From positions 30,314,668 through 30,378,667 of the forward strand of contig NC_133110.1 in the NCBI RefSeq assembly GCF_022965805.1: a stretch of DNA of 64,000 bases. The letters run 5' to 3'. Under the pieces are notes generated by a model, which saw nothing but the letters and a program-made list of their open reading frames with translations, was not told the DNA's origin and did no database searches. This document shows, piece by piece, positions 1-64,000 of this stretch. The DNA is from Primulina eburnea. Lineage: Eukaryota > Streptophyta > Magnoliopsida > Lamiales > Gesneriaceae. The translations under genes and the position numbers were made by a program. Every line of letters begins with the position of its first letter. Position 1 is the first letter of the stretch.

Positions 1-874
1 ATTTATGGGTTATTGTTGTAGGTGGTGTACCAAGAGTATAGTTTGGAGATGTTCTATTGGTTTGTAAGTGGAATTTCATCCCTTTGCTCACATGATGTTA
101 TATGTATTGTGTTTTAAAGATTTTAAAGTGATATTCCCTTCAATTGATTCATTGTTATGTATTGATTCCATTGATTATCTATTGGAGGCATTGATGTCTC
201 ACTATTGTTAAAAGGGAATACAAGAGAAAATAAGAGATTGTGAAAAGACGGCTTTAAATGCTATTCAGAGTTCAAATGTTTTATTGGATTGATTGAATCA
301 TAGTCAGAGCATTGCATGCAATTCGTTGATCAACAACCATAGGCTTTTATCCCTCACAGTTATCGATTTATATCGATGGGATATTTGCAACCACAGTCAG
401 AGATACTATTGATATCAATCCAACCAGAGAAAAGAGAAATACCATCGTATTGCTATCTATTGCTATTGCTATTGCTACAGTTATTGCTATATTATTCATG
501 TTTAAGAGTTGATGGTATTTATGATTTCAAAGTCATGTTTTACAGAGTATATTGTATCATTGCTATGTTAGAGTTCCACTTGCTGAGATTTATTCTCATT
601 TCAGTTATTTTCATGTGATGCAGATAAGAGTGACCGACCAGGACAGTGATCGTGGATGGGGGTCATATGCATACACCGTTGGAAGGAAGATTATTTTGTA
701 TCATTTTGGGACATGATCATAAGAATGATTATTTTGTATTTTGTATATCATTTGAATGATCATGTATTTATTTTGTAAACATTTTTATGAAATGTATTTT
801 GAAACTCCTTCCATATTTTAAAGAAAATTTTATTTCCGCTGTGTATTTTTAATGTTATGGGTCAGGGTGTCACA
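1..874 (+). repeat. 5' LTR of Gy1 (3' part only)
   Basis: Base 1 aligns with 6172 in the 3' LTR and the match runs to the terminal CACA at 871-874 (7042-7045 in the other copy). It holds a pyrimidine/TTGCTA-rich stretch near 440-490 and ends just before the primer-binding site. Short ORFs inside are repeated in the 3' LTR and are not genes. Confidence 0.93.
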
Positions 875-879
875 TTTAG

Positions 880-891
880 TGGTATCAGAGC
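880..891 (+). promoter_or_regulatory. Primer-binding site of Gy1 (initiator Met tRNA)
   Basis: TGGTATCAGAGC is complementary to the 3' end of plant initiator tRNA-Met, the usual primer for minus-strand DNA synthesis. It lies 5 nt after the LTR end; the spacer is TTTAG. Confidence 0.9.
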
Positions 892-1009
892 GGTGTTCTT
901 CGGACAATGCATATGACTTCGTCTACTTTCAGCTGTCCGGGTAAGTTTTCTTTGCATCTATTTATTTATTGTTATCTATTGATTGGTGTCTTGTGAGCAA
1001 TAGTAGAGT

Positions 1010-2000
1010 ATGCCACCTAAGAGGAAAGCAGTAGAGGGTGAGGATAGCTCTTCCTCTAGAGTTGTCGATGAGTTCGGCAAGTTGCTTAAGGAGCAGGCCA
1101 AGGTCCATAGTGAGCAGATTCAGCAGCTCATTCGTATGCAAGGTACAGGACAGGGTAGAGGCCAAGTGAGAGGCCAAGTAGCTCAAGCAGACGGCACTGA
1201 AGCCGTCTTTTCTGCTTTCAAGAGAATGGTTCCACCGGAATTCGCAGATAGCACCGTTCCTTTAGTTGCTGTCGAGTGGGTCAAGGCTTTAGAGGCGATC
1301 TTCGATCACCTCCAGTACGAGGACAAAGACAGGATCAGCTGTGCCGTTTTCATGTTGGTTAAGGCTGCCCGCATTTGGTGGAATGCGACGAAGGTTGGGG
1401 TGACTGTTGCGACATTGAAGTGGTCAGAGTTCACAGACTTGTTCTATGACAAGTATTTTCCCGACGCACTTCGAACGAGGAAGGTTACGGAGTTCTTGGA
1501 GCTTCGACAGGGAGCTTGGATGTCGGTCAGTATATTCTCAAGTTTGAGGAGGGTTGCTTGTTTGCTCCTTACATTGCTTCCAATGACAAAGATAAAGACG
1601 CTCATTTCATTCGAGGCCTTAGAGCTGAGATTCGTCGTGATATCAACATGTCCAAGGCCGTGACTTTCAAGGAGATCGTGTCCAAAGCTTTGTTGGCCGA
1701 GCAGGACGAGAAGGACATTGCCAGGGAGAGGCAAGCGAGACACCAGGCCATTGCTCAGAGGGGCCAGAGTTCGAATCAGAGGGGCAGGGATCGTTTCAAG
1801 GGCAAGAGTAAGATGGAGTCCAGTCCTAGGCCACCGTCAGTTCCAGTTGATCCCGAGAAGCCACTGTGTCCTAAGTGTGGCAAGCATCATCGAGGAGAGT
1901 GCAGACTTGGCACTCATTCTTGCTATCGTTGTGGCACGGCAGGCCACGTTGCCAGAGATTGTCCACGAGGAGCTAGCCAAGGGAAGGTGCAGGGTCGTAT
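1010..2000 (+). pseudogene. gag: Gy1 gag (nucleocapsid), frameshifted
   Basis: The reading starts at ATG 1010 (MPPKRK...), the first Met after the leader. The gag core (motifs like PPEFAD, WVKALEAIF and ARIWWNATK) runs to about 1512, where FLELRQG is followed by a change of frame. The same protein continues from about 1516 in the next frame as [12 protein letters not shown]. Two zinc knuckles follow: [12 protein letters not shown], then a canonical CX2CX4HX4C at 1921-1962 ([14 protein letters not shown]). Gag packages the RNA in virus-like particles. A single-base indel near 1510 breaks it. Confidence 0.88.
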
Positions 2001-3324
2001 CTTTTCGATGACCAAGGAAGGTATTAATCATGATTCTTCATTGATCTCTAGTACTATTTTGATTTCAGGCAGAGTAGCTACGACTTTGATAGATACTGGT
2101 GCTACTCATTCTTTTATGTCTGAATTGTTTTTGAGATCTTTGGGTATAGTTCCTTCTGTTATTCCCCTCCGGCTTAGTGTTGTTTTGCCTTCGGGGGACG
2201 TGTTGTGCCCGACATCGATTGTGTTTGCTTGCCCCGTTCGTATTGTTGATAGGGAGGTTTTTGCTGATTTGATTGTCATCCCGATGGTTGCCTTTGATGT
2301 TATTCTTGGCATGGATTGGCTTTCGACTTACCGTGCGGTTATCGATTGTGTTGCTAAGAAGGTGACTTTTGCAGATGATGGCCAGGGAGGAGTTCTCGCC
2401 AGCACAGGTACTTCGCTGGTCCTTCCTTTTTTTTCTTGTCTTGAGGCTGAGAAGTTGATGTGTAGAGGTTGTGATGTGTTTCTGGCTTCTATTGTGGATG
2501 TGGATAGACTGATTAAGTTGAATATTGATGATATCGATGTTGTGAGGGAGTTTGCTGATGTGTTTGAGGATGATGTTCCGGGTTTGCCGTCGAATAGGGA
2601 TGTTGAGTTTTCGATTGATTTAGCTCCAGGTACGGTTCCTATTTCTAAGGCTCCGTACAGGATGGCTCCTACCGAGATGAAGGAGTTGAAGGCGCAATTG
2701 CAAGATCTAGTGGACAAGGGTTTCATTCGACCGAGTTCTTCGCCTTGGGGAGCTCCGATCCTTTTTGTCAAGAAGAAGGATGGTTCTTTGCGACTGTGTA
2801 TCGACTACAGGGAGCTCAACAAAGTGACTGTCAAGAACAAGTATACGTTGCCACGGATTGACGACCTATTTGACCAGCTCCATGGTGCCACTGTCTTTTC
2901 GAATATTGATCTTCGGTCTGGCTACTATCAGTCGAAGGTTAGGGAGTCCGATATCCCTAAGACAGCGTTCCGGACCAGGTACGGTCACTATGAGTTTATG
3001 GTTATGTCTTTTGGTCTGACCAATGCCCCTTCAGTCTTTATGGATCTGATGAACCGTGTGTACAAGCCTTATCTGGATAGCTTTGTCATTGTCTTTATCG
3101 ACGATATCTTGATCTATTCCAAGACCAGAGAGCTTCATGCAGAGCATCTCAAAGTGGTTCTTCAGTTGTTGCGAGAGAAGAGGTTGTTTGCCAAGCTGAA
3201 GAAGTGTGAGTTTTGGCTGGATCAGATTTCTTTCCTAGGCCATGTTGTTTCGAGGGATGGCATTGCTGTTGATCCATTGAAGATAGAGACGATTCAGAAT
3301 TGGCCTATTCCTACTTCTGTTTAA
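2001..3324 (+). pseudogene. pol: Gy1 protease and reverse transcriptase, ended by a premature stop
   Basis: This continues in frame from the second gag block. The aspartic protease has [10 protein letters not shown] (DTG codons at 2092-2100). The RT begins after the linker [18 protein letters not shown] and shows [25 protein letters not shown] and the catalytic FIDDILIYS near 3092-3115, the usual Ty3 form of the YxDD box. Reading ends at TAA 3322-3324 inside the conserved segment before [15 protein letters not shown], which follows in the same frame, so this is a nonsense mutation and not the gene end. The residue YYQSKV in place of the usual YHQ is also off consensus. Confidence 0.9.
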
Positions 3325-5405
3325 GAGGTACGCAGTTTCCTTGGTTTGGCGGGTTACTATCGTCGTTTCATTTCAGATTTTTCCAAGATTGCCCTGCCAT
3401 TGTCCAATCTGACGAGGAAGACTGTAAAGTTTGAGTGGTCTTTTGATTGCCAGAGTGCATTTCAGGAGTTGAAGGATAGATTGACGACAGTGGTTCTGAG
3501 GATTTTGTTGTCTATACCGATGCGTCGAAGAGAGGCCTTGGTGCAGTGCTGATGCAGCGAGTTAAGGTTATTGCCTATGCTTCTCGCCAGTTGAAAGACT
3601 ATGAGAAGAATTATCCGACGCATGATTTGGAGCTAGCAGCTGTGGTTTTCGCCCTGAAGATTTGGAGACATTACTTGTATGGCGAAAAGTGTGAGATCTT
3701 CGCAGACCACAAGAGTTTGAAGTATCTGTTTTCGCAGAAAGAGCTCAATATGCGACAGAGGATGTGGTTAGAGCTTGTCAAAGATTATGATGTGACTATC
3801 AGTTACCACCCAGGGAAGGCGAACGTTGTGGCAGATGCGTTGAGTCGCAAATCGAGTGCTTCTTTGAGTTCTTTGATTCAGAGGCCATTGTTGATGGATT
3901 TGCATCGAGAGGATATTTGTTTGGTAGTTCCGGGAACCATTGCTCGCCTTTCAGCGTTGTTCATTAGGGCTACATTGACGGACATGATCCGTAGAGAGCA
4001 GTCGACTGATGTTCTGTTGACAGAGTTGAGAGCTAGAGCTGAGGAGAGAGGTAACTCAGAGTTTGGTTCGAATGGTGATGGTTTGGTGACCTTCAGAGGT
4101 CGTATTTGTGTTCCTATTGGCGATGATATTCGACGAGACATTCTGACAGAGGCTCATACCGCGCCATATTCTATTCATCCAGGCAGTACGAAGATGTATC
4201 AGGATCTTCGTCGACTCTACTGGTGGCCAGGTATGAAGAAAGATATTGCTTTGTTCATTTCTCAGTGCCTTACTTGTCAGCAGGTGAAGATTGAGCACCA
4301 GAGACCTGCTGGGACATTGCTATCATTGCTGATTCCTCAGTGGAAGTGGGAGCACATTACGATGGATTTCGTGACTGGTCTTCCCAGAGTGCAGAAAGGT
4401 TATAATTCCATTTGGGTCATTGTTGATAGGTTGACCAAGTCAGCGCACTTTCTTCCAGTCAAGACGACGTACTCCCTGAATCAGTATGCCGAGGATTATA
4501 TTGCAGATATTGTTAGACTTCATGGTGTTCCAGTGTCGATTGTGTCTGATCGTGACCACAGGTTTATTTCAGAGTTTTGGAAGAGTTTGCACAGAGCTTT
4601 GGGATCACGGTTAGCGTTCAGTACAGCTTATCACCCTCAGAGCGACGGTCAGTCAGAGAGAGCCATTCAGATTCTTGAGGATATGCTCAGAGCTTGTACT
4701 ATTGATTATTCTGGTAGCTGGGATTCTAAATTGCCACTTGTGGAGTTCACGTACAACAATAGCTACCAGGCGTCGATTGGGATGGCACCGTATGAGGCAC
4801 TTTATGGCAGGAAGTGCAGATCGCCTTTGTATTGGGATGAGGTTGGCGAGAGGAAGATGTTGGGTCCCGAGTTGGTCCAGCAGACAGCCGATGTTGTTGC
4901 AGTTATCCGTGAGAGGATGAAGACTGCTCAGTCGAGACAGAAGAGTTATGCAGATGTTCGTCGTAGACCTTTGCAGTTCGAGGTTGGCGACCACGTATTC
5001 CTTAAGATTGCACCCCTCAAGGGTGTGATGAGATTTGGCAAGAAGGGCAAGTTGAGTCCTAGATTTATTGGCCCATTTGAGATCTTGGACAGAGTTGGTG
5101 ACAGAGCCTACAGATTAGCCCTACCGCCAGATCTTGACAGAGTTCACAATGTGTTTCATGTATCGATGCTCAGGAAGTATATTGCAGATCCTTCCCATGT
5201 TCTTCACCACGAGCCATTGGACTTGACGCCGAATTTGACATACCAAGAGATTCCGATTCAGATTTTGGATCGCACAGTTAGAGTTTTGAGGAACAAAGAG
5301 ATCGGCATCGTTAAAGTCCTTTGGAGGAACCATTTGATCGAGGAGGCCACGTGGGAACCAGAGAATGAGATGAGAGAGAAGTATCCTGAGTTGTTCGTGC
5401 AGTGA
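3325..5405 (+). pseudogene. pol: Gy1 RT end, RNase H, integrase and chromodomain-like tail, frameshifted
   Basis: After the TAA the same frame gives [15 protein letters not shown]. Near 3490-3500 a small deletion with frame change removes the start of RNase [15 protein letters not shown] is then readable in the other frame. From 3546 to 5405 one frame is open: RNase H ([17 protein letters not shown]), integrase zinc domain ([20 protein letters not shown] then CLTC), catalytic core ([22 protein letters not shown] for the D,D35E triad) and a C-terminal chromodomain-like motif ([11 protein letters not shown]). This tail suggests targeting to heterochromatin, by analogy with chromoviruses. Confidence 0.9.
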
Positions 5406-5432
5406 CGTCAATTTCGCGGACGAAATTCCTCT

Positions 5433-5445
5433 AAGGAGGGAAGAT
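5433..5445 (+). promoter_or_regulatory. Polypurine tract of Gy1
   Basis: AAGGAGGGAAGA lies directly before the TGTAATAGCC start of the 3' LTR. This is the plus-strand primer position. The 40 bases between the stop at 5405 and this tract hold nothing else recognisable. Confidence 0.8.
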
Positions 5446-7045
5446 TGTAATAGCCGAGCCCGGTGTACGGTACGGTTTAAGCTTTACGTGTTTATTTGGG
5501 TTATATGATTTAGATGTTTAGAGTTGTGTTTTGGGCTATAGTATTATTGATTATTATTGTTCTTGAGGTGTTAGTTGTTGTTGGTTGTTCGTTTCAGAGT
5601 TTCGGATCGATTTTAGTTGCGTTGGTTTTGTTCATTGCCGTAGCAAGAGTGCACCCGCGCTCTCAGAGGAGTGCCCCCGCGGTGTACTATTCATCATTTT
5701 GGATTTGGAAGGCCGTTGCATCACCGCACCCACGGCAGTGCAAGGACCGCACCCGCGGTATTAGCAGCACCGCACCCGCGGTCATCGTGCATGGAATTTA
5801 TTTGTTGTGCCGTGAGCTTAGCGCACCCGCGGTGCTTGTGGCAGCGCACCCGCGGTATTAGTATGGGCGAGATATTTAGTTGCTTTTTGGGAGTTGTTGG
5901 CCATACCTTGCCTTATCTTCTTCCTTCATTTCCGATTTCCTCTCATTTTCCAAGGGTTTTCTTCCATTTCAATTGCTTCCTACCTTTGATTCTTGGATTT
6001 GTTTGGATTTCCGACTTGAGATCGAGATTCTCCGTGGTATAAGGAAGCTTAGGTAAGTTTTTGGTTGAGTTCTATCATGGTTTTGGTTATGAGATGTTAT
6101 AGGGTGTTGTTATTGTTGGTTTAATGGATTGTTTGACTTGAGTTTTTGGATATAGAGTTGATTTTGGTGTTATTTAAGGGTTATTGTTGTAGGTGGTGTA
6201 CCAAGAGTATAGTTTGGAGGTGTTCTATTGGTTTGTAAGTGGAATGTCATACCTTTGCTCACATGATGTTATATGTATTGTGTTTTAAAGATTTTAAAGT
6301 GATATTCCCTTCAATTGATTCATTGTTATGTATTGATCCCATTGATTATCTATTGGAGGCATTGATGTCTCACTATTGTTAAAAGGGAATACAAGAGAAA
6401 ATAAGAGATTGTGAAAAGATGGCTTTAAATGCTATTCAGAGTTCAAATGTTTTATTGGATTGATTGAATCATAGTCAGAGCATTGCATGCAATTAGTTGA
6501 TAAACAACCATAGGCTTTTATCCCTCACAGTTATCGATTTATATCGATGGGATATTTGCAACCACAGTCAGAGATACTATTGATATCAATCCAACCAGAG
6601 AAAAGAGAAATACCATCGTATTGCTATCTATTGCTATTGCTATTGCTACAGTTATTGGTATATTATTCATGTTTCAGAGTTGATGGTATTTATGATTTCA
6701 AAGTCATGTTTTACAGAGTATATTGTATCATTGCTATGTTAGAGTTCCACTTGCTGAGATTTATTCTCATTTCAGTTATTTTCATGTGATGCAGATAAGA
6801 GTGACCGACCAGGACAGTGATCGTGGATGGGGGTCATATGCATACACCGTTGGAAGGAAGATTATTTTGTATCATTTTGGGACATGATCATAAGAATGAT
6901 TATTTTGTATTTTGTATATCATTTGAATGATCATGTATTTATTTTGTCAACATTTTTATGAAATGTATTTTGAAACTCCTTCCATATTTTAAAGAAAATT
7001 TTATTTCCGCTGTGTATTTTTAATGTTATGGGTCAGGGTGTCACA
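5446..7045 (+). repeat. 3' LTR of Gy1 (1600 bp)
   Basis: It begins TGTAATAGCC, ends GGTGTCACA and matches the partial 5' LTR at 1-874. It carries a CpG-rich palindrome array (5648-5862) and a TTGCTA-rich stretch. The five bases after it (TTTAG, 7046-7050) equal the spacer before the primer site of the 5' copy. The short open frames inside it show no domain. Confidence 0.92.
5648..5862 (+). repeat. Array of GCACCCGCGGT palindromic motifs in the Gy1 LTR
   Basis: About seven copies of GCACCCGCGGT or close variants, separated by about 10-50 bases, lie in an otherwise AT-rich LTR. The CCGCGG core is palindromic and each copy has CpG sites. The same motif recurs in the unrelated-looking LTRs of GyD and GyG. 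Confidence 0.85.
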
Positions 7046-7060
7046 TTTAGCGCCTTTTAT

Positions 7061-7475
7061 TGTAACGACCCAAGGCTATCCCGATCTTGGGCTCTGCTCT
7101 ATGGGCCTTAGCCCCTCTGGAACTCTTCCCTCACGGGCTTTCCATAGGCATCGTTACTCATAGGACTCTCCACACCAGTTTGGTGGAGTGATACCTCCCC
7201 AAGTCTCGAACCCATGACCTCCTGGCTTAAGTACATTGTTCAAAGAGACTGGCTTAAGTACATTGTTCAAAGCCAATTGGTACCAAGTCTCTTTGAACAA
7301 TGTACTTAAGCCAGGAGGTCATGGGTTCGAGACTTGGGGAGGTATCACTCCACCAACCTGGTGTGGAGAGTCCTATGAGTAACGATGCCTATGGAAAGCC
7401 CGTGAGGGAAGAGTTCCAGAGGGGCTAAGGCCCATAGAGCAGAGCCCAAGATCGGGATAGCCTTGGGTCGTTACA
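7061..7475. repeat. Near-perfect 190-bp inverted repeat (foldback/hairpin element)
   Basis: The left arm (7061-7250) starts TGTAACGACCC. The right arm (7286-7475) is its reverse complement and ends GGGTCGTTACA; I see one mismatch. The 35-bp loop (7251-7285) repeats GGCTTAAGTACATTGTTCAAAG from the arm. The right arm contains GGTTCGAGACT, which resembles a tRNA B box, so the unit may be SINE-derived. The right end interrupts CoA gag. No matching target duplication is seen because the left flank (7046-7060) is not CoA sequence. Confidence 0.9.
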
Positions 7476-7953
7476 CGTCGGTGGTCAACTCCGAAGGCAG
7501 GATCAGATCCAAGCCAACGAGCTTGTCCACGAGCTTGATCATCTTTAAGCCATGCTCATGGACCGAGGTCCCATCTCGCATGCGCATAGTGATCAGCTCC
7601 TTGACGGTAGCATGCCTAAGAGGCCGAGTCTGCTCACCAAAGAGCTCTTTGAGGTGCTTATGAATGTCAGCAGCATTCTTTGCATCCTCAAAACGCCTCT
7701 GCAGCTCATCATTCATAGAAGTCAGCATATAACACCTGGCTATCAAGTCATGGTCACACCATTCCTTGTAAGCCTGCAATTCCTCAGGATTGCAGTCAGT
7801 CGGAGCCTCAACAGGGGGCGACTCAGTCAGTGTATATTCTACCCTTTCCGAATTCAAGACGATTTTCAGGTTTCTTAGCCAAGTGAGGTAATTAGGTCCA
7901 GTTAATATGTGTTTATCGAATATTATGGATATCGGATTGCGAATCGAAGACAT
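7476..7953 (-). pseudogene. gag: CoA gag N-terminal part, truncated
   Basis: I choose the ATG at 7953 (MSSIRNPIS), the position used in CoB and CoC, over an ATG two codons upstream. The Ty1/copia gag-type N-terminus shows LTGPNYLTWLRNLKIVLNSE, CDHDLIARCYM and LRHATVKELI. About 160 codons are open without a stop. The frame ends at LPSELTTDV because the 190-bp inverted repeat begins there. Zinc knuckle, protease and pol are lost. The protein would form the capsid shell. Confidence 0.88.
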
Positions 7954-9735
7954 TGTCAATTTGTACTGAAAAGTAAAAACAGATAAATGTTGATGACTAT
8001 TTTAAAATATTTAGTAAGATATGAAGTTTGTACTTTTACTTCATAAATATTTGCTCCCACTGTTTTGACATCTTTCACTACCCTCTATTGAAAACGGGAA
8101 ACTCCTTTCCTCAGTAGGTACGTAAGGTCCAATTAGCGAATTATGATCCCAAATAATATCAGCCAATCACAATTCCTAAAAGGTAGTTTCCAATTGCATC
8201 ACAATGCAACCCTCTACGTAAACTTTTGTCTCACGTTTGATTATGAACCAATAATATGACATCGTTCATCTTCACGTGTCAAGCCTTACCCATCGATGTT
8301 GAACCTTAATGGACGGTCGCCATGAGTTCCCTCAATAATATGAGCCGAAATCACGGGAGTTCCACGTAGTTCATATCACCATGTCAATGGATGTCACAGC
8401 TTTCCGGCACCCAAAGCTCCCCCAATAATATGAGCCGAGCCCCGAGTACGGGTAGCGTTCATCATGCACCCATTGTCGATGGAAGACAAGGAAATTATAA
8501 ACAAATTTATAATTCCCCTTTTTGGGCTTGATATTAATTTTGAATCTTATTCAAAATGAGGCTTTTTAATTTTTAAAGGTCTCATCATTAATTTTATTTT
8601 AAAAGCTCGCCATGTTTGATCGTATGTTTGCCGGATTCATGCAAATTTGTTATTATCATAATAATAACGCACATACTCATTATTTATAGCATATCATGCA
8701 TATATTATAAATAGTAAACAAACAAGGATGATCAATCGCCCCAATACTAACGGACCGTGTGAGCTAAACAAGGGCCTAGGTCCAATCCTAGGGAAATGCA
8801 CGGGATGCAAATGCAACTATTACATAAGCTTCCAATATTTACATGTCTTCGATCTTCATAATCATCATGGCCACCATCTTCCAATCTTGATCATCCACTA
8901 TACTAATATTTACAAATAAATATCCATGGCAAATAGAGATACATCTCATGGGGTGGGAACGGGACATAAACCAAGCCCACTTTAAATTTGATAATTATTA
9001 CAATCATTCAACACAAAATATCCTAGCATACACCTAGCAAATTGGGCTTGGGCTTTTGATCATCCTTCATGCATAATATTACATATCATACACCATCAAT
9101 TAATTATCACAATAATTAATTGATCTAATATTATATATCTTGATCCAATCACTAACCGCCACGATTATAAACTAAATTAACAAAGTATACAAACACCTTT
9201 GTCTACTTTCCAATTAATTTATTTATAACCGAATTTCTTGTAAATCACCATTTACTATAAATATTTAAAGTCCAACTTAAAATATTTATTTCATGAGAAA
9301 ATATTTGCAACTTTTGTAATTTTAAACTTAAGGGCCCAAAAATTCATTTTTTTTCACCAAAAATATTTTGGCCCATTTAAAATTTCACAAATTATGTTAG
9401 CCATCCAATGGCCCAACAACTCAAGGCCCATGACACTTTGATAATCCAAAACACTTTTGGAAACCTTAGCCGTCATCGCCGTCGCCGGAGCTCCGTCGTC
9501 GGATTCCGGTCAACATGCAAAAAATTATTTTTTTTTAAAATTGTTGGGGCTGTTCGGGCAGCCCCTCGGGCTGCCCAAGCTGCCCGAAACGGGCAGTCCC
9601 TCGGGCAGCCCGAGCAGTCCGACATGGGCAGCAACATGCTGCCCGAAATCCCCATTGTAATGCCTTGATTTTTCTTGCAAATTTCATTCTCATGCGGTTA
9701 GAAATCAATCTCAATATAATATCTTGTATTTGCTA
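7954..9735 (-). other. CoA untranslated leader (1.8 kb)
   Basis: This is the reverse complement of the leaders of CoB (11786-13472) and CoC (21828-23623). It has a pyrimidine-rich 3' splice-acceptor-like TTTTTACTTTTCAG just before gag and GGGCAGC/GCTGCCC dyads at about 9545-9650. A plus-strand 63-codon ORF (8728-8919), antisense to the element, is conserved in all three copies. No sense-strand gene is seen. Confidence 0.8.
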
Positions 9736-9848
9736 CACAATATAGTAGAGGTGGCCGAAATTTATCATGAAAAATAAAAATTTTAAACTTCAGTTGCGCT
9801 TCCGGTCACCGTAACCGATCCCCTTTCAAGTGGTATCCGAGCTATGAT
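9736..9848 (+). repeat. Inverted LTR-end plus primer-site segment inside CoA
   Basis: CoA reads on the minus strand, but this piece reads on the plus strand: TAGAGGTGGCCGAAAT... to CCCCTTTCA (LTR end, 9828), then TGGTATCCGAGC (PBS-like, 9831-9842). Outside it, minus-strand LTR and leader resume. The left breakpoint lies in TTGTATTTGCTACACAA, one arm of an inverted repeat that surrounds this region in CoC. The right side has lost the distal 0.8-0.9 kb of LTR. Confidence 0.75.
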
Positions 9849-11051
9849 TCTATTTTCTCCTTTATAGAAGTCATACTTATATTTTTCTTTACGCTTATAA
9901 ACTCATTTATAAGCCGTTCAACACATTGAACTATTTTACTTCTCAACGGGACCTAGAAAGCTAGTACTTGTGTGGCCCTCAATGGTCCATTGATACAACT
10001 AGCCGTGGGTTCACATCTCCATGTGATTCGGACTAAACATGTCCTTATTCGAGCATACCCCAATTGCTCCATTCTTACTTATCAACCCCTTGATAACAAG
10101 AACGTCAGAACTCAAGTCTGATAGTACCCAACCAATCATGTTAAACGCCTAGCAGCATCGCTTACATGATTCCCTAGGTATCAAATGATAGTGCCTACAA
10201 GAATCATTCAATTATGGTTAGCGTACAGTACGGTCCCTTCAACTCATATATCCCGACCGATTCGACAACCATTGGTATATCGAGAGTTGTCAATGAATCG
10301 ATACTATGTGTCATGTTGTAGTTGCATCGATGGTGTAATATATGAAACCCCTTTCATAATTACAACCATACTCTGGCCAGAGATTTCAACCTACATTCAC
10401 ATGAAAAACACATAGGATATCCATACCCGTAGGTAAGCGGTGAATCCCCGACTACAATGCATCGACTCCTATGTGTTTCGACAGAACACCCAACCTTGCC
10501 ACCTGATGACCCCACGAGAGTCGGTAAACAAGTCAAAGTGTAATTCTAGCACATAGAGTCTCAATGTTGTCCCGGGTCATAAGGACTAATGGTGTACAAC
10601 CATAAACCAGGACGTTACCGCTCGATAAGTGAGAACCACTTGGAAAGTCCTTTTATGGAGGGTTGTTCAGTGCACTCTACCAGGAGCACCTATCTGCATG
10701 CTCGGACATCACAATGTTCCCTACCAATGAAACATGGTACTCACATCGCAGATACTAGTCTCTAACTCGAGCGGCCTATATCCTTCTTAGTGGCGGCTGA
10801 ATCGACTAGGAACCGTTTAGAATATACAGTATTACAAATATGAGTTTCATGATACTCATCATATGAGCATCTCATATTCTTTCTACTATTTGTATATTCA
10901 AGGGCTTTATCTATGCAACTAGCATGGGTATACAGATAAAGATGTGCCAAAGTAATAATTTCAAATATTATTAAAATAAAGATTGCTTACACATAGAGTT
11001 TCATTGTGAACACTCGGCCAACACTTGGCTCGACGGGCACCTACTCTAACA
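9849..11051 (-). repeat. CoA 5' LTR, first 1.2 kb
   Basis: On the minus strand it starts TGTTAGAGTAGGTGCCCGTC at 11051 and matches the LTR starts at 18808 and 19669. It breaks off after TTCTATAAAGGAGAAAATAG. It includes the block seen in all family LTRs that begins AGTATCATGATACTCAT. Only short chance ORFs are present. Confidence 0.85.
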
Positions 11052-11771
11052 TAGAGTCCAAATAATTAAATTAATTCATGTGTTGAATTAGGTAAATCAT
11101 ATTGAGTCTTGTAGAGCTCAATTTAAATAAATTATTTAACTAGTGGACTTGAGTAAATTCAAGTAATGTTTAATTTGTCTCAAATTGTTTGAGATAATTA
11201 AATTTAGTTCATGGTTTTTAATTTTTAAAAACGCCATATAATATATGCATGCATGGGAGGTGAAAAGTTGGAGACAACTTTTTCAAATATCAAGGCTTGG
11301 CATGCTACTTTTGTCTCTATTTTTGCAAGACCAAGACAAGTCTCCCTTCCCCCTCATTCACACTACTATGGCCGAAACTTTGTGGTTCTCTCCTCCAATT
11401 TTTCTATCATTTTCTTCTTCAAGTGTTAAGGAATGAAAAATACTTCTCTTTGAAAAATCCTTTTATTTTTCTAGTGCAAAATAAAAGGGCTCTAGCTAGT
11501 TGGTGTTGGGCTTAATAGTTGAGCAAGGAGTGCTCAAAGGAAGCTTGAAGATAGTTTCTACCATTGAAGAGCTAAGGTGTTTACACCTTAGTTGGAGCCA
11601 TACATCAATCTTTGTGGTTGATAGGTATATCTCTAAACAGACTATGAATGTCATTATGTGTTTTTATTGTAGTTGCTACACATTCTCAAGGTGGCCGAGA
11701 ATTTTCCTTGTAAAATTTCGAATTTTTAAACTTCCGTTGCGCTTCCGGTCACCGTAACCGATCCCCTTTCA
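11052..11771 (+). repeat. CoB 5' LTR, last 0.7 kb
   Basis: It matches about 21085-21813 in the CoC LTR, including GCATGCATGGGAGGTGAA and the end GATCCCCTTTCA. Its upstream part is absent; the junction at 11051/11052 is the start of the opposite-strand CoA LTR. Confidence 0.88.
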
Positions 11772-11773
11772 AG

Positions 11774-11785
11774 TGGTATCCGAGC
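11774..11785 (+). promoter_or_regulatory. CoB primer-binding site (variant Met type)
   Basis: TGGTATCCGAGC differs at one base from the TGGTATCAGAGC expected for initiator tRNA-Met. CoA and CoC carry the same variant, so it is a family trait and not decay in one copy. Confidence 0.75.
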
Positions 11786-13472
11786 TATGGTTACGATTTT
11801 GTGTAGCGATGACAAGATATTACATTGAGATCGATTTCTAACCGCATGAGTGTAATTTTTTGCAACCAAAGCCGAGGCTTTTGTGGGGAAATTTCGGGCA
11901 GCTCGGGCTGCCCGAGGGGCTGCCCGAACGCCCCATTTTTTAAAAATAAAAAAAATTTGTTTGCCGGAATCCGGCGACGGAGCTCCGGCGACCGCGATGA
12001 CGACTATGGTTTACAAAAGTGTTTTGGAATATCAAAGTGTCATGGGCCTTGAGTTGTTGGGCCATTGGATAGCTAACATATGTGTGAATTTTAAATAGGC
12101 CAAAATGTTTTTGGTGAAAAATTAGTTTTTTGTGCCCTTAAGTTTAAAATTACAAAATTTGCAAATTCTTCTCATAAAATAAATAATTGAAGTTCGATTA
12201 TAAATAAATTAATTGGAAAGTAGACAAAGGTGTTTGTATACTTTGTTAATTTAGTTTATAATCGTGGCGGTTAGTGATTGGATCAAGATATATAATATTG
12301 GATCAATTAATTATTGTGATAATTAATTGATGGTGTATGATATGTGATATTATGCATGAAAGATAATCAAAAGCCCCAGCCCAATTTGCTAGGTGTATGC
12401 TAGGATATTTTGTGTTGAATAATTGAAATAATTATCAATTTATAAAGTGGGCTTGGTTTATGGCCCGTACCCACCCCATGAGATGTATCCCTATTTGCCA
12501 TGGATATTTATTTGTAAATATTAGTATAGTGGATGATCAAGATTGGAAGATGGTGGCCATGATGATTATGAAGATCAAAGACATGTAAATATTTGAAGCT
12601 TATGTAATAGTTGCATTTGCATCCCGTGCATTTCCCTAGGATTGGACCTAGGCCTACGTTTAGCTCACACGGTCCATTAGTATTGGGGCGATTGATCATC
12701 CTTGTTTGTTTACTGTTATAATATATGCATGATATGTTATAAATAATGAGTATGTGCGTTATTATTATGATAATAACAAAATTGCATGAATCCGACAAAC
12801 ATACGATCAAACATGGCGAGTTTTTAAAATAAAATTAATGATGAGACCTTTCAAAATTAAAAAGCCTCATTTTGAATAAGATTCAAAATTAATATCAAGC
12901 CCGAAAAGGGGAATTATAAATTTGTTTATAATTTCCTTGTCTTCCATCGACAATGGGTGCATGATGAACGCTACCCGTACTCAGGGCTCGGCTCATATTA
13001 TTGGGGGAGCTTTGGGTGCCGGAAAGCTGTGACATCCATTGACATGGTGATGTGAACTTCGTGGAACTCCCATGATTTCGGCTCATATTATTGAGAGAAC
13101 TCATGGTGACCGTCCATTAAGGTTCAATATCGATGGGTTAGGCTTGACACGTAAAGATGAAAGACGTCATATTATTGGGTCCTAATCAAACGTGAGACAA
13201 ACGTTTACGTAGAGGGTTGCATTTTGATGCAATTGGAAACTACCTTTTAGGAATTGTGATTGGCTGATATTATTCGGGATCATAATTCGCTAATTGGACT
13301 TTACGTACCTAATGAGGAAAGGAGTTTCCCGTTTTCACTAGAGGGTAGTGAAAGATGTCAAAACAGTGGGAGCAAATATTTATGAAGTAAAAGTCCAAAC
13401 TTCATATCTTACTAAATATTTTAAAATAGTCATCAACATTTATCTGTTTTTACTTTTCAGTACAAATTGACA
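11786..13472 (+). other. CoB untranslated leader (1.7 kb)
   Basis: It is collinear with the leaders of CoA (reversed) and CoC. A short GGGCAGC/GCTGCCC dyad block lies at 11893-11930. TTTTTACTTTTCAG (a 3' splice-acceptor-like site) ends 12 bases before the gag ATG. A conserved antisense ORF occupies 12508-12810. No sense-strand gene was recognised. Confidence 0.8.
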
Positions 13473-14330
13473 ATGTCTTCGATTCGCAATCCGATATCCG
13501 TAGTACTCGACAAACACATATTAACTGGACCTAATTACCTCACTTGGCTAAGATACCTAAAAATCGTCTTGAATTCATAAAGGGTAGCTTATACACTGAC
13601 TCAGTCGCCCCCCGTTGAGGCTTCGACTGACTGCACTCCTGAGGAATTGCAGGCGTACAAAGAATGGTGTGACCATGACTTGATAGCCATGTGTTATATG
13701 CTGACTTCTATTAATGATGAGCTGCAGAGGCGTTTTGAGGATGCAAAGATTGCTGCTGACATTCATTTGCATCTCAAGGAGCTCTTTGGTGAATAAACAC
13801 GGCTTCTTAGGCATGCTACCGTCAAGGAGCTGATCACTTTGCGCATGCGAGATGTGGCCTCGGTCCATGAGCATGGCCTGAAGTTGATTGGGCTCGTTGG
13901 CATGGATCGATCTTGCTTTCGGAGTTGACCACCGACGTGTTGCTGTTATCATTGCCTAGCTCATTTTATCCTTTTGTGGTGAACTTAAACATGAACAATA
14001 TGGAGCCGACCCTTGAGGAGTTGGTGAATATGCTTGTTACGTTTGAATCAACCATTAAGAAAGAAAAGTTGGTTCTTTATGTGGGTTCTTCATCTGGTAC
14101 GAAGATTGATCCACATGGGAATGGAAAGAAGCGTTCTTTCCAACTTCCCAGAAGAACGTGCCCTTGATGAGGCAATCTCCGAATCCCGTTGAGGCAGCCT
14201 GACCAGTGAAGGCCGACAAGACTGATGATGTATGGCATCACTGCAAGAAGCCTTGACATTGGAGGCGTAACTGCAGGGAATATCTTGCCCAGAAGAGTTC
14301 TGGAAACGGTATGTTCTAAATTGAAGTAAA
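13473..14330 (+). pseudogene. gag: CoB gag remnant
   Basis: It starts ATGTCTTCGATTCGC at 13473, like the other copies. A stop follows within about 35 codons (AATTCATAAAGG), with another where GGTGAATAAACACGG replaces a GAGCAG codon pair. Several frame changes occur near 13900. NLNMNNMEPTLEELVNMLVTFEST (13979-14050) and the zinc-knuckle area near 14230-14280 are recognisable, but the first Cys and spacing of the knuckle are damaged. It cannot give a capsid protein. Confidence 0.85.
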
Positions 14331-16195
14331 CATTTCAATTAACTCTACTTCTTGGGTATTAGATACCGGTTATGGTTTACATCTCTGTAATGATTTATAG
14401 GTGATGGGAAGAAGTAGGAAGCTTAAGAAAGGTGTGACCTTCTAGAGGATGGGCAATGGAGCAAGAGTTGCTGCCAAAGCTATTGGAGATGTTTACTTGC
14501 TTATGAACAATGATTTTAAGTTAATTTTAAGAGATGTTTTGTTTGTACCAGATTTGGTGAAAAACATTGTTTCCATTTCTATGTTGATAAAGATGGATAT
14601 TCTTGTTTATTTAGCAAAGCTGTTTGCAACATTTACAAGAATAGTGGGAGATAACTTAAAATTGAAAGATATTCCACTAAATGTCCATTTAATGGCAGAC
14701 ACCATATGAGATATTGATGGGTAATCCTCCCAAATATTCTTGTCTTAGAATATGGGGGTGCCCTGCTTATGTGAAGCAGATGGTGGGAGATAAATTGGAT
14801 AGTCGATCCATTTTATGTTACTTTGTAGGATATCCAATGAATTCTGTTGGATACTACTTCAATCATCCCCAAGAAACAAAGGTGTTTGTTTCTAGGAATG
14901 TTATCTTTTTGGAAAAGAAATTTCTATTAGATAGAAAAGGCGAGATGATAGAACTCGAAGAGGTTCGAAAGACACCCACAGTTGTAGAACCCACACCCGA
15001 GGAGCCAAGAGAGGAGATACAAGCTCCAAGAAGATCCGAGAGAGTCTCGAGACCACCCATGAGGTTTGGTCTGCTTCTTGAAGAGGGCCATGATGAGCCT
15101 ATCCATGGATGTGATCCAAGGGACCTTCAAGGAAGCATTATCTGATGTCGATTCATCCAAGTGGCTTGAAGCGATGGAATCTGAGATGAATTCCATGCAT
15201 TCGAACCAAGTTTGGAATCTCGTGGATCTACCTGAGGGAATTGTTCCCATAGGGTGTAAATGGATTTGCAAGAGGAAACTTGGGGCAGATGGGAAGGTAT
15301 TGACCTTCAAGGCGCGATTGGTGGCAAAATGATATACTCAAAGATAAGGAGTTGACTTTGAGGAAACCTTTTCACCAGTTGCAATGTTCAAGTCTATAAG
15401 GATATTGCTAGCCATAGCTGCATGGTATGACTATGAGATATGGCAGATGGATGTCAAGACAGCCTTTCTTAATGGGGATATTAAGGAAGAGATTTACATG
15501 TCTCAAACCTGGAGGGTTTACATATATCGGAAGTGAGCATATGGTATGCAAACTTCAAAGATCTATTTATGGTCTAAAGCAGGCATCTAGGAGTTGAAAC
15601 CTCAGATTCGACAATACAATCAAAGAGTTTGGTTTTGATAAGAATACTGAGGAATCCTGTGTGTATAAGAAGGTCAGTGGGAGTGTTGTGACATTCCTGG
15701 TGTTTTATGTTGATGACATTCTAATCATTGGGAATGATGTAGGAATGTTGCAATCAACTAAAATATGGTTAGCAAGTGAGTTCTCGATACAGGTTTTGGG
15801 TGAAGCATCTTTTGTATTGGGAATACAGATCTATAGAGATAGATCAAGAAGATTGCTTGGTCTCACCCAGTCCACATACATTGATACCATCGTGAAGCGG
15901 TTCTCGATGGATGAGTTCAAGAGAGGACATCTACCAATGTGTCATGGCGTGTCCCTATCCAAGTCTATGTCTCCCAAACTGATGCAGAGATAGCGGCGAT
16001 GACAAGCATTCCTTATGCATCTGCGATTGGTAGCATCATGTAAGAGATGATATCTACCCGTCCTGACGTGGATTTCGAACTAATTGTAGTGAGTAGATAT
16101 CAATCGAACCTTGGTCTTCCACATTGGAAAGCTGTGAAAGACATCCTCAAGTAGTTGAGAAGGACCAATAAATTGTTCTTGGTCTATGGGGTGGA
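14331..16195 (+). pseudogene. pol: CoB pol remnant: protease, integrase tail, reverse transcriptase
   Basis: The protease region (SWVLDTGYGLHLCND) is followed by RVAAKAIGDVYLLMNNDF and by LRDVLFVPDLVKNIVSIS. There is then a large deletion: the GAG-pre-integrase H/C motif and the whole integrase core are missing before EILMGNPPKYSCLRIWGCPAY at about 14710. RT follows with VWNLVDLPEGIVPIGCKW, a stop at AAATGA (15328-15333), LVFYVDDILIIGND-like motif near 15700 and YIDTIVKRFSMDEF. The order integrase then RT marks copia. The solo LTR interrupts it after LFLVYG. Confidence 0.88.
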
Positions 16196-16867
16196 TGTGG
16201 GGACCCGGACGCTAATCAAGTTCTAAATCATGTTTGGGACTAATTAATCAATTATAAAACAGGATCTAATTTTTTTTTTTCAAATACAAAGCGGAAACGT
16301 AATGTAATTTACTCAAATTACTTATTAAACATGAACATACAAATCTTGCGTTATCTACAAGAATTCAACTAGGTTCAACTACATATCAGTGCTGAATCCT
16401 ATGTTGCTTCGAAGCCCGGATCTCCATGCTATCTAATCTTCTCTCATCCTCTTCTTGACCCTGATCCAGCCCCACCTGTTGTCATGCACACATACAAAAT
16501 AAGACAACAGCCGGATAACTCCGGTGAGATATAAATATCCCAGTATAAACAATGTAAACATGCAGTCATATAAAAGCATATACGAAAGCATATATAAGAA
16601 GTATTCATAACATGTCTCAAATCAGAAACATAAATTCATATCAAACATTCAATAATCATGAATGGCGTAAACAATGTAAGTCAACATGTCATATCAGACT
16701 CAACTCAACCGACGCGTCGTCTCAGACTCGACTCCACTGACGCGTCGTCTCAGACTCGACTCAACTCTATCCTAGGGATCCCGATGTCTGGATATAGGTA
16801 TTATATCGAATCTCAGTCGATAGGAATGAATCAATCCCTAAACGGCATCGATATAATTAATATCTCC

Positions 16868-17115
16868 AGTGTCTGGGCGAATCAGCCGCAGAATTGACGA
16901 CTCAGTCAATAACCTGACGAATCAGCCAGTAATTAGGCGAATCAGCCAATAATCAGACAACTCAGCCTGTAATTAAGCGAATCGGCTTAAGTTTAGACGA
17001 ATCAGTCAATCACCAGACGAATCAGCCGTGACTAGGCGAATCAGCCTATAATGGACGAATCAGTCAATAACCCGACGAATCAGCCGGTGACTAGGCGAAT
17101 CAGCCCATGACTCAA
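16868..17115 (-). repeat. Short tandem repeats (GACGAATCAGCC-type) in the solo LTR
   Basis: About a dozen degenerate units of about 20 bp, built on GCGAATCAGCC or GACGAATCAGTC plus an AATAA-type linker, run head to tail. A smaller array of GACGCGTCGTCTCAGACTCG lies just before it at about 16695-16765. No coding potential is seen. Confidence 0.8.
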
Positions 17116-17977
17116 CGACTCAGTAATCAATACATACAGTCAGTATCTAAGCAAATCAATCAATGACTAGCGAATTAGCAGTCATTACATGCAGTGGCTA
17201 CAAATCAATAGACTACAATCATCAATCTCATCAATTACAAGAATCAATGTAATAAACTAAGTATGTGATTTAGGGAAACTCGAGTCAAACCTTCCTCGAG
17301 TTGTGCAATCCCAACACAACATTAATTTATACATTTCTTTCTGATACTTTGGCTCTGTCGAAGTCTCGAACTCGAAGCCTGTCAATACTCAATCTGACAA
17401 GAACAATATCCAGGAGTATAATATCAATACACCACTCGAATCAAATCTGTTCTGCTCAATACTCAATCTAATTCAATATGGACGGCATAACGGTATAATC
17501 TCAATATACCCAGCCATATCATATCAGTCAGATATCAATTCTAGTATCTCATAATCAATAACAACTCAATTCTGATATCAAATCGGCTCCAAAACTACTC
17601 TGAAAATCATAACAATTTCATATTCAGTCCGTTTCTTAATCTGACTTCGATTCTATGATGTCTAATATGTCAAGAACAACATATATGAGTTCTATTCAAT
17701 TCTGACAATATCATAATTTCAAAGCATGTCAAAACGTAGCAAAACTTACGTCCAGTTGTAGCCTGTGTTGTTAGGAACACAGTACTGAAGTCGGATTTCA
17801 AATCGAACGGACGGATTTGGCACGATCAAGATTGAAAAATATAAAGAAGCTAAGCTTTTCCCGGAAGCATTTCTCGATTCCCCTTTCTTCATTCTGAGGA
17901 GAAATCGTTTGTCTCTTATATATATATACTTTGCATGTAATTCACACATGGCTTCTCCAGAATTTGCCAAAAACCCA

Positions 17978-18122
17978 CTCGCGCATATGCGCGCTTCATC
18001 TCGCGCATATGCACCAAAGATTCTAGAACTGTAGCCCATATGCGCGCCTTATCTCGCGCATATGCGTGAGGGCTCCTGGACCCCTCGCGCATATGCGCGT
18101 GTTTCTTCGCGCATGTGCGCCG
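17978..18122 (-). repeat. CGCGCATATGCGCG palindrome array in the solo LTR
   Basis: Five or six copies of CTCGCGCATATGCGCG or half-copies lie upstream (in LTR sense) of the TATA run at 17916-17930. A second dyad, GATGTTC/GAACATC, follows at 18135-18180. The position matches the GCACCCGCGGT array of the related GyD LTR, but the motif differs. Confidence 0.85.
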
Positions 18123-18292
18123 GTCATTTCTTTTGAGATGTTCCGCCGAACATCTCGAGATGTTCGGTTGAACATCTTGGCTTATATGGTAACGATGCCC
18201 GACTTCTTCATTCAAGTTCGTATAACCTCATTCGTCACAATCTTGTCAATTAATCAGCATCTGATTACAATGATTAAATCTCGGGCATTACA

Positions 18293-18793
18293 GTGGAGAA
18301 CTGAAATTGGAAGGTTATACCGACTCTAGCTTCCAAAGCGATATCGATGACCCGAAGTCAACCTCTGGGTTCGTATTCATGCTCAATGGTGCTGCTGTCT
18401 CTTGGAAGAGTTCCAAGCAAGACAATACTGCGGATTCCAGCACAGAGGCCAAATACATTGCTACATCAGATGCAGCAAGGGAGGCTGTTTGGATAAGGAA
18501 TTTTGTCTAAGAGTTGGACGTCATTCCTAATGGAGTTGCTCCTGTCCCGGTGTTGTATGACAACACGGGAGCTATAGCTCAAGCAAAGGAGCCCTGGTCT
18601 CATCAGAAGTCCAAACATGTATTGAGAAAGTACCACATCCTCGGAGAGATTGTGGAAAGAGGAAGAAGTGTCTTTCGACACAGTCGGCTCCGCAGATAAT
18701 GTTGCTGATCCACTAGCTAAGCCTTTACCTGGACCATTGTTCGAGATGCATCGCGAATCAATGGGTTTGAAGCATATGGGTAGTTGGCTCTAG
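18293..18793 (+). pseudogene. pol: CoB RNase H and C-terminal end of pol
   Basis: This continues CoB pol after the solo [15 protein letters not shown] (RNase H), [17 protein letters not shown], then a TAA after WIRNFV (about 18508), HQKSKHVLRKYHI and a frameshift near 18665. The end HRESMGLKHMGSWL and TAG (18791-18793) is in a third frame. It is non-functional. Confidence 0.88.
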
Positions 18794-18796
18794 TGC

Positions 18797-18807
18797 AAGG
18801 GGGAGAT
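18797..18807 (+). promoter_or_regulatory. Polypurine tract of CoB
   Basis: AAGGGGGAGAT directly precedes the TGTTAGAGTAGG start of the 3' LTR and follows the pol stop by a few bases. Confidence 0.85.
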
Positions 18808-19668
18808 TGTTAGAGTAGGTGCCCGTCGAGCCAATTGTTGGCCGAGTGTTCACAAAGAAACTCTATGTTTAAGCAATCTTTATTTTAATAACATTTGAAA
18901 TTATTGTTTTGGCAAATCTTTATCTGTATACCCATGCTAGTTGCATAGATAAAGCCCTTGAATATACATATAGCAGAAAGAATATGAGATGCTCATATGA
19001 TGAGTATCATGATACTCATATTTGGAATACTGTATATTCTAAACAGTTCCTAGTCGATTCAGCCGCCGCTAAGAAGGATATAGGCCGCTACAGTTTGAGA
19101 CTATTATCTGCGATGTGAGTACCATGTTTCATTGGTAGGGGACATTGTGATGTCCGAGCATGCAGATAGGTGCTCCTGGTAGAGTGCACTGAACAACCCT
19201 CCATAAAAGGACTTTCCAAGTGGTTCTCACTTATCGAGTGGAAACGTCCTAATTTATGGTTGTCCATCATTAGTCTGTATGACCCGGGACAACATTGAGA
19301 CTCTATGTGCTAGAATTACACTTTGACTTGTTTACCGACTCTCATGGGGTCATTAGGTGGCATGGCTGGGTGTTCTGTCGAAACATATAGGAGTCGATGC
19401 ATTGTAGTCGGGGATTCACCGCTTACCTTCGGGTATGGATATCCTATGTGTTCTCATGTGTATGTAGGTTGAAATCTCTGATCAGAGTATGGTGGTAATT
19501 ATGAAAGGGGTTTCATAGATTACACCATCGATGCAACTACGACATGACACATAGTATCGATTCATTGACACCTCTCGATAAACCAATGGTTGTCGAATCG
19601 GTCGGGATATATGAGTTGAAGGGACCGTACTGTACGCTAACCATAATTGAATGGTTCTTGCAGGCACT
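18808..19668 (+). repeat. CoB 3' LTR, first 0.86 kb
   Basis: It starts TGTTAGAGTAGG and matches 19669-20528 of the CoC LTR. It stops at GCAGGCACT, where the CoC TGTTAG begins. In an uninterrupted LTR the next bases are ATCATTTGATACC (20527 onward). The rest of this LTR should lie to the right of the window. Confidence 0.88.
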
Positions 19669-21813
19669 TGTTAGAGTAGGTGCCCGTCGAGCCAAGTGTT
19701 GGCCGAGTGTTCACAATGAAACCCTATGTATAAACGATCTTTATTTTGATAATATTTGAAATTATTATTTTGGCACTTCTTTATCTGTATACCCATGCTA
19801 GTTGCATAGATAAAGTCCTTGAATATACAAATAGTAGAAAGAATATGAGATGCTCATATGATGAGTATCATGAAACTGATATTTGGAATACTGTATATTC
19901 TAAACAGTTCCTAGTCGATTCGGCCGCCGCTAAGAAGGATATAGGCCGCTCGAGTTAGAGACTAGTATCTGCAATGTGATTACATGTTTCATTGGTAGGA
20001 GACATTGTGATGTCCGATCATGCAGATAGTTGCTCCTGGTAGAGTGCACTGAACAACCCTCCATAAAGGACTTTCCAAGTGGTTCTCACTTATCGAGTGG
20101 AAAGGTCCTAGTTTATGGTTGTACACCATTAGTCCTTATGACCCGGGACAACATTGAGACTCTATGTGCTAGAATTACACTTTGGCTTGTTTACCGACTC
20201 TCATGGGGTCATCAGGTGGCAAGGTTGGGTGTTCTGTCGAAACATATAGGAGTCGATGCATTGTAGTCGGGGAATCACCGCTTACCTTCGGGTATGGATA
20301 TCCTATGTGTTCTCATGTGTATATAGATTGAAATCTCTGATCAGAATATGGTGGTAATTATGAAAGGGGTTTCATAGATTACACCATCGATGCAACTACG
20401 ACATTACACATAGTATCGATTCATTGACAACTCTTGATAAACCAATGGTTGTCGAATCGGTCGGGATATATGAGTTGAAGGGACCGTACTGTACGCTAAC
20501 CATAATTGAATGGTTCTTGCAGGCACTATCATTTGATACCTAGGGAATCATGTAAGCGATGTTGCTAGGCGTTTAACATGGTTGGTTGGGTACTATCAGA
20601 CTTGAGTTCTGACGTTGTTGTTATCAAGGGGTTGATAAGTAAGAATGGAGCAATTGGGGTATGCTCATATAAGGACATGTTTAGTCCGAATCACATGGAG
20701 ATGTGAACCCACGGCTAGTTGTATCAATGAACCATTGAGGGCCACACAAGTGCTGGCTTTCTAGATCCCGTTGAGAAGTAAATTTAGTTCAATGTGTTGA
20801 ACGGCTTATAAAGGAGTTTATAAGCGTAAGGAAAATTAGAAGTATGACTTCTATAAAGGAGAAACTAGTTCAATGTGTTGAACGACTTATAAATGAGTTT
20901 ATAAGTGTAAGGAGAAATAGAAGTATGACTTCTATGAGAGAAATGTAAATTTTAATTTATGGAAGTGTTCCTAAATTAAAAGTTGGCCAAGTGAATAATG
21001 TATTTGAAAATTGTGATTTTCATAAACATTATTATGGACTAAATTAAATTAATTCAAGTGTTGAATTAATTAAACACTAGTGGACCTAGTAGAGCCCAAA
21101 TAATCAAATTAATTCAAGTGTTGAATTAATTAAATTATATTGAGTCTTGTAGAGCTCAATTTAAATAAATTATTTAACTAGTGGGACTTGGGTAAATTCA
21201 AGTAATGTTTAATTAGCCTCAAATATGTTTGAGATAATTAAATTTAGTCCATGGTTTTTAATTTGTTAAAAACCATATAATATATGCATGCATGGGAGGT
21301 GAAGGGTTGGAGACAACTTTTGCAACTATCAAGGCTTGGCATGCTACTTTTGTCTATACTTTTTGCAAGACCAAGACAAGTCTCCCTTCCCCCATTTACC
21401 ACATGCAATGGCCGAAATATACACACACAATCTCTCCAAGTTTTCTCTCAATTTTCTTCTTCAAGTGTTGAGGAATGAAAAATACTTCTCTTTGAAAAAT
21501 GCTCTAATTTTTCTAGTGCAAAATTAGAGTGGCTCTAGCTAGTTGGTGGTGGGCTTAATATTTGAGCAAGGTGGGCTCAAAGGAAGCTTGAAGATTGTCT
21601 TGCCATTGAAGAGCTTAGTTGTATATCAACTAAGTTGGAGCCATCATCAATCTTTTAAGATTGATAGGTACATTTCTAAACACACTATGAATGTCATCTT
21701 TGTGTTTTATTGTATTTGCTACACAAAGAACATGGTGGCCGAAATTTCTTGTGTAAAATTCGATTTTTTGAACTTCCATTGCGCTTCAGGTCACCGTAAC
21801 TGATCCCCTTTCA
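19669..21813 (+). repeat. CoC 5' LTR (2145 bp)
   Basis: It starts TGTTAGAGTAGG and ends GATCCCCTTTCA. It contains two about 80-bp tandem units (20786-20865, 20866-20945; TTCAATGTGTTGAAC to AAGTATGACTTCTAT). A repeated TTAATTCAAGTGTTGAATTAA palindrome lies around 21050-21130. A 3'-terminal arm TTGTATTTGCTACACAAA (21712-21729) pairs with a leader segment. Confidence 0.9.
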
Positions 21814-21815
21814 AG

Positions 21816-21827
21816 TGGTATCCGAGC
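21816..21827 (+). promoter_or_regulatory. CoC primer-binding site (variant Met type)
   Basis: TGGTATCCGAGC lies 2 bases after the LTR end. It sits in the loop of a possible hairpin whose arms are 21712-21729 and 21839-21858. Confidence 0.78.
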
Positions 21828-23623
21828 TATGGTTACGATTTTGTGTAGCAACTACAAGATATTATATTGAGATCTATTTCTAACCGCATTAGTGTAATTT
21901 TTGCAACCAAAAACCGAGGCATTTTGTGGGGTGTTTCGGGCAGCATGTTGATGCCCGTTTCGGGCAGCTCGGGCTGCCCGAGGGGCTGCCCATTTCGGGC
22001 AGCTAGGGCAGCCTGAGGGGCTGCCCGATCAGCCCTTGTATTTAAAATTAAAAAAAAAATTTGTTGCCGGAATCCGGCGACGGAGCTCCGGCGACGGCGA
22101 TGACGACTAGGGTTTCCAAAAGTGTTTTGGATTATCAAAATGTCATGGGCCTTGAGTTGTTGGGCCATTGGATGGCTAACATAATTGTGAATTTTAAATG
22201 GGCCAAAATGTTTTTGGTGAAAAATAAGTTTTTGGGCCCTTAAGTTTAAAATTACAAAAGTTGCAAACACTTTCTCATGAAATAAATATTTTAAGTTGGA
22301 CTTTAAATATTTATAGTAAATGGTGATTTACAAGAAATTCGGTTATAAATAAATTAATTTGAAAGTAGACAAAGGTGTTTGTATACTTTGTTAATTTAGT
22401 TTATAATCGTGGCGGTTAGTGATTGGATCAAGATATATAATATTGGATCAATTAATTATTGTGATAATTAATTGATGGTGTATGATATGTGATATTATGC
22501 ATGAAGGATTATCAAAAGCACAAGCCCAATTTGCTAGGTGTATGCTAGGATATTTTGTGTTGAATGATTGTAATAATTATCAAATTTAAAGTGGGCTTGG
22601 TTTATGGCCCGTTCCCACCCCATGAGATGTATCCCTATTTGCCATTGATATTTATTTGTAAATATTAGTATAGTGGATGATCAAGATTGGAAGATGGTGG
22701 CCATGATGATTATGAAGATCGAAGACATGTAAATATTGGAAGCTAATGTAATAGTTGCATTTGCATCCCATGCATTTCCCTAGGATTGGACCTAGGCCCG
22801 TGTTTAGCTCACACGGTCCGTTAGTATTGGGGCGATTGATCATCCTTGTTTTGTTTACTATTTATAATATATGCATGATATGTTATAAATAATGAGTATG
22901 TGCGTTATTATTATGATATTAACAAAGTTGCATGAATCCGGCAAACATACGATCAAACATGGCGAGCTTTTAAAATAAAAATTAATGATAAGACCTTTCA
23001 AAATTAAAAAAAAAACCCATCATTTTGAATAAGATTCAAAATTAATATCAAGCCCGAAAAGGGGAATTATAAATTTGTTTATAATTTCCATGTCTTCCAT
23101 CGACAATGGGTGCATGATGAACGCTACCCGTATTCGGGGCTCGGCTCATATTATTGGGGGAGCTTTGGGTGCCGGAAAGCTGTGACATCCATTGACATAG
23201 TGATGTGAACTACATGGAACTCCCATGATTTTGGCTCATATTATTGAGGGAACTCATGGCGACCGTCCATTAAGGTTCAACATCGATGGGTAAGGCTTGA
23301 CACGTGAAGATGAACGACGTCATATTATTGGGTCCTAATCAAACGTGAGACAAAAGTTCACGTAGAGGGTTGCATTATGATGCAATTGGAAACTACCTTT
23401 TAGGAATTGTGATTGGCTGATATTATTTGGGATCATAATTCGCTAATTGGACCTTACATACCTACTGAGGAAAGGAGTTTCCCGTTTTCACTAGAGGGTA
23501 GTGAAAGATGTCAAAACAGTGGGAGTAAACATTTATAAAGTTAAAGTCCATACTTTATATCTTACTAAATATTTTAAAATAGTCATTAACATTTATCTGT
23601 TTACTTTTCAGTACTATTTGACA
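21828..23623 (+). other. CoC untranslated leader (1.8 kb)
   Basis: This unusually long leader has GGGCAGC/GCTGCCC dyads (21946-22036) and a conserved minus-strand 63-codon ORF (22652-22843). TGTTTACTTTTCAG ends 12 bases before the gag ATG and resembles a 3' splice site. I see no sense gene. Confidence 0.8.
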
Positions 23624-24648
23624 ATGTCTTCAATTCGCAATCCGCTTTCTGCCATACTCGAAAAACATGTGTTAACCGGACCTAACTACCTCACTTGGCT
23701 AAGAAACCTAAAAATCGTCTTGAACTCGGAAAAGATTGCATATACACTGACTGAGTCGCCCCCTTATAAGGCTCCGACTGACTGCACTCCTGAGGAATTG
23801 CAGACCTACAAGGATTGGTGTGACCATGACTTGAAGGCCAAGTGTTATATGCAGGCTTCTATGAATGATGTGCTGCAGAGGCGTTTTGAGGGTGCAAAGA
23901 GTGCTGCTGACATTCATTTGCACCTCAAGGAGCTATTTGGTGAGCAGACTCGGCCTCTTAGGCATGCTACCGTCAAGGAGCTAATCACTTTGTGCATGCG
24001 AGATGGGGCCTCGGTCCATGAGCATGGCCTAAAGTTGATTGGGCTCATGGACAAACTTGTTGGCATGGATTTGATGTTGCCTTCGGAGTTGACCACCGAC
24101 GTGTTGCTGTTATCGCTGCCTAGCTCATTTGATCCTTTGTGGTGAATTTCAATATGAACAAGATGGAGCCGACCCTTGAGGAGTTGGTGAACATGCTTGT
24201 GACTTTTGAGTCCACCATCAAGAAAGAGAATTCGGTTCTTTATGTGGGTTCTTCATCTGGTACGAAGACCGATCCACGTGGGAAGAGGAAGAAGCGTTCT
24301 TTCCAACGTCCCAAGAAGAACGTGCCCTTGAAGAGGCAAGCTCCGAGTCCCGTTGTGGTAGCTACACCAGATAAAGCTAACAAGACTGTTGATATTTGTC
24401 ATCACTGCAAGAAGCCTGGACATTGGAGGCGTAATTGCAAGGAATATCTTGCCCAGAAGGGTTCTGGAAAGGGTATGTTCTATATTGAAGTAAACATTTC
24501 AATTAACTCAACTTCTTGGGTATTGGATACCGGCTGTGGCTCATATCTCTGTAATGATTTGCAGGTGATGGGAAGAAGTAGGAGGCTCAGGGAAGGTGAG
24601 ACCTTCTTGAGGATGGGCAAGGAGCAAGAGTTGCTGCCAAGGCTGTAG
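23624..24648 (+). pseudogene. gag: CoC gag and start of protease, frameshifted
   Basis: ATG 23624 (MSSIRNPLSAIL). Frame 1 runs to SSFDPLW. Compared with CoB, one T is missing in a T run at about 24135, and the reading continues in the frame of 24139-24648 as VNFNMNKMEPTLEELVNML. The zinc knuckle CHHCKKPGHWRRNC (CX2CX4HX4C) and protease SWVLDTGCGSYLCND are intact. A second indel at about 24615 ends the frame in MGKEQELLPRL. Apart from the indels, the sequence is close to CoH. Confidence 0.9.
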
Positions 24649-25954
24649 GAGATGTTTACTTGCATTTAAACAATGATTTTAAGTTTGTTTTGAGAGATGT
24701 TTTGTTTGTACCAGATTTGGTGAAAAACATTATTTCCATTTCTATGTTGGACAAAGATGGATTTTCTTGTTTATTTAGCAAAGGTGTTTGCAACAATTAC
24801 AATACCGAATGTTTAATTGGTACCGGAGAACTTGAAAACGATCTCTACACCTTAAAATTGAAAGATATTCCACTTAACAATGTCCAAGCTGTAACAACAA
24901 CAAACAAGCGCAAACAAGATACTCTAAATTTGGCACAATTATGGCATGCTCGATTAGGACATATTTCCCTAAGAAGGATGAACAAGCTAGTGGGAGTGGG
25001 CATGTTTAATATGTCTGATATTAATGCTCTCACGACTTGTGAATCCTGTCTAAAAGGAAAGATGACCAAAATTCCCTTTAAGGGCCATGTGGAGCGAGCC
25101 AAAGGGTTATTGGATTTGATCCATACCGATGTGTGCGGTCCGCTTAGCATCACCACTAAGCATTGACATGCCTACTTCATCACCTTTACCGATGACTTTT
25201 CGAGGTATGGGTATGTGTATTTGATGAAATACAAGTCTGAAGCCTTTGAAAGGTTCAAAGAATTCAGAAGTGAAGTAGAGAAGCAATTGGGACGAAGCAT
25301 CAAGAAACTTCGATCGGATCGAGGTGGTGAGTACTTGAGTGCCGAGTTCCAAGAGTATCTTAGGGAGAATGGGATTCTCTCGCAGTGGACTCCGCCAGCT
25401 ACACCACAGTTGAATGGTGTTTCGGAGTGTCGTAACCGGACTTTGATGGACATGGTTTGGTCTATGATGGGGTTCACGGAGTTGCCGCCATCCTTTTGGG
25501 GATATGCGCTTGAGGCAACGGCACTGTTGTTGAACAATGTCCATTCAAAGGCAGTTGACAAGACTCCATATGAGATATGGATGGGTAAGCCACCCAAATA
25601 TTGTTATCTTAGAATATGGGGGTGCCCTGCTTATGTGAAGCAGGTAGTGGGAGATAAATTGGATAGTCGATCTATTTTATGTTACTTTGTGGGATATCCA
25701 AAGAATTCTGTTGGATATTACTTCTATCATCCCCAAGAAACAAAGGTGTTTGTTTCTAGGAATGCAACATTTTTGGAAATGGAATTTCTATTGGATAGAA
25801 AAGCGAGATGATAGAACTCGAAGAGGTTCGAGAGACACCCACAATTATAGAACCCACACCCGAAGAGCCAAGAGAGGAGATACGAGCTCCTAGAAGATCC
25901 GAGAGAGTCTCGAGACCACCTATGAGGTATGGTCTGCTTCTTGAAGAGGACCAT
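24649..25954 (+). pseudogene. pol: CoC pol: GAG-pre-integrase and integrase, interrupted by GyD
   Basis: Open from LNNDFKFVLRDVLFVPDLV. The pre-integrase motif is WHARLGHI...CESCLKGK. The integrase core has HTDVCGPL, then TGA in place of a Gly codon after TTKH (25165-25167; CoH has GGA). It continues YFITFTDDFSRYGYV, RSDRGGEYL and PPATPQLNG with NGVSEC (CoH has NGVLER, the usual catalytic Glu context). A one-base deletion occurs in GATAGAAAAGCGAG (about 25802). It ends at GyD within YGLLLEEDH. Confidence 0.9.
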
Positions 25955-26699
25955 TGTAAGGCTCGAGAATTATTCGTTGTCATTAATGTTAGACTTGTGG
26001 AAATAAGAATGCATGAATTATGAGATTTTGAGCAGCAGGGCCGAAGCCACACCGCACCCGCGGTGCTAAGACTACCGCACCCGCGGTGTATATGACAGAA
26101 AATTGGTGAAATGCGCGAAGCAACACCGCACCCGCGGTGCGCGCAAGACCGCACCCGCGGTGGTGAGACCGCACCCGCGGTGATGCAAGCGCCGCACCCG
26201 CGGTGATCGAGATTCAGAAAATATTATGGCTGCCGAGAGCTCAGCGCACCCGCGCTCTTACGCTGCCGCACTCGCGGTTGTGCGTGTCAAATGAAAAATA
26301 AAGACACTTGTTCCTTACCATGCAATATAGATTATGTGTCTTTCATTCCTTCCATTTCAGAAACTGAGAGCCGAGAGGATGCTTAGGAGAAAGCTTCATG
26401 TCCTTTTTGATTTGAACTTGTGGTTTTGAAGAATTTAGCCATCCGATTTTGGATACGACTTCGGTTTTGAATTCCTCTCATCATTTGCTATTCAAGGATG
26501 TAAGTTTCAGTTATTTCCAGCATGTTTTGGTAGTTATATGTTGGAAGAATTCAGATTTGAGCTTTAGATTATGTTTTTGATATGTTGAACTTGATATATT
26601 CGCTACCGGATCGATTTTCAGACACCGTATGCTATTGTTTCGATTTTCAGCATGTATTATTGAAGAGTATATCGATTTTCAGAGTTAGAGGGGATTTTT
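25955..26699 (+). repeat. GyD 5' LTR, first part
   Basis: It starts TGTAAGGCTCGAGAAT and matches 51661-52405. It contains the CCGCACCCGCGGTG array and a weak TATA-like CAATATAG near 26323. AthE enters after GGGGATTTTT. Confidence 0.93.
26050..26280 (+). repeat. CCGCACCCGCGGTG palindrome array (GyD 5' LTR)
   Basis: About eight copies of ACCGCACCCGCGGTG or degenerate forms (CGCACCCGCGCTC, CCGCACTCGCGGT) occur at 15-40 base intervals. The GyD 3' LTR repeats it at 51755-51986 with several C/T changes. Confidence 0.9.
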
Positions 26700-28263
26700 T
26701 GTTGCGACTTTGATTGTTGCACTCCCAAGAGCAGGTTGTCCACAAGTAGTATAATTCGGTGAGTCCGAATATCGTATCCACAGGGAAGCAAAGGTAATTA
26801 CAAGTCCACTACAATGTCTTTTTGTTTTTGTTTTTGTTTCTTTTTAATTTTAATTGAATCTTTAATGGGTAAATTTTAATTGTTCAAATTTTAATTTAAG
26901 TAGTTGAGATTAAAGGATCCACTCTTGGCATTTTAATAAAATTAACATTAATGAACAATATTGAAATCCACTTAATAAAATGGTTCCAATATATTAAATA
27001 ATCATATTTATATTATGTTATATATTATTATCTTATAAGTATATATACCAAAACTTATAAATGTGGTCAAGTATTTATTGTGCTATATATATTTGTAAAC
27101 ACTAAATCAAGGTTCCCACTTTAAATGGTTGGTAAAATCAAACTAACATTTAAATGGTACCAAGAAAATATTATTATGATATATTTATATATAGTAAATC
27201 AAGGAATCCAAGTTAAATGGTTGGTAAAACCAAACTAACATTTAAATGGTTCCAAGAATTTAATATTATAATATATTTATATATAATAAATCAAGGCATC
27301 CACTTTAAATGGTTGGTAATACCAAACTAACATTTAAATGGTTCCAAGAATTTAGTGTAACATATAGCAACAATAAATCAAAACTCCCACTTATAAATAG
27401 GGTATAAAAATGCTTAAAGAAATAAATATAACATAAACAATAAATAATGATTAAATAATATAAAACATAACTTCTTACCTTTTAATAACCTTATTATCAT
27501 GCCAAGAGTTTCACCTTATCATCTCAACTTTAGGAAGTTAGCTATTCATTATTCAAAGTGTAAAACTTTGAATATAAAATTAACATGCTAATTGTATTTA
27601 AATGAAGAAATAAAGGAAAAATATAGAGAGAAATATTATGAACTCAAAGGTTTGTTCATAGAATGAGGGATATCCCAATACATTACAATACACCCCTATT
27701 TATAGCCAAATTTGGGGAGACAACTACAAATAAAATATTATTTTTTACACAAAAGTCTTCATTGGTGTTCCAAGAAATTAATATTATATTACGCATCACT
27801 TTTGAAGGTCTTCTTCTTCGAATTTGCTTCTTCACATAAAATGAAACATGTGGATAATTGAGTTGTCTAGTTGTGGTATTTTTTTCAGAATATTTGACCA
27901 AGTAATTTGAGAGATATGGTCAAAATACTAGAGCATGGTAAAACTGCCACTCCTTTGGTAACTTTAATTGTTGCTTAATTTGATCCCAATTGTGAAAGGA
28001 TTTTATCTCATGCTTGCCATCAATATTGTAGATATTAACATCAACTTTCTACAGGTCCAAGAATCATCTTAATCCCATTTGCAATGCCAAGTTTATTCTT
28101 CTTTTATCGAACCTGTAAAAATAGTAAAAACTTATAATTTCACAACAACTTATATTTTATACAATTTATTATAAAACATATAATATTTAAACATTTAATA
28201 AAACAAAAACTATATATTTATATTATAAAACATTTAATTAATGTACAATTTTTATGTTTATCA
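26700..28263 (-). repeat. AthE 3' LTR (left copy)
   Basis: In sense it runs from TGATAAACATAAAAATTG (28263) to CAAAGTCGCAACA (26700). Three tandem units of about 92 bp lie at 27103-27373. A TATA box (sense TATAAATAGGGGTG) lies at 27697-27704. The open frame at 27683-27901 recurs in the other LTR and shows no domain. Confidence 0.93.
27103..27373 (-). repeat. Three tandem 92-bp units in the AthE LTR
   Basis: Units at 27103-27194, 27195-27286 and 27287-27373 each begin TAAATCAAGG and contain TTTAAATGGTTGGTAA. The same triplet is at about 44551-44821 in the other LTR. They lie downstream of the TATA box in element sense, so in transcribed LTR sequence. Confidence 0.88.
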
Positions 28264-28301
28264 CACCTCCCAACCAGCTTATTGCTAGTCCCTAGCAATT
28301 T
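28264..28301 (-). promoter_or_regulatory. AthE polypurine tract with upstream hairpin
   Basis: In sense, GGTTGGGAGGTG ends directly at the LTR TGATAAAC. Before it is the hairpin ATTGCT-AGGGACT-AGCAAT (28281-28299). The same arrangement recurs at 29370-29409. Confidence 0.78.
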
Positions 28302-29511
28302 GAGCGTTAATAGCAATACAAAACATATTGATTAATTTAAATAGAAATGTAATCAAAACTATCTAAGTGTTTAAATTAAATTTGAAAACTGTCAAAGTTA
28401 TATCAAGATCATCATAATTATAATTTATGAAATAATTTGAGATTATTAATTCAAAGCTTATTTCAGGTAGTTAAGTGTACACGGCCTTCAGAAATTCCTA
28501 GTAAGAGTCTCAACTCCATATCCTCACAGGTTAATAAATGTTTCTATTTATGGCAACGATTTCTCTCATGGAGTTGGAATACAGATGAATGCTCAGGAAA
28601 ATGGTTTACAGAATGCAGACAGACAAACGAGCCAAACTAATCAAAAGATAGAAAATCCATTGAGTTAAAATCCATTTGTTCTTATTATATATATTTTTTT
28701 TTTTTTACATCATGGAATCAGACTAAGTTTATGCTTTTTGACCACATATTTATTTAATTTGTACAATGTATTTCTCTCTTTCTTTTTTTTTCTTTTTTTT
28801 TTTTTATTCTTATGAGAGAAAAATGGGTCGCAGCATATAACTTAAAAATTACATAGATCTTCAACATCTTTCTTTTTGTATTTTTCTCTTTTTTTTTTCT
28901 TTTTTTTTTTCAGGAAATATCATTTTTTTTTTCAAAATAAGAACTCAAGATCTAAACAATAGATAGTCTCTCTCATGATCAATAAAGGCTCGAAAGCTGT
29001 TTTCTCAGTCCTCTCCACTCACTCACAAAATATGTGTGAGTTTAAAATTTTAGGCACTCTTATAAGGTATATCTTGGGCCATATACTTTAATACCTGATT
29101 TTATCACAATGGTTAATCACTCAAAAAGATTTCATAAATCATATTTTTATATTGATCAGAATATTAAAATTTACATTTTTTTTTCAAATAAAAATTTAAA
29201 CATTCTTAAATAGATTAATGCATATTCTAATTTAAATCTTTCAAACATGTAATGTATAACATTTTTGCAAAAATTACTAAGATACAAACAATAAACATGA
29301 TTTTATTTTAAAATAATATATTTTTTTTAATTTTTTAATTTTTTTTAAATGTTTTTTTATATAAGTTTGTTCTCCCCCCAATCAGAATATGACATTGTCC
29401 CTAATGTCAAAATAACTAGTAATAAAGAGTGCATAATGAAAGAGATATCACCTGGAATTTTATTGAAGATAACAAACTGAAACAAATGCAAACCAATCCA
29501 CGACTTTTGAA
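28302..29511 (-). other. AthE 3' non-coding region
   Basis: This is the stretch between the LOG stop and the polypurine tract. On the plus strand it has long T tracts (28690-28930, 29320-29350), so in element sense it is A/purine-rich. A second hairpin plus G-run (29370-29409) is present. No coding ORF is recognised. Confidence 0.75.
29370..29409 (-). promoter_or_regulatory. Second hairpin plus G-rich tract (internal PPT-like)
   Basis: In sense: TGACATT-AGGGAC-AATGTCA (29409-29390), seven bases, then ATTGGGGGGAGAA (29382-29370). It mirrors the hairpin plus polypurine tract next to the LTR and could prime a second plus strand or be a relic of an older 3' end. Confidence 0.6.
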
Positions 29512-30150
29512 TCAATGATCCAACTTCCTTTTCTTACTGCTTGATTGCGACCAATTGATCTTTGTTATCATCGGATCTGGCTTATGAACAAAATCTTCCA
29601 AATCATCAATTAATTGATCGGCAGTCGAAGCACAGATGAGCATCCGTCGTGAATTTTCTGAAATGAAATTCTGTTCCACAGCTTTATCAAGAAATGTCAA
29701 CAAACTGTCATAATAATTATTGATATTCAACAAGCCCACAGGTTTATTATGGATATTAAGTTGTACCCAAGAAACAGTGTGAAAAATTTCTTCTAATGTA
29801 CCAAAACCACCTGGTAGTGCGATAAAAGCATCAGAATTTTCAATCATTTGAGTGATTCTTTCATACATAGAAGAAACTTTTAATTCCTCCCCAATCGTAA
29901 CACCTGTAATATTTCCTTCAGCTAAAGCTATAGGAATAATACCCAAAACCTGACTACCTCCAAGATGAGCAGATGTTGAAACAGATCCCATTAACCCAAT
30001 ATTACCTCCCCCATATACCAAGTGAATTTTTCTCTCAGCCAATATCTTTCCAAGATTATTCGCTGCTTCTACAAACACTTCATTTTTTCCAGGACTCGAC
30101 CCACAAAATACACAAATATTTTTCAATGTTTGTGCAGAGGATCCAGCCAT
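29512..30150 (-). CDS. LOG-family cytokinin riboside 5'-monophosphate phosphoribohydrolase, captured in AthE
   Basis: This is a complete 212-codon ORF, ATG at 30150. LOG enzymes release active cytokinin base from its ribotide in one step. Visible motifs are CGSSPG (16-21), YGGGNIGLMG (46-55), MYERITQM (95-102, containing the conserved Arg98) and the hallmark PGGFGTLEE (113-121). Length is typical of plant LOGs (about 200-240). The C-terminus has a basic KKRKL. The Rossmann-like lysine decarboxylase-type fold is expected. Many LOGs have MHxRKA; here it is MYERIT, recalling a divergent LOG-like subgroup. The ORF has no intron, whereas plant LOG genes usually have several, so capture through RNA is likely. 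It lies in AthE, same strand, between integrase and 3' LTR, with a splice-acceptor-like site 22 bases upstream. Activity is inferred. Confidence 0.9.
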   Translation of the reverse strand: MAGSSAQTLKNICVFCGSSPGKNEVFVEAANNLGKILAERKIHLVYGGGNIGLMGSVSTSAHLGGSQVLGIIPIALAEGNITGVTIGEELKVSSMYERITQMIENSDAFIALPGGFGTLEEIFHTVSWVQLNIHNKPVGLLNINNYYDSLLTFLDKAVEQNFISENSRRMLICASTADQLIDDLEDFVHKPDPMITKINWSQSSSKKRKLDH

Positions 30151-30171
30151 GTTTTTACTTTCTTTTTTTTT

Positions 30172-30200
30172 CTGCGAAAATAGAGAGAAAGATGAGAGAT
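30172..30200 (-). promoter_or_regulatory. Candidate 3' splice acceptor before the LOG ORF
   Basis: In sense, TCTCTCATCTTTCTCTCTAT then TTTCGCAG (AG at 30173-30172), a pyrimidine-rich tract ending in CAG, 22 bases before the LOG ATG. Splicing from an upstream donor would make LOG the first ORF of a subgenomic RNA. The donor is not identified. Confidence 0.5.
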
Positions 30201-30359
30201 TTTATAGGGGTAATATGTTATCATGACAAAACTATGGGTCACAGCTGTAAACAGAATAAATAGTAAAAACAATAATGACACACATGCATATAAACAGTAG
30301 TGTGATTGTGGCTCACAATTTTCCTCTGGTTTTACGTCCAGAAACGGCTTCAACGCCTT

Positions 30360-30443
30360 CTATGAGTCGAGGATAGGCTTCCCATCCAATTTTCTTATAA
30401 ATTGGCAAACAGGGTCTTTTTTAGTCAGATTCCCAAGACTATG
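30360..30443 (-). pseudogene. 3' end of the split Cys-rich ORF of AthE
   Basis: After GyF and its CTATG duplication are discounted, the reading frame of 38549-38083 continues here for 27 further codons (including LGNLTKKDP and FIRKLDGKP) to TAG at 30362-30360. The intact ORF would have been about 180 codons. Confidence 0.7.
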
Positions 30444-31572
30444 TGTAGTGACCCGTTCCAGAATCACCTACTAGTTGAGAACTAAGCATGCAATTAACTT
30501 AATTAATAAAAATCAGAGATAACAGCGGAAATATGGTTAACAACAATAGTTTATACAACCCAATCGAAATCCAAAATACTCAACTAACTGAAAGTATCTG
30601 CTACAATCATATCAAATCAAATGGAAAACACTGAAAACTAAACCAACCAGCTACTCAATGTCCTCCTCCTGCTCCTCCTGAGCCATCCAACCTGAGGCCT
30701 GCCCCGTGGAAATGGGGTGTCCAAGATAAACAAAACCGAGGACGTGAGCGATAAGAACGCCCAGTACAAAAGCATGAGTATACAAACCTATATGAAATGC
30801 ACATGCTATGATATGATACCAGGGTAGTCAAGAAACAGGAGTCACAAAAGATCTCAAAATGCTCAGTCTAGAGGCGCCAAGTGGATAGTGCCGCGCGGTA
30901 CTACCTCTGGGTCACTGCATCCACTGCAAGAACAGACGTGGACCTAAAATGTCCCGGATCACCGAAGCCCTCCCGACCCGTCGGCCACTGTGTACTCTCG
31001 GTGTCCATGCGTCCACAAGACAAGACAGGGCTGAGAGGCCCCACAAGATATATAGCTTATCTCGAAAGAGATACAGCTCAACAGTAAAGGCTATCTCGAA
31101 GGAGATACGGCTCAACATGAAATGCAACATGCATCATAAATCGTGACATAATAGCATGCATCATATGACATATAACAATGCACCACATAATCATGCAACA
31201 CATATAAGAATGTATACTCGACCAGGATATCTCGGATAGTACTTTCGTACCTCTATCACAGCAATCCTAATCCACTGGAATAACCAGACAACAGGTCTAG
31301 TCCAAGCCTATTCATCAAGTGAAAACCATCACTAAAACTTATCTACCAGACTTAACTAGATAATCCTGAGATAATACTGATACAATTCCAAACCTTCGTC
31401 CGTCGCTAGCCCACTGATGCCGCTAGCTCCCAACTAGAGCACAGCTCCGCTACAAGACCAGCAGCTCCCCGCTAGTGCCCGAACCTCGGAAAAAGACTAG
31501 AATCTCACAGAAACGACTGAAATGCTATGGAACTCTCTGAATTGGCGAGTCACAAATGAAGCCTCGCGCCTC

Positions 31573-31580
31573 TATTTATA
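31573..31580 (-). promoter_or_regulatory. TATA box of the GyF LTR
   Basis: Sense GGCTATAAATAGAGGCG is a strong plant TATA context. It lies just downstream of the palindrome array. The other LTR has the same box at 37729-37736, which would drive the element RNA. Confidence 0.8.
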
Positions 31581-31586
31581 GCCAAT

Positions 31587-31870
31587 GTTCGGATGATCCG
31601 AACCATTTCGGAAGCTCCGATCCGGCACACTTCGGACGGTCCGAACTCTGATCGGACGATCCGATCCTTGCATGACTTCCACGAGTACAGCCACCTGTCT
31701 CGGACGATCCGAACCCCAATCGGATGATCCGAACCTTACCACGTGTCCAGAACCCTTCCACGTGTCCAGCCACCTGTCTCGGACGGTCCGACACCTGGCT
31801 CGGACGATCCGAACTCATCGGACGATCCGAACTCATCGGACGATCCGAACTTGTTCGGTCCTTCCGATCC
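31587..31870 (-). repeat. CGGACGATCCGAAC palindrome array (GyF left LTR)
   Basis: About ten copies of TTCGGACGATCCGAAC or near forms (TCGGA and TCCGA half-sites around CGA, TGA or CGG) lie directly upstream of the TATA box in element sense. The copy at 37743-38026 is almost identical. Confidence 0.9.
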
Positions 31871-31926
31871 CACCGAAAATATAATTAATCCGATAATTAA
31901 CTCAAATTAGGAATCGGGTTACTACA

Positions 31927-31940
31927 TTCTCCCCCCCTTA
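31927..31940 (-). promoter_or_regulatory. GyF polypurine tract
   Basis: In sense, TTAAGGGGGGGAGAA ends at the LTR TGTAGTAACC. Between it and the gag-pol stop (32089) are about 150 non-coding bases. Confidence 0.85.
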
Positions 31941-32088
31941 AAAGATTTCGTCCTCGAAATCAAGTTTATAGGATGAACAAAACTGAAATAACAACATTGT
32001 TATTACATCTCAATTGTTGCCAAACACAACTGATAATTGGATTACAACGGAAAACATACATACATCCATAGTACAACTACAGTACAAC

Positions 32089-35000
32089 TCAAAAGAGCTC
32101 TGGATGCTCCGAACGCATACGACTCTCTAGCTCCAAAGTGGCTTCTTCAGTGCCTCTACGCTGCCACTGAACTAAGACAAGAGGAATGATCTTATTCCGC
32201 AACACCTTATCTTTGCGATCGAGAATCTGAACTGGTCGCTCCACGTAAGACAAATCCGATTCAAGTTGAACTTCAGATGGATGTAAAATGTGTGATTCAT
32301 CTGCCACATATCGTCGCAAAAGGGATACGTGAAACACGTCATGAATCACAGACAGATACGGAGGTAATGCTAACCTGTAAGCCAAATCTCCCACACATTC
32401 CAGAATCTCAAAAGGACCAATAAATCTCGGAGATAGCTTACCCTTGAGACCAAATCTCAAAATCCTGCGAAAAGGCGAAACTCGGAGAAACACTTTCTCA
32501 CCTGGCTGAAAATAAAGAGGTCGCCGCTTGGTGTTCGCATAACTAGCCTGTCGATCCTGGGCAATCTTAATCCGCTTCTTGATTACTGCAACTTTATCAA
32601 TAGCCTGCTGGACTAACTCCGGTCCCTCAACATGTCGTTCCCCAACTTCATCCCAGAATAATGGAGTACGACAACGTCGCCCATACAACGCCTCAAATGG
32701 TGCCATACCAATACTACGATGGTAGCTGTTGTTGTACGCGAACTCAATCAAAGGCAAATGATCCTGCCAAGCGGGTCCGAAATCCATAACACAGGCTCGC
32801 AACATATCCTCAAGCGTACAGATAGTCCTCTCTGACTGACCGTCAGTCTCCGGATGATAAGCAGTACTCAGACTCAGTGAAGTGCCCAATGCTGACTGGA
32901 AACTACCCCAAAATCGTGAGGTAAAACGAGGATCCCTGTCACTAACAATACTGACTGGAACTCCATGCAAACGTACAATTTCTTGAATGTACAAGCGAGC
33001 CATCCGATCGAAAGTGAAGTCACGGTTATAAGGCAGAAAATGAGCAGACTTGGTGAGTCGATCCACCACTACCCAAATAGCATCACTATTCCTCGAAGAC
33101 AATGGCAAGTGAGTAATGAAATCCATCGTGATATGCTCCCACTTCCATTCAGGAATAGGTAGATTCAACAATAATCCTCCAGGTCGACGGTGCTCTGCCT
33201 TAACCTGCTGACAAACAAGACACTTGGAAACAAACTGATAAACACTGCGCTTCATCCCTTTCCACCAAAATCGTGTCCTCAAGTCTTTATACATCTTATT
33301 GCTTCCTGGATGGACACTCAACTTGCTTCGATGAGCCTGAGACAAGATCTCTTCCCTCAAATTATCATCCTCTGGTACTACAACCCGATTAGACAAACAT
33401 AGAAGACCATTAGACTGATAATGGAAACCGCTATCTCCACCCGCTAACCGAGCTAATCTCTGAGTCTTCAGATCAGACATCTGAGCATCTCGAATCCGAG
33501 CGAACAAAGCTGGCTCAGATAAAATGGTAGCAACACGAATGCTCTCCATACCTTTCCGATGTTTGAAGTTAAATCCCAACGAACAACAATCCTGAATAGT
33601 ACTAATCATAGCACTGGTCTGAAGTGCAGAGGCTCTCACCTTACGACTAAGAGCATCGGCTGTGAGATTCGCAGAGCCTGGATGGTACTTGATCTCGCAG
33701 TCATAATCTTTCAGTAGATCCATCCAACGACGTTGTCTCATGTTCAACTCAGCCTGAGTGAACAGATACTTCAGACTCTTGTGATCAGTAAAGATTTCAA
33801 ACTTAACCCCGTACAAGTAATGACGCCAGATCTTCAGTGCGAACACTATAGCTGCCAACTCTAGATCATGAATAGGGTACTTCTCCTCGTGAGATTTCAG
33901 CTGCCTGGAAGCGTAAGCGATCACATGACCATTCTTTGTCAACACACACCCTAAGCCTTGAAAAGATGCATCGGTGTAAACACTGAAACCATCAGATCCT
34001 GACGGTAACGCCAAAACAGGTGCAGAAGTCAGAAGTCGACGAAGCTCTCTGAAACTATCTTCGCACTCAGATGACCACTCAAATGGAACATCCTTCCGAG
34101 TAAGTTGCGTCAAAGGTCTAGCTACCTGGGAGAAATTCACGATGAAGCGACGATAATACCCTGCCAGACCTAGAAAACTACGGATCTCGGCCACCGTCGT
34201 AGGACGTGACCAATTCAGCACTGCTTCAATCTTGCTGGGATCCACAGAAATTCCTTCCTTGGAAATCACATGACCAAGGAATACTACACGATCAATCCAG
34301 AACTCGCACTTACTCAGCTTAGCATACAATTGCTTCTCGCGAAGAATCTGCAACACAATCCTCAAGTGCTGGACATGCTCCTCCACACTGTGAGAATAAA
34401 TCAAGATATCGTCGATGAAAACCACAACGAACTGATCTAGAAAATCACGAAAGACTAGGTTCATCAGATCCATGAACACCGCTGGCGAATTCGTCAATCC
34501 GAATGGCATAACTAGAAACTCGTAATGCCCGTAACGAGTACGAAATGCAGTCTTGGAAATATCATCATCTCTGACTCTCATCTGATGATAACCCGATCGC
34601 AAGTCAATCTTGGAGTAAACAGAGGTACCCTGAAGCTGATCGAACAAGTCATCGATACGAGGTAATGGATACTTGTTTTTGATCGTCACACGATTCAGCT
34701 GGCGATAATCAATGCACAATCGCATAGATCCATCTTTCTTCTTGACAAACAAGACTGGGGCTCCCCAAGGTGAAACACTCGGGCGAATATAACCTTTATC
34801 AAGAAGATCCTGCAATTGCTGCTTCAATTCTCTCATCTCTGACGGAGCAAGACGATAGGGGGCACGAGAAATCGGTGCAGTCCCTGGCATTAACTCAATG
34901 CCAAATTCCACCTCTCTAACCGGAGGAAAACCAAGAATCTCATCTGGAAAAACATCAGGAAATTCACAAACCACTGGAATATCATCTATACCAACACTAC

Positions 35001-36507
35001 CTGTGGAGGAATCAATCGCATAGATGAGGTAGCCTTCCCCGCCCGCCTCTAAAGCACGACAGGCTTTCAGAGCAGATACCACTGGCATCGGAGGTCGCGC
35101 TCCCTCACCATAGAAAAACCAACTAGAGCTCTCAGTCGTACGGAACTGAACAAGCTTCTGGTAACAATCCACAGTAGCTCGGTAGGTAGTCAAAATGTCT
35201 ATACCCAAAATACAATCAAAGTCTTCCATCTCCAGAATCATAAGATTCGCAGTCAACTCGTTACCCTCAAAATCTAAAGGACAACCCATCACTAGACGCT
35301 TGGCTAAAACCGAATGACCCATCGGGGTAGAAACAGAAAGAATAACGTCTAGAGAAACATACGGTAACTTATGACGCTTAACAAATCGTGCAGAAATGAA
35401 TGAATGAGATGCTCCGGTATCTATAAGAACAAAAGCAGGAATACCGCATAAACAAAAAGTACCTGCTATGACTCTCCCGGTCTCATCTGCAGCCTGATCC
35501 TGGTTCAGCGCAAACACCTGACCTTGGGCACGAGATCGAAGATTCGAACTACCCACTGCCTGACCCTGCCTCCTCTGCTGAACAGTCGTCTGAGATCCAG
35601 AACCGGATCCTGCTCCACCTCGCAACTGAGGACAATTCTTCTTAATATGCCCCATCTCTCCGCACTGATAACAAGCTCCTGCGGCTGCTCGGCATTGCTC
35701 CGATGGATGGTTCTTCCCACAATGCGCAAAAGATTCCTTCTTCTTACCAAAACGGAAAACACCGCTAGATCGAGATCCAGATCCAGAAGAAGACGAACCA
35801 GATTTCTTGAACGACTGAGATCGAGGCCTCAAAGTACTCGGAGGTCTAGAAGAAAGAATAGCCCTACCACGCTGGAGACTGATCTCTGCCTGGCGACACC
35901 GGTTCACTAACCCATCATAAGAAGTAGGATTATCACAGACAGTGACTCGGTCAAAGATCTCCTGGTTAAGACCCTGGAGGAAATGGTCATACTTGGCCTC
36001 AGAACTGCCACTGATATGAGGAGCGAAGGGTAACAACTCGAAGAATTTCTGCTGATACTCATCAACAGACATACTCCCCTGCTTAAGGTTCAGGAGCTCA
36101 ATCGTCTTCGCCTGGCGAAGGGCTGGAGGAAAATACAGCTGCATGAAAGCTGCACAGAAATCGGCCCAAGTCACCCTACCCTGGGACTGGACTATCGGCG
36201 CAGAAGTCGATCGCCACCACTTGCGCGCACGGCCCTCGAGAAGAAAGCTAAGGGTCTCTATCTTCTGCTCCTCGGTGCACTGAAATGCACGGAAACAACT
36301 CTCCATGCGCTCTAACCAGTCCTCAGCATCATCGGGAGTCTCTCCACCGACTAGAGGCTTAGGCCCCATCTGAATAAAACGATGCAACTCAAAACGCCTA
36401 GGACCATCCCGACGATGACGATGCTCACGATGACGCCTATGATCATCCTGGTCGCCCCAACGACCTACACTCCCCTGACTACTCTCGTCATCAAAGTGGT
36501 CAGCCAT
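32089..36507 (-). CDS. gag-pol: GyF gag-pol polyprotein (intact, 1472 residues)
   Basis: The frame is open from 36645, but the likely start is the ATG at 36507 ([10 protein letters not shown]), after the primer site and LTR; the upstream codons lie in the LTR and leader. Domains: gag about 40-240 ([16 protein letters not shown]), zinc knuckle C279-C282-H287-C292, protease D363-T-G, RT about 530-790 with FIDD at 697-700, RNase H (D846, E883, D908), integrase zinc residues H1059/H1066/C1096/C1099, catalytic D1129, D1190, E1226 (exact D35E spacing) and a chromodomain-like end at 1425-1472. In that end EEATLELE stands where relatives have ATWE, an aromatic-cage-type Trp changed to Leu. Product: one polyprotein cut by its own protease. 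Probably Tekay/Del-like chromovirus. Confidence 0.95.
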
Positions 36508-36583
36508 CGCTACAAGATAGAATGGGGTAAAATGGTCAACGAAAATCCCAAAACAGAAATCTATATCCCAAAATCGTAAGCAT

Positions 36584-36595
36584 GCTCTGATACCA
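36584..36595 (-). promoter_or_regulatory. GyF primer-binding site (initiator Met tRNA)
   Basis: In sense TGGTATCAGAGC, a full match to the Met primer, 4 bases from the LTR end (TACA then TTTA). The ATG of gag lies 77 bases further on. Confidence 0.9.
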
Positions 36596-36599
36596 TAAA

Positions 36600-38082
36600 T
36601 GTAGTGACCCGTTCCAGAATCACCTACTAGTTGAGAACTAAGCATGCAATTAACTTAATTAATAAAAATCAGAGATAACAGCGGAAATATGGTTAACAAC
36701 AATAGTTTATACAACCCAATCGAAATCCAAAATACTCAACTAACTGAAAGTATCTGCTACAATCATATCAAATCAAATGGAAAACACTGAAAACTAAACC
36801 AACCAGCTACTCAATGTCCTCCTCCTGCTCCTCCTGAGCCATCCAACCTGAGGCCTGCCCCGTGGAAATGGGGTGTCCAAGATAAACAAAACCGAGGACG
36901 TGAGCGATAAGAACGCCCAGTACAAAAGCATGAGTATACAAACCTATATGAAATGCACATGCTATGATATGATACCAGGGTAGTCAAGAAACAGGAGTCA
37001 CAAAAGATCTCAAAATGCTCAGTCTAGAGGCGCCAAGTGGATAGTGCCGCGCGGTACTACCTCTGGGTCACTGCATCCACTGCAAGAACAGACGTGGACC
37101 TAAAATGTCCCGGATCACCGAAGCCCTCCCGACCCGTCGGCCACTGTGTACTCTCGGTGTCCATGCGTCCACAAGACAAGACAGGGCTGAGAGGCCCCAC
37201 AAGATATATAGCTTATCTCGAAAGAGATACAGCTCAACAGTAAAGGCTATCTCGAAGGAGATACGGCTCAACATGAAATGCAACATGCATCATAAATCGT
37301 GACATAATAGCATGCATCATATGACATATAACAATGCACCACATAATCATGCAACACATATAAGAATGTATACTCGACCAGGATATCTCGGATAGTACTT
37401 TCGTACCTCTATCACAGCAATCCTAATCCACTGGAATAACCAGACAACAGGTCTAGTCCAAGCCTATTCATCAAGTGAAAACCATCACTAAAACTTATCT
37501 ACCAGACTTAACTAGATAATCCTGAGATAATACTGATACAATTCCAAACCTTCGTCCGTCGCTAGCCCACTGATGCCGCTAGCTCCCAACTAGAGCACAG
37601 CTCCGCTACAAGACCAGCAGCTCCCCGCTAGTGCCCGAACCTCGGAAAAAGACTAGAATCTCACAGAAACGACTGAAATGCTATGGAACTCTCTGAATTG
37701 GCGAGTCACAAATGAAGCCTCGCACCTCTATTTATAGCCAATGTTCGGACGATCCGAACCATTTCGGAAGCTCCGATCCGGCACACTTCGGACGGTCCGA
37801 ACTCTGATCGGACGATCCGATCCTTGCATGACTTCCACGAGTACAGCCACCTGTCTCGGACGATCCGAACCCCAATCGGATGATCCGAACCTTACCACAT
37901 GTCCAGAACCCTTCCACGTGTCCAGCCACCTGTCTCGGACGGTCCGACACCTGGCTCGGACGATCCGAACTCATCGGACGATCCGAACTCATCGGACGAT
38001 CCGAACTTGTTCGGTCCTTCCGATCCCACCGAAAATATAATTAATCCGATAATTAACTCAAATTAGGAATCGGGTTACTACA
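36600..38082 (-). repeat. GyF 5' LTR (right copy)
   Basis: 1483 bp, the same length as the left copy. Differences seen are at 37748 (C versus T), 37727 (A versus G) and one within ACCACATGTCC near 37899. Palindrome array at 37743-38026; TATA at 37729-37736. Confidence 0.95.
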
Positions 38083-38549
38083 CTATGACGCTTATCTTGA
38101 AATTGTTTCCATAAACGGAGAAGTTCAATATGCACATGTCCACTAGAATGCGTCTCAAGAGTCAATAAGATGTTATCCAAAGACTCCTTACTCAGCCCAT
38201 TCTTAATGAAACCAATTTTATCTTCTCTGTTATCGGAAACACATCCCAAAGATCTGCATCGTTTGTCACAAGTCCATCTTGCACACTTATGACAAACCCC
38301 TAAACTTTTTGCCCTTCGTTTTTTCGCATAAGTGCTTTTTCCTAATCCAAGCAAATACCGAATGAGCAATGACTGTGGAACTTCTCCTCCTAATCGGACC
38401 TTAGCTTCAATTACAAGACGAATATCTTCTGGAATTCCTTTTTGCATTAGCAATCTCAATCTTTCACACCTTCCTGCATAAATTTTTCTTAAAACATTTT
38501 CAGAAACAGAGGGAAAATATTTACAAATTTTTGAGAGAATTTCATCCAT
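38083..38549 (-). pseudogene. Cys-rich basic ORF of AthE, resembling carlavirus-type nucleic-acid-binding protein; split by GyF
   Basis: ATG 38549 (MDEILSKICK), open for 156 codons until GyF; the tail is at 30360-30443. The core is a basic stretch with STYAKKRRAKSLG (72-84) followed by Cys at 86, 89, 94, 98 and 103. This order, an S-x-YA-x-x-RRA-x-x-LG basic motif joined to a Cys cluster, is what I know from the nucleic-acid-binding/Cys-rich proteins of carlaviruses and relatives. These bind nucleic acid and are reported to act as silencing suppressors or regulators. The match rests on motif recall, not a search, and the Cys spacing is shorter than typical. It sits directly after integrase on the same strand and has a splice-acceptor-like site upstream (38683). 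It could also be an unrelated zinc protein. Confidence 0.6.
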
Positions 38550-38682
38550 TTTGAAAAGAAAAGAAATGATTTTTTTTTTATATTTGTATCAGCAATTGTG
38601 GGAAACTGATTTAACCGACTATGAGAGTCACGGAGTACCGTTATCCGCCATTTAACCGGGAAAATAAAAAGATTAAGGAAAC

Positions 38683-38705
38683 CTGAAATAAAAACAAACA
38701 AAATT
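38683..38705 (-). promoter_or_regulatory. Candidate 3' splice acceptor before the Cys-rich ORF
   Basis: In sense, TTTGTTTGTTTTTATTTCAG ends at 38683, just after the pol stop and about 130 bases before the ATG at 38549. It resembles the site before LOG. Confidence 0.45.
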
Positions 38706-38722
38706 AAATGCAACATAAAAAT

Positions 38723-40230
38723 TTAAGGATCAGAAAGGGAAATAAACTCTTCTTGAAAGATTTCATTTTCCAAAAATGGTTTAAGCCTTTGTCCATTCAC
38801 TTTAAAAACATCACCATTTTTAGGATTTTCAATATCCACAGCTCCATAAGGATACACATGCTTTATAACATATGGGCCTGTCCATCTTGATCGTAATTTT
38901 CCTGGGAATATGTGAAGTCGAGAATTATAAAGCAAAACTTTTTTACCAATCTCAAAAGATTTTCTAAGAATTGTTTTATCATGAAATGATTTGATTTTTG
39001 CTTTATAAATCCTTGAATTCTCATACGCATCATTTCTGAGTTCATCAAGTTCATTAAGTTGCAATTTACGCAATTTGTTGGCATCATCCATGCTTGAATT
39101 TAAAGTGTTGATCGCCCAATAAGCTTTATGTTCCAATTCCACAGGCAAATGACAATGTTTTCCATAAACCAACCTATAGGGAGACATATTCAATGATGTT
39201 TTAAAAGCTGTTCGATATGCCCACAGTGCATCATTAAGTCGCAGAGACAATCTTTTCTATTTGAGTTAACAGTTTTTTCCAAAATTTGCTTTATCTCCCT
39301 ATTAGCTAATTCAACTTGTCCATTTGTTTGAGGATGATAAGGAGTTGTTACTTTGTGAGTAATACCATATTTTTTCATTAATGAAGCAAATGGTTTATTA
39401 ATAAAGTGAGTTCCCCCATCACTTATCATAGCTCGAGGAATTCCGAATCTACTAAAAATATTTTCTTTCAAAAATTTGATGACGATTTTATGATCATTTG
39501 TTCGACATGGAATTGCCTCTATCCATTTGGAAACATAATCAACTGCAACTAAAATATACAAGTATCCAAACGACGGTGGAAAAGGTCCCATAAAATCAAT
39601 TCCCCAACAGTCAAAGATTTCAATTTCAATGATAGGATTCAAAGGCATCATGTTTCTTTTTGAAATTGCACCCAATTTTTGACAATTTTCACAGATCTTG
39701 CAGATTTCGTGGGTGTCTTTAAACAAAGTGGGCCAATAAAATCCACACTGCAAAATTTTTGCAGCCGTTTTCTTTGAAGAAAAATGTCCTCCGCATGCTT
39801 CTGAATGACAAAATTTAATGACACTACTTACCTCATTGTCGGGTATGCAACGTCGAAAAATTTGATCTGGACAGTACGGATCATCCCAATAAAAGTTTTT
39901 TACCTCATTCAAAAATTTTCTCTTATCTTGGGAACTCCATTGCGGTGGCATTTTTCCTGTCACAAGAAAATTTACTATATTAGCAAACCAAGGTGTAGTA
40001 GTAACTGAAAATAGATGTTCATCAGGAAAATTATCATTAATTGGTGTCATTTCACAAGATGATCCTGTTACTAGTCTCGATAAATGATCGGCTACGACAT
40101 TCTCGGTTCCTTTTTTATCTTTGATCACAATGTCAAATTCTTGGAGCAACAAAATCCATCGTATCAGTCGTGGCTTTGCATCCTGTTTCGTCAACAAATA
40201 TCTAATAGCAGAATGAACAGTAACACACAA
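38723..40230 (-). pseudogene. pol: AthE RNase H end and integrase, one frameshift
   Basis: Reading from about 40230: [21 protein letters not shown] (RNase H), [11 protein letters not shown], integrase zinc region ([30 protein letters not shown]), core ([38 protein letters not shown]). A one-base deletion at about 39245 shifts frame at NRKDC/LRLND. The other frame goes on [22 protein letters not shown] to the stop at 38723, with the C-terminal [20 protein letters not shown] motif of Athila/Tat integrases. No chromodomain is seen. Confidence 0.9.
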
Positions 40231-41797
40231 AAGTTGTTGATCCAATCAAATAAGAACGAAATTTATCTAATGCAAATATTACAGCAAGTAGTTCTTTTTC
40301 AGTTGTGGAGTAATTCATTTGAGCATTGTTTAAAGTTCTACTTGCATAATATACCACATAAGGCTTACCGTTTCTTCTTTGACCCAGTACTGCACCGACT
40401 GCATAATCACTCGCATCGCACATGATTTCAAATGGTAAAGACCAGTCAGGAGGTTGCATGATAGGAGCTGATGTTAAATGTCGAATGATTTTATCAAAAG
40501 CATTTTGACATTCTTGAGTCCACTCAAATGCAGTGTCTTTTGTTAAGAGGTTACAAATGAGTTTAGAGATTAAACTAAAGTCCTTTATAAACCTCATATA
40601 AAATCCAGCATGTCCCAAAAATGATCGAATTTCTTTAATGGTTTTTGGAGAGGGTAAATTGGCAATGATATCAACTTTTGCTTTATCAACTTCAATTCCA
40701 TGAGATGACACGACATGTCCCAAAACAATTCCAGAAGTAATCATGTAATGACATTTTTCCCAATTTAAAATAAGACCTTTTTCCTCGCATCTTTTTAAAA
40801 CTTTTTCCAAATTTTCAAGACAATTATCAAATGTATTCCCAAAGACAGTTAAATCATCCATGAAAATTTCCAAACAATTTTCAACCATGTCGCAAAAAAT
40901 GCTTAGCATACATCTTTGAAATGTTGCTGGGGCATTGCATAATCCAAATGGCATCCTTCTAAATGCAAATGTTCCAAAAGGACATGTGAATGTAGTTTTA
41001 TCTTGATCTTCGAGTGCAATGGGAATTTGATAATAGCCTGAATATCCGTCAAGAAAACAGTAGTAGGGATGACCAGCTACTCTTTCTAAAATTTGATCCA
41101 AAAATGGTAATGGAAAATGATCTTTTCTAGTGGCATCATTTAATTTTCTATAGTCAATACACATCCGCCAACTAGATGGGACTCTACTTGTTAACAATTC
41201 ACCTTTTTCATTTTTTATCACTGTGATGCCAGATTTTTTTGGAACTACTTGTGTTGGACTTACCCACTTACTATCAGAAATAGGGTAGATAATCCCAACA
41301 TCAAGTAGTTTGAGAACTTCAGTTTTCACAACATCTTTCATGTGTGGATTTAATCTCCTTTGTGGTTGTTGAGATGTTTTAGCATTTTCTTCTAAATGAA
41401 TTTTGTGTGTGCAAATTAGTGGATTAATGCCCTTGAGATCTTTCAGTGTCCAACCAATTGCATTTTTATGTCTTTTAAGCATATCAACTAATTTACCTTC
41501 TTGATCACTTTCTAGTTTGGAAGAAATTACCACTGGATATGTTTCATCTTCTCCAAGAAATGCATACTTCAATTCTTCTGGCAAGGGTTTTAACTCCAAT
41601 ATGGGTGGTTCGTCTTTGTTCTCATATTTCGCCTCAAATTCTTTCTCTGATCCTGTTAACGAGTGATACCTGATAAAATCATCAAAATCAATTTCAATAT
41701 TTTCTTTAACAGTTTCAATTGAACAAATATCTAATTGATCACGAGTACTCCCTTCTTGAATGTTTTCTTCCACAAGAGTTTCAATAAGATTTTCATC
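40231..41797 (-). pseudogene. pol: AthE reverse transcriptase and RNase H start
   Basis: In frame with gag and protease but separated from protease by a TAA (41800-41798). RT motifs: RRLNPHMKDVVKTEVLKLLD, WVSPTQVVPKKSG, MCIDYRKLN, FLDGYSGYYQIPI, FGLCNAPATFQRCM and catalytic FMDDLTVF. RNase H starts MCDASDYAVGAVLGQ and STTEKELLAVIFALDKFRSYL. A one-base indel at about 40235 ends the frame in [11 protein letters not shown]. Confidence 0.92.
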
Positions 41798-42679
41798 TTA
41801 ACTTTCATCTCCTTTGTCATGTGGTTGCTTACAAAGATTAAAAACATTGAGCTCCAAGGTCATGTTGCCAAATGACAACTTCATTATTCCATTCCTGCAA
41901 TTTATAAGAGCATTAGAAGTTGCTAAAAATGGACGACCCAAAATTACAGGAATTGCATTACAAGCTTCGATAGGTTGTGTATCTAAAACAATGAAATCGA
42001 CAGGATATACAAAGTTATCAACTTGGACCAACACGTCTTCTACCATACCTCTTGGCACTTTAACAGATCTATCGGCAAGTAAAAGTGTTACCGAAGTAGG
42101 TTTTAACTCGCCTAGATTGAGTTCTTGATAAACTGAATATGGAAGTAAATTCACACTAGCTCCAAGATCAAGCAAGGCTTTTTTAATCTTTCGTTCTCCA
42201 ATAATACATGAAATAGTAGGACAACCAGGGTCTTTGTATTTCAAAGTATTATTATTTTGAATGATTGCACTTACTTGTTCGGCTAAAAATGCTTTCTTTT
42301 TCACATTCAATTTTCTTTTCACAGTGCACAAGTCTTTCAAAAATTTAGCATATGATGGTACCTGTTTTATTGCATCTAATAAAGGAATATTAACTTTTAC
42401 TTGTTTAAAAATATCATATATATCAGAATTCAAATTTGATTTTTTTGTATTTTTCAATGCATGAGGGAATGGTGGTGACACTGTCTGTTGAACCTCCTCT
42501 TCGCAAGTTATGGGTTCCACTTCCTTACCCTTTGAAGTTGATTTATCATCATCTTTACAAGGTTCAAGAATGGATTTTTCCACAACCTTACCACTTCGAA
42601 GGGTAATAACAGATTTTACCTGATCCATCGGTTGAGTTCCAGAAGTTCCAATTTGTGAATGATGATCCTTGGGATTAGG
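41798..42679 (-). pseudogene. pol: AthE protease region
   Basis: In the same frame as gag, after its TAG. It holds VITLRSGKVVE, the Athila-typical protease active site LLDLGASVNLLPYSVY (DLGA in place of DTGA), VPRGMVEDVLVQVD and VILGRPFLATSNALI. It ends at TAA 41800-41798 (after GDES); the frame continues beyond as DENLIETLVEEN, so the stop looks like a mutation. Confidence 0.88.
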
Positions 42680-43951
42680 CTAAGGTTGTGAAGGAAATTT
42701 ACCTTTCTCATTAACATTAAGTGCAGATGCAAATTTAGCAAGAGTAACTTTCAAATCTGTCATGGTTTGAGCAGTTTGAGTATTGATAGACTCTTGCTTT
42801 GCAATGAAAGAATTCAATGTATCTTCCAAATTTCTTTTCGGTGGAGGAACATAAGGTGCATAATTTTGAAAATTTTGTTGATTTTGAAAATGTGGTTGCG
42901 GAAATTGTGCAGCATTATCATTCCTCCAACTAAAATTTGGATGGTTTCGCCAACCTGGATTGTAATTTTGAGAAAATGGTTCAAAATTTGGCCTTTTGAA
43001 ATTGTTCAAAACATTGGCTTTTTCATGGAGACATTCTTTAAAAGAGGGCAAAGTGGGACAATCTTTTGTAAAATGATCACTTGTATCACAGATGTGACAC
43101 GCCATTTCTTGAACAGATTTTAATTGACCATTCTTTTTCAATTCAAGTGCTTCAACTTTTCTTGCCAAAGAAGTAAATCTAGCTTGAAGATCATGTTCAT
43201 CTTTGAGAGTGTACATACCTCCACCAGATGTAGGAGATTGAATCTTGTTTGATGGTTCGATTGTACCTATAGTGTCCCAATTTTGAGCATTTTCAGCTAA
43301 TGAATCAAGATACTCAATTGCCTCGTTTGGATCTTTATCTTCAAATGTTCCATTACACATAAATTCAACCATTTGCCTATCTTTAGGTGTTAAGCCTTCA
43401 TAAAATTGAGAAACAACTCTCCAAATTTCAAAACCATGATGTGGACAAAGATTAAGCAATTCTTTGTATCTATCCCAACATTGATAAAAAGTTTCTCCTT
43501 GTTTTTGAGTGAAAGTGATGATTTGCCTTTTGAAAGAATTTGTTCTATGAGATGGAAAAAACTTTTTCAAAAATTGTTGTTGCAATTCATCCCAAGTTCG
43601 AATGGATCCCGATCTAAGATTTTGTAGCCAAGTTTTAGCTTTATCTTTTAAAGAAAAAGGAAAAAGCTTAAGTCGAATGGTGTTCATGCTACAATTTAGA
43701 TCATTATATGTGTTGCACACTTCTTCAAACTCTCGTAAATGCATGTATGGATTTTCAGAATCTAAGCCATGAAAGTTGGGTAAAAGTTGGATAATACCAG
43801 GCTTAAAATTGAAATGAGATGCATCAGGGGGAAAAACTAGACATGAAGGTGTACGTGTAGGATTCATGTGATCTCTAAGAGTTCTTCGTCTATCATGATC
43901 ATGTTGAGATTGAATTTCATCTTCATTTTCTTGGATGGGTTCTTCCGCCAT
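42680..43951 (-). pseudogene. gag: AthE gag (423 codons to an in-frame TAG)
   Basis: Start chosen at 43951 (MAEEPIQENE); upstream codons are hydrophobic leader noise. The retrotransposon gag core is LLPNFHGLDSENPYMHLREF (57-76), KAKTWLQNLRSGSI and FYEGLTPKDRQMVEFM. Zinc knuckle C285-C288-H293-C298. The TAG at 42682-42680 (SQP, stop, PNPK) is in frame with protease. A CAG codon here in an intact parent would give one gag-pol reading. It may be a mutation or, less likely, a readthrough site. Confidence 0.9.
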
Positions 43952-44123
43952 GTTTTTTAAAAATAAAGGGTTATTTCGAATGAGTCGACCACTAAGTGTA
44001 CGTGACCAAATGCTCATGCAAATGCAAATGCAAAAGAATAAAAACACACAAAAGCAATAAATATTCAAATAAATAAAAATAAACTATAAACAAAATTAAA
44101 TAGACTTGAAATTAAATTATACT

Positions 44124-44141
44124 TCCCCGGCAACGGCGCCA
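44124..44141 (-). promoter_or_regulatory. AthE primer-binding site (Athila type)
   Basis: In sense TGGCGCCGTTGCCGGGGA, the primer site characteristic of Athila elements (complementary to tRNA-Asp as I recall), a few bases after the LTR end CGCAACA. Confidence 0.88.
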
Positions 44142-44147
44142 AAAACT

Positions 44148-45711
44148 TGTTGCGACTTTGATTGTTGCACTCCCAAGAGCAGGTTGTCCACAAGTAGTAT
44201 AATTCGGTGAGTCCGAATATCGTATCCACAGGGAAGCAAAGGTAATTACAAGTCCACTACAATGTCTTTTTGTTTTTGTTTTTGTTTCTTTTTAATTTTA
44301 ATTGAATCTTTAATGGGTAAATTTTAATTGTTCAAATTTTAATTTAAGTAGTTGAGATTAAAGGATCCACTCTTGGCATTTTAATAAAATTAACATTAAT
44401 GAACAATATTGAAATCCACTTAATAAAATGGTTCCAATATATTAAATAATCATATTTATATTATGTTATATATTATTATCTTATAAGTATATATACCAAA
44501 ACTTATAAATGTGGTCAAGTATTTATTGTGCTATATATATTTGTAAACACTAAATCAAGGTTCCCACTTTAAATGGTTGGTAAAACCAAACTAACATTTA
44601 AATGGTACCAAGAAAATATTATTATGATATATTTATATATAGTAAATCAAGGAATCCAAGTTAAATGGTTGGTAAAACCAAACTAACATTTAAATGGTTC
44701 CAAGAATTTAATATTATAATATATTTATATATAATAAATCAAGGCATCCACTTTAAATGGTTGGTAATACCAAACTAACATTTAAATGGTTCCAAGAATT
44801 TAGTGTAACATATAGCAACAATAAATCAAAACTCCCACTTATAAATAGGGTATAAAAATGCTTAAAGAAATAAATATAACATAAACAATAAATAATGATT
44901 AAATAATATAAACATAACTTCTTACCTTTTAATAACCTTATTATCATGCCAAGAGTTTCACCTTATCATCTCAACTTTAGGAAGTTAGCTATTCATTATT
45001 CAAAGTGTAAAACTTTGAATATGAAATTAACATGCTAATTGTATTTAAATGAAGAAATAAAGGAAAAATATAGAGAGAAATATTATGAACTCAAAGGTTT
45101 GTTCATAGAATGAGGGATATCCCAATACATTACAATACACCCCTATTTATAGTCAAATTTGGGGAGACAACTACAAATAAAATATTATTTTTTACACAAA
45201 AGTCTTCATTGGTGTTCCAAGAAATTAATATTATATTACACATCACTTTTGAAGGTCTTCTTCTTCGAATTTGCTTCTTCACATAAAATGAAACATGTGG
45301 ATAATTGAGTTGTCTAGTTGTGGTATTTTTTTCAGAATATTTGACCAAGTAATTTGAGAGATATGGTCAAAATACTAGAGCATGGTAAAACTGCCACTCC
45401 TTTGGTAACTTTAATTGTTGCTTAATTTGATCCCAATTGTGAAAGGATTTTTATCTCATGCTTGCCATCAATATTGTAGATATTAACATCAACTTTCTAC
45501 AGGTCCAAGAATCATCTTAATCCCATTTGCAATGCCAAGTTTATTCTTCTTTTATCGAACCTGTAAAAATAGTAAAAACTTATAATTACACAACAACTTA
45601 TATTTTATACAATTTATTATAAAACATATAATATTTAAACATTTAATAAAACAAAAACTATATATTTATATTATAAAACATTTAATTAATGTACAATTTT
45701 TATGTTTATCA
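44148..45711 (-). repeat. AthE 5' LTR (right copy)
   Basis: Same 1564 bp length as the left copy. Differences: C/T near 44585, one missing A near 44920, G/A near 45024, T/C near 45155, A/G near 45240, one extra T near 45450 and A/T near 45590. TATA (sense TATAAATAGGGG) at 45144-45151. Confidence 0.93.
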
Positions 45712-46783
45712 TTTTGTCATTGATATTGTGATGTTGATGAGATTATGATATTGTTGTATGTGAGATTGAGTTATCGGTATCACGAGACTACGCCGTTATG
45801 CCGTTCAACTATATCGAAATCAAGTATTGTTTGTATATGAGTTGTTTGAGTTGGTGGTGCTTTATATTGATAGAAGGTATATCTACATTGCCATTTCAGA
45901 TTTGAAGTGACAGGTTTGTCATTTGATTCGAGATCTCGACAGACAGTGCGACAAGAAAGGTATAATTCATGTGGTCACGGGATTGCACAACTCGATTCAG
46001 ATTTGATACGAGTTTCCCTAAATCACATACTAGATTGTTATTACATTTGATTATGTAATGTTTTGTTTATTGATTTAGATTCGAGTCCTGAGATAGGAGA
46101 TATTGGCAGACTTGCCAAAACTAGACGTTTCGGTGTATCGACGCATAGGAGCAGATTTGCTATATGTGTAGACCCTCGATACAGAGTTGACCGAAGTCTA
46201 GGAATAAGACGTACCGTTGCCCCGAGTGGTTGGGTAGGTAACAGACCGTCTTATTCACACCGGGATCCCTAGATTAGAAAAGAGTCGAGTCAAGATTTGA
46301 ATGTCGAATACAGATTTGTATTCTACTACATGTTTAGATTTATATTCCTGTTACTTGATTTATGCTATGCATTTGTACATGATTATGACATTGCATGCAT
46401 CCATGTTTTATACTGGGATATGTTCTCACCGGAGTTATCCGGCTGTTGTCGTGTCTGTATGTGTGCATGGCAACAGGTGGGGCAAGATCGGGGTCACGAG
46501 CTAGATGAGAGATGATGATAGCGTGGAGATCTCGGGCATTGCAGATTACTAGTGTTTTCTTATGAAACTTGTACTACTTATGTTTGTAGTTGTCATTTGA
46601 ACACTAGTGTATGTTTGTACGAACAGACTTGTATGTACATTACGTTGTTTAATTTCTATCGAGATATGTTATGATTTAGTTAATACATTTGAATTAAAGT
46701 TAAAAGCAAAATTTTGACCCACATTTTCGAACAAAGATCCAATTAAATCCCAAAAGAATAGAGTTAGAGCCCGGGTCCCCACA
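45712..46783 (+). repeat. GyD 5' LTR, second part
   Basis: Continues at TTTTGTCATTGATATTG after AthE and ends GGGTCCCCACA. It includes ACCGGAGTTATCCGGCTGTT and GGCAACAGGTGGGGC, a block shared with GyG and the solo LTR. ORFs at 46063 and 46297 recur in every copy of this LTR and are not treated as genes. Confidence 0.93.
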
Positions 46784-46788
46784 ACAGG

Positions 46789-46800
46789 TGGTATCAGAGC
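46789..46800 (+). promoter_or_regulatory. GyD primer-binding site (initiator Met tRNA)
   Basis: TGGTATCAGAGC, 5 bases after the LTR end. Between it and the gag ATG (47038) lie about 240 leader bases. Confidence 0.9.
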
Positions 46801-47037
46801 AGTAGGTTCTGTAGACTGAGATAGAATAGAATGAGCGGGGTAGATCGAGTCATCTTCCTTGCTTTTGAGATGCTAGCATGCTTTATTGCTTTCCCTATTA
46901 TATGTTGTATCGTATCTGAATTGATTTACAGCATTTCAAGACTGAATCAGAACCGATTCTCGATCAGAGGTTATGATCAGAGGAGGGCTGAGACAGATGA
47001 TAATGATTATGTACTAATCAGTTTGATAATCAGATTT

Positions 47038-50000
47038 ATGCCGCCTAGACGAGTGCCACAGCCAGAGCAGGGTAGCACATCAGGTGTACAGATGGACGTC
47101 ACCGCTACACCGATGGAGACTTTATTGAAGAGATTCCAGTCTTTCCATCCGCCTACCCTGAAGGGCACAGAGAGTGCAGTAGAGTGCGAGAGCTGGCTTG
47201 ATGATATCGAGATGTTGTTTGAGTCTTTGGCATATACTGATGAGCGACGTGTGAAGTTGATAGGGCATCAGATGCAGGAGGTTGCCAAGAGTTGGTGGTT
47301 GACTACGAAGAGAGCCTTGGAGCACCGAGGCATTGACATCACGTGGAAAGTTTTCAAAGACGAGTTCTATCAGCGCTTCTTCCCCGTCTCCTACCGAAAA
47401 GATAAAGGAGCTGAATTTGCGAATCTGAGGCAGGGACAGTGGAACATCGAGGAGTATGTGGCTAAATTTTCTGCACTGCTACGATTTGCACCGCATGTGG
47501 CCGGAAATGACGAGGCAGTGGCCGATCAGTTCATCAACGGATTGAATCCGGATGTCTTTACCTTGGTGAACACGGGCCGGCCTAGTACTTTTTCAGAGGC
47601 ACTGAACCGAGCAAAGGGAGCAGAGGCTGGCTTGATCAGGCAGCGAGGGGCTTCCTACGGTGTTCAGGGGCAGAGACCGCCACAGCCTACTTCCGTACAG
47701 TTTCCACCACCTCCTCCTCGTTTTGACAGCGGAGCTAGTGGTAGTGGTAAGAAGGAATTTCTGAAGGCTAAAGGCAAACAGTTTAAGAAATCTGGGAGTA
47801 GTTCATCGAGTTTGAGTGGATCTCGACAGAGAGGTCAGGGGTCAGAGTATAATGGCGCATACTGTGGTTCGTGCGGAGGGAGACATGCGACGGAGCAGTG
47901 TCAAGGAGTTCTGGGACGCTGCAACATCTGTAGGCAACAGGGACATTTTGCCAGAGTTTGTCCCCAGAGAGGTGCACAACGATTCCAGAGCACCGGATCA
48001 TCAGCACCAGCGCCACAGATGGAGAGACAGGCATCTTCTGTACACTCCTTCCAGCCACTCTCTACACAGACCCAGCAGAGACCAGGAGGTAGTCAGACGG
48101 TGAGTCAGCCTCCCCGACAGCAGGCACGTGTCTTTGCCCTGACAGAGGAGCAGGCGCAGGAGGCGCCAGATGACGTCATTGCAGGTAGCTGTTTTCTTTG
48201 CGGTTATCCTGCATATGTATTGATAGACACAGGTGCATCTCATACATTTATATCTGAACATTTTGCATTGAGACATTCATTGTCTGTTGAGTCGATGTCT
48301 ACGGTAGTGTCTATAGCTTCTCCGTTGGGAAGTGGGTTGATATCTGTGACTACTGTTAGACACTGTATGCTTCAGTTTGAGGGGCATGAGATTGATCTTG
48401 ATTGTGTAGTACTTGGTTTAGCTGATTTTGACTGTATAGTTGGTATAGACATGTTGACCAAGTACAGGGCCACTGTAGATTATTTCCACAAGATTGTCAG
48501 ATTCAGACCCGACATGACAGATGAGTGGAAATTCTACGGCAAGGGTTCCAGATCTCGGATTCCCTTAGTATCTGCTCTGACTATGAGTAGATTGCTTCAG
48601 AGAGGAGCATAGGGCTTTCTCGTATATTCAGTAGATCTACTGAAGTTGAGCCCAGCATTGGCAGATTTGCCAGTGGTTTGCGAGTTTGCAGATGTGTTCC
48701 CAGATGAGATTCCGGGGTTGCCTCCAGTTCGAGAGGTTGATTTCAGCATAGATCTTATGCCCGGTTCTATTCCTATTTCGAGAGCTCCGTATAGGATGGC
48801 ACCGATAGAGCTGAAAGAGTTGAAAGCACAGTTGGAGGATCTTTTATCCAAGGGATATATCAGACCCAATGTAGCTCCTTGGGGTGCTCCAGTGCTTTTC
48901 GTTAGAAAGAAAGATGGTTCGATGCGACTGTGTATTGATTATAGGCAGCTGAATAAGGCAACAGTGAAGAACAAGTATCCTTTGCCTCGCATCGACGATC
49001 TGTTTGATCAGTTACAGGGATCTTCAGTATATTCGAAGATTGATTTGAGATCAGGGTATCATCAGCTCCGAGTTAGAGACGTTGATATTCCGAAGACTGC
49101 ATTCCGAACCAGGTATGGACACTACGAGTTTGTTGTTATGCCTTTCGGTTTGACGAATGCACCTGCGGTGTTCATGAGTTTGATGAACCGCATTTTTCAG
49201 AGATATTTAGATGAGTTTGTAATTGTGTTTATTGACGACGTTTTGATGTATTCGAAGAGTTTGACTGAGCATGCAGATCATCTGAGGATCGTATTGAAGA
49301 CTTTAAGAAAAGAGCAGTTGTATGCCAAACTGTCCAAGTGTGAATTCTGGCTGCGACAGGTTGTCTTCTTGGGGCATATTATATCTGGAGATGGTGTTGC
49401 GGTAGATCCGAGTAAAGTTGAGGCTGTGATCAGTTGGCCGAGACCGACTTCTGTGCTTGAGATACGCAGTTTCATGGGTCTAGCCGGGTATTATCAACGT
49501 TTTATCCGAGATTTCTCCAGTATAGCGAAGCCTATCACTCAGTTGACCCAGAAGAATATGCCGTTTGTGTGGTCTGAAGATTGTGAAGCTAGTTTTGTAG
49601 AGCTGAAGAAGAGGCTGACTAGTGCGCATGTCTTGACGATTCCTGCCGGTACAGGTGAGTTCGTTGTATATTGTGACGCATCTCACAGAGGGCTTGGATG
49701 TGTTCTTATGCAGCGAGGGCACGTGATAGCATACGCCTCTAGACTGCTGAAGCCGCACGAGACTCGTTATCCGATTCATGATTTCGAATTGGCGGCGATT
49801 GTTTTTGCACTTAAGATCTGGCGTCATTATCTGTATGGCGAGAAATTTGAGATCTATTCCGATCATAAGAGTCTGAAGTATCTCTTTTCTCAGTCAGAGT
49901 TGAATATGAGGCAGCGACGATGGCTTGATCTGCTGAAAGATTTTGATTGCGAGATCAAATACCATCCAGGAAAATCGAATGCAGCGGCAGACGCCTTGAG

Positions 50001-51558
50001 TCGAAAGGTATGTGCTCTTTCCTTGTCGACTGTAGGTGTATCGAGTTTAGTGGAAGATTGTTGCTTGTCTGGATTGATATTTGATACAGAGAGTAGACCG
50101 CTGCGACTTGCTGCAATTCAGATTGAGCCAGATCTGATTTCGAGGATCAACGAAGCACAGAGGACTGATCCGAGTGTGCATAAATCGATTGATATGGTCA
50201 GAGCTGGACATATCTCAGAATATCAGGTCAGAGATTCTGTTCTATATGTGAATAACCGCTTAGTAGTGCCAGAGATTTCAGATTTGAGACGACAGATCAT
50301 GTCGGAGGCACACTGTAGTCGGTTCAGCATTCATCCTGGTGGCAGGAAGATGTATAACGACTTGAAGACACAATTCTGGTGGAAGCAGATGAAGACAGAC
50401 ATTGCAGAATTTGTGTCTAAGTGCCTGAATTGCCAGCAGGTGAAGGCAGAGAGAAAGAAGCCCGGAGGTTTACTTCAGAGTTTGTCTGTTCCTGAATGGA
50501 AATGGGACCACATTTCCATGGACTTTGTGACGAAGTTACCTCGATCATCCCGTGGCTGTGATTCGATTTGGGTCATCGTTGACAGATTGACCAAATCTGC
50601 CTGTTTCATTCCGTACAGGATGACCTATCGACACGATCAGATGGCAGAGTTGTATGTCAGAGAGGTCGTCAGATTGCATGGTGTGCCGAAGTCGATCGTA
50701 TCAGATCGTGATCCACGATTCACTTCTCACTTTTGGCACAGCTTGCAGCAGGCTTTGGGTACGACTTTACACCTGAGCACTGCTTATCATCCCCAGACAG
50801 ACGGACAGTCAGAGCGGACTATCCAGACTCTAGAGGACATGCTGAGAGCTATAGTACTAGACTTTGGTACTAGTTAGCAGGATTCATTGCCGTTGTGTGA
50901 GTTTTCATACAACAACAGCTATCAGACGAGCATAGAGATGGCACCGTTCGAAGCTTTATACGGAAAGAAGTGTAGATCTCCGTTGTACTGGGATGATATT
51001 TCTGAGGTACCCGAGTTGGGGCCTGATATGATTCGTGAGATGACCGAAAAAGTGAAGATCATTCGGAAACGGATGAAAACAGCACAGGATAGACAAGCGA
51101 AGTACGCCAATATTAGACGCAGACCGTTAGTATTCGAACAGGGAGACAGAGTATTTCTGAAGATTTCACCTTTCACAGGCGTTGTCAGATTTGGCAAGCG
51201 AGGAAAGTTGTCTCCTAGATACGTCGGTCCGTATGAAATCCTTGAGAAGATTGGCGATCGAGCTTACAGACTTGCTCTTCCTCCTTCATTGTCCGGTATA
51301 CATGATGTTTTTCATGTATCGATGTTGCGCAAATATATGCCGGATGATTCTCATGTCATTCACCCTGACGAAGCCGAGTTAGATCATACTCTGAGCTATG
51401 TTGAGCGACCGATACAGATTCTTGATCAGAAGGAGAAACAACTTAGAACCAAGACTATTCCGCTTGTGAAGGTTCAGTGGAGTCGTCATGGCATCGAGGA
51501 AGCAACTTGGGAGACAGAGTCTGAAATGAGACAGAGGCATCCCGAGCTATTCTTATGA
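47038..51558 (+). pseudogene. gag-pol: GyD gag-pol, one frame with two TAG stops
   Basis: Start chosen at 47038 (MPPRRVPQPE); GyG uses the same ATG, and an upstream in-frame Met at 46831 is leader. 1506 codons with no frameshift. Gag (SWLDDIEMLFESL, AKSWWLTTK), zinc knuckle [14 protein letters not shown], protease [10 protein letters not shown], then TAG at codon 525 (48610-48612) where GyG has GAG. RT (FIDDVLMYS), RNase H ([20 protein letters not shown]), integrase ([30 protein letters not shown]). A second TAG at codon 1280 (50875-50877) is in SWQDSLP context. Tail EEATWETESEM is chromodomain-like. Two base changes account for its failure. Confidence 0.94.
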
Positions 51559-51646
51559 TGTGAGTCTTTCTTCCCGATTTGACTTTATAATTTTGTATAT
51601 AACTGCATGAATAATTGCTTGTGAGTTTGAGGACGAACTCTTGTCT

Positions 51647-51660
51647 AAGAGGGGGAGAAA
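51647..51660 (+). promoter_or_regulatory. GyD polypurine tract
   Basis: AAGAGGGGGAGAAA ends directly at the 3' LTR TGTAAGGCTC; the 88 bases from the pol stop hold nothing else. Confidence 0.88.
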
Positions 51661-53472
51661 TGTAAGGCTCGAGAATTATTCGTTGTCATTAATGTTAGAC
51701 TTGTGGAAATAAGAATGCATGAATTATGAGATTTTGAGCAGCAAGGCCGAAGCCACACCGCACCTGCGGTGCTAAGACTACCGCACCCGCGGTGTATATG
51801 ACAGAAAATTGGTGAAATGCGCGAAGCAAGACCGCACCCGCGGTGCGCGCAAGACCGCACCCGCGGTGGTGAGACCGCACCCGCGGTGATGCAAGCGCCG
51901 CACCCGCGGTGATCGAGATTCAGAAAATATTATGGCTGCCGAGAGCTCAGCGCACCCGCGCTCTTACGCTGCCGCACTCGCGGTTGTGCGTGTCAAATGA
52001 AAAATAAAGACACTTGTTCCTTACCATGCAATATAGATTATGTGTCTTTCATTCCTTCCATTTCAGAAACTGAGAGCCGAGAGGATGCTTAGGAGAAAGC
52101 TTCATGTCCTTTTTGATTTGAACTTGTGGTTTTGAAGAAATTAGCCATCCGATTTTGGATACGACTTCGGTTTTGAATTCCTCTCATCATTTGCTATTCA
52201 AGGATGTAAGTTTCAGTTATTTCCAGCATGTTTCGGTAGTTATATGTTGGAAGAATTCAGATTTGAGCTTTAGATTATGTTTTTGATATGTTGAACTTGA
52301 TATATTCGCTACCGGATCGATTTTCAGACACCGTATGCTATTGTTTCGATTTTCAGCATGTATTATTGAAGAGTATATCGATTTTCAGAGTTAGAGGGGA
52401 TTTTGTCATTGATATTGTGATGTTGATGAGATTATGATATTGTTGTATGTGAGATTGAGTTATCGGTATCACGAGACTACGCCGTTATGCCGTTCAACTA
52501 TATCGAAATCAAGTATTGTTTGTATATGAGTTGTTTGAGTTGGTGGTGCTTTATATTGATAGAAGGTATATCTACATTGCCATTTCAGATTTGAAGTGAC
52601 AGGTTTGCCATTTGATTCGAGATCTCGACAGACAGTGCGACAAGAAAGGTATAATTCATGTGGTCACGGGATTGCACAACTCGATTCAGATTTGATACGA
52701 GTTTCCCTAAATCACATACTAGATTGTTATTACATTTGATTATGTAATGTTTTGTTTATTGATTTAGATTCGAGTCCTGAGATAGGAGATATTGGCAGAC
52801 TTGCCAAAACTAGACGTTTCGGTGTATCGACGCATAGGAGCAGATTTGCTATATGTGTAGACCCTCGATACAGAGTTGACCGAAGTCTAGGAATAAGACG
52901 TACCGTTGCCCCGAGTGGTTGGGTAGGTAACAGACCGTCTTATTCACACCGGGATCCCTAGATTAGAAAAGAGTCGAGTCAAGATTTGAATGTCGAATAC
53001 AGATTTGTATTCTACTACATGTTTAGATTTATATTCCTGTTACTTGATTTATGCTATGCATTTGTACATGATTATGACATTGCATGCATCCATGTTTTAT
53101 ACTGGGATATGTTCTCACCGGAGTTATCCGGCTGTTGTCGTGTCTGTATGTGTGCATGGCAACAGGTGGGGCAGGATCGGGGTCACGAGCTAGATGAGAG
53201 ATGATGATAGCGTGGAGATCTCGGGCATTGCAGATTACTAGTGTTTTCTTATGAAACTTGTACTACTTATGTTTGTAGTTGTCATTTGAACACTAGTGTA
53301 TGTTTGTACGAATAGACTTGTATGTACATTACGTTGTTTAATTTCTATCGAGATATGTTATGCTTTAGTTAATACATTTGAATTAAAGTTAAAAGCAAAA
53401 TTTTGACCCACATTTTCGAACAAAGATCAAATTAAATCCCAAAAGAATAGAGTTAGAGCCCGGGTCCCCACA
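51661..53472 (+). repeat. GyD 3' LTR (1812 bp)
   Basis: Uninterrupted; shows the empty AthE site GGGGATTTTGTCATTG at about 52395. Palindrome array 51755-51986. Ends GGGTCCCCACA before the ACCAT duplication. Confidence 0.95.
51755..51986 (+). repeat. CCGCACCCGCGGTG palindrome array (GyD 3' LTR)
   Basis: Same layout as 26050-26280; the first unit has CACCTGCGG in place of CACCCGCGG and one CAACACC is CAAGACC. Confidence 0.9.
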
Positions 53473-53603
53473 ACCATGATGAGCCTAACCCTGGATGTGA
53501 TCCAAAGACCTTCAAGGAAGCATTATCCGATGCCGATTCATCCAAGTGGCTTGAAGCAATGGAATCTGAGATGAATTCCATGAATTCGAACCAAGTGTGG
53601 AAT
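53473..53603 (+). pseudogene. pol: CoC reverse transcriptase start (fragment between GyD and CoH)
   Basis: Resumes CoC after GyD with the target duplication ACCAT, encoding HDEPNPGCDPK, FKEALSDADSSKWLEAMESEMNS and NQVWN, the region just before the RT palm in CoH and CoB. It stops at GTGTGGAAT, where the 3' LTR of CoH begins on the other strand. Confidence 0.88.
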
Positions 53604-55670
53604 TGAAAGCGGACCGGTTACGGTTGCCGGAAGCGCAACGGAAGACAAAAATTTTAATTTTATGCTTAAAATTTTGGCCACCCTAGGTTTTGTGCAATAT
53701 TTACAAAATAACACCATACATAGGATGTTTAAGAGATTTTACCTATCAACCTCTTGAGGTTGATGTAAGGCTCCAACTTTGTTGTGAACAACAAAGCTCT
53801 TGAAGGTTGACAAGTCTACAAGCTCTTACTCCAACTCCAAAATAAAGCCCACCACTAGCAAGGTAAAACCCCTCTTGATTTGCACTAGAAAATCAAGAGG
53901 ATTTTTCAATGAGAATGATTTTTGTATCTCAAAAAATGAAGAACAAAAGAAGAAAAATATGGAGAGAATGAGAGATGGATTTTCGGCCAAGTGAGAGGGT
54001 GAGAATGAGAGAGTGAAGTCTAGTCTTGGGTGTAGGAAAAGTTGGGAGAAAAAGTTGCATGCCATGCAATATTTTAATCAAAAGTAATCCACACCCTTTC
54101 ACCTCCCAAGCATGCAAACCCTAGCATATTTTATATTATATGGTTTTTAACACATTAAAAACCATGGACTAAATTTTAATTATCTCAAACACATTTGAGA
54201 TTAATTAAATATTACTTGAAATTATCCAAGTCCCACTAGTTAAATAATTACTTTTAATTGAGTTCTACAAGACTCAATATTATATAATTAATTCAACACT
54301 TGAATTAATTTAATTATTTGGACTCTACCAGGTCCACTGGTGTTTTAATTAATTCAACACTTGAATTAATTTAATTTAGTCCACAATAATGTCTATGAAA
54401 ATCACAATTTTCAAATACATTATTCACTTGGCCAAATTTTAATCTAGGAACACTTCCATAAATTAAAATTTATATTGCTCTCATTGAAGTCATACTTCTA
54501 TTTTTCTTTACGCTTATAAACACATTTATAAGCCGTTCAATACATTGAACTATTTTACTTCTCATCGGGATTTACAAAGCTAGTATTTGTGTGGCCCTCA
54601 ATGGTGCATTGATACAACTAGCCGTGGGTTCACATCTCTATGTGATTCGGACTAAACATGTCCTTATTCGAGCATACCCCAAATGCTTCATTCTTACTTA
54701 TCAACTCCTTGATAGTAAGAACGTCAGAACTTCAAGTCTGATAGTACCCAACCAATCACGTTAAACGCCTAGCAGCATCACTTACGTGATTCCCTAGGTA
54801 TCACATGATAGTGCCTGCAAGATCCATTCAATTATGGTTAGCGTACAGTACGGTCCCTTCAAATCATATATCCCGACCGATTCGACAACTATTGGTTTAT
54901 CGAGAGTTGTCAATGAATCGATACTATGTGTCATGTTGTGGTTGCATCGATGGTGTAATCTATGAAACCCCTTTCATAATTACCACCATACTCTGATCAG
55001 AGATTTCAACCCACACATACATGAAAAACACATAGGATATCCATACCCGTAGGTAAGCGGTGAATCCCCGGCTACAATGCATCGACTCCTATATGTTTCG
55101 CCGTAACACCCAACCTTGCCACCTGATGACCCCACAAGAGTCGGTAAACAAGTCAAAGTGAAACGCTAGCACATAGAGTCTCAATTTTGTCCCGGGTCAT
55201 AAGGACTAATGGTGTACAACCATAAACTAGGACTTTTCCACTCGATAAGTAAGAACCACTTGGAAAGTCCTTTATAGAGGGTTGTTCAGTGCACTCTACA
55301 AGGAGCACCTATCTCCATGCTCGGACATCACATTGTCCCCTACCAATGAAACATGGTACTCACATCGCAGATACTAGTCTCTAACTCGAGCGGCCTTTAT
55401 CCTTCTTAGTGGCGGCTGAATCGACTAGTAACCGTTTAGAATATACAGTATTCCAAATATGAGTTTCATGATACTCATCATATGAGCATCTCATATTTTT
55501 TCTACTAAAAGTATATTCAAGGACTTTATCTATGCAAATAGCATGGGTATAAAGATAAAGATGCGCCAAATTAATAAATTCAAATATTATTAAAATAAAG
55601 ATCGTTTATACAAAGAGTTTCATCGTGAACAGTCGGCCAACACTTGGCTCGACGTGCACCTACTCTAACA
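53604..55670 (-). repeat. CoH 3' LTR (2067 bp)
   Basis: In sense from TGTTAGAGTAGGTGCACGTC (55670) to ACCGGTCCGCTTTCA (53604). The end differs from the family GATCCCCTTTCA. It includes the TTAATTCAAGTGTTGAATTAA repeats. Confidence 0.9.
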
Positions 55671-55682
55671 ATCTCCCACTTG
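55671..55682 (-). promoter_or_regulatory. CoH polypurine tract
   Basis: In sense CAAGTGGGAGAT before TGTTAG. CoB has AAGGGGGAGAT, so one G of the run is replaced by T here. Confidence 0.8.
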
Positions 55683-55684
55683 CA

Positions 55685-57180
55685 CTAGAGCCAACTACCC
55701 ATATACTTCAGACCCATTGATTCGCGATGCTTCTCGAATGATGGTCCTGGTAAAGGCTTAGTTAGTGGATCAGCAACATTATATGCGGAGCCGAATTTGT
55801 CAATCGTGACATCTCCTCTTTCCACGATCTCTCTGAGGATGTGGTACTTTCTCAATATGTGTTTGGACTTCTGATGAGACCTTGGCTCCTTCGCTTGAGC
55901 TATGGTTCCCATGTTGTCACACATCACCGGATAGGAGCAACTCCATTAGGAATGACGACCAACTCTTGGTCGAAATTCCTAATCCAAATAGCCTCCTTTG
56001 CTGCAGCCGATGCAGCAATGTATTCTGCCTCAGTGGTGGAATCCGCAGTACTGTCTTGCTTGGAACTCTTCCAAGAGACAGCACCACCATTGAGCATGAA
56101 TATGAATCCGGAGGTTGACTTCAAGTCATCAACATCGCTTTGGAAGCTAGAGTCGGTATAGCCTTCCAATTTCAGTTCTCCACCCCCATAGACCAAGAAC
56201 AACTTATTGGTCCTTCTCAAATACTTGAGGATGTCTTTCACAGATTTCCAGTGTGGAAGACCAGGGTTGGATTGATATCTACTCACTACACTTAGTGCAA
56301 AAGCCACGTCAGGACGTGTAGATATCATCCCATACATGATGCTACCAATAGCCAAAGCATACGGAATTCGTGTCATCGCCGCTATCTCTGCATCAGTCTT
56401 GGGAGACATAGACTTGGATAGGGACACGCCATGACACATTGGTAGATGTCCTCTCTTGGAATCATCCATTGAGAACCGCTTCACGATGGTATCAATGTAT
56501 GTGGAATGGGTGAGACCAAGCAATCTTTTTGATCTATCTCTATAGATCTGTATTCCCAATACAAAAGATGCTTCACCCAAGTCCTGCATCGAGAACTTAC
56601 TTGCTAACCATATCTTAGTTGATTGCAACATTCCTACATCATTCCCAATGAGTAGAATATCATCAACATAAAGAACAAGGAATGTCACAGCACTCCCACT
56701 GACCTTCTTATACACACAGGGTTCCTCAGGATTCTTAGTAAAACCAAACTCTTTGATTGTACTATCGAATCTGAGGTTCCAACTCCTAGATGCCTGCTTA
56801 AGACCATAAATAGATCTTTGAAGTTTGCATACCATATGCTCACTTCCGATAGATGTAAACCCTTCAGGTTGAGACATGTAAATCTCTTCCTTAATATCCC
56901 CATTAAGGAAGGCAGTCTTGACATCTATCTGCCATATCTCATAGTCATACCATGCAGCTATGGCTAGCAAAATCCTAATGGACTTGAACATCGCAACTGG
57001 AGAAAAGGTTTCCTCATAGTCAACACCTTGCCTTTGAGTATACCCTTTTGCTACCAATCGCGCCTTGAAGGTCAATACCTTCCCATCCGCCCCAAGTTTC
57101 CTCTTGTAAATCCATTTACACCCTATGGGAACAATTCCCTCAGGTGGATTCACGAGATTCCACACTTGGTTCGAATGCAT
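55685..57180 (-). pseudogene. pol: CoH reverse transcriptase and RNase H, frameshift near the end
   Basis: RT from about 57180: SNQVWNLVNPPEGIVPIGCKW, TFSPVAMFKSIRILLAIAA, QIDVKTAFLNGDI, YGLKQASRSWN and the catalytic LVLYVDDILLIGND. RNase [14 protein letters not shown] and STTEAEYIAA. At about 55926 one base is missing (PNGVAPIR stops). The remaining NMGTIAQAKEPRSHQKSKHILRKYHI to GLKYMGSWL (stop 55685) is in another frame. Confidence 0.92.
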
Positions 57181-58855
57181 GGAATTAACTCAGATTCCAT
57201 TGCTTCAAGCCATTTGGATGAATCGGCATCAGATAACGCTTCCTTGAAGGTCCTTGGATCACATCCAAGGTTAGGCTCATCATGGCCCTCTTCAAGAAGC
57301 AGACCATACCTCATAGGTGGTCTCGAGACTCTCTCGGTTCTTCTAGGAGCTTGTATCTCCTCTCTTGGCTTCTTGGGTGTGGGTTCTACAACTGTGGGTG
57401 TCTCTCGAACCTCTTCGAGTTCTATCATCTCGCCTTTTCTATCCAATAGAAATTCCTTTTCCAAAAAGGTTGCGTTCCTAGAAACAAACACCTTTGTTTC
57501 TTGGGGATGATAGAAGTAATATCCAACTGAATTCCTTGGATATTCCACAAAGTAGCATAAAATGGATCGACTATCCAATTTATCTCCCACTGTCTGCTTC
57601 ACATAAGCAGGACACCCCCATATTCTAAGATAAGAATACTTGAGAAGCTTACCCATCCATATCTCATATGGAGTCTTGTCAACTGCCTTTGTATGGACAT
57701 TGTTCAACAACAGTGCCGCTGTTTCAAGCGCATATCCCCAAAAGGATGGCGACAACTCTGTGAACCCCATCATAGACCGAACCATGTCCATCAAAGTCCG
57801 GTTACGACGCTCCAAAACACCATTCAACTGCGGTGTAGCGGGCGGAGTCCACTGCGAGAGAATCCCATTCTCCCTAAGATACTCTTGGAACTCGGCACTC
57901 AAGTACTCACCACCTCGATCCGATCGAAGTGTCTTGATGCTTCGTCCCAATTGCTTCTCTACTTCACTTCTGAATTCTTTGAACCTTTCAAAAGCTTCAG
58001 ACTTGTATTTCATCAAATACACATACCCATACCTCGAAAATTCATCGGTAAAGGTGATGAAGTAGGCATGTCCGTGCTTAGTGGTGATGCTAAGCGGACC
58101 GCACACATCGGTATGGATCAAATCCAATAACCCTTTGGCTCGCTCCGCATGGACCTTAAAGGGAATTTTGGTCATCTTTCCTTTTAGACAAGATTCACAA
58201 GTCGTGAGAGCATTAATATCGGACGTATCAAACATGCCAACTCCCACTAACTTGTTCATCCTTCTTAGGGAAATATGTCCTAATCGAGCATGCCATAATT
58301 GTGCCGAATTTAGAGTATCTTGTTTGCGTTTATTCGTTGTTGTTATTGCTTGGACATTGTTAAGTGGAATATCTTTCAATTTTAAGGTGTAGAGATTGTT
58401 TTCTAGTTCTCCGGTACCAACTAAATATTCATTCTTGTAAATATTGCAAACACCTTTGTCAAATAAACAAGAAAATCCATCAATATCAAGCATAGGAATG
58501 GAAATAATGTTTTTGATCAAGTCTGGTACGAAGAAAACATCTCTTAATACAAACTTAAAATCATTGTTCAAAATTAAACAAACATCTCCTATGGCCTTAG
58601 CAGCAACTCTTGCTCCATTGCCCATTCTCAAGAAGGTCTCACCCTCTCGGAGCCTTCTACTTCTTCCCATCACCTGCAAATCATTACAGAGATGTGAGCC
58701 ACAGCCGGTATCCAATACCCAAGAAGTAGAGTTAATTGAGATATTTACTTCAATATAGAACATACCTTTACCAGAACCCTTCTGCGCAAGATATTCCCTG
58801 CAGTTACGCCTCCAATGTCCAGGCTTCTTGCAGTGATGACATATGTCAACTATCT
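57150..58855 (-). pseudogene. pol: CoH zinc knuckle, protease and integrase
   Basis: Open over about 568 codons from the GyG edge: CHHCKKPGHWRRNC (CX2CX4HX4C), protease SWVLDTGCGSHLCND, pre-integrase WHARLGHI...CESC, integrase D (HTDVCGPL), D (RSDRGGEYL) and E (QLNGVLERRNRTLMD), then KAVDKTPYEIWMGK and the Pro/Glu-rich linker to RT. A one-base change at about 57185 (GAGTTAATTCC against GAGATGAATTCC in CoC) shifts the frame before RT. Overlaps the RT entry by 31 bases in the other frame. Confidence 0.92.
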
Positions 58856-60643
58856 TGTAAGGCTCGAGAATTGTCAACTGGCATTGATGCTAGACTCATA
58901 GAAGTAAGAATGCATGACGTTTAAATGAGATTTTGAGTAGCATGGCCGAAGCCACACCGCCCCCGCAGTGTTAAGACTACCGCCCCCGCGGTGTAGGTGA
59001 TAGAAAATTGGGAGATTTTGCGAAGTAACACCGCACCCGCGGTGCGCGCACGACCGCACCCGCGGTGCTGAGACCGCACCCGCGGCGGTGCAAGCGCCGC
59101 ACCCGCGGTGCGTGAATTTCCGAAAATGATAGGGCTGCCGAGAGCTTAGCGCACCCGCACCCTTACACTGCCGCACCCGCGGTAATGCGTGTCATGTGAC
59201 AAACATGAACACTCGTCCCTTTGCATGCAATATAGATTATGTGTCTTCATTTCCTTGCATTGCATCTTCTGAGAGCCGAGGGAATTCAAGGAGGAAGCTT
59301 TCACTTCTTTTGATTTTCAACTTGAGAGTTTGCATGATTTAGCCATCCGAATTTTGTTCCGAGTTAAGATTTGCGATCCTTACAGCGTTGGCTACGAAAG
59401 GATGTAAGTTTTATATAATTCCAGCATGATTCGAAATTCATATGTTGGGGAAAATTATGTTTTGAGTTGAGAAATGCGTTCTTGATAGTATGAGCATCGT
59501 AGAAACGTTATCGGATTGATCTTCAGATACTATATGACGTTGTTTCGAAATTCCAGCATGTATTGTATTGAGAATATGCAGATTTCAGCATGTATAGTGA
59601 TGTTAGATGAGATTATGAGTTGATGGTGATTAAGTATGATATTATTGAGTTATCGGTATCGAAGAAATACGTCGTTATGCCGTCAAATTGTATTTGAATC
59701 GAATTCAGCTTTGAATATGGAGTTGATTGAGATATATTATGATAAGTTTGTTCACACATTGCCATTTCAGATTTGTATTGGTTATTGGAGTTCAAGACTT
59801 CGACTACGACACAGACAGTGCGACAAGAAAGGTATAATTCATGTGGTCACGGGATTGCACAACTCGATTCAGATTTGATACGAGTTTCCCTAAATCACAT
59901 ACTAGATTGTATTACATTGATTATGTAATGCCTTGTTTATTGATTTATATTCGAGTTCTGAGATTGGCAGACTTGCCAAAACTAGACGTTTCGGTGTATC
60001 GTCGCATAGGAGCAGATTTGCTATATGTGTAGACCCTCGATACAGAGTTGACCGAAGTCTAGGAATAAGACATACCGTTGCCCCAAGTGGTTGGGTAGGT
60101 GACAGACCGTTTTATTCACACCGGGATCCCTAGATTAGAAAAGAGTCGAGTCAAGATTTGAATTGTCGAATACAGATTTGTATTCTACTACATGTTTAGA
60201 TTTATATTCATGTTACTTGACATATGCTATGCTTTTGTACATGATTATGACATTGCATGCATCCATGTTTTATACTGGGATATGTTCTCACCGGAGTTAT
60301 CCGGCTGTTGTCGTGTCTGTATGTGTGCATGGCAACAGGTGGGGCAGGATCGGGGTCACGAGCTAGATGAGAGATGATGATAGCGTGGAGATCTCGGGCA
60401 TCGCAGATTACTAGTGTTCCTTATGAAACTTGTACTACTTATGTTTAGAGTTGTCATTTGAACACTAGTGAATGTTTGTACGAACAGACATGTATGTACA
60501 TTATGTTGTTTATTTCAGTTAACGACATGTTATGCTTTATCTATACATTTGAATTAATGTTAAAAGCAAATTTTTGACCCACATTTTCGAACAAAGATCC
60601 AATTAAATCCCAAAAGAATTGAGTTAGAGCCCGGGTCCCCACA
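58856..60643 (+). repeat. GyG 5' LTR (1788 bp)
   Basis: TGTAAGGCTCGAGAATT to GGGTCCCCACA. The region after 59830 is close to GyD; the region 59200-59800 is much more divergent. Palindrome array 58953-59183. Confidence 0.92.
58953..59183 (+). repeat. CCGCACCCGCGGTG palindrome array (GyG LTR)
   Basis: About eight units, the first two as CCGCCCCCGCGGTG variants, the rest mainly ACCGCACCCGCGGTG. Same position as in GyD, with the palindromes better kept than the sequence between them. Confidence 0.88.
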
Positions 60644-60648
60644 ACAGG

Positions 60649-60660
60649 TGGTATCAGAGC
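60649..60660 (+). promoter_or_regulatory. GyG primer-binding site (initiator Met tRNA)
   Basis: TGGTATCAGAGC after the ACAGG spacer, as in GyD. Confidence 0.9.
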
Positions 60661-60900
60661 AGTAGGTTCTGTAGACTGAGATAGAGTAGAATGAGCGGGG
60701 TAGATCGAGTCATCTTCCTTGCTTTTGAGATGCTAGCATGATCTATTGCTTTCCCTAAATATGTTGTGTTGTATTATCTGAAATGATTTACAGCATTTCA
60801 AGCCTGAATCAGAACCGATTCTCGATCAGAGGTATATGATCAGAGAAGGGCTGAGACAGATGACATTGGGTGTGTACTAATCATTTTTATGATCAGATTT

Positions 60901-63900
60901 ATGCCGCCTAGACGAGTGCCACAGCCAGAGCAGGGTAGCACATCAGGTGCACAGATGGACGTCACCGCTACACCGATGGAGACCTTATTGAAGAGATTTC
61001 AGTCTTTCCATCCGCCTACCCTGAAGGGCACCGAGAGTGCAGTAGAGTGCTAGAGCTGGCTCGATGATATCGAGATGTTGTTTGAGTCTTTGGCTTACAC
61101 TGACGAACGACGTGTGAAGCTGATAGGGCATCAGATGCAAGAGGTTGCCAAGAGCTGGTGGTTGACGACGAAGAGAGCCTTGGAGCACCGAGGCATTGAT
61201 ATCACGTGGAAAGTCTTCAAAGACGAGTTCTATCAGCGCTTCTTTCCTATCTCCTACCGGAAAGATAAGGGAGCTGAATTTGCGAATCTGAAGCAGGGAC
61301 AGTGGAACATCGAGGAGTATGTGGCTAAATTTTCTGCATTGCTACGATTTGCACCTCATGTGGCCGGAAACGACGAGGCAGTGTCCGATTAGTTCATCAA
61401 CGGGCTGAATCCCGATCTCTTTACTTTGGTGAACACGGGCCGGCCTAGTACTTTTTCAGAGGCACTGAACCGAGCGAAGGGAGCCGAGGCTGGCTTGATC
61501 AGGCAGCGAGGGGCTTCCTACGGTGTTCAGGGGCAGAGACCGCCACAGCCTACTACCGTACAGTTTCCACCACCTCCTCCTCGTTTTGACAGTGGAGCTA
61601 GTGGTAGTGGCAAGAAGGAATTTTTGAAGGCTAAGGGCAAGCAGTTTAAGAAATCTGGGAGTAGTTCATCGAGTTCGAGTGGATCTCGACAGAGAGGTCA
61701 GGGGTCAGATTATAGTGGCGCATATTGTGGTTCGTGCGGAGGGCGACATGCGACGGAGCAGTGTCAAGGAGTTATGGGACGCTGCAACATCTGTAGGCAA
61801 CAGGGACACTTCGCCAGAGTTTGTCCCCAGAGGGGTGCACAACGATTCCAGAGCACCGGATCATCAGCACCAGCGCCACAGATGGAGAGACAGGCATCTT
61901 CTGTACACTCCTTCCAGCCACCCTCTACACAGACCCAGCAGAGGCCAGGAGGTAGTCAGACGGTGAGTCAGCCTCCCCGACAGCAGGCACGTGTTTTTGC
62001 CCTGACAGAGGAGCAGGCGCAGGAGGCGCCAGATGACGTCATTGCAGGTAACTGTTTTCTTTGCGGTTATCCTGCATATGTGTTGATAGACACAGGGGCA
62101 TCGCATACATTCATATCTGAACATTTTGCATTGAGACATGCATTGCCTGTTGAGTCGATGTCGACAGTAGTGTCTATAGCTTCTCCGTTGGGAAGTGGCT
62201 TGATATCTGTGACTACTGTTAGGCACTGTATGCTTCAGTTTGAGGGGCATGAGATTGATCTTGATTGTGTAGTACTTGGTTTGGCTGATTTTGATTGTAT
62301 AGTCGGTATAGACATGTTGACCAAGTACAGGGCCACGGTAGGTTGTTTCCACAAGATTGTCAGATTCAGACCTGAACTGACAGATGAGTGGAAATTTTAC
62401 GGCAAGGGTTCCAGATCTCAGATTCCCTTAGTATCTGCTCTGACTATGAGTAGATTGCTTCAGAGAGGAGCAGAGGGCTTTCTTGTATATTCAGTAGATC
62501 TACTGAAGACGAGCCCAGCATTGGCAGATTTGCCAGTGGTTTGCGAGTTTGCAGATGTTTTTCCTGATGAGATTCCAGGGTTGCCTCCAGTTCGAGAGGT
62601 TGATTTCAGCATAGATCTTATGCCCGGTTCTGTTCCTATTTCGAGAGCTCCATATAGGATGGCGCCGATAGAGCTGAAAGAGTTGAAAGCACAGTTGGAG
62701 GATCTTCTGTCCAAGAGATATATCAGACCCAGTGTATCACCTTGGGGTGCTCCGGTGCTTTTCGTTAGAAAGAAAGATGATTCGATGCGACTGTGTATTG
62801 ATTATAGACAGTTGAACAAGGCAACAGTGAAGAACAAATATCCTTTGCCTCGCATCGACGATCTGTTTGATCAGTTACAGGGATCTTCGGTATATTCGAA
62901 GATTGATTTGAGATCAGGGTATCATCAGCTCAAAGTTAGAGACGTTGATATTCCGAAAACTGCATTCCGAACCAGGTATGGACATTACGAGTTTGTTGTT
63001 ATGCCTTTCGGTTTGACGAATGCACCAGCGGTGTTTATGAGTTTGATGAACCGCATTTTTCAGAGATATTTAGATGATTTTGTGATTGTATTTATCGATG
63101 AAATTTTTGTGTATTCGAAGAATTTGACTGAGCATGCAGATCACCTGAGGATTGTATTGAAGACTTTGAGAAATGAGCGGTTGTATGCCAAACTGTCCAA
63201 GTGTGAATTCTGGCTGAGACAGGTTGTCTTCTTGGGGCATATTATATCTGGAGATGGTATTGCGGTAGATCCGAGTAAAGTTGAGGCTGTGATCAGTTGG
63301 CCGAGACCGACTTCTGTGCCAGAGATACGCAGTTTCATGGGTCTAGCCGGGTATTATCGACGTTTTATTCGAGACTTCTCCAGTATAGCGAAGCCGATTA
63401 CCCAGTTGACACAGAAGAACATGCCATTTGTGTGGTCAGAAGAGTGTGAGAGCAGTTTTGTTGAGCTGAAGAAGAGGCTGACTAGTGCGCCTGTCTTGAC
63501 GATTCCATCAGGTACAGGTGAGTTCGTTGTATATTGTGATGCATCTCACAGAGGGCTTGGATGTGTTCTTATGCAGCGAGGGCACGTGATAGCGTACGCC
63601 TCTAGACAGCTGAAGCCGCACGAGACTCGTTACCCGATTCATGATCTTGAATTGGCGGCGATTGTCTTTGCTTTGAAGATCTGGCATCATTATCTGTATG
63701 GCGAGAAATTTGAGATCTATTCCGATCATAAGAGCCTGAAATATCTCTTTTCTCAGTCAGAGTTGAACATGAGGCAGCGACGATGGCTTGATCTGCTGAA
63801 AGATTTTGATTGCGAGATCAAGTACCATCCAGGAAAGTCGAATGCAGCGGCAGACGCCTTGAGTCGAAAGGTATGTGCTCTTTCCTTGTCGACTGTAGGT

Positions 63901-64000
63901 GTATCGAGTTTAGTAGAAGATTGTTGCTTGTCTGGATTAAAATTTAATACAGAGAGTAGACCGTTGCGACTTACTGCGATTCAGATTGAGCCAGACTTGA
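60901..64000 (+). pseudogene. gag-pol: GyG gag-pol, two TAG stops in gag, open to window end
   Basis: ATG 60901 (MPPRRVPQPE), collinear with GyD. TAG at codon 51 (61051-61053; GyD has GAG) and at codon 164 (61390-61392; GyD has CAG). After that I find no stop to 64000: zinc knuckle [14 protein letters not shown], protease [12 protein letters not shown] with YCDAS-type RNase H following. The RT active site reads FIDEIF (about 63095-63110) in place of FIDDVL, so the second catalytic Asp is replaced by Glu, probably inactivating. The integrase is outside the window. Confidence 0.9.

What the first reader, a model, noticed from the sequence alone, without database searches (positions are those of the whole stretch)
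29512..30150. A retrotransposon carries a complete cytokinin-activating LOG gene
An intact 212-codon ORF with the LOG hallmark PGGFGTLEE lies inside AthE, on its coding strand, between integrase and the 3' LTR, and without introns. That position is where Athila elements often have an env-like ORF. LOG makes active cytokinin, a cell-division and meristem hormone. A mobile element able to raise cytokinin could favour its own spread into meristem-derived germline. The gene content is seen in the sequence; the benefit is inference.
Basis: partly seen in the sequence, partly recalled or inferred. Interest (0 to 1): 0.93.

Follow-up and report, generated by a model that had tools for sequence, protein, structure and literature searches.

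The report
Altered hormone-enzyme gene inside a retrotransposon
A jumping element in a plant genome carries an intact gene of the family that activates the hormone cytokinin, but the element-borne versions have changed the part of the enzyme that grips the hormone, so it may well do something else for the element.

Summary
The ORF is real: minus strand 30150-29512, 212 codons, intronless, LOG fold. It belongs to the element. Ten of 10 fetched copies show RT-integrase-NABP-LOG-LTR. Among 74 copies, variants shared by two or more are depleted in amino-acid changes (omega 0.44, P=0.018). Element LOGs of several eudicots form one clade (99/99).

Cytokinin activation is doubtful: the catalytic Arg and Glu are usually kept (108 of 112 each), but the pocket Lys is absent in 112 of 112 element LOGs (present in 120 of 120 host LOGs), and so is the pocket Glu. 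Of 120 relatives, 103 end in LxLxL, an EAR-like motif (host LOGs 0 of 120); the window copy lacks it.

The element also carries a carlavirus-type nucleic-acid-binding ORF. LOG-domain ORFs in Gypsy elements are in print (PMC9289625). I found no print report of the changed pocket, the tail or the NABP partner (searches).

The parts
29512..30150 (-). LOG-family ORF, 212 aa + stop, intronless, accessory gene of the Athila-like element
29524..29535 (-). codons 206-209, KKRK basic patch at the C-terminus; the LxLxL tail that follows it in most relatives is absent here (ends KLDH)
30172..30174 (-). CAG after a pyrimidine-rich stretch, 21 nt before the LOG ATG: possible 3' splice site (inference); TTTCGCAG within 110 nt upstream in 32 of 34 copies
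30200..30206 (-). TATAAAA beginning 56 nt before the LOG ATG: possible internal core promoter (inference); within 110 nt upstream in 33 of 34 copies
38083..38549 (-). 5' part of a carlavirus-type nucleic-acid-binding-protein (NABP) ORF; in this copy cut by the nested Gypsy element (listed ORF 38058-38549 runs into its LTR)
   Evidence: 181-aa ORF in 23 of 31 other copies
38723..39250 (-). integrase C-terminal ORF piece
   Evidence: 63% identical over 133 aa to the front of a Rhamnella protein that continues into NABP
39190..40245 (-). integrase ORF (PF00665, PF17921)
40202..41773 (-). reverse transcriptase / RNase H ORF (PF00078, PF17919, PF17917)
41798..42628 (-). protease-region ORF (PF13650)
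42680..44068 (-). gag ORF (PF03732)
44148..45711 (-). 5' LTR of the Athila-like element
26700..28263 (-). 3' LTR of the Athila-like element (4 ts + 1 tv + 2 gap columns against the 5' LTR)
30444..38082 (-). younger nested Gypsy element (LTRs 30444-31926 and 36600-38082, 3 differences in 1483; one 1518-aa gag-pol ORF); not part of the LOG system, but it separates LOG from NABP and truncates NABP here

Best explanation
This is a resident accessory gene of an Athila-like Ty3/Gypsy family, not a host gene caught once. A plant LOG enzyme was captured by such elements, lost its introns, and has been passed on inside them in several eudicot lineages under purifying selection. It sits after integrase and after a second accessory ORF that resembles the carlavirus nucleic-acid-binding protein. 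Most likely mechanism: the protein still folds as a LOG and still binds a nucleoside 5'-monophosphate with the catalytic Arg/Glu pair in place, but its base/N6-substituent pocket has been rebuilt, so it acts on a different or broader nucleotide, or only binds it, rather than being a standard cytokinin activator; in most lineages a C-terminal basic patch plus LxLxL lets it enter the nucleus and bind TOPLESS-type co-repressors. Together with the NABP it would act on the host cell (hormone state, transcription or silencing) for the element. Shown: membership in the element, single clade, intactness, shared-variant selection, pocket changes, tail. Inferred: substrate change, nuclear and TOPLESS role, benefit to the element. 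In the Primulina family the LxLxL is lost, so there only the enzyme/binding part and the basic patch can apply.
For: Multicopy and same place. Intact: 73 of 74 copies without internal stop (chosen from the LOG-ranked list, so biased to intact). Selection: shared variants 17 N: 15 S, omega 0.44, P = 0.018; singletons 47 N: 20 S, omega 0.92; comparable values for NABP and integrase tail. One clade 99/99, 100 SH-aLRT. Fold: pLDDT 86.6, best PDB match 2a33 (plant LOG). Pocket: Lys 0 of 112 and Glu 0 of 112 in element LOGs, against 120 of 120 each in host LOGs; Arg98 and Glu121 each 108 of 112; residue roles from PMC4979012. Tail: LxLxL in the last 15 aa in 103 of 120 relatives and 0 of 120 host LOGs, 34 of 41 at under 90% mutual identity; residues 202-212 predicted disordered. 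Element link in other plants: Xanthoceras LOG protein with an Athila peptide, 25 of 50 identical; Rhamnella integrase-NABP fusion.
Against: The window copy and 3 near relatives in the list (P0001, P0004, P0012, P0019 make 4 with the basic patch but no LxLxL) lack the LxLxL, so the TOPLESS idea does not apply to this copy. Selection rests on 32 shared variants from copies chosen by LOG similarity, and shared variants at 4 or more copies alone are not significant (4 N: 4 S, P = 0.16). The tree warns that the long element branch meets the long bacterial outgroup, so the place of capture among host LOGs is unsure. Host LOGs compared are the 120 nearest to Arabidopsis LOG3 only. The published alanine tests used AMP, not cytokinin nucleotides; a hydrophobic residue in place of Lys could still allow cytokinin substrates. 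LxLxL is a short motif with no binding test.
Confidence: 0.55

Rival explanations
1. Cytokinin-raising element: the protein is an ordinary LOG that makes active cytokinin in the cells where the element is expressed and so favours meristem or germline spread.
For: LOG fold and PGGxGTxxE motif, catalytic Arg/Glu kept in 108 of 112 each; purifying selection on shared variants; LOG is a hormone enzyme in plants (PMC4979012, PMC8234997 passages).
Against: Pocket Lys and Glu missing in 112 of 112, and pocket His kept in only 38 of 112, although they are invariant in 120 of 120 host LOGs; alanines at the AMP-binding residues, Lys100 among those named, nearly abolish activity of CgLOG. No expression data.
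Confidence: 0.2
2. Catalytically weak decoy: the element LOG no longer makes hormone but forms dimers with host LOG, or holds the nucleotide, and so lowers cytokinin activation.
For: LOGs are dimers with pocket residues supplied across the interface (PMC4979012); fold kept while pocket changed.
Against: Interface residues were not analysed; catalytic Arg/Glu would not need to be kept in 108 of 112 copies if activity were irrelevant.
Confidence: 0.12
3. Passenger: the ORF has no function for the element and is intact only because the family spread recently.
For: The window copy is young (LTR K2P 0.0032); singletons look neutral (omega 0.92); copies were picked by LOG similarity.
Against: Shared variants omega 0.44, P = 0.018; LOG kept open across families at 58-68% identity in several plant orders and one clade; in the same copies LOG has 0 of 33 with gaps against 28 of 32 for the NABP-LOG spacer and 13 of 13 for the LOG-LTR stretch.
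Confidence: 0.08
4. Chance insertion of a host LOG retrogene into one copy.
For: Intronless ORF.
Against: Same ORF at the same place in 10 of 10 fetched copies and 150 of 150 scored matches at 97-100%; only about 50% identity to Primulina's own LOG1-type protein P0315 (49%).
Confidence: 0.01

Closest known systems
YgdH/LOG-domain ORFs in Ty3/Gypsy elements of Citrus and Populus (PMC9289625, section 12 read, citing Steinbauerova et al. 2011; from recall, that paper's abstract names two Athila-like elements with similarity to LOGL4; the paper itself is not held)
   Same: A LOG-family domain inside a plant Gypsy element, in several consensus sequences of a species.
   Different: Here: an asterid host, position and orientation read in 10 copies, copy-level selection, one clade across plants, changed pocket, EAR-like tail, NABP partner. 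The passages seen mention none of these.
Plant LOG (LONELY GUY) cytokinin riboside 5'-monophosphate phosphoribohydrolases, e.g. At2g37210 (2a33)
   Same: Fold (TM 0.77 by query length, 0.93 by target), motif, catalytic Arg/Glu.
   Different: Pocket Lys, Glu and often His replaced; C-terminal tail replaced; intronless; carried by an element.
[quoted passage not shown]
   Same: The neighbouring ORF passes the Pfam cut-off (32 bits against 20.9); 32 of 36 aligned relatives hit Carla_C4 and 31 of 36 Viral_NABP. Carlavirus CRP is described as an RNA silencing suppressor (PMC8742542, passage).
   Different: Found in an LTR retrotransposon; no relative turned up in IMG/VR or the PDB; no function tested.
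AlkB (m6A RNA demethylase) ORF in Phalaenopsis Gypsy elements (PMC9289625, passages and section 12)
   Same: Plant Gypsy family with a captured enzyme acting on modified adenine, kept in many copies.
   Different: Unrelated fold; that one was assayed, this one was not.
Pathogen effectors with EAR motifs that bind TOPLESS (HaRxL21 PMC7446885, Jsi1 PMC8126959; search listing and abstract starts only)
   Same: Short LxLxL in a protein of a genetic parasite.
   Different: Here no binding shown, and the window copy lacks the motif.

Membership tests
LOG family (TIGR00730 / PF03641) | profile match above curated cut-off | tested here: met
   176.9 against 96.35 bits; 129.9 against 27
LOG family (TIGR00730 / PF03641) | PGGxGTxxE motif with catalytic Arg and Glu | tested here: met
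   window R98, E121; 108 of 112 element LOGs for each; roles from PMC4979012
LOG family (TIGR00730 / PF03641) | Rossmann-type LOG fold | tested here: met
   pLDDT 86.6; 2a33, 1ydh, 5zbk, 5its top matches
Cytokinin-activating type I LOG | adenine/prenyl-pocket residues Met, His, Lys, Glu, Trp | tested here: not met
   window M95, Y96, I99, H124, W128: Met and Trp kept; Lys and Glu 0 of 112, His 38 of 112 in element LOGs
Cytokinin-activating type I LOG | NCBIfam equivalog NF058542 | tested here: inconclusive
   123.4 bits against cut-off 300; all 37 aligned proteins, plant LOGs included, match at E <= 0.001, but only the window's bit score was shown, so the cut-off may not suit plants
Cytokinin-activating type I LOG | phosphoribohydrolase activity on cytokinin nucleotides | not testable with these tools
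   needs enzyme assay
Athila lineage of Ty3/Gypsy | gag, protease, RT-RNase H, integrase order between LTRs | tested here: met
Athila lineage of Ty3/Gypsy | no second (aRH) RNase H domain, which marks Tat (PMC6317226 passage) | tested here: inconclusive
   none listed by Pfam at E <= 0.001 for the pol pieces; pol is broken into pieces here and no RT tree was built
Athila lineage of Ty3/Gypsy | primer-binding site | tested here: inconclusive
   sequence next to the 5' LTR begins AGTTTTTGGCGCCGTTGCC; that this is the tRNA-Asp type usual in Athila is recalled
Carlavirus-type NABP | Carla_C4 profile and CxxC-type cysteine cluster with basic stretch | tested here: met
   32 against 20.9 bits; invariant cysteines in A1 and A3
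Carlavirus-type NABP | silencing suppression or nucleic acid binding | not testable with these tools
   needs assay
EAR-motif proteins | LxLxL (consensus in PMC9956375 abstract) | tested here: not met
   window copy ends KKRKLDH; relatives: 103 of 120 met

The most novel reading that the evidence does not exclude
Athila-like elements in eudicots carry a two-gene host-manipulation cassette: a virus-type nucleic-acid-binding protein that blunts silencing, and a repurposed LOG whose rebuilt N6 pocket acts on another adenine nucleotide (for example N6-methyl-AMP from RNA turnover, or a ribosylated AMP immune signal) while its nuclear EAR tail binds TOPLESS. That would make these elements effector-carrying parasites rather than bare gag-pol machines.
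Probability: 0.13. Interest if true: 0.92.

Novelty: new variant of a known kind. Interest (0 to 1): 0.66.

Why it matters
It would show plant LTR retrotransposons keeping and reshaping a captured hormone enzyme for their own use, next to a virus-type gene, and so makes the old question of what Athila's 3' ORFs do directly testable by biochemistry. It also warns gene-family surveys: close relatives of this ORF are named as host LOG genes in databases (LOG3-like in Primulina eburnea, P0012; LOGL10 in Populus, P0041, P0050, P0088), so host LOG counts may be inflated by element copies (inference; the genomic context of those entries was not seen).

Tried and rejected
Rejected: one-off retrogene. 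Rejected: virus relatives in IMG/VR of LOG and of NABP gave none. NABP structure: mean pLDDT 58.5, too poor for a fold search, so none was run. PDB profile search for NABP: 0 matches. No tRNA in the window. One search was badly posed (two generic terms gave 12,810 papers; none of the 12 listed held the carlavirus phrase) and says little. One search had a strand error for 10 copies; its numbers are void and replaced. One search stopped with an error after printing, so no stop count for the integrase tail. An unbiased sample of copies (by LTR or integrase) and DNA of the second Primulina subfamily (P0012) could not be had because the genome search did not complete; so omega was not measured between families. 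Rows dropped: 8 of 120 LOG relatives (fusions, fragments and one truncated); 40 of the 112 left used in the trees. The 74 LOG copies are the window plus 73 of the 149 other places listed.

Full report
Observation. Pfam, NCBIfam, PDB sequence search and a predicted structure all place it in the LOG family. The element around it runs from about 26700 to 45711 on the minus strand, with 1564-bp LTRs that differ by 4 transitions, 1 transversion and 2 gap columns (K2P 0.0032, about 0.12-0.23 My with recalled rates of 1.3e-8 to 7e-9). It carries gag, protease, RT-RNase H and integrase ORFs; pol is broken into pieces in this copy. It sits in a sequence whose uninterrupted copy is at 51661-53474.

Host. 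The genome's contig C1 has 65,783,404 bases and C2 47,997,621; the same lengths are given as longest contig for two Primulina eburnea proteins, P0012 and P0315. I take the host to be Primulina eburnea (inference).

Is LOG part of the element? Yes. The own-genome search gave 1465 first-look candidates; the 150 scored all match over residues 1-212 at 97-100% identity and 149 have no stop. In 10 of 10 fetched copies (L009-L018) the order RT, integrase, NABP, LOG, LTR holds on one strand; NABP is partial in L010, and RT or integrase is split in several. LOG begins 208-227 nt after the NABP stop in the 23 copies with a 181-aa NABP frame (of 31 examined).

Selection. Among 74 copies (window plus 73 of the 149 others listed, not a random sample) all begin with ATG and end with a stop and 73 have no internal stop. 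Singletons are 47 nonsynonymous to 20 synonymous (omega 0.92, P = 0.42), variants in two or more copies 17 to 15 (omega 0.44, P = 0.018), in four or more 4 to 4 (0.39, P = 0.16). That is the pattern of neutral decay after insertion on top of constraint during transposition. With smaller samples, NABP (omega 0.25, P = 0.013) and the integrase tail (0.25, P = 0.07) look alike. In the same copies LOG has no gaps in 33 of 33, the NABP-LOG spacer gaps in 28 of 32 and the LOG-LTR stretch in 13 of 13. Because copies were ranked by LOG similarity this comparison favours LOG.

Kin. The 120 best relatives come from named plants (Xanthoceras, Diplodiscus, Reevesia, Populus, Primulina) and unnamed assemblies. 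Trees of 41 element LOGs with 28 host LOGs and outgroups put all element LOGs in one clade: SH-aLRT 100, 99/99, with hosts and Arabidopsis At5g11950 together at 98/95. The careful tree warns that the element branch and the bacterial outgroup are both long, so the date and donor of the capture stay open. That the relatives lie in elements is shown outside Primulina only at two points: a Xanthoceras LOG protein (P0002) contains a stretch 25 of 50 identical to the window's protease-region ORF, and a Rhamnella protein (P0209) runs from an integrase tail (84 of 133 identical) into NABP. High cluster sizes (up to 205 member sequences) fit mobile copies.

What the protein keeps and what it changes. 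In Corynebacterium glutamicum LOG, Arg99 and Glu122 are the proposed catalytic residues; Met96, Lys100 and Glu121 hold adenine; Met96, His97, Lys100, Glu125 and Trp129 form the proposed prenyl site; alanines at the AMP-binding and catalytic residues gave almost complete loss of activity on AMP, Ser19 excepted (PMC4979012, passages). In 112 element LOGs aligned with 120 host LOGs: Arg 108, Glu121 108, Glu120 108, Met95 105, Trp128 110 of 112 kept; Lys 0 of 112 (Leu 43, Met 41, Ile 28), Glu124 0 of 112 (mostly His 63, Gln 45), His96 38 of 112. The hosts are invariant at all of these (120 of 120). The four other PDB relatives printed also have Lys there (read by eye). So the phosphoribose and catalytic side is kept and the base/N6 side is changed, consistently across families. 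This argues against calling it a complete cytokinin-activating enzyme, though no assay exists.

The tail. The host C-terminus is replaced. LxLxL occurs in the last 15 residues in 103 of 120 relatives and in 0 of 120 host LOGs; two adjacent basic residues in the last 22 in 110 and 6. At under 90% mutual identity 34 of 41 keep LxLxL. It looks like KKRKLDLTLRL at the very end. LxLxL is the consensus of the EAR repression motif (PMC9956375, abstract start). The window copy ends KKRKLDH, and P0001, P0004, P0012 and P0019 likewise lack LxLxL; the basic patch stays. In the window model residues 202-212 are below pLDDT 50. TOPLESS binding is inference.

The partner. The ORF after integrase matches Carla_C4 (1.2e-7, 32 against 20.9 bits) and, below cut-off, Viral_NABP; 153 database relatives were found (best 120 listed), and 32 of 36 aligned ones hit Carla_C4 and 31 of 36 Viral_NABP. 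In the window a nested Gypsy element cuts it. Carlavirus CRP is described as a pathogenicity determinant and RNA silencing suppressor (PMC8742542, passage); whether the element's version does this is unknown.

Expression. TATAAAA lies within 110 nt before the LOG ATG in 33 of 34 copies and TTTCGCAG in 32 of 34 (31 both), at 56 and 21 nt in the window. Copies are near-identical, so this is weak; shuffles of the window stretch give TATAAAA in 5.7%. An internal promoter or a splice acceptor for a subgenomic RNA are both possible.

What is known. PMC9289625 (section 12 read) reports the YgdH domain, as in LONELY GUY proteins, in Gypsy consensus sequences of two Citrus species and, with a laxer filter, Populus, in line with Steinbauerova et al. 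2011. From recall, that paper speaks of two Athila-like elements with similarity to LOGL4; I could not read it. So a LOG ORF in such elements is not new. Searches for LONELY GUY/Athila, carlavirus/Athila, YgdH, LOGL4, extra ORFs and carlavirus/gypsy brought up nothing on the pocket, the tail or NABP; the library holds open-licence papers only.

Verdict. A real, selected accessory gene of an Athila-like family; new variant of a known kind; cytokinin activation doubtful; the most interesting part is the repeated pocket change together with the tail and the virus-type neighbour.

Noticed in passing
window 38058-38549 (-): Carlavirus-type nucleic-acid-binding ORF inside an Athila-like element, with 153 database relatives; treated above as the partner gene but it deserves a study of its own.
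   Followed up: partly
window 30444-38082 (-): Very young nested Gypsy element: LTRs differ at 3 of 1483 positions, 5-bp duplication CTATG, one uninterrupted 1518-aa gag-pol ORF.
   Followed up: partly
window 27087-27446 and 44535-44894: 92-bp direct repeats, three units in register, inside each LTR of the Athila-like element.
   Followed up: no
P0012, P0041, P0050, P0088: Close relatives of the element LOG are named as host genes in databases (LOG3-like in Primulina eburnea, LOGL10 in Populus).
   Followed up: no
window 12189-14638 / 22334-24802, 7473-9747 / 24104-21834, 45939-50132 / 59811-63995: Further old repeats of other elements, 91-94% identical within the window.
   Followed up: no
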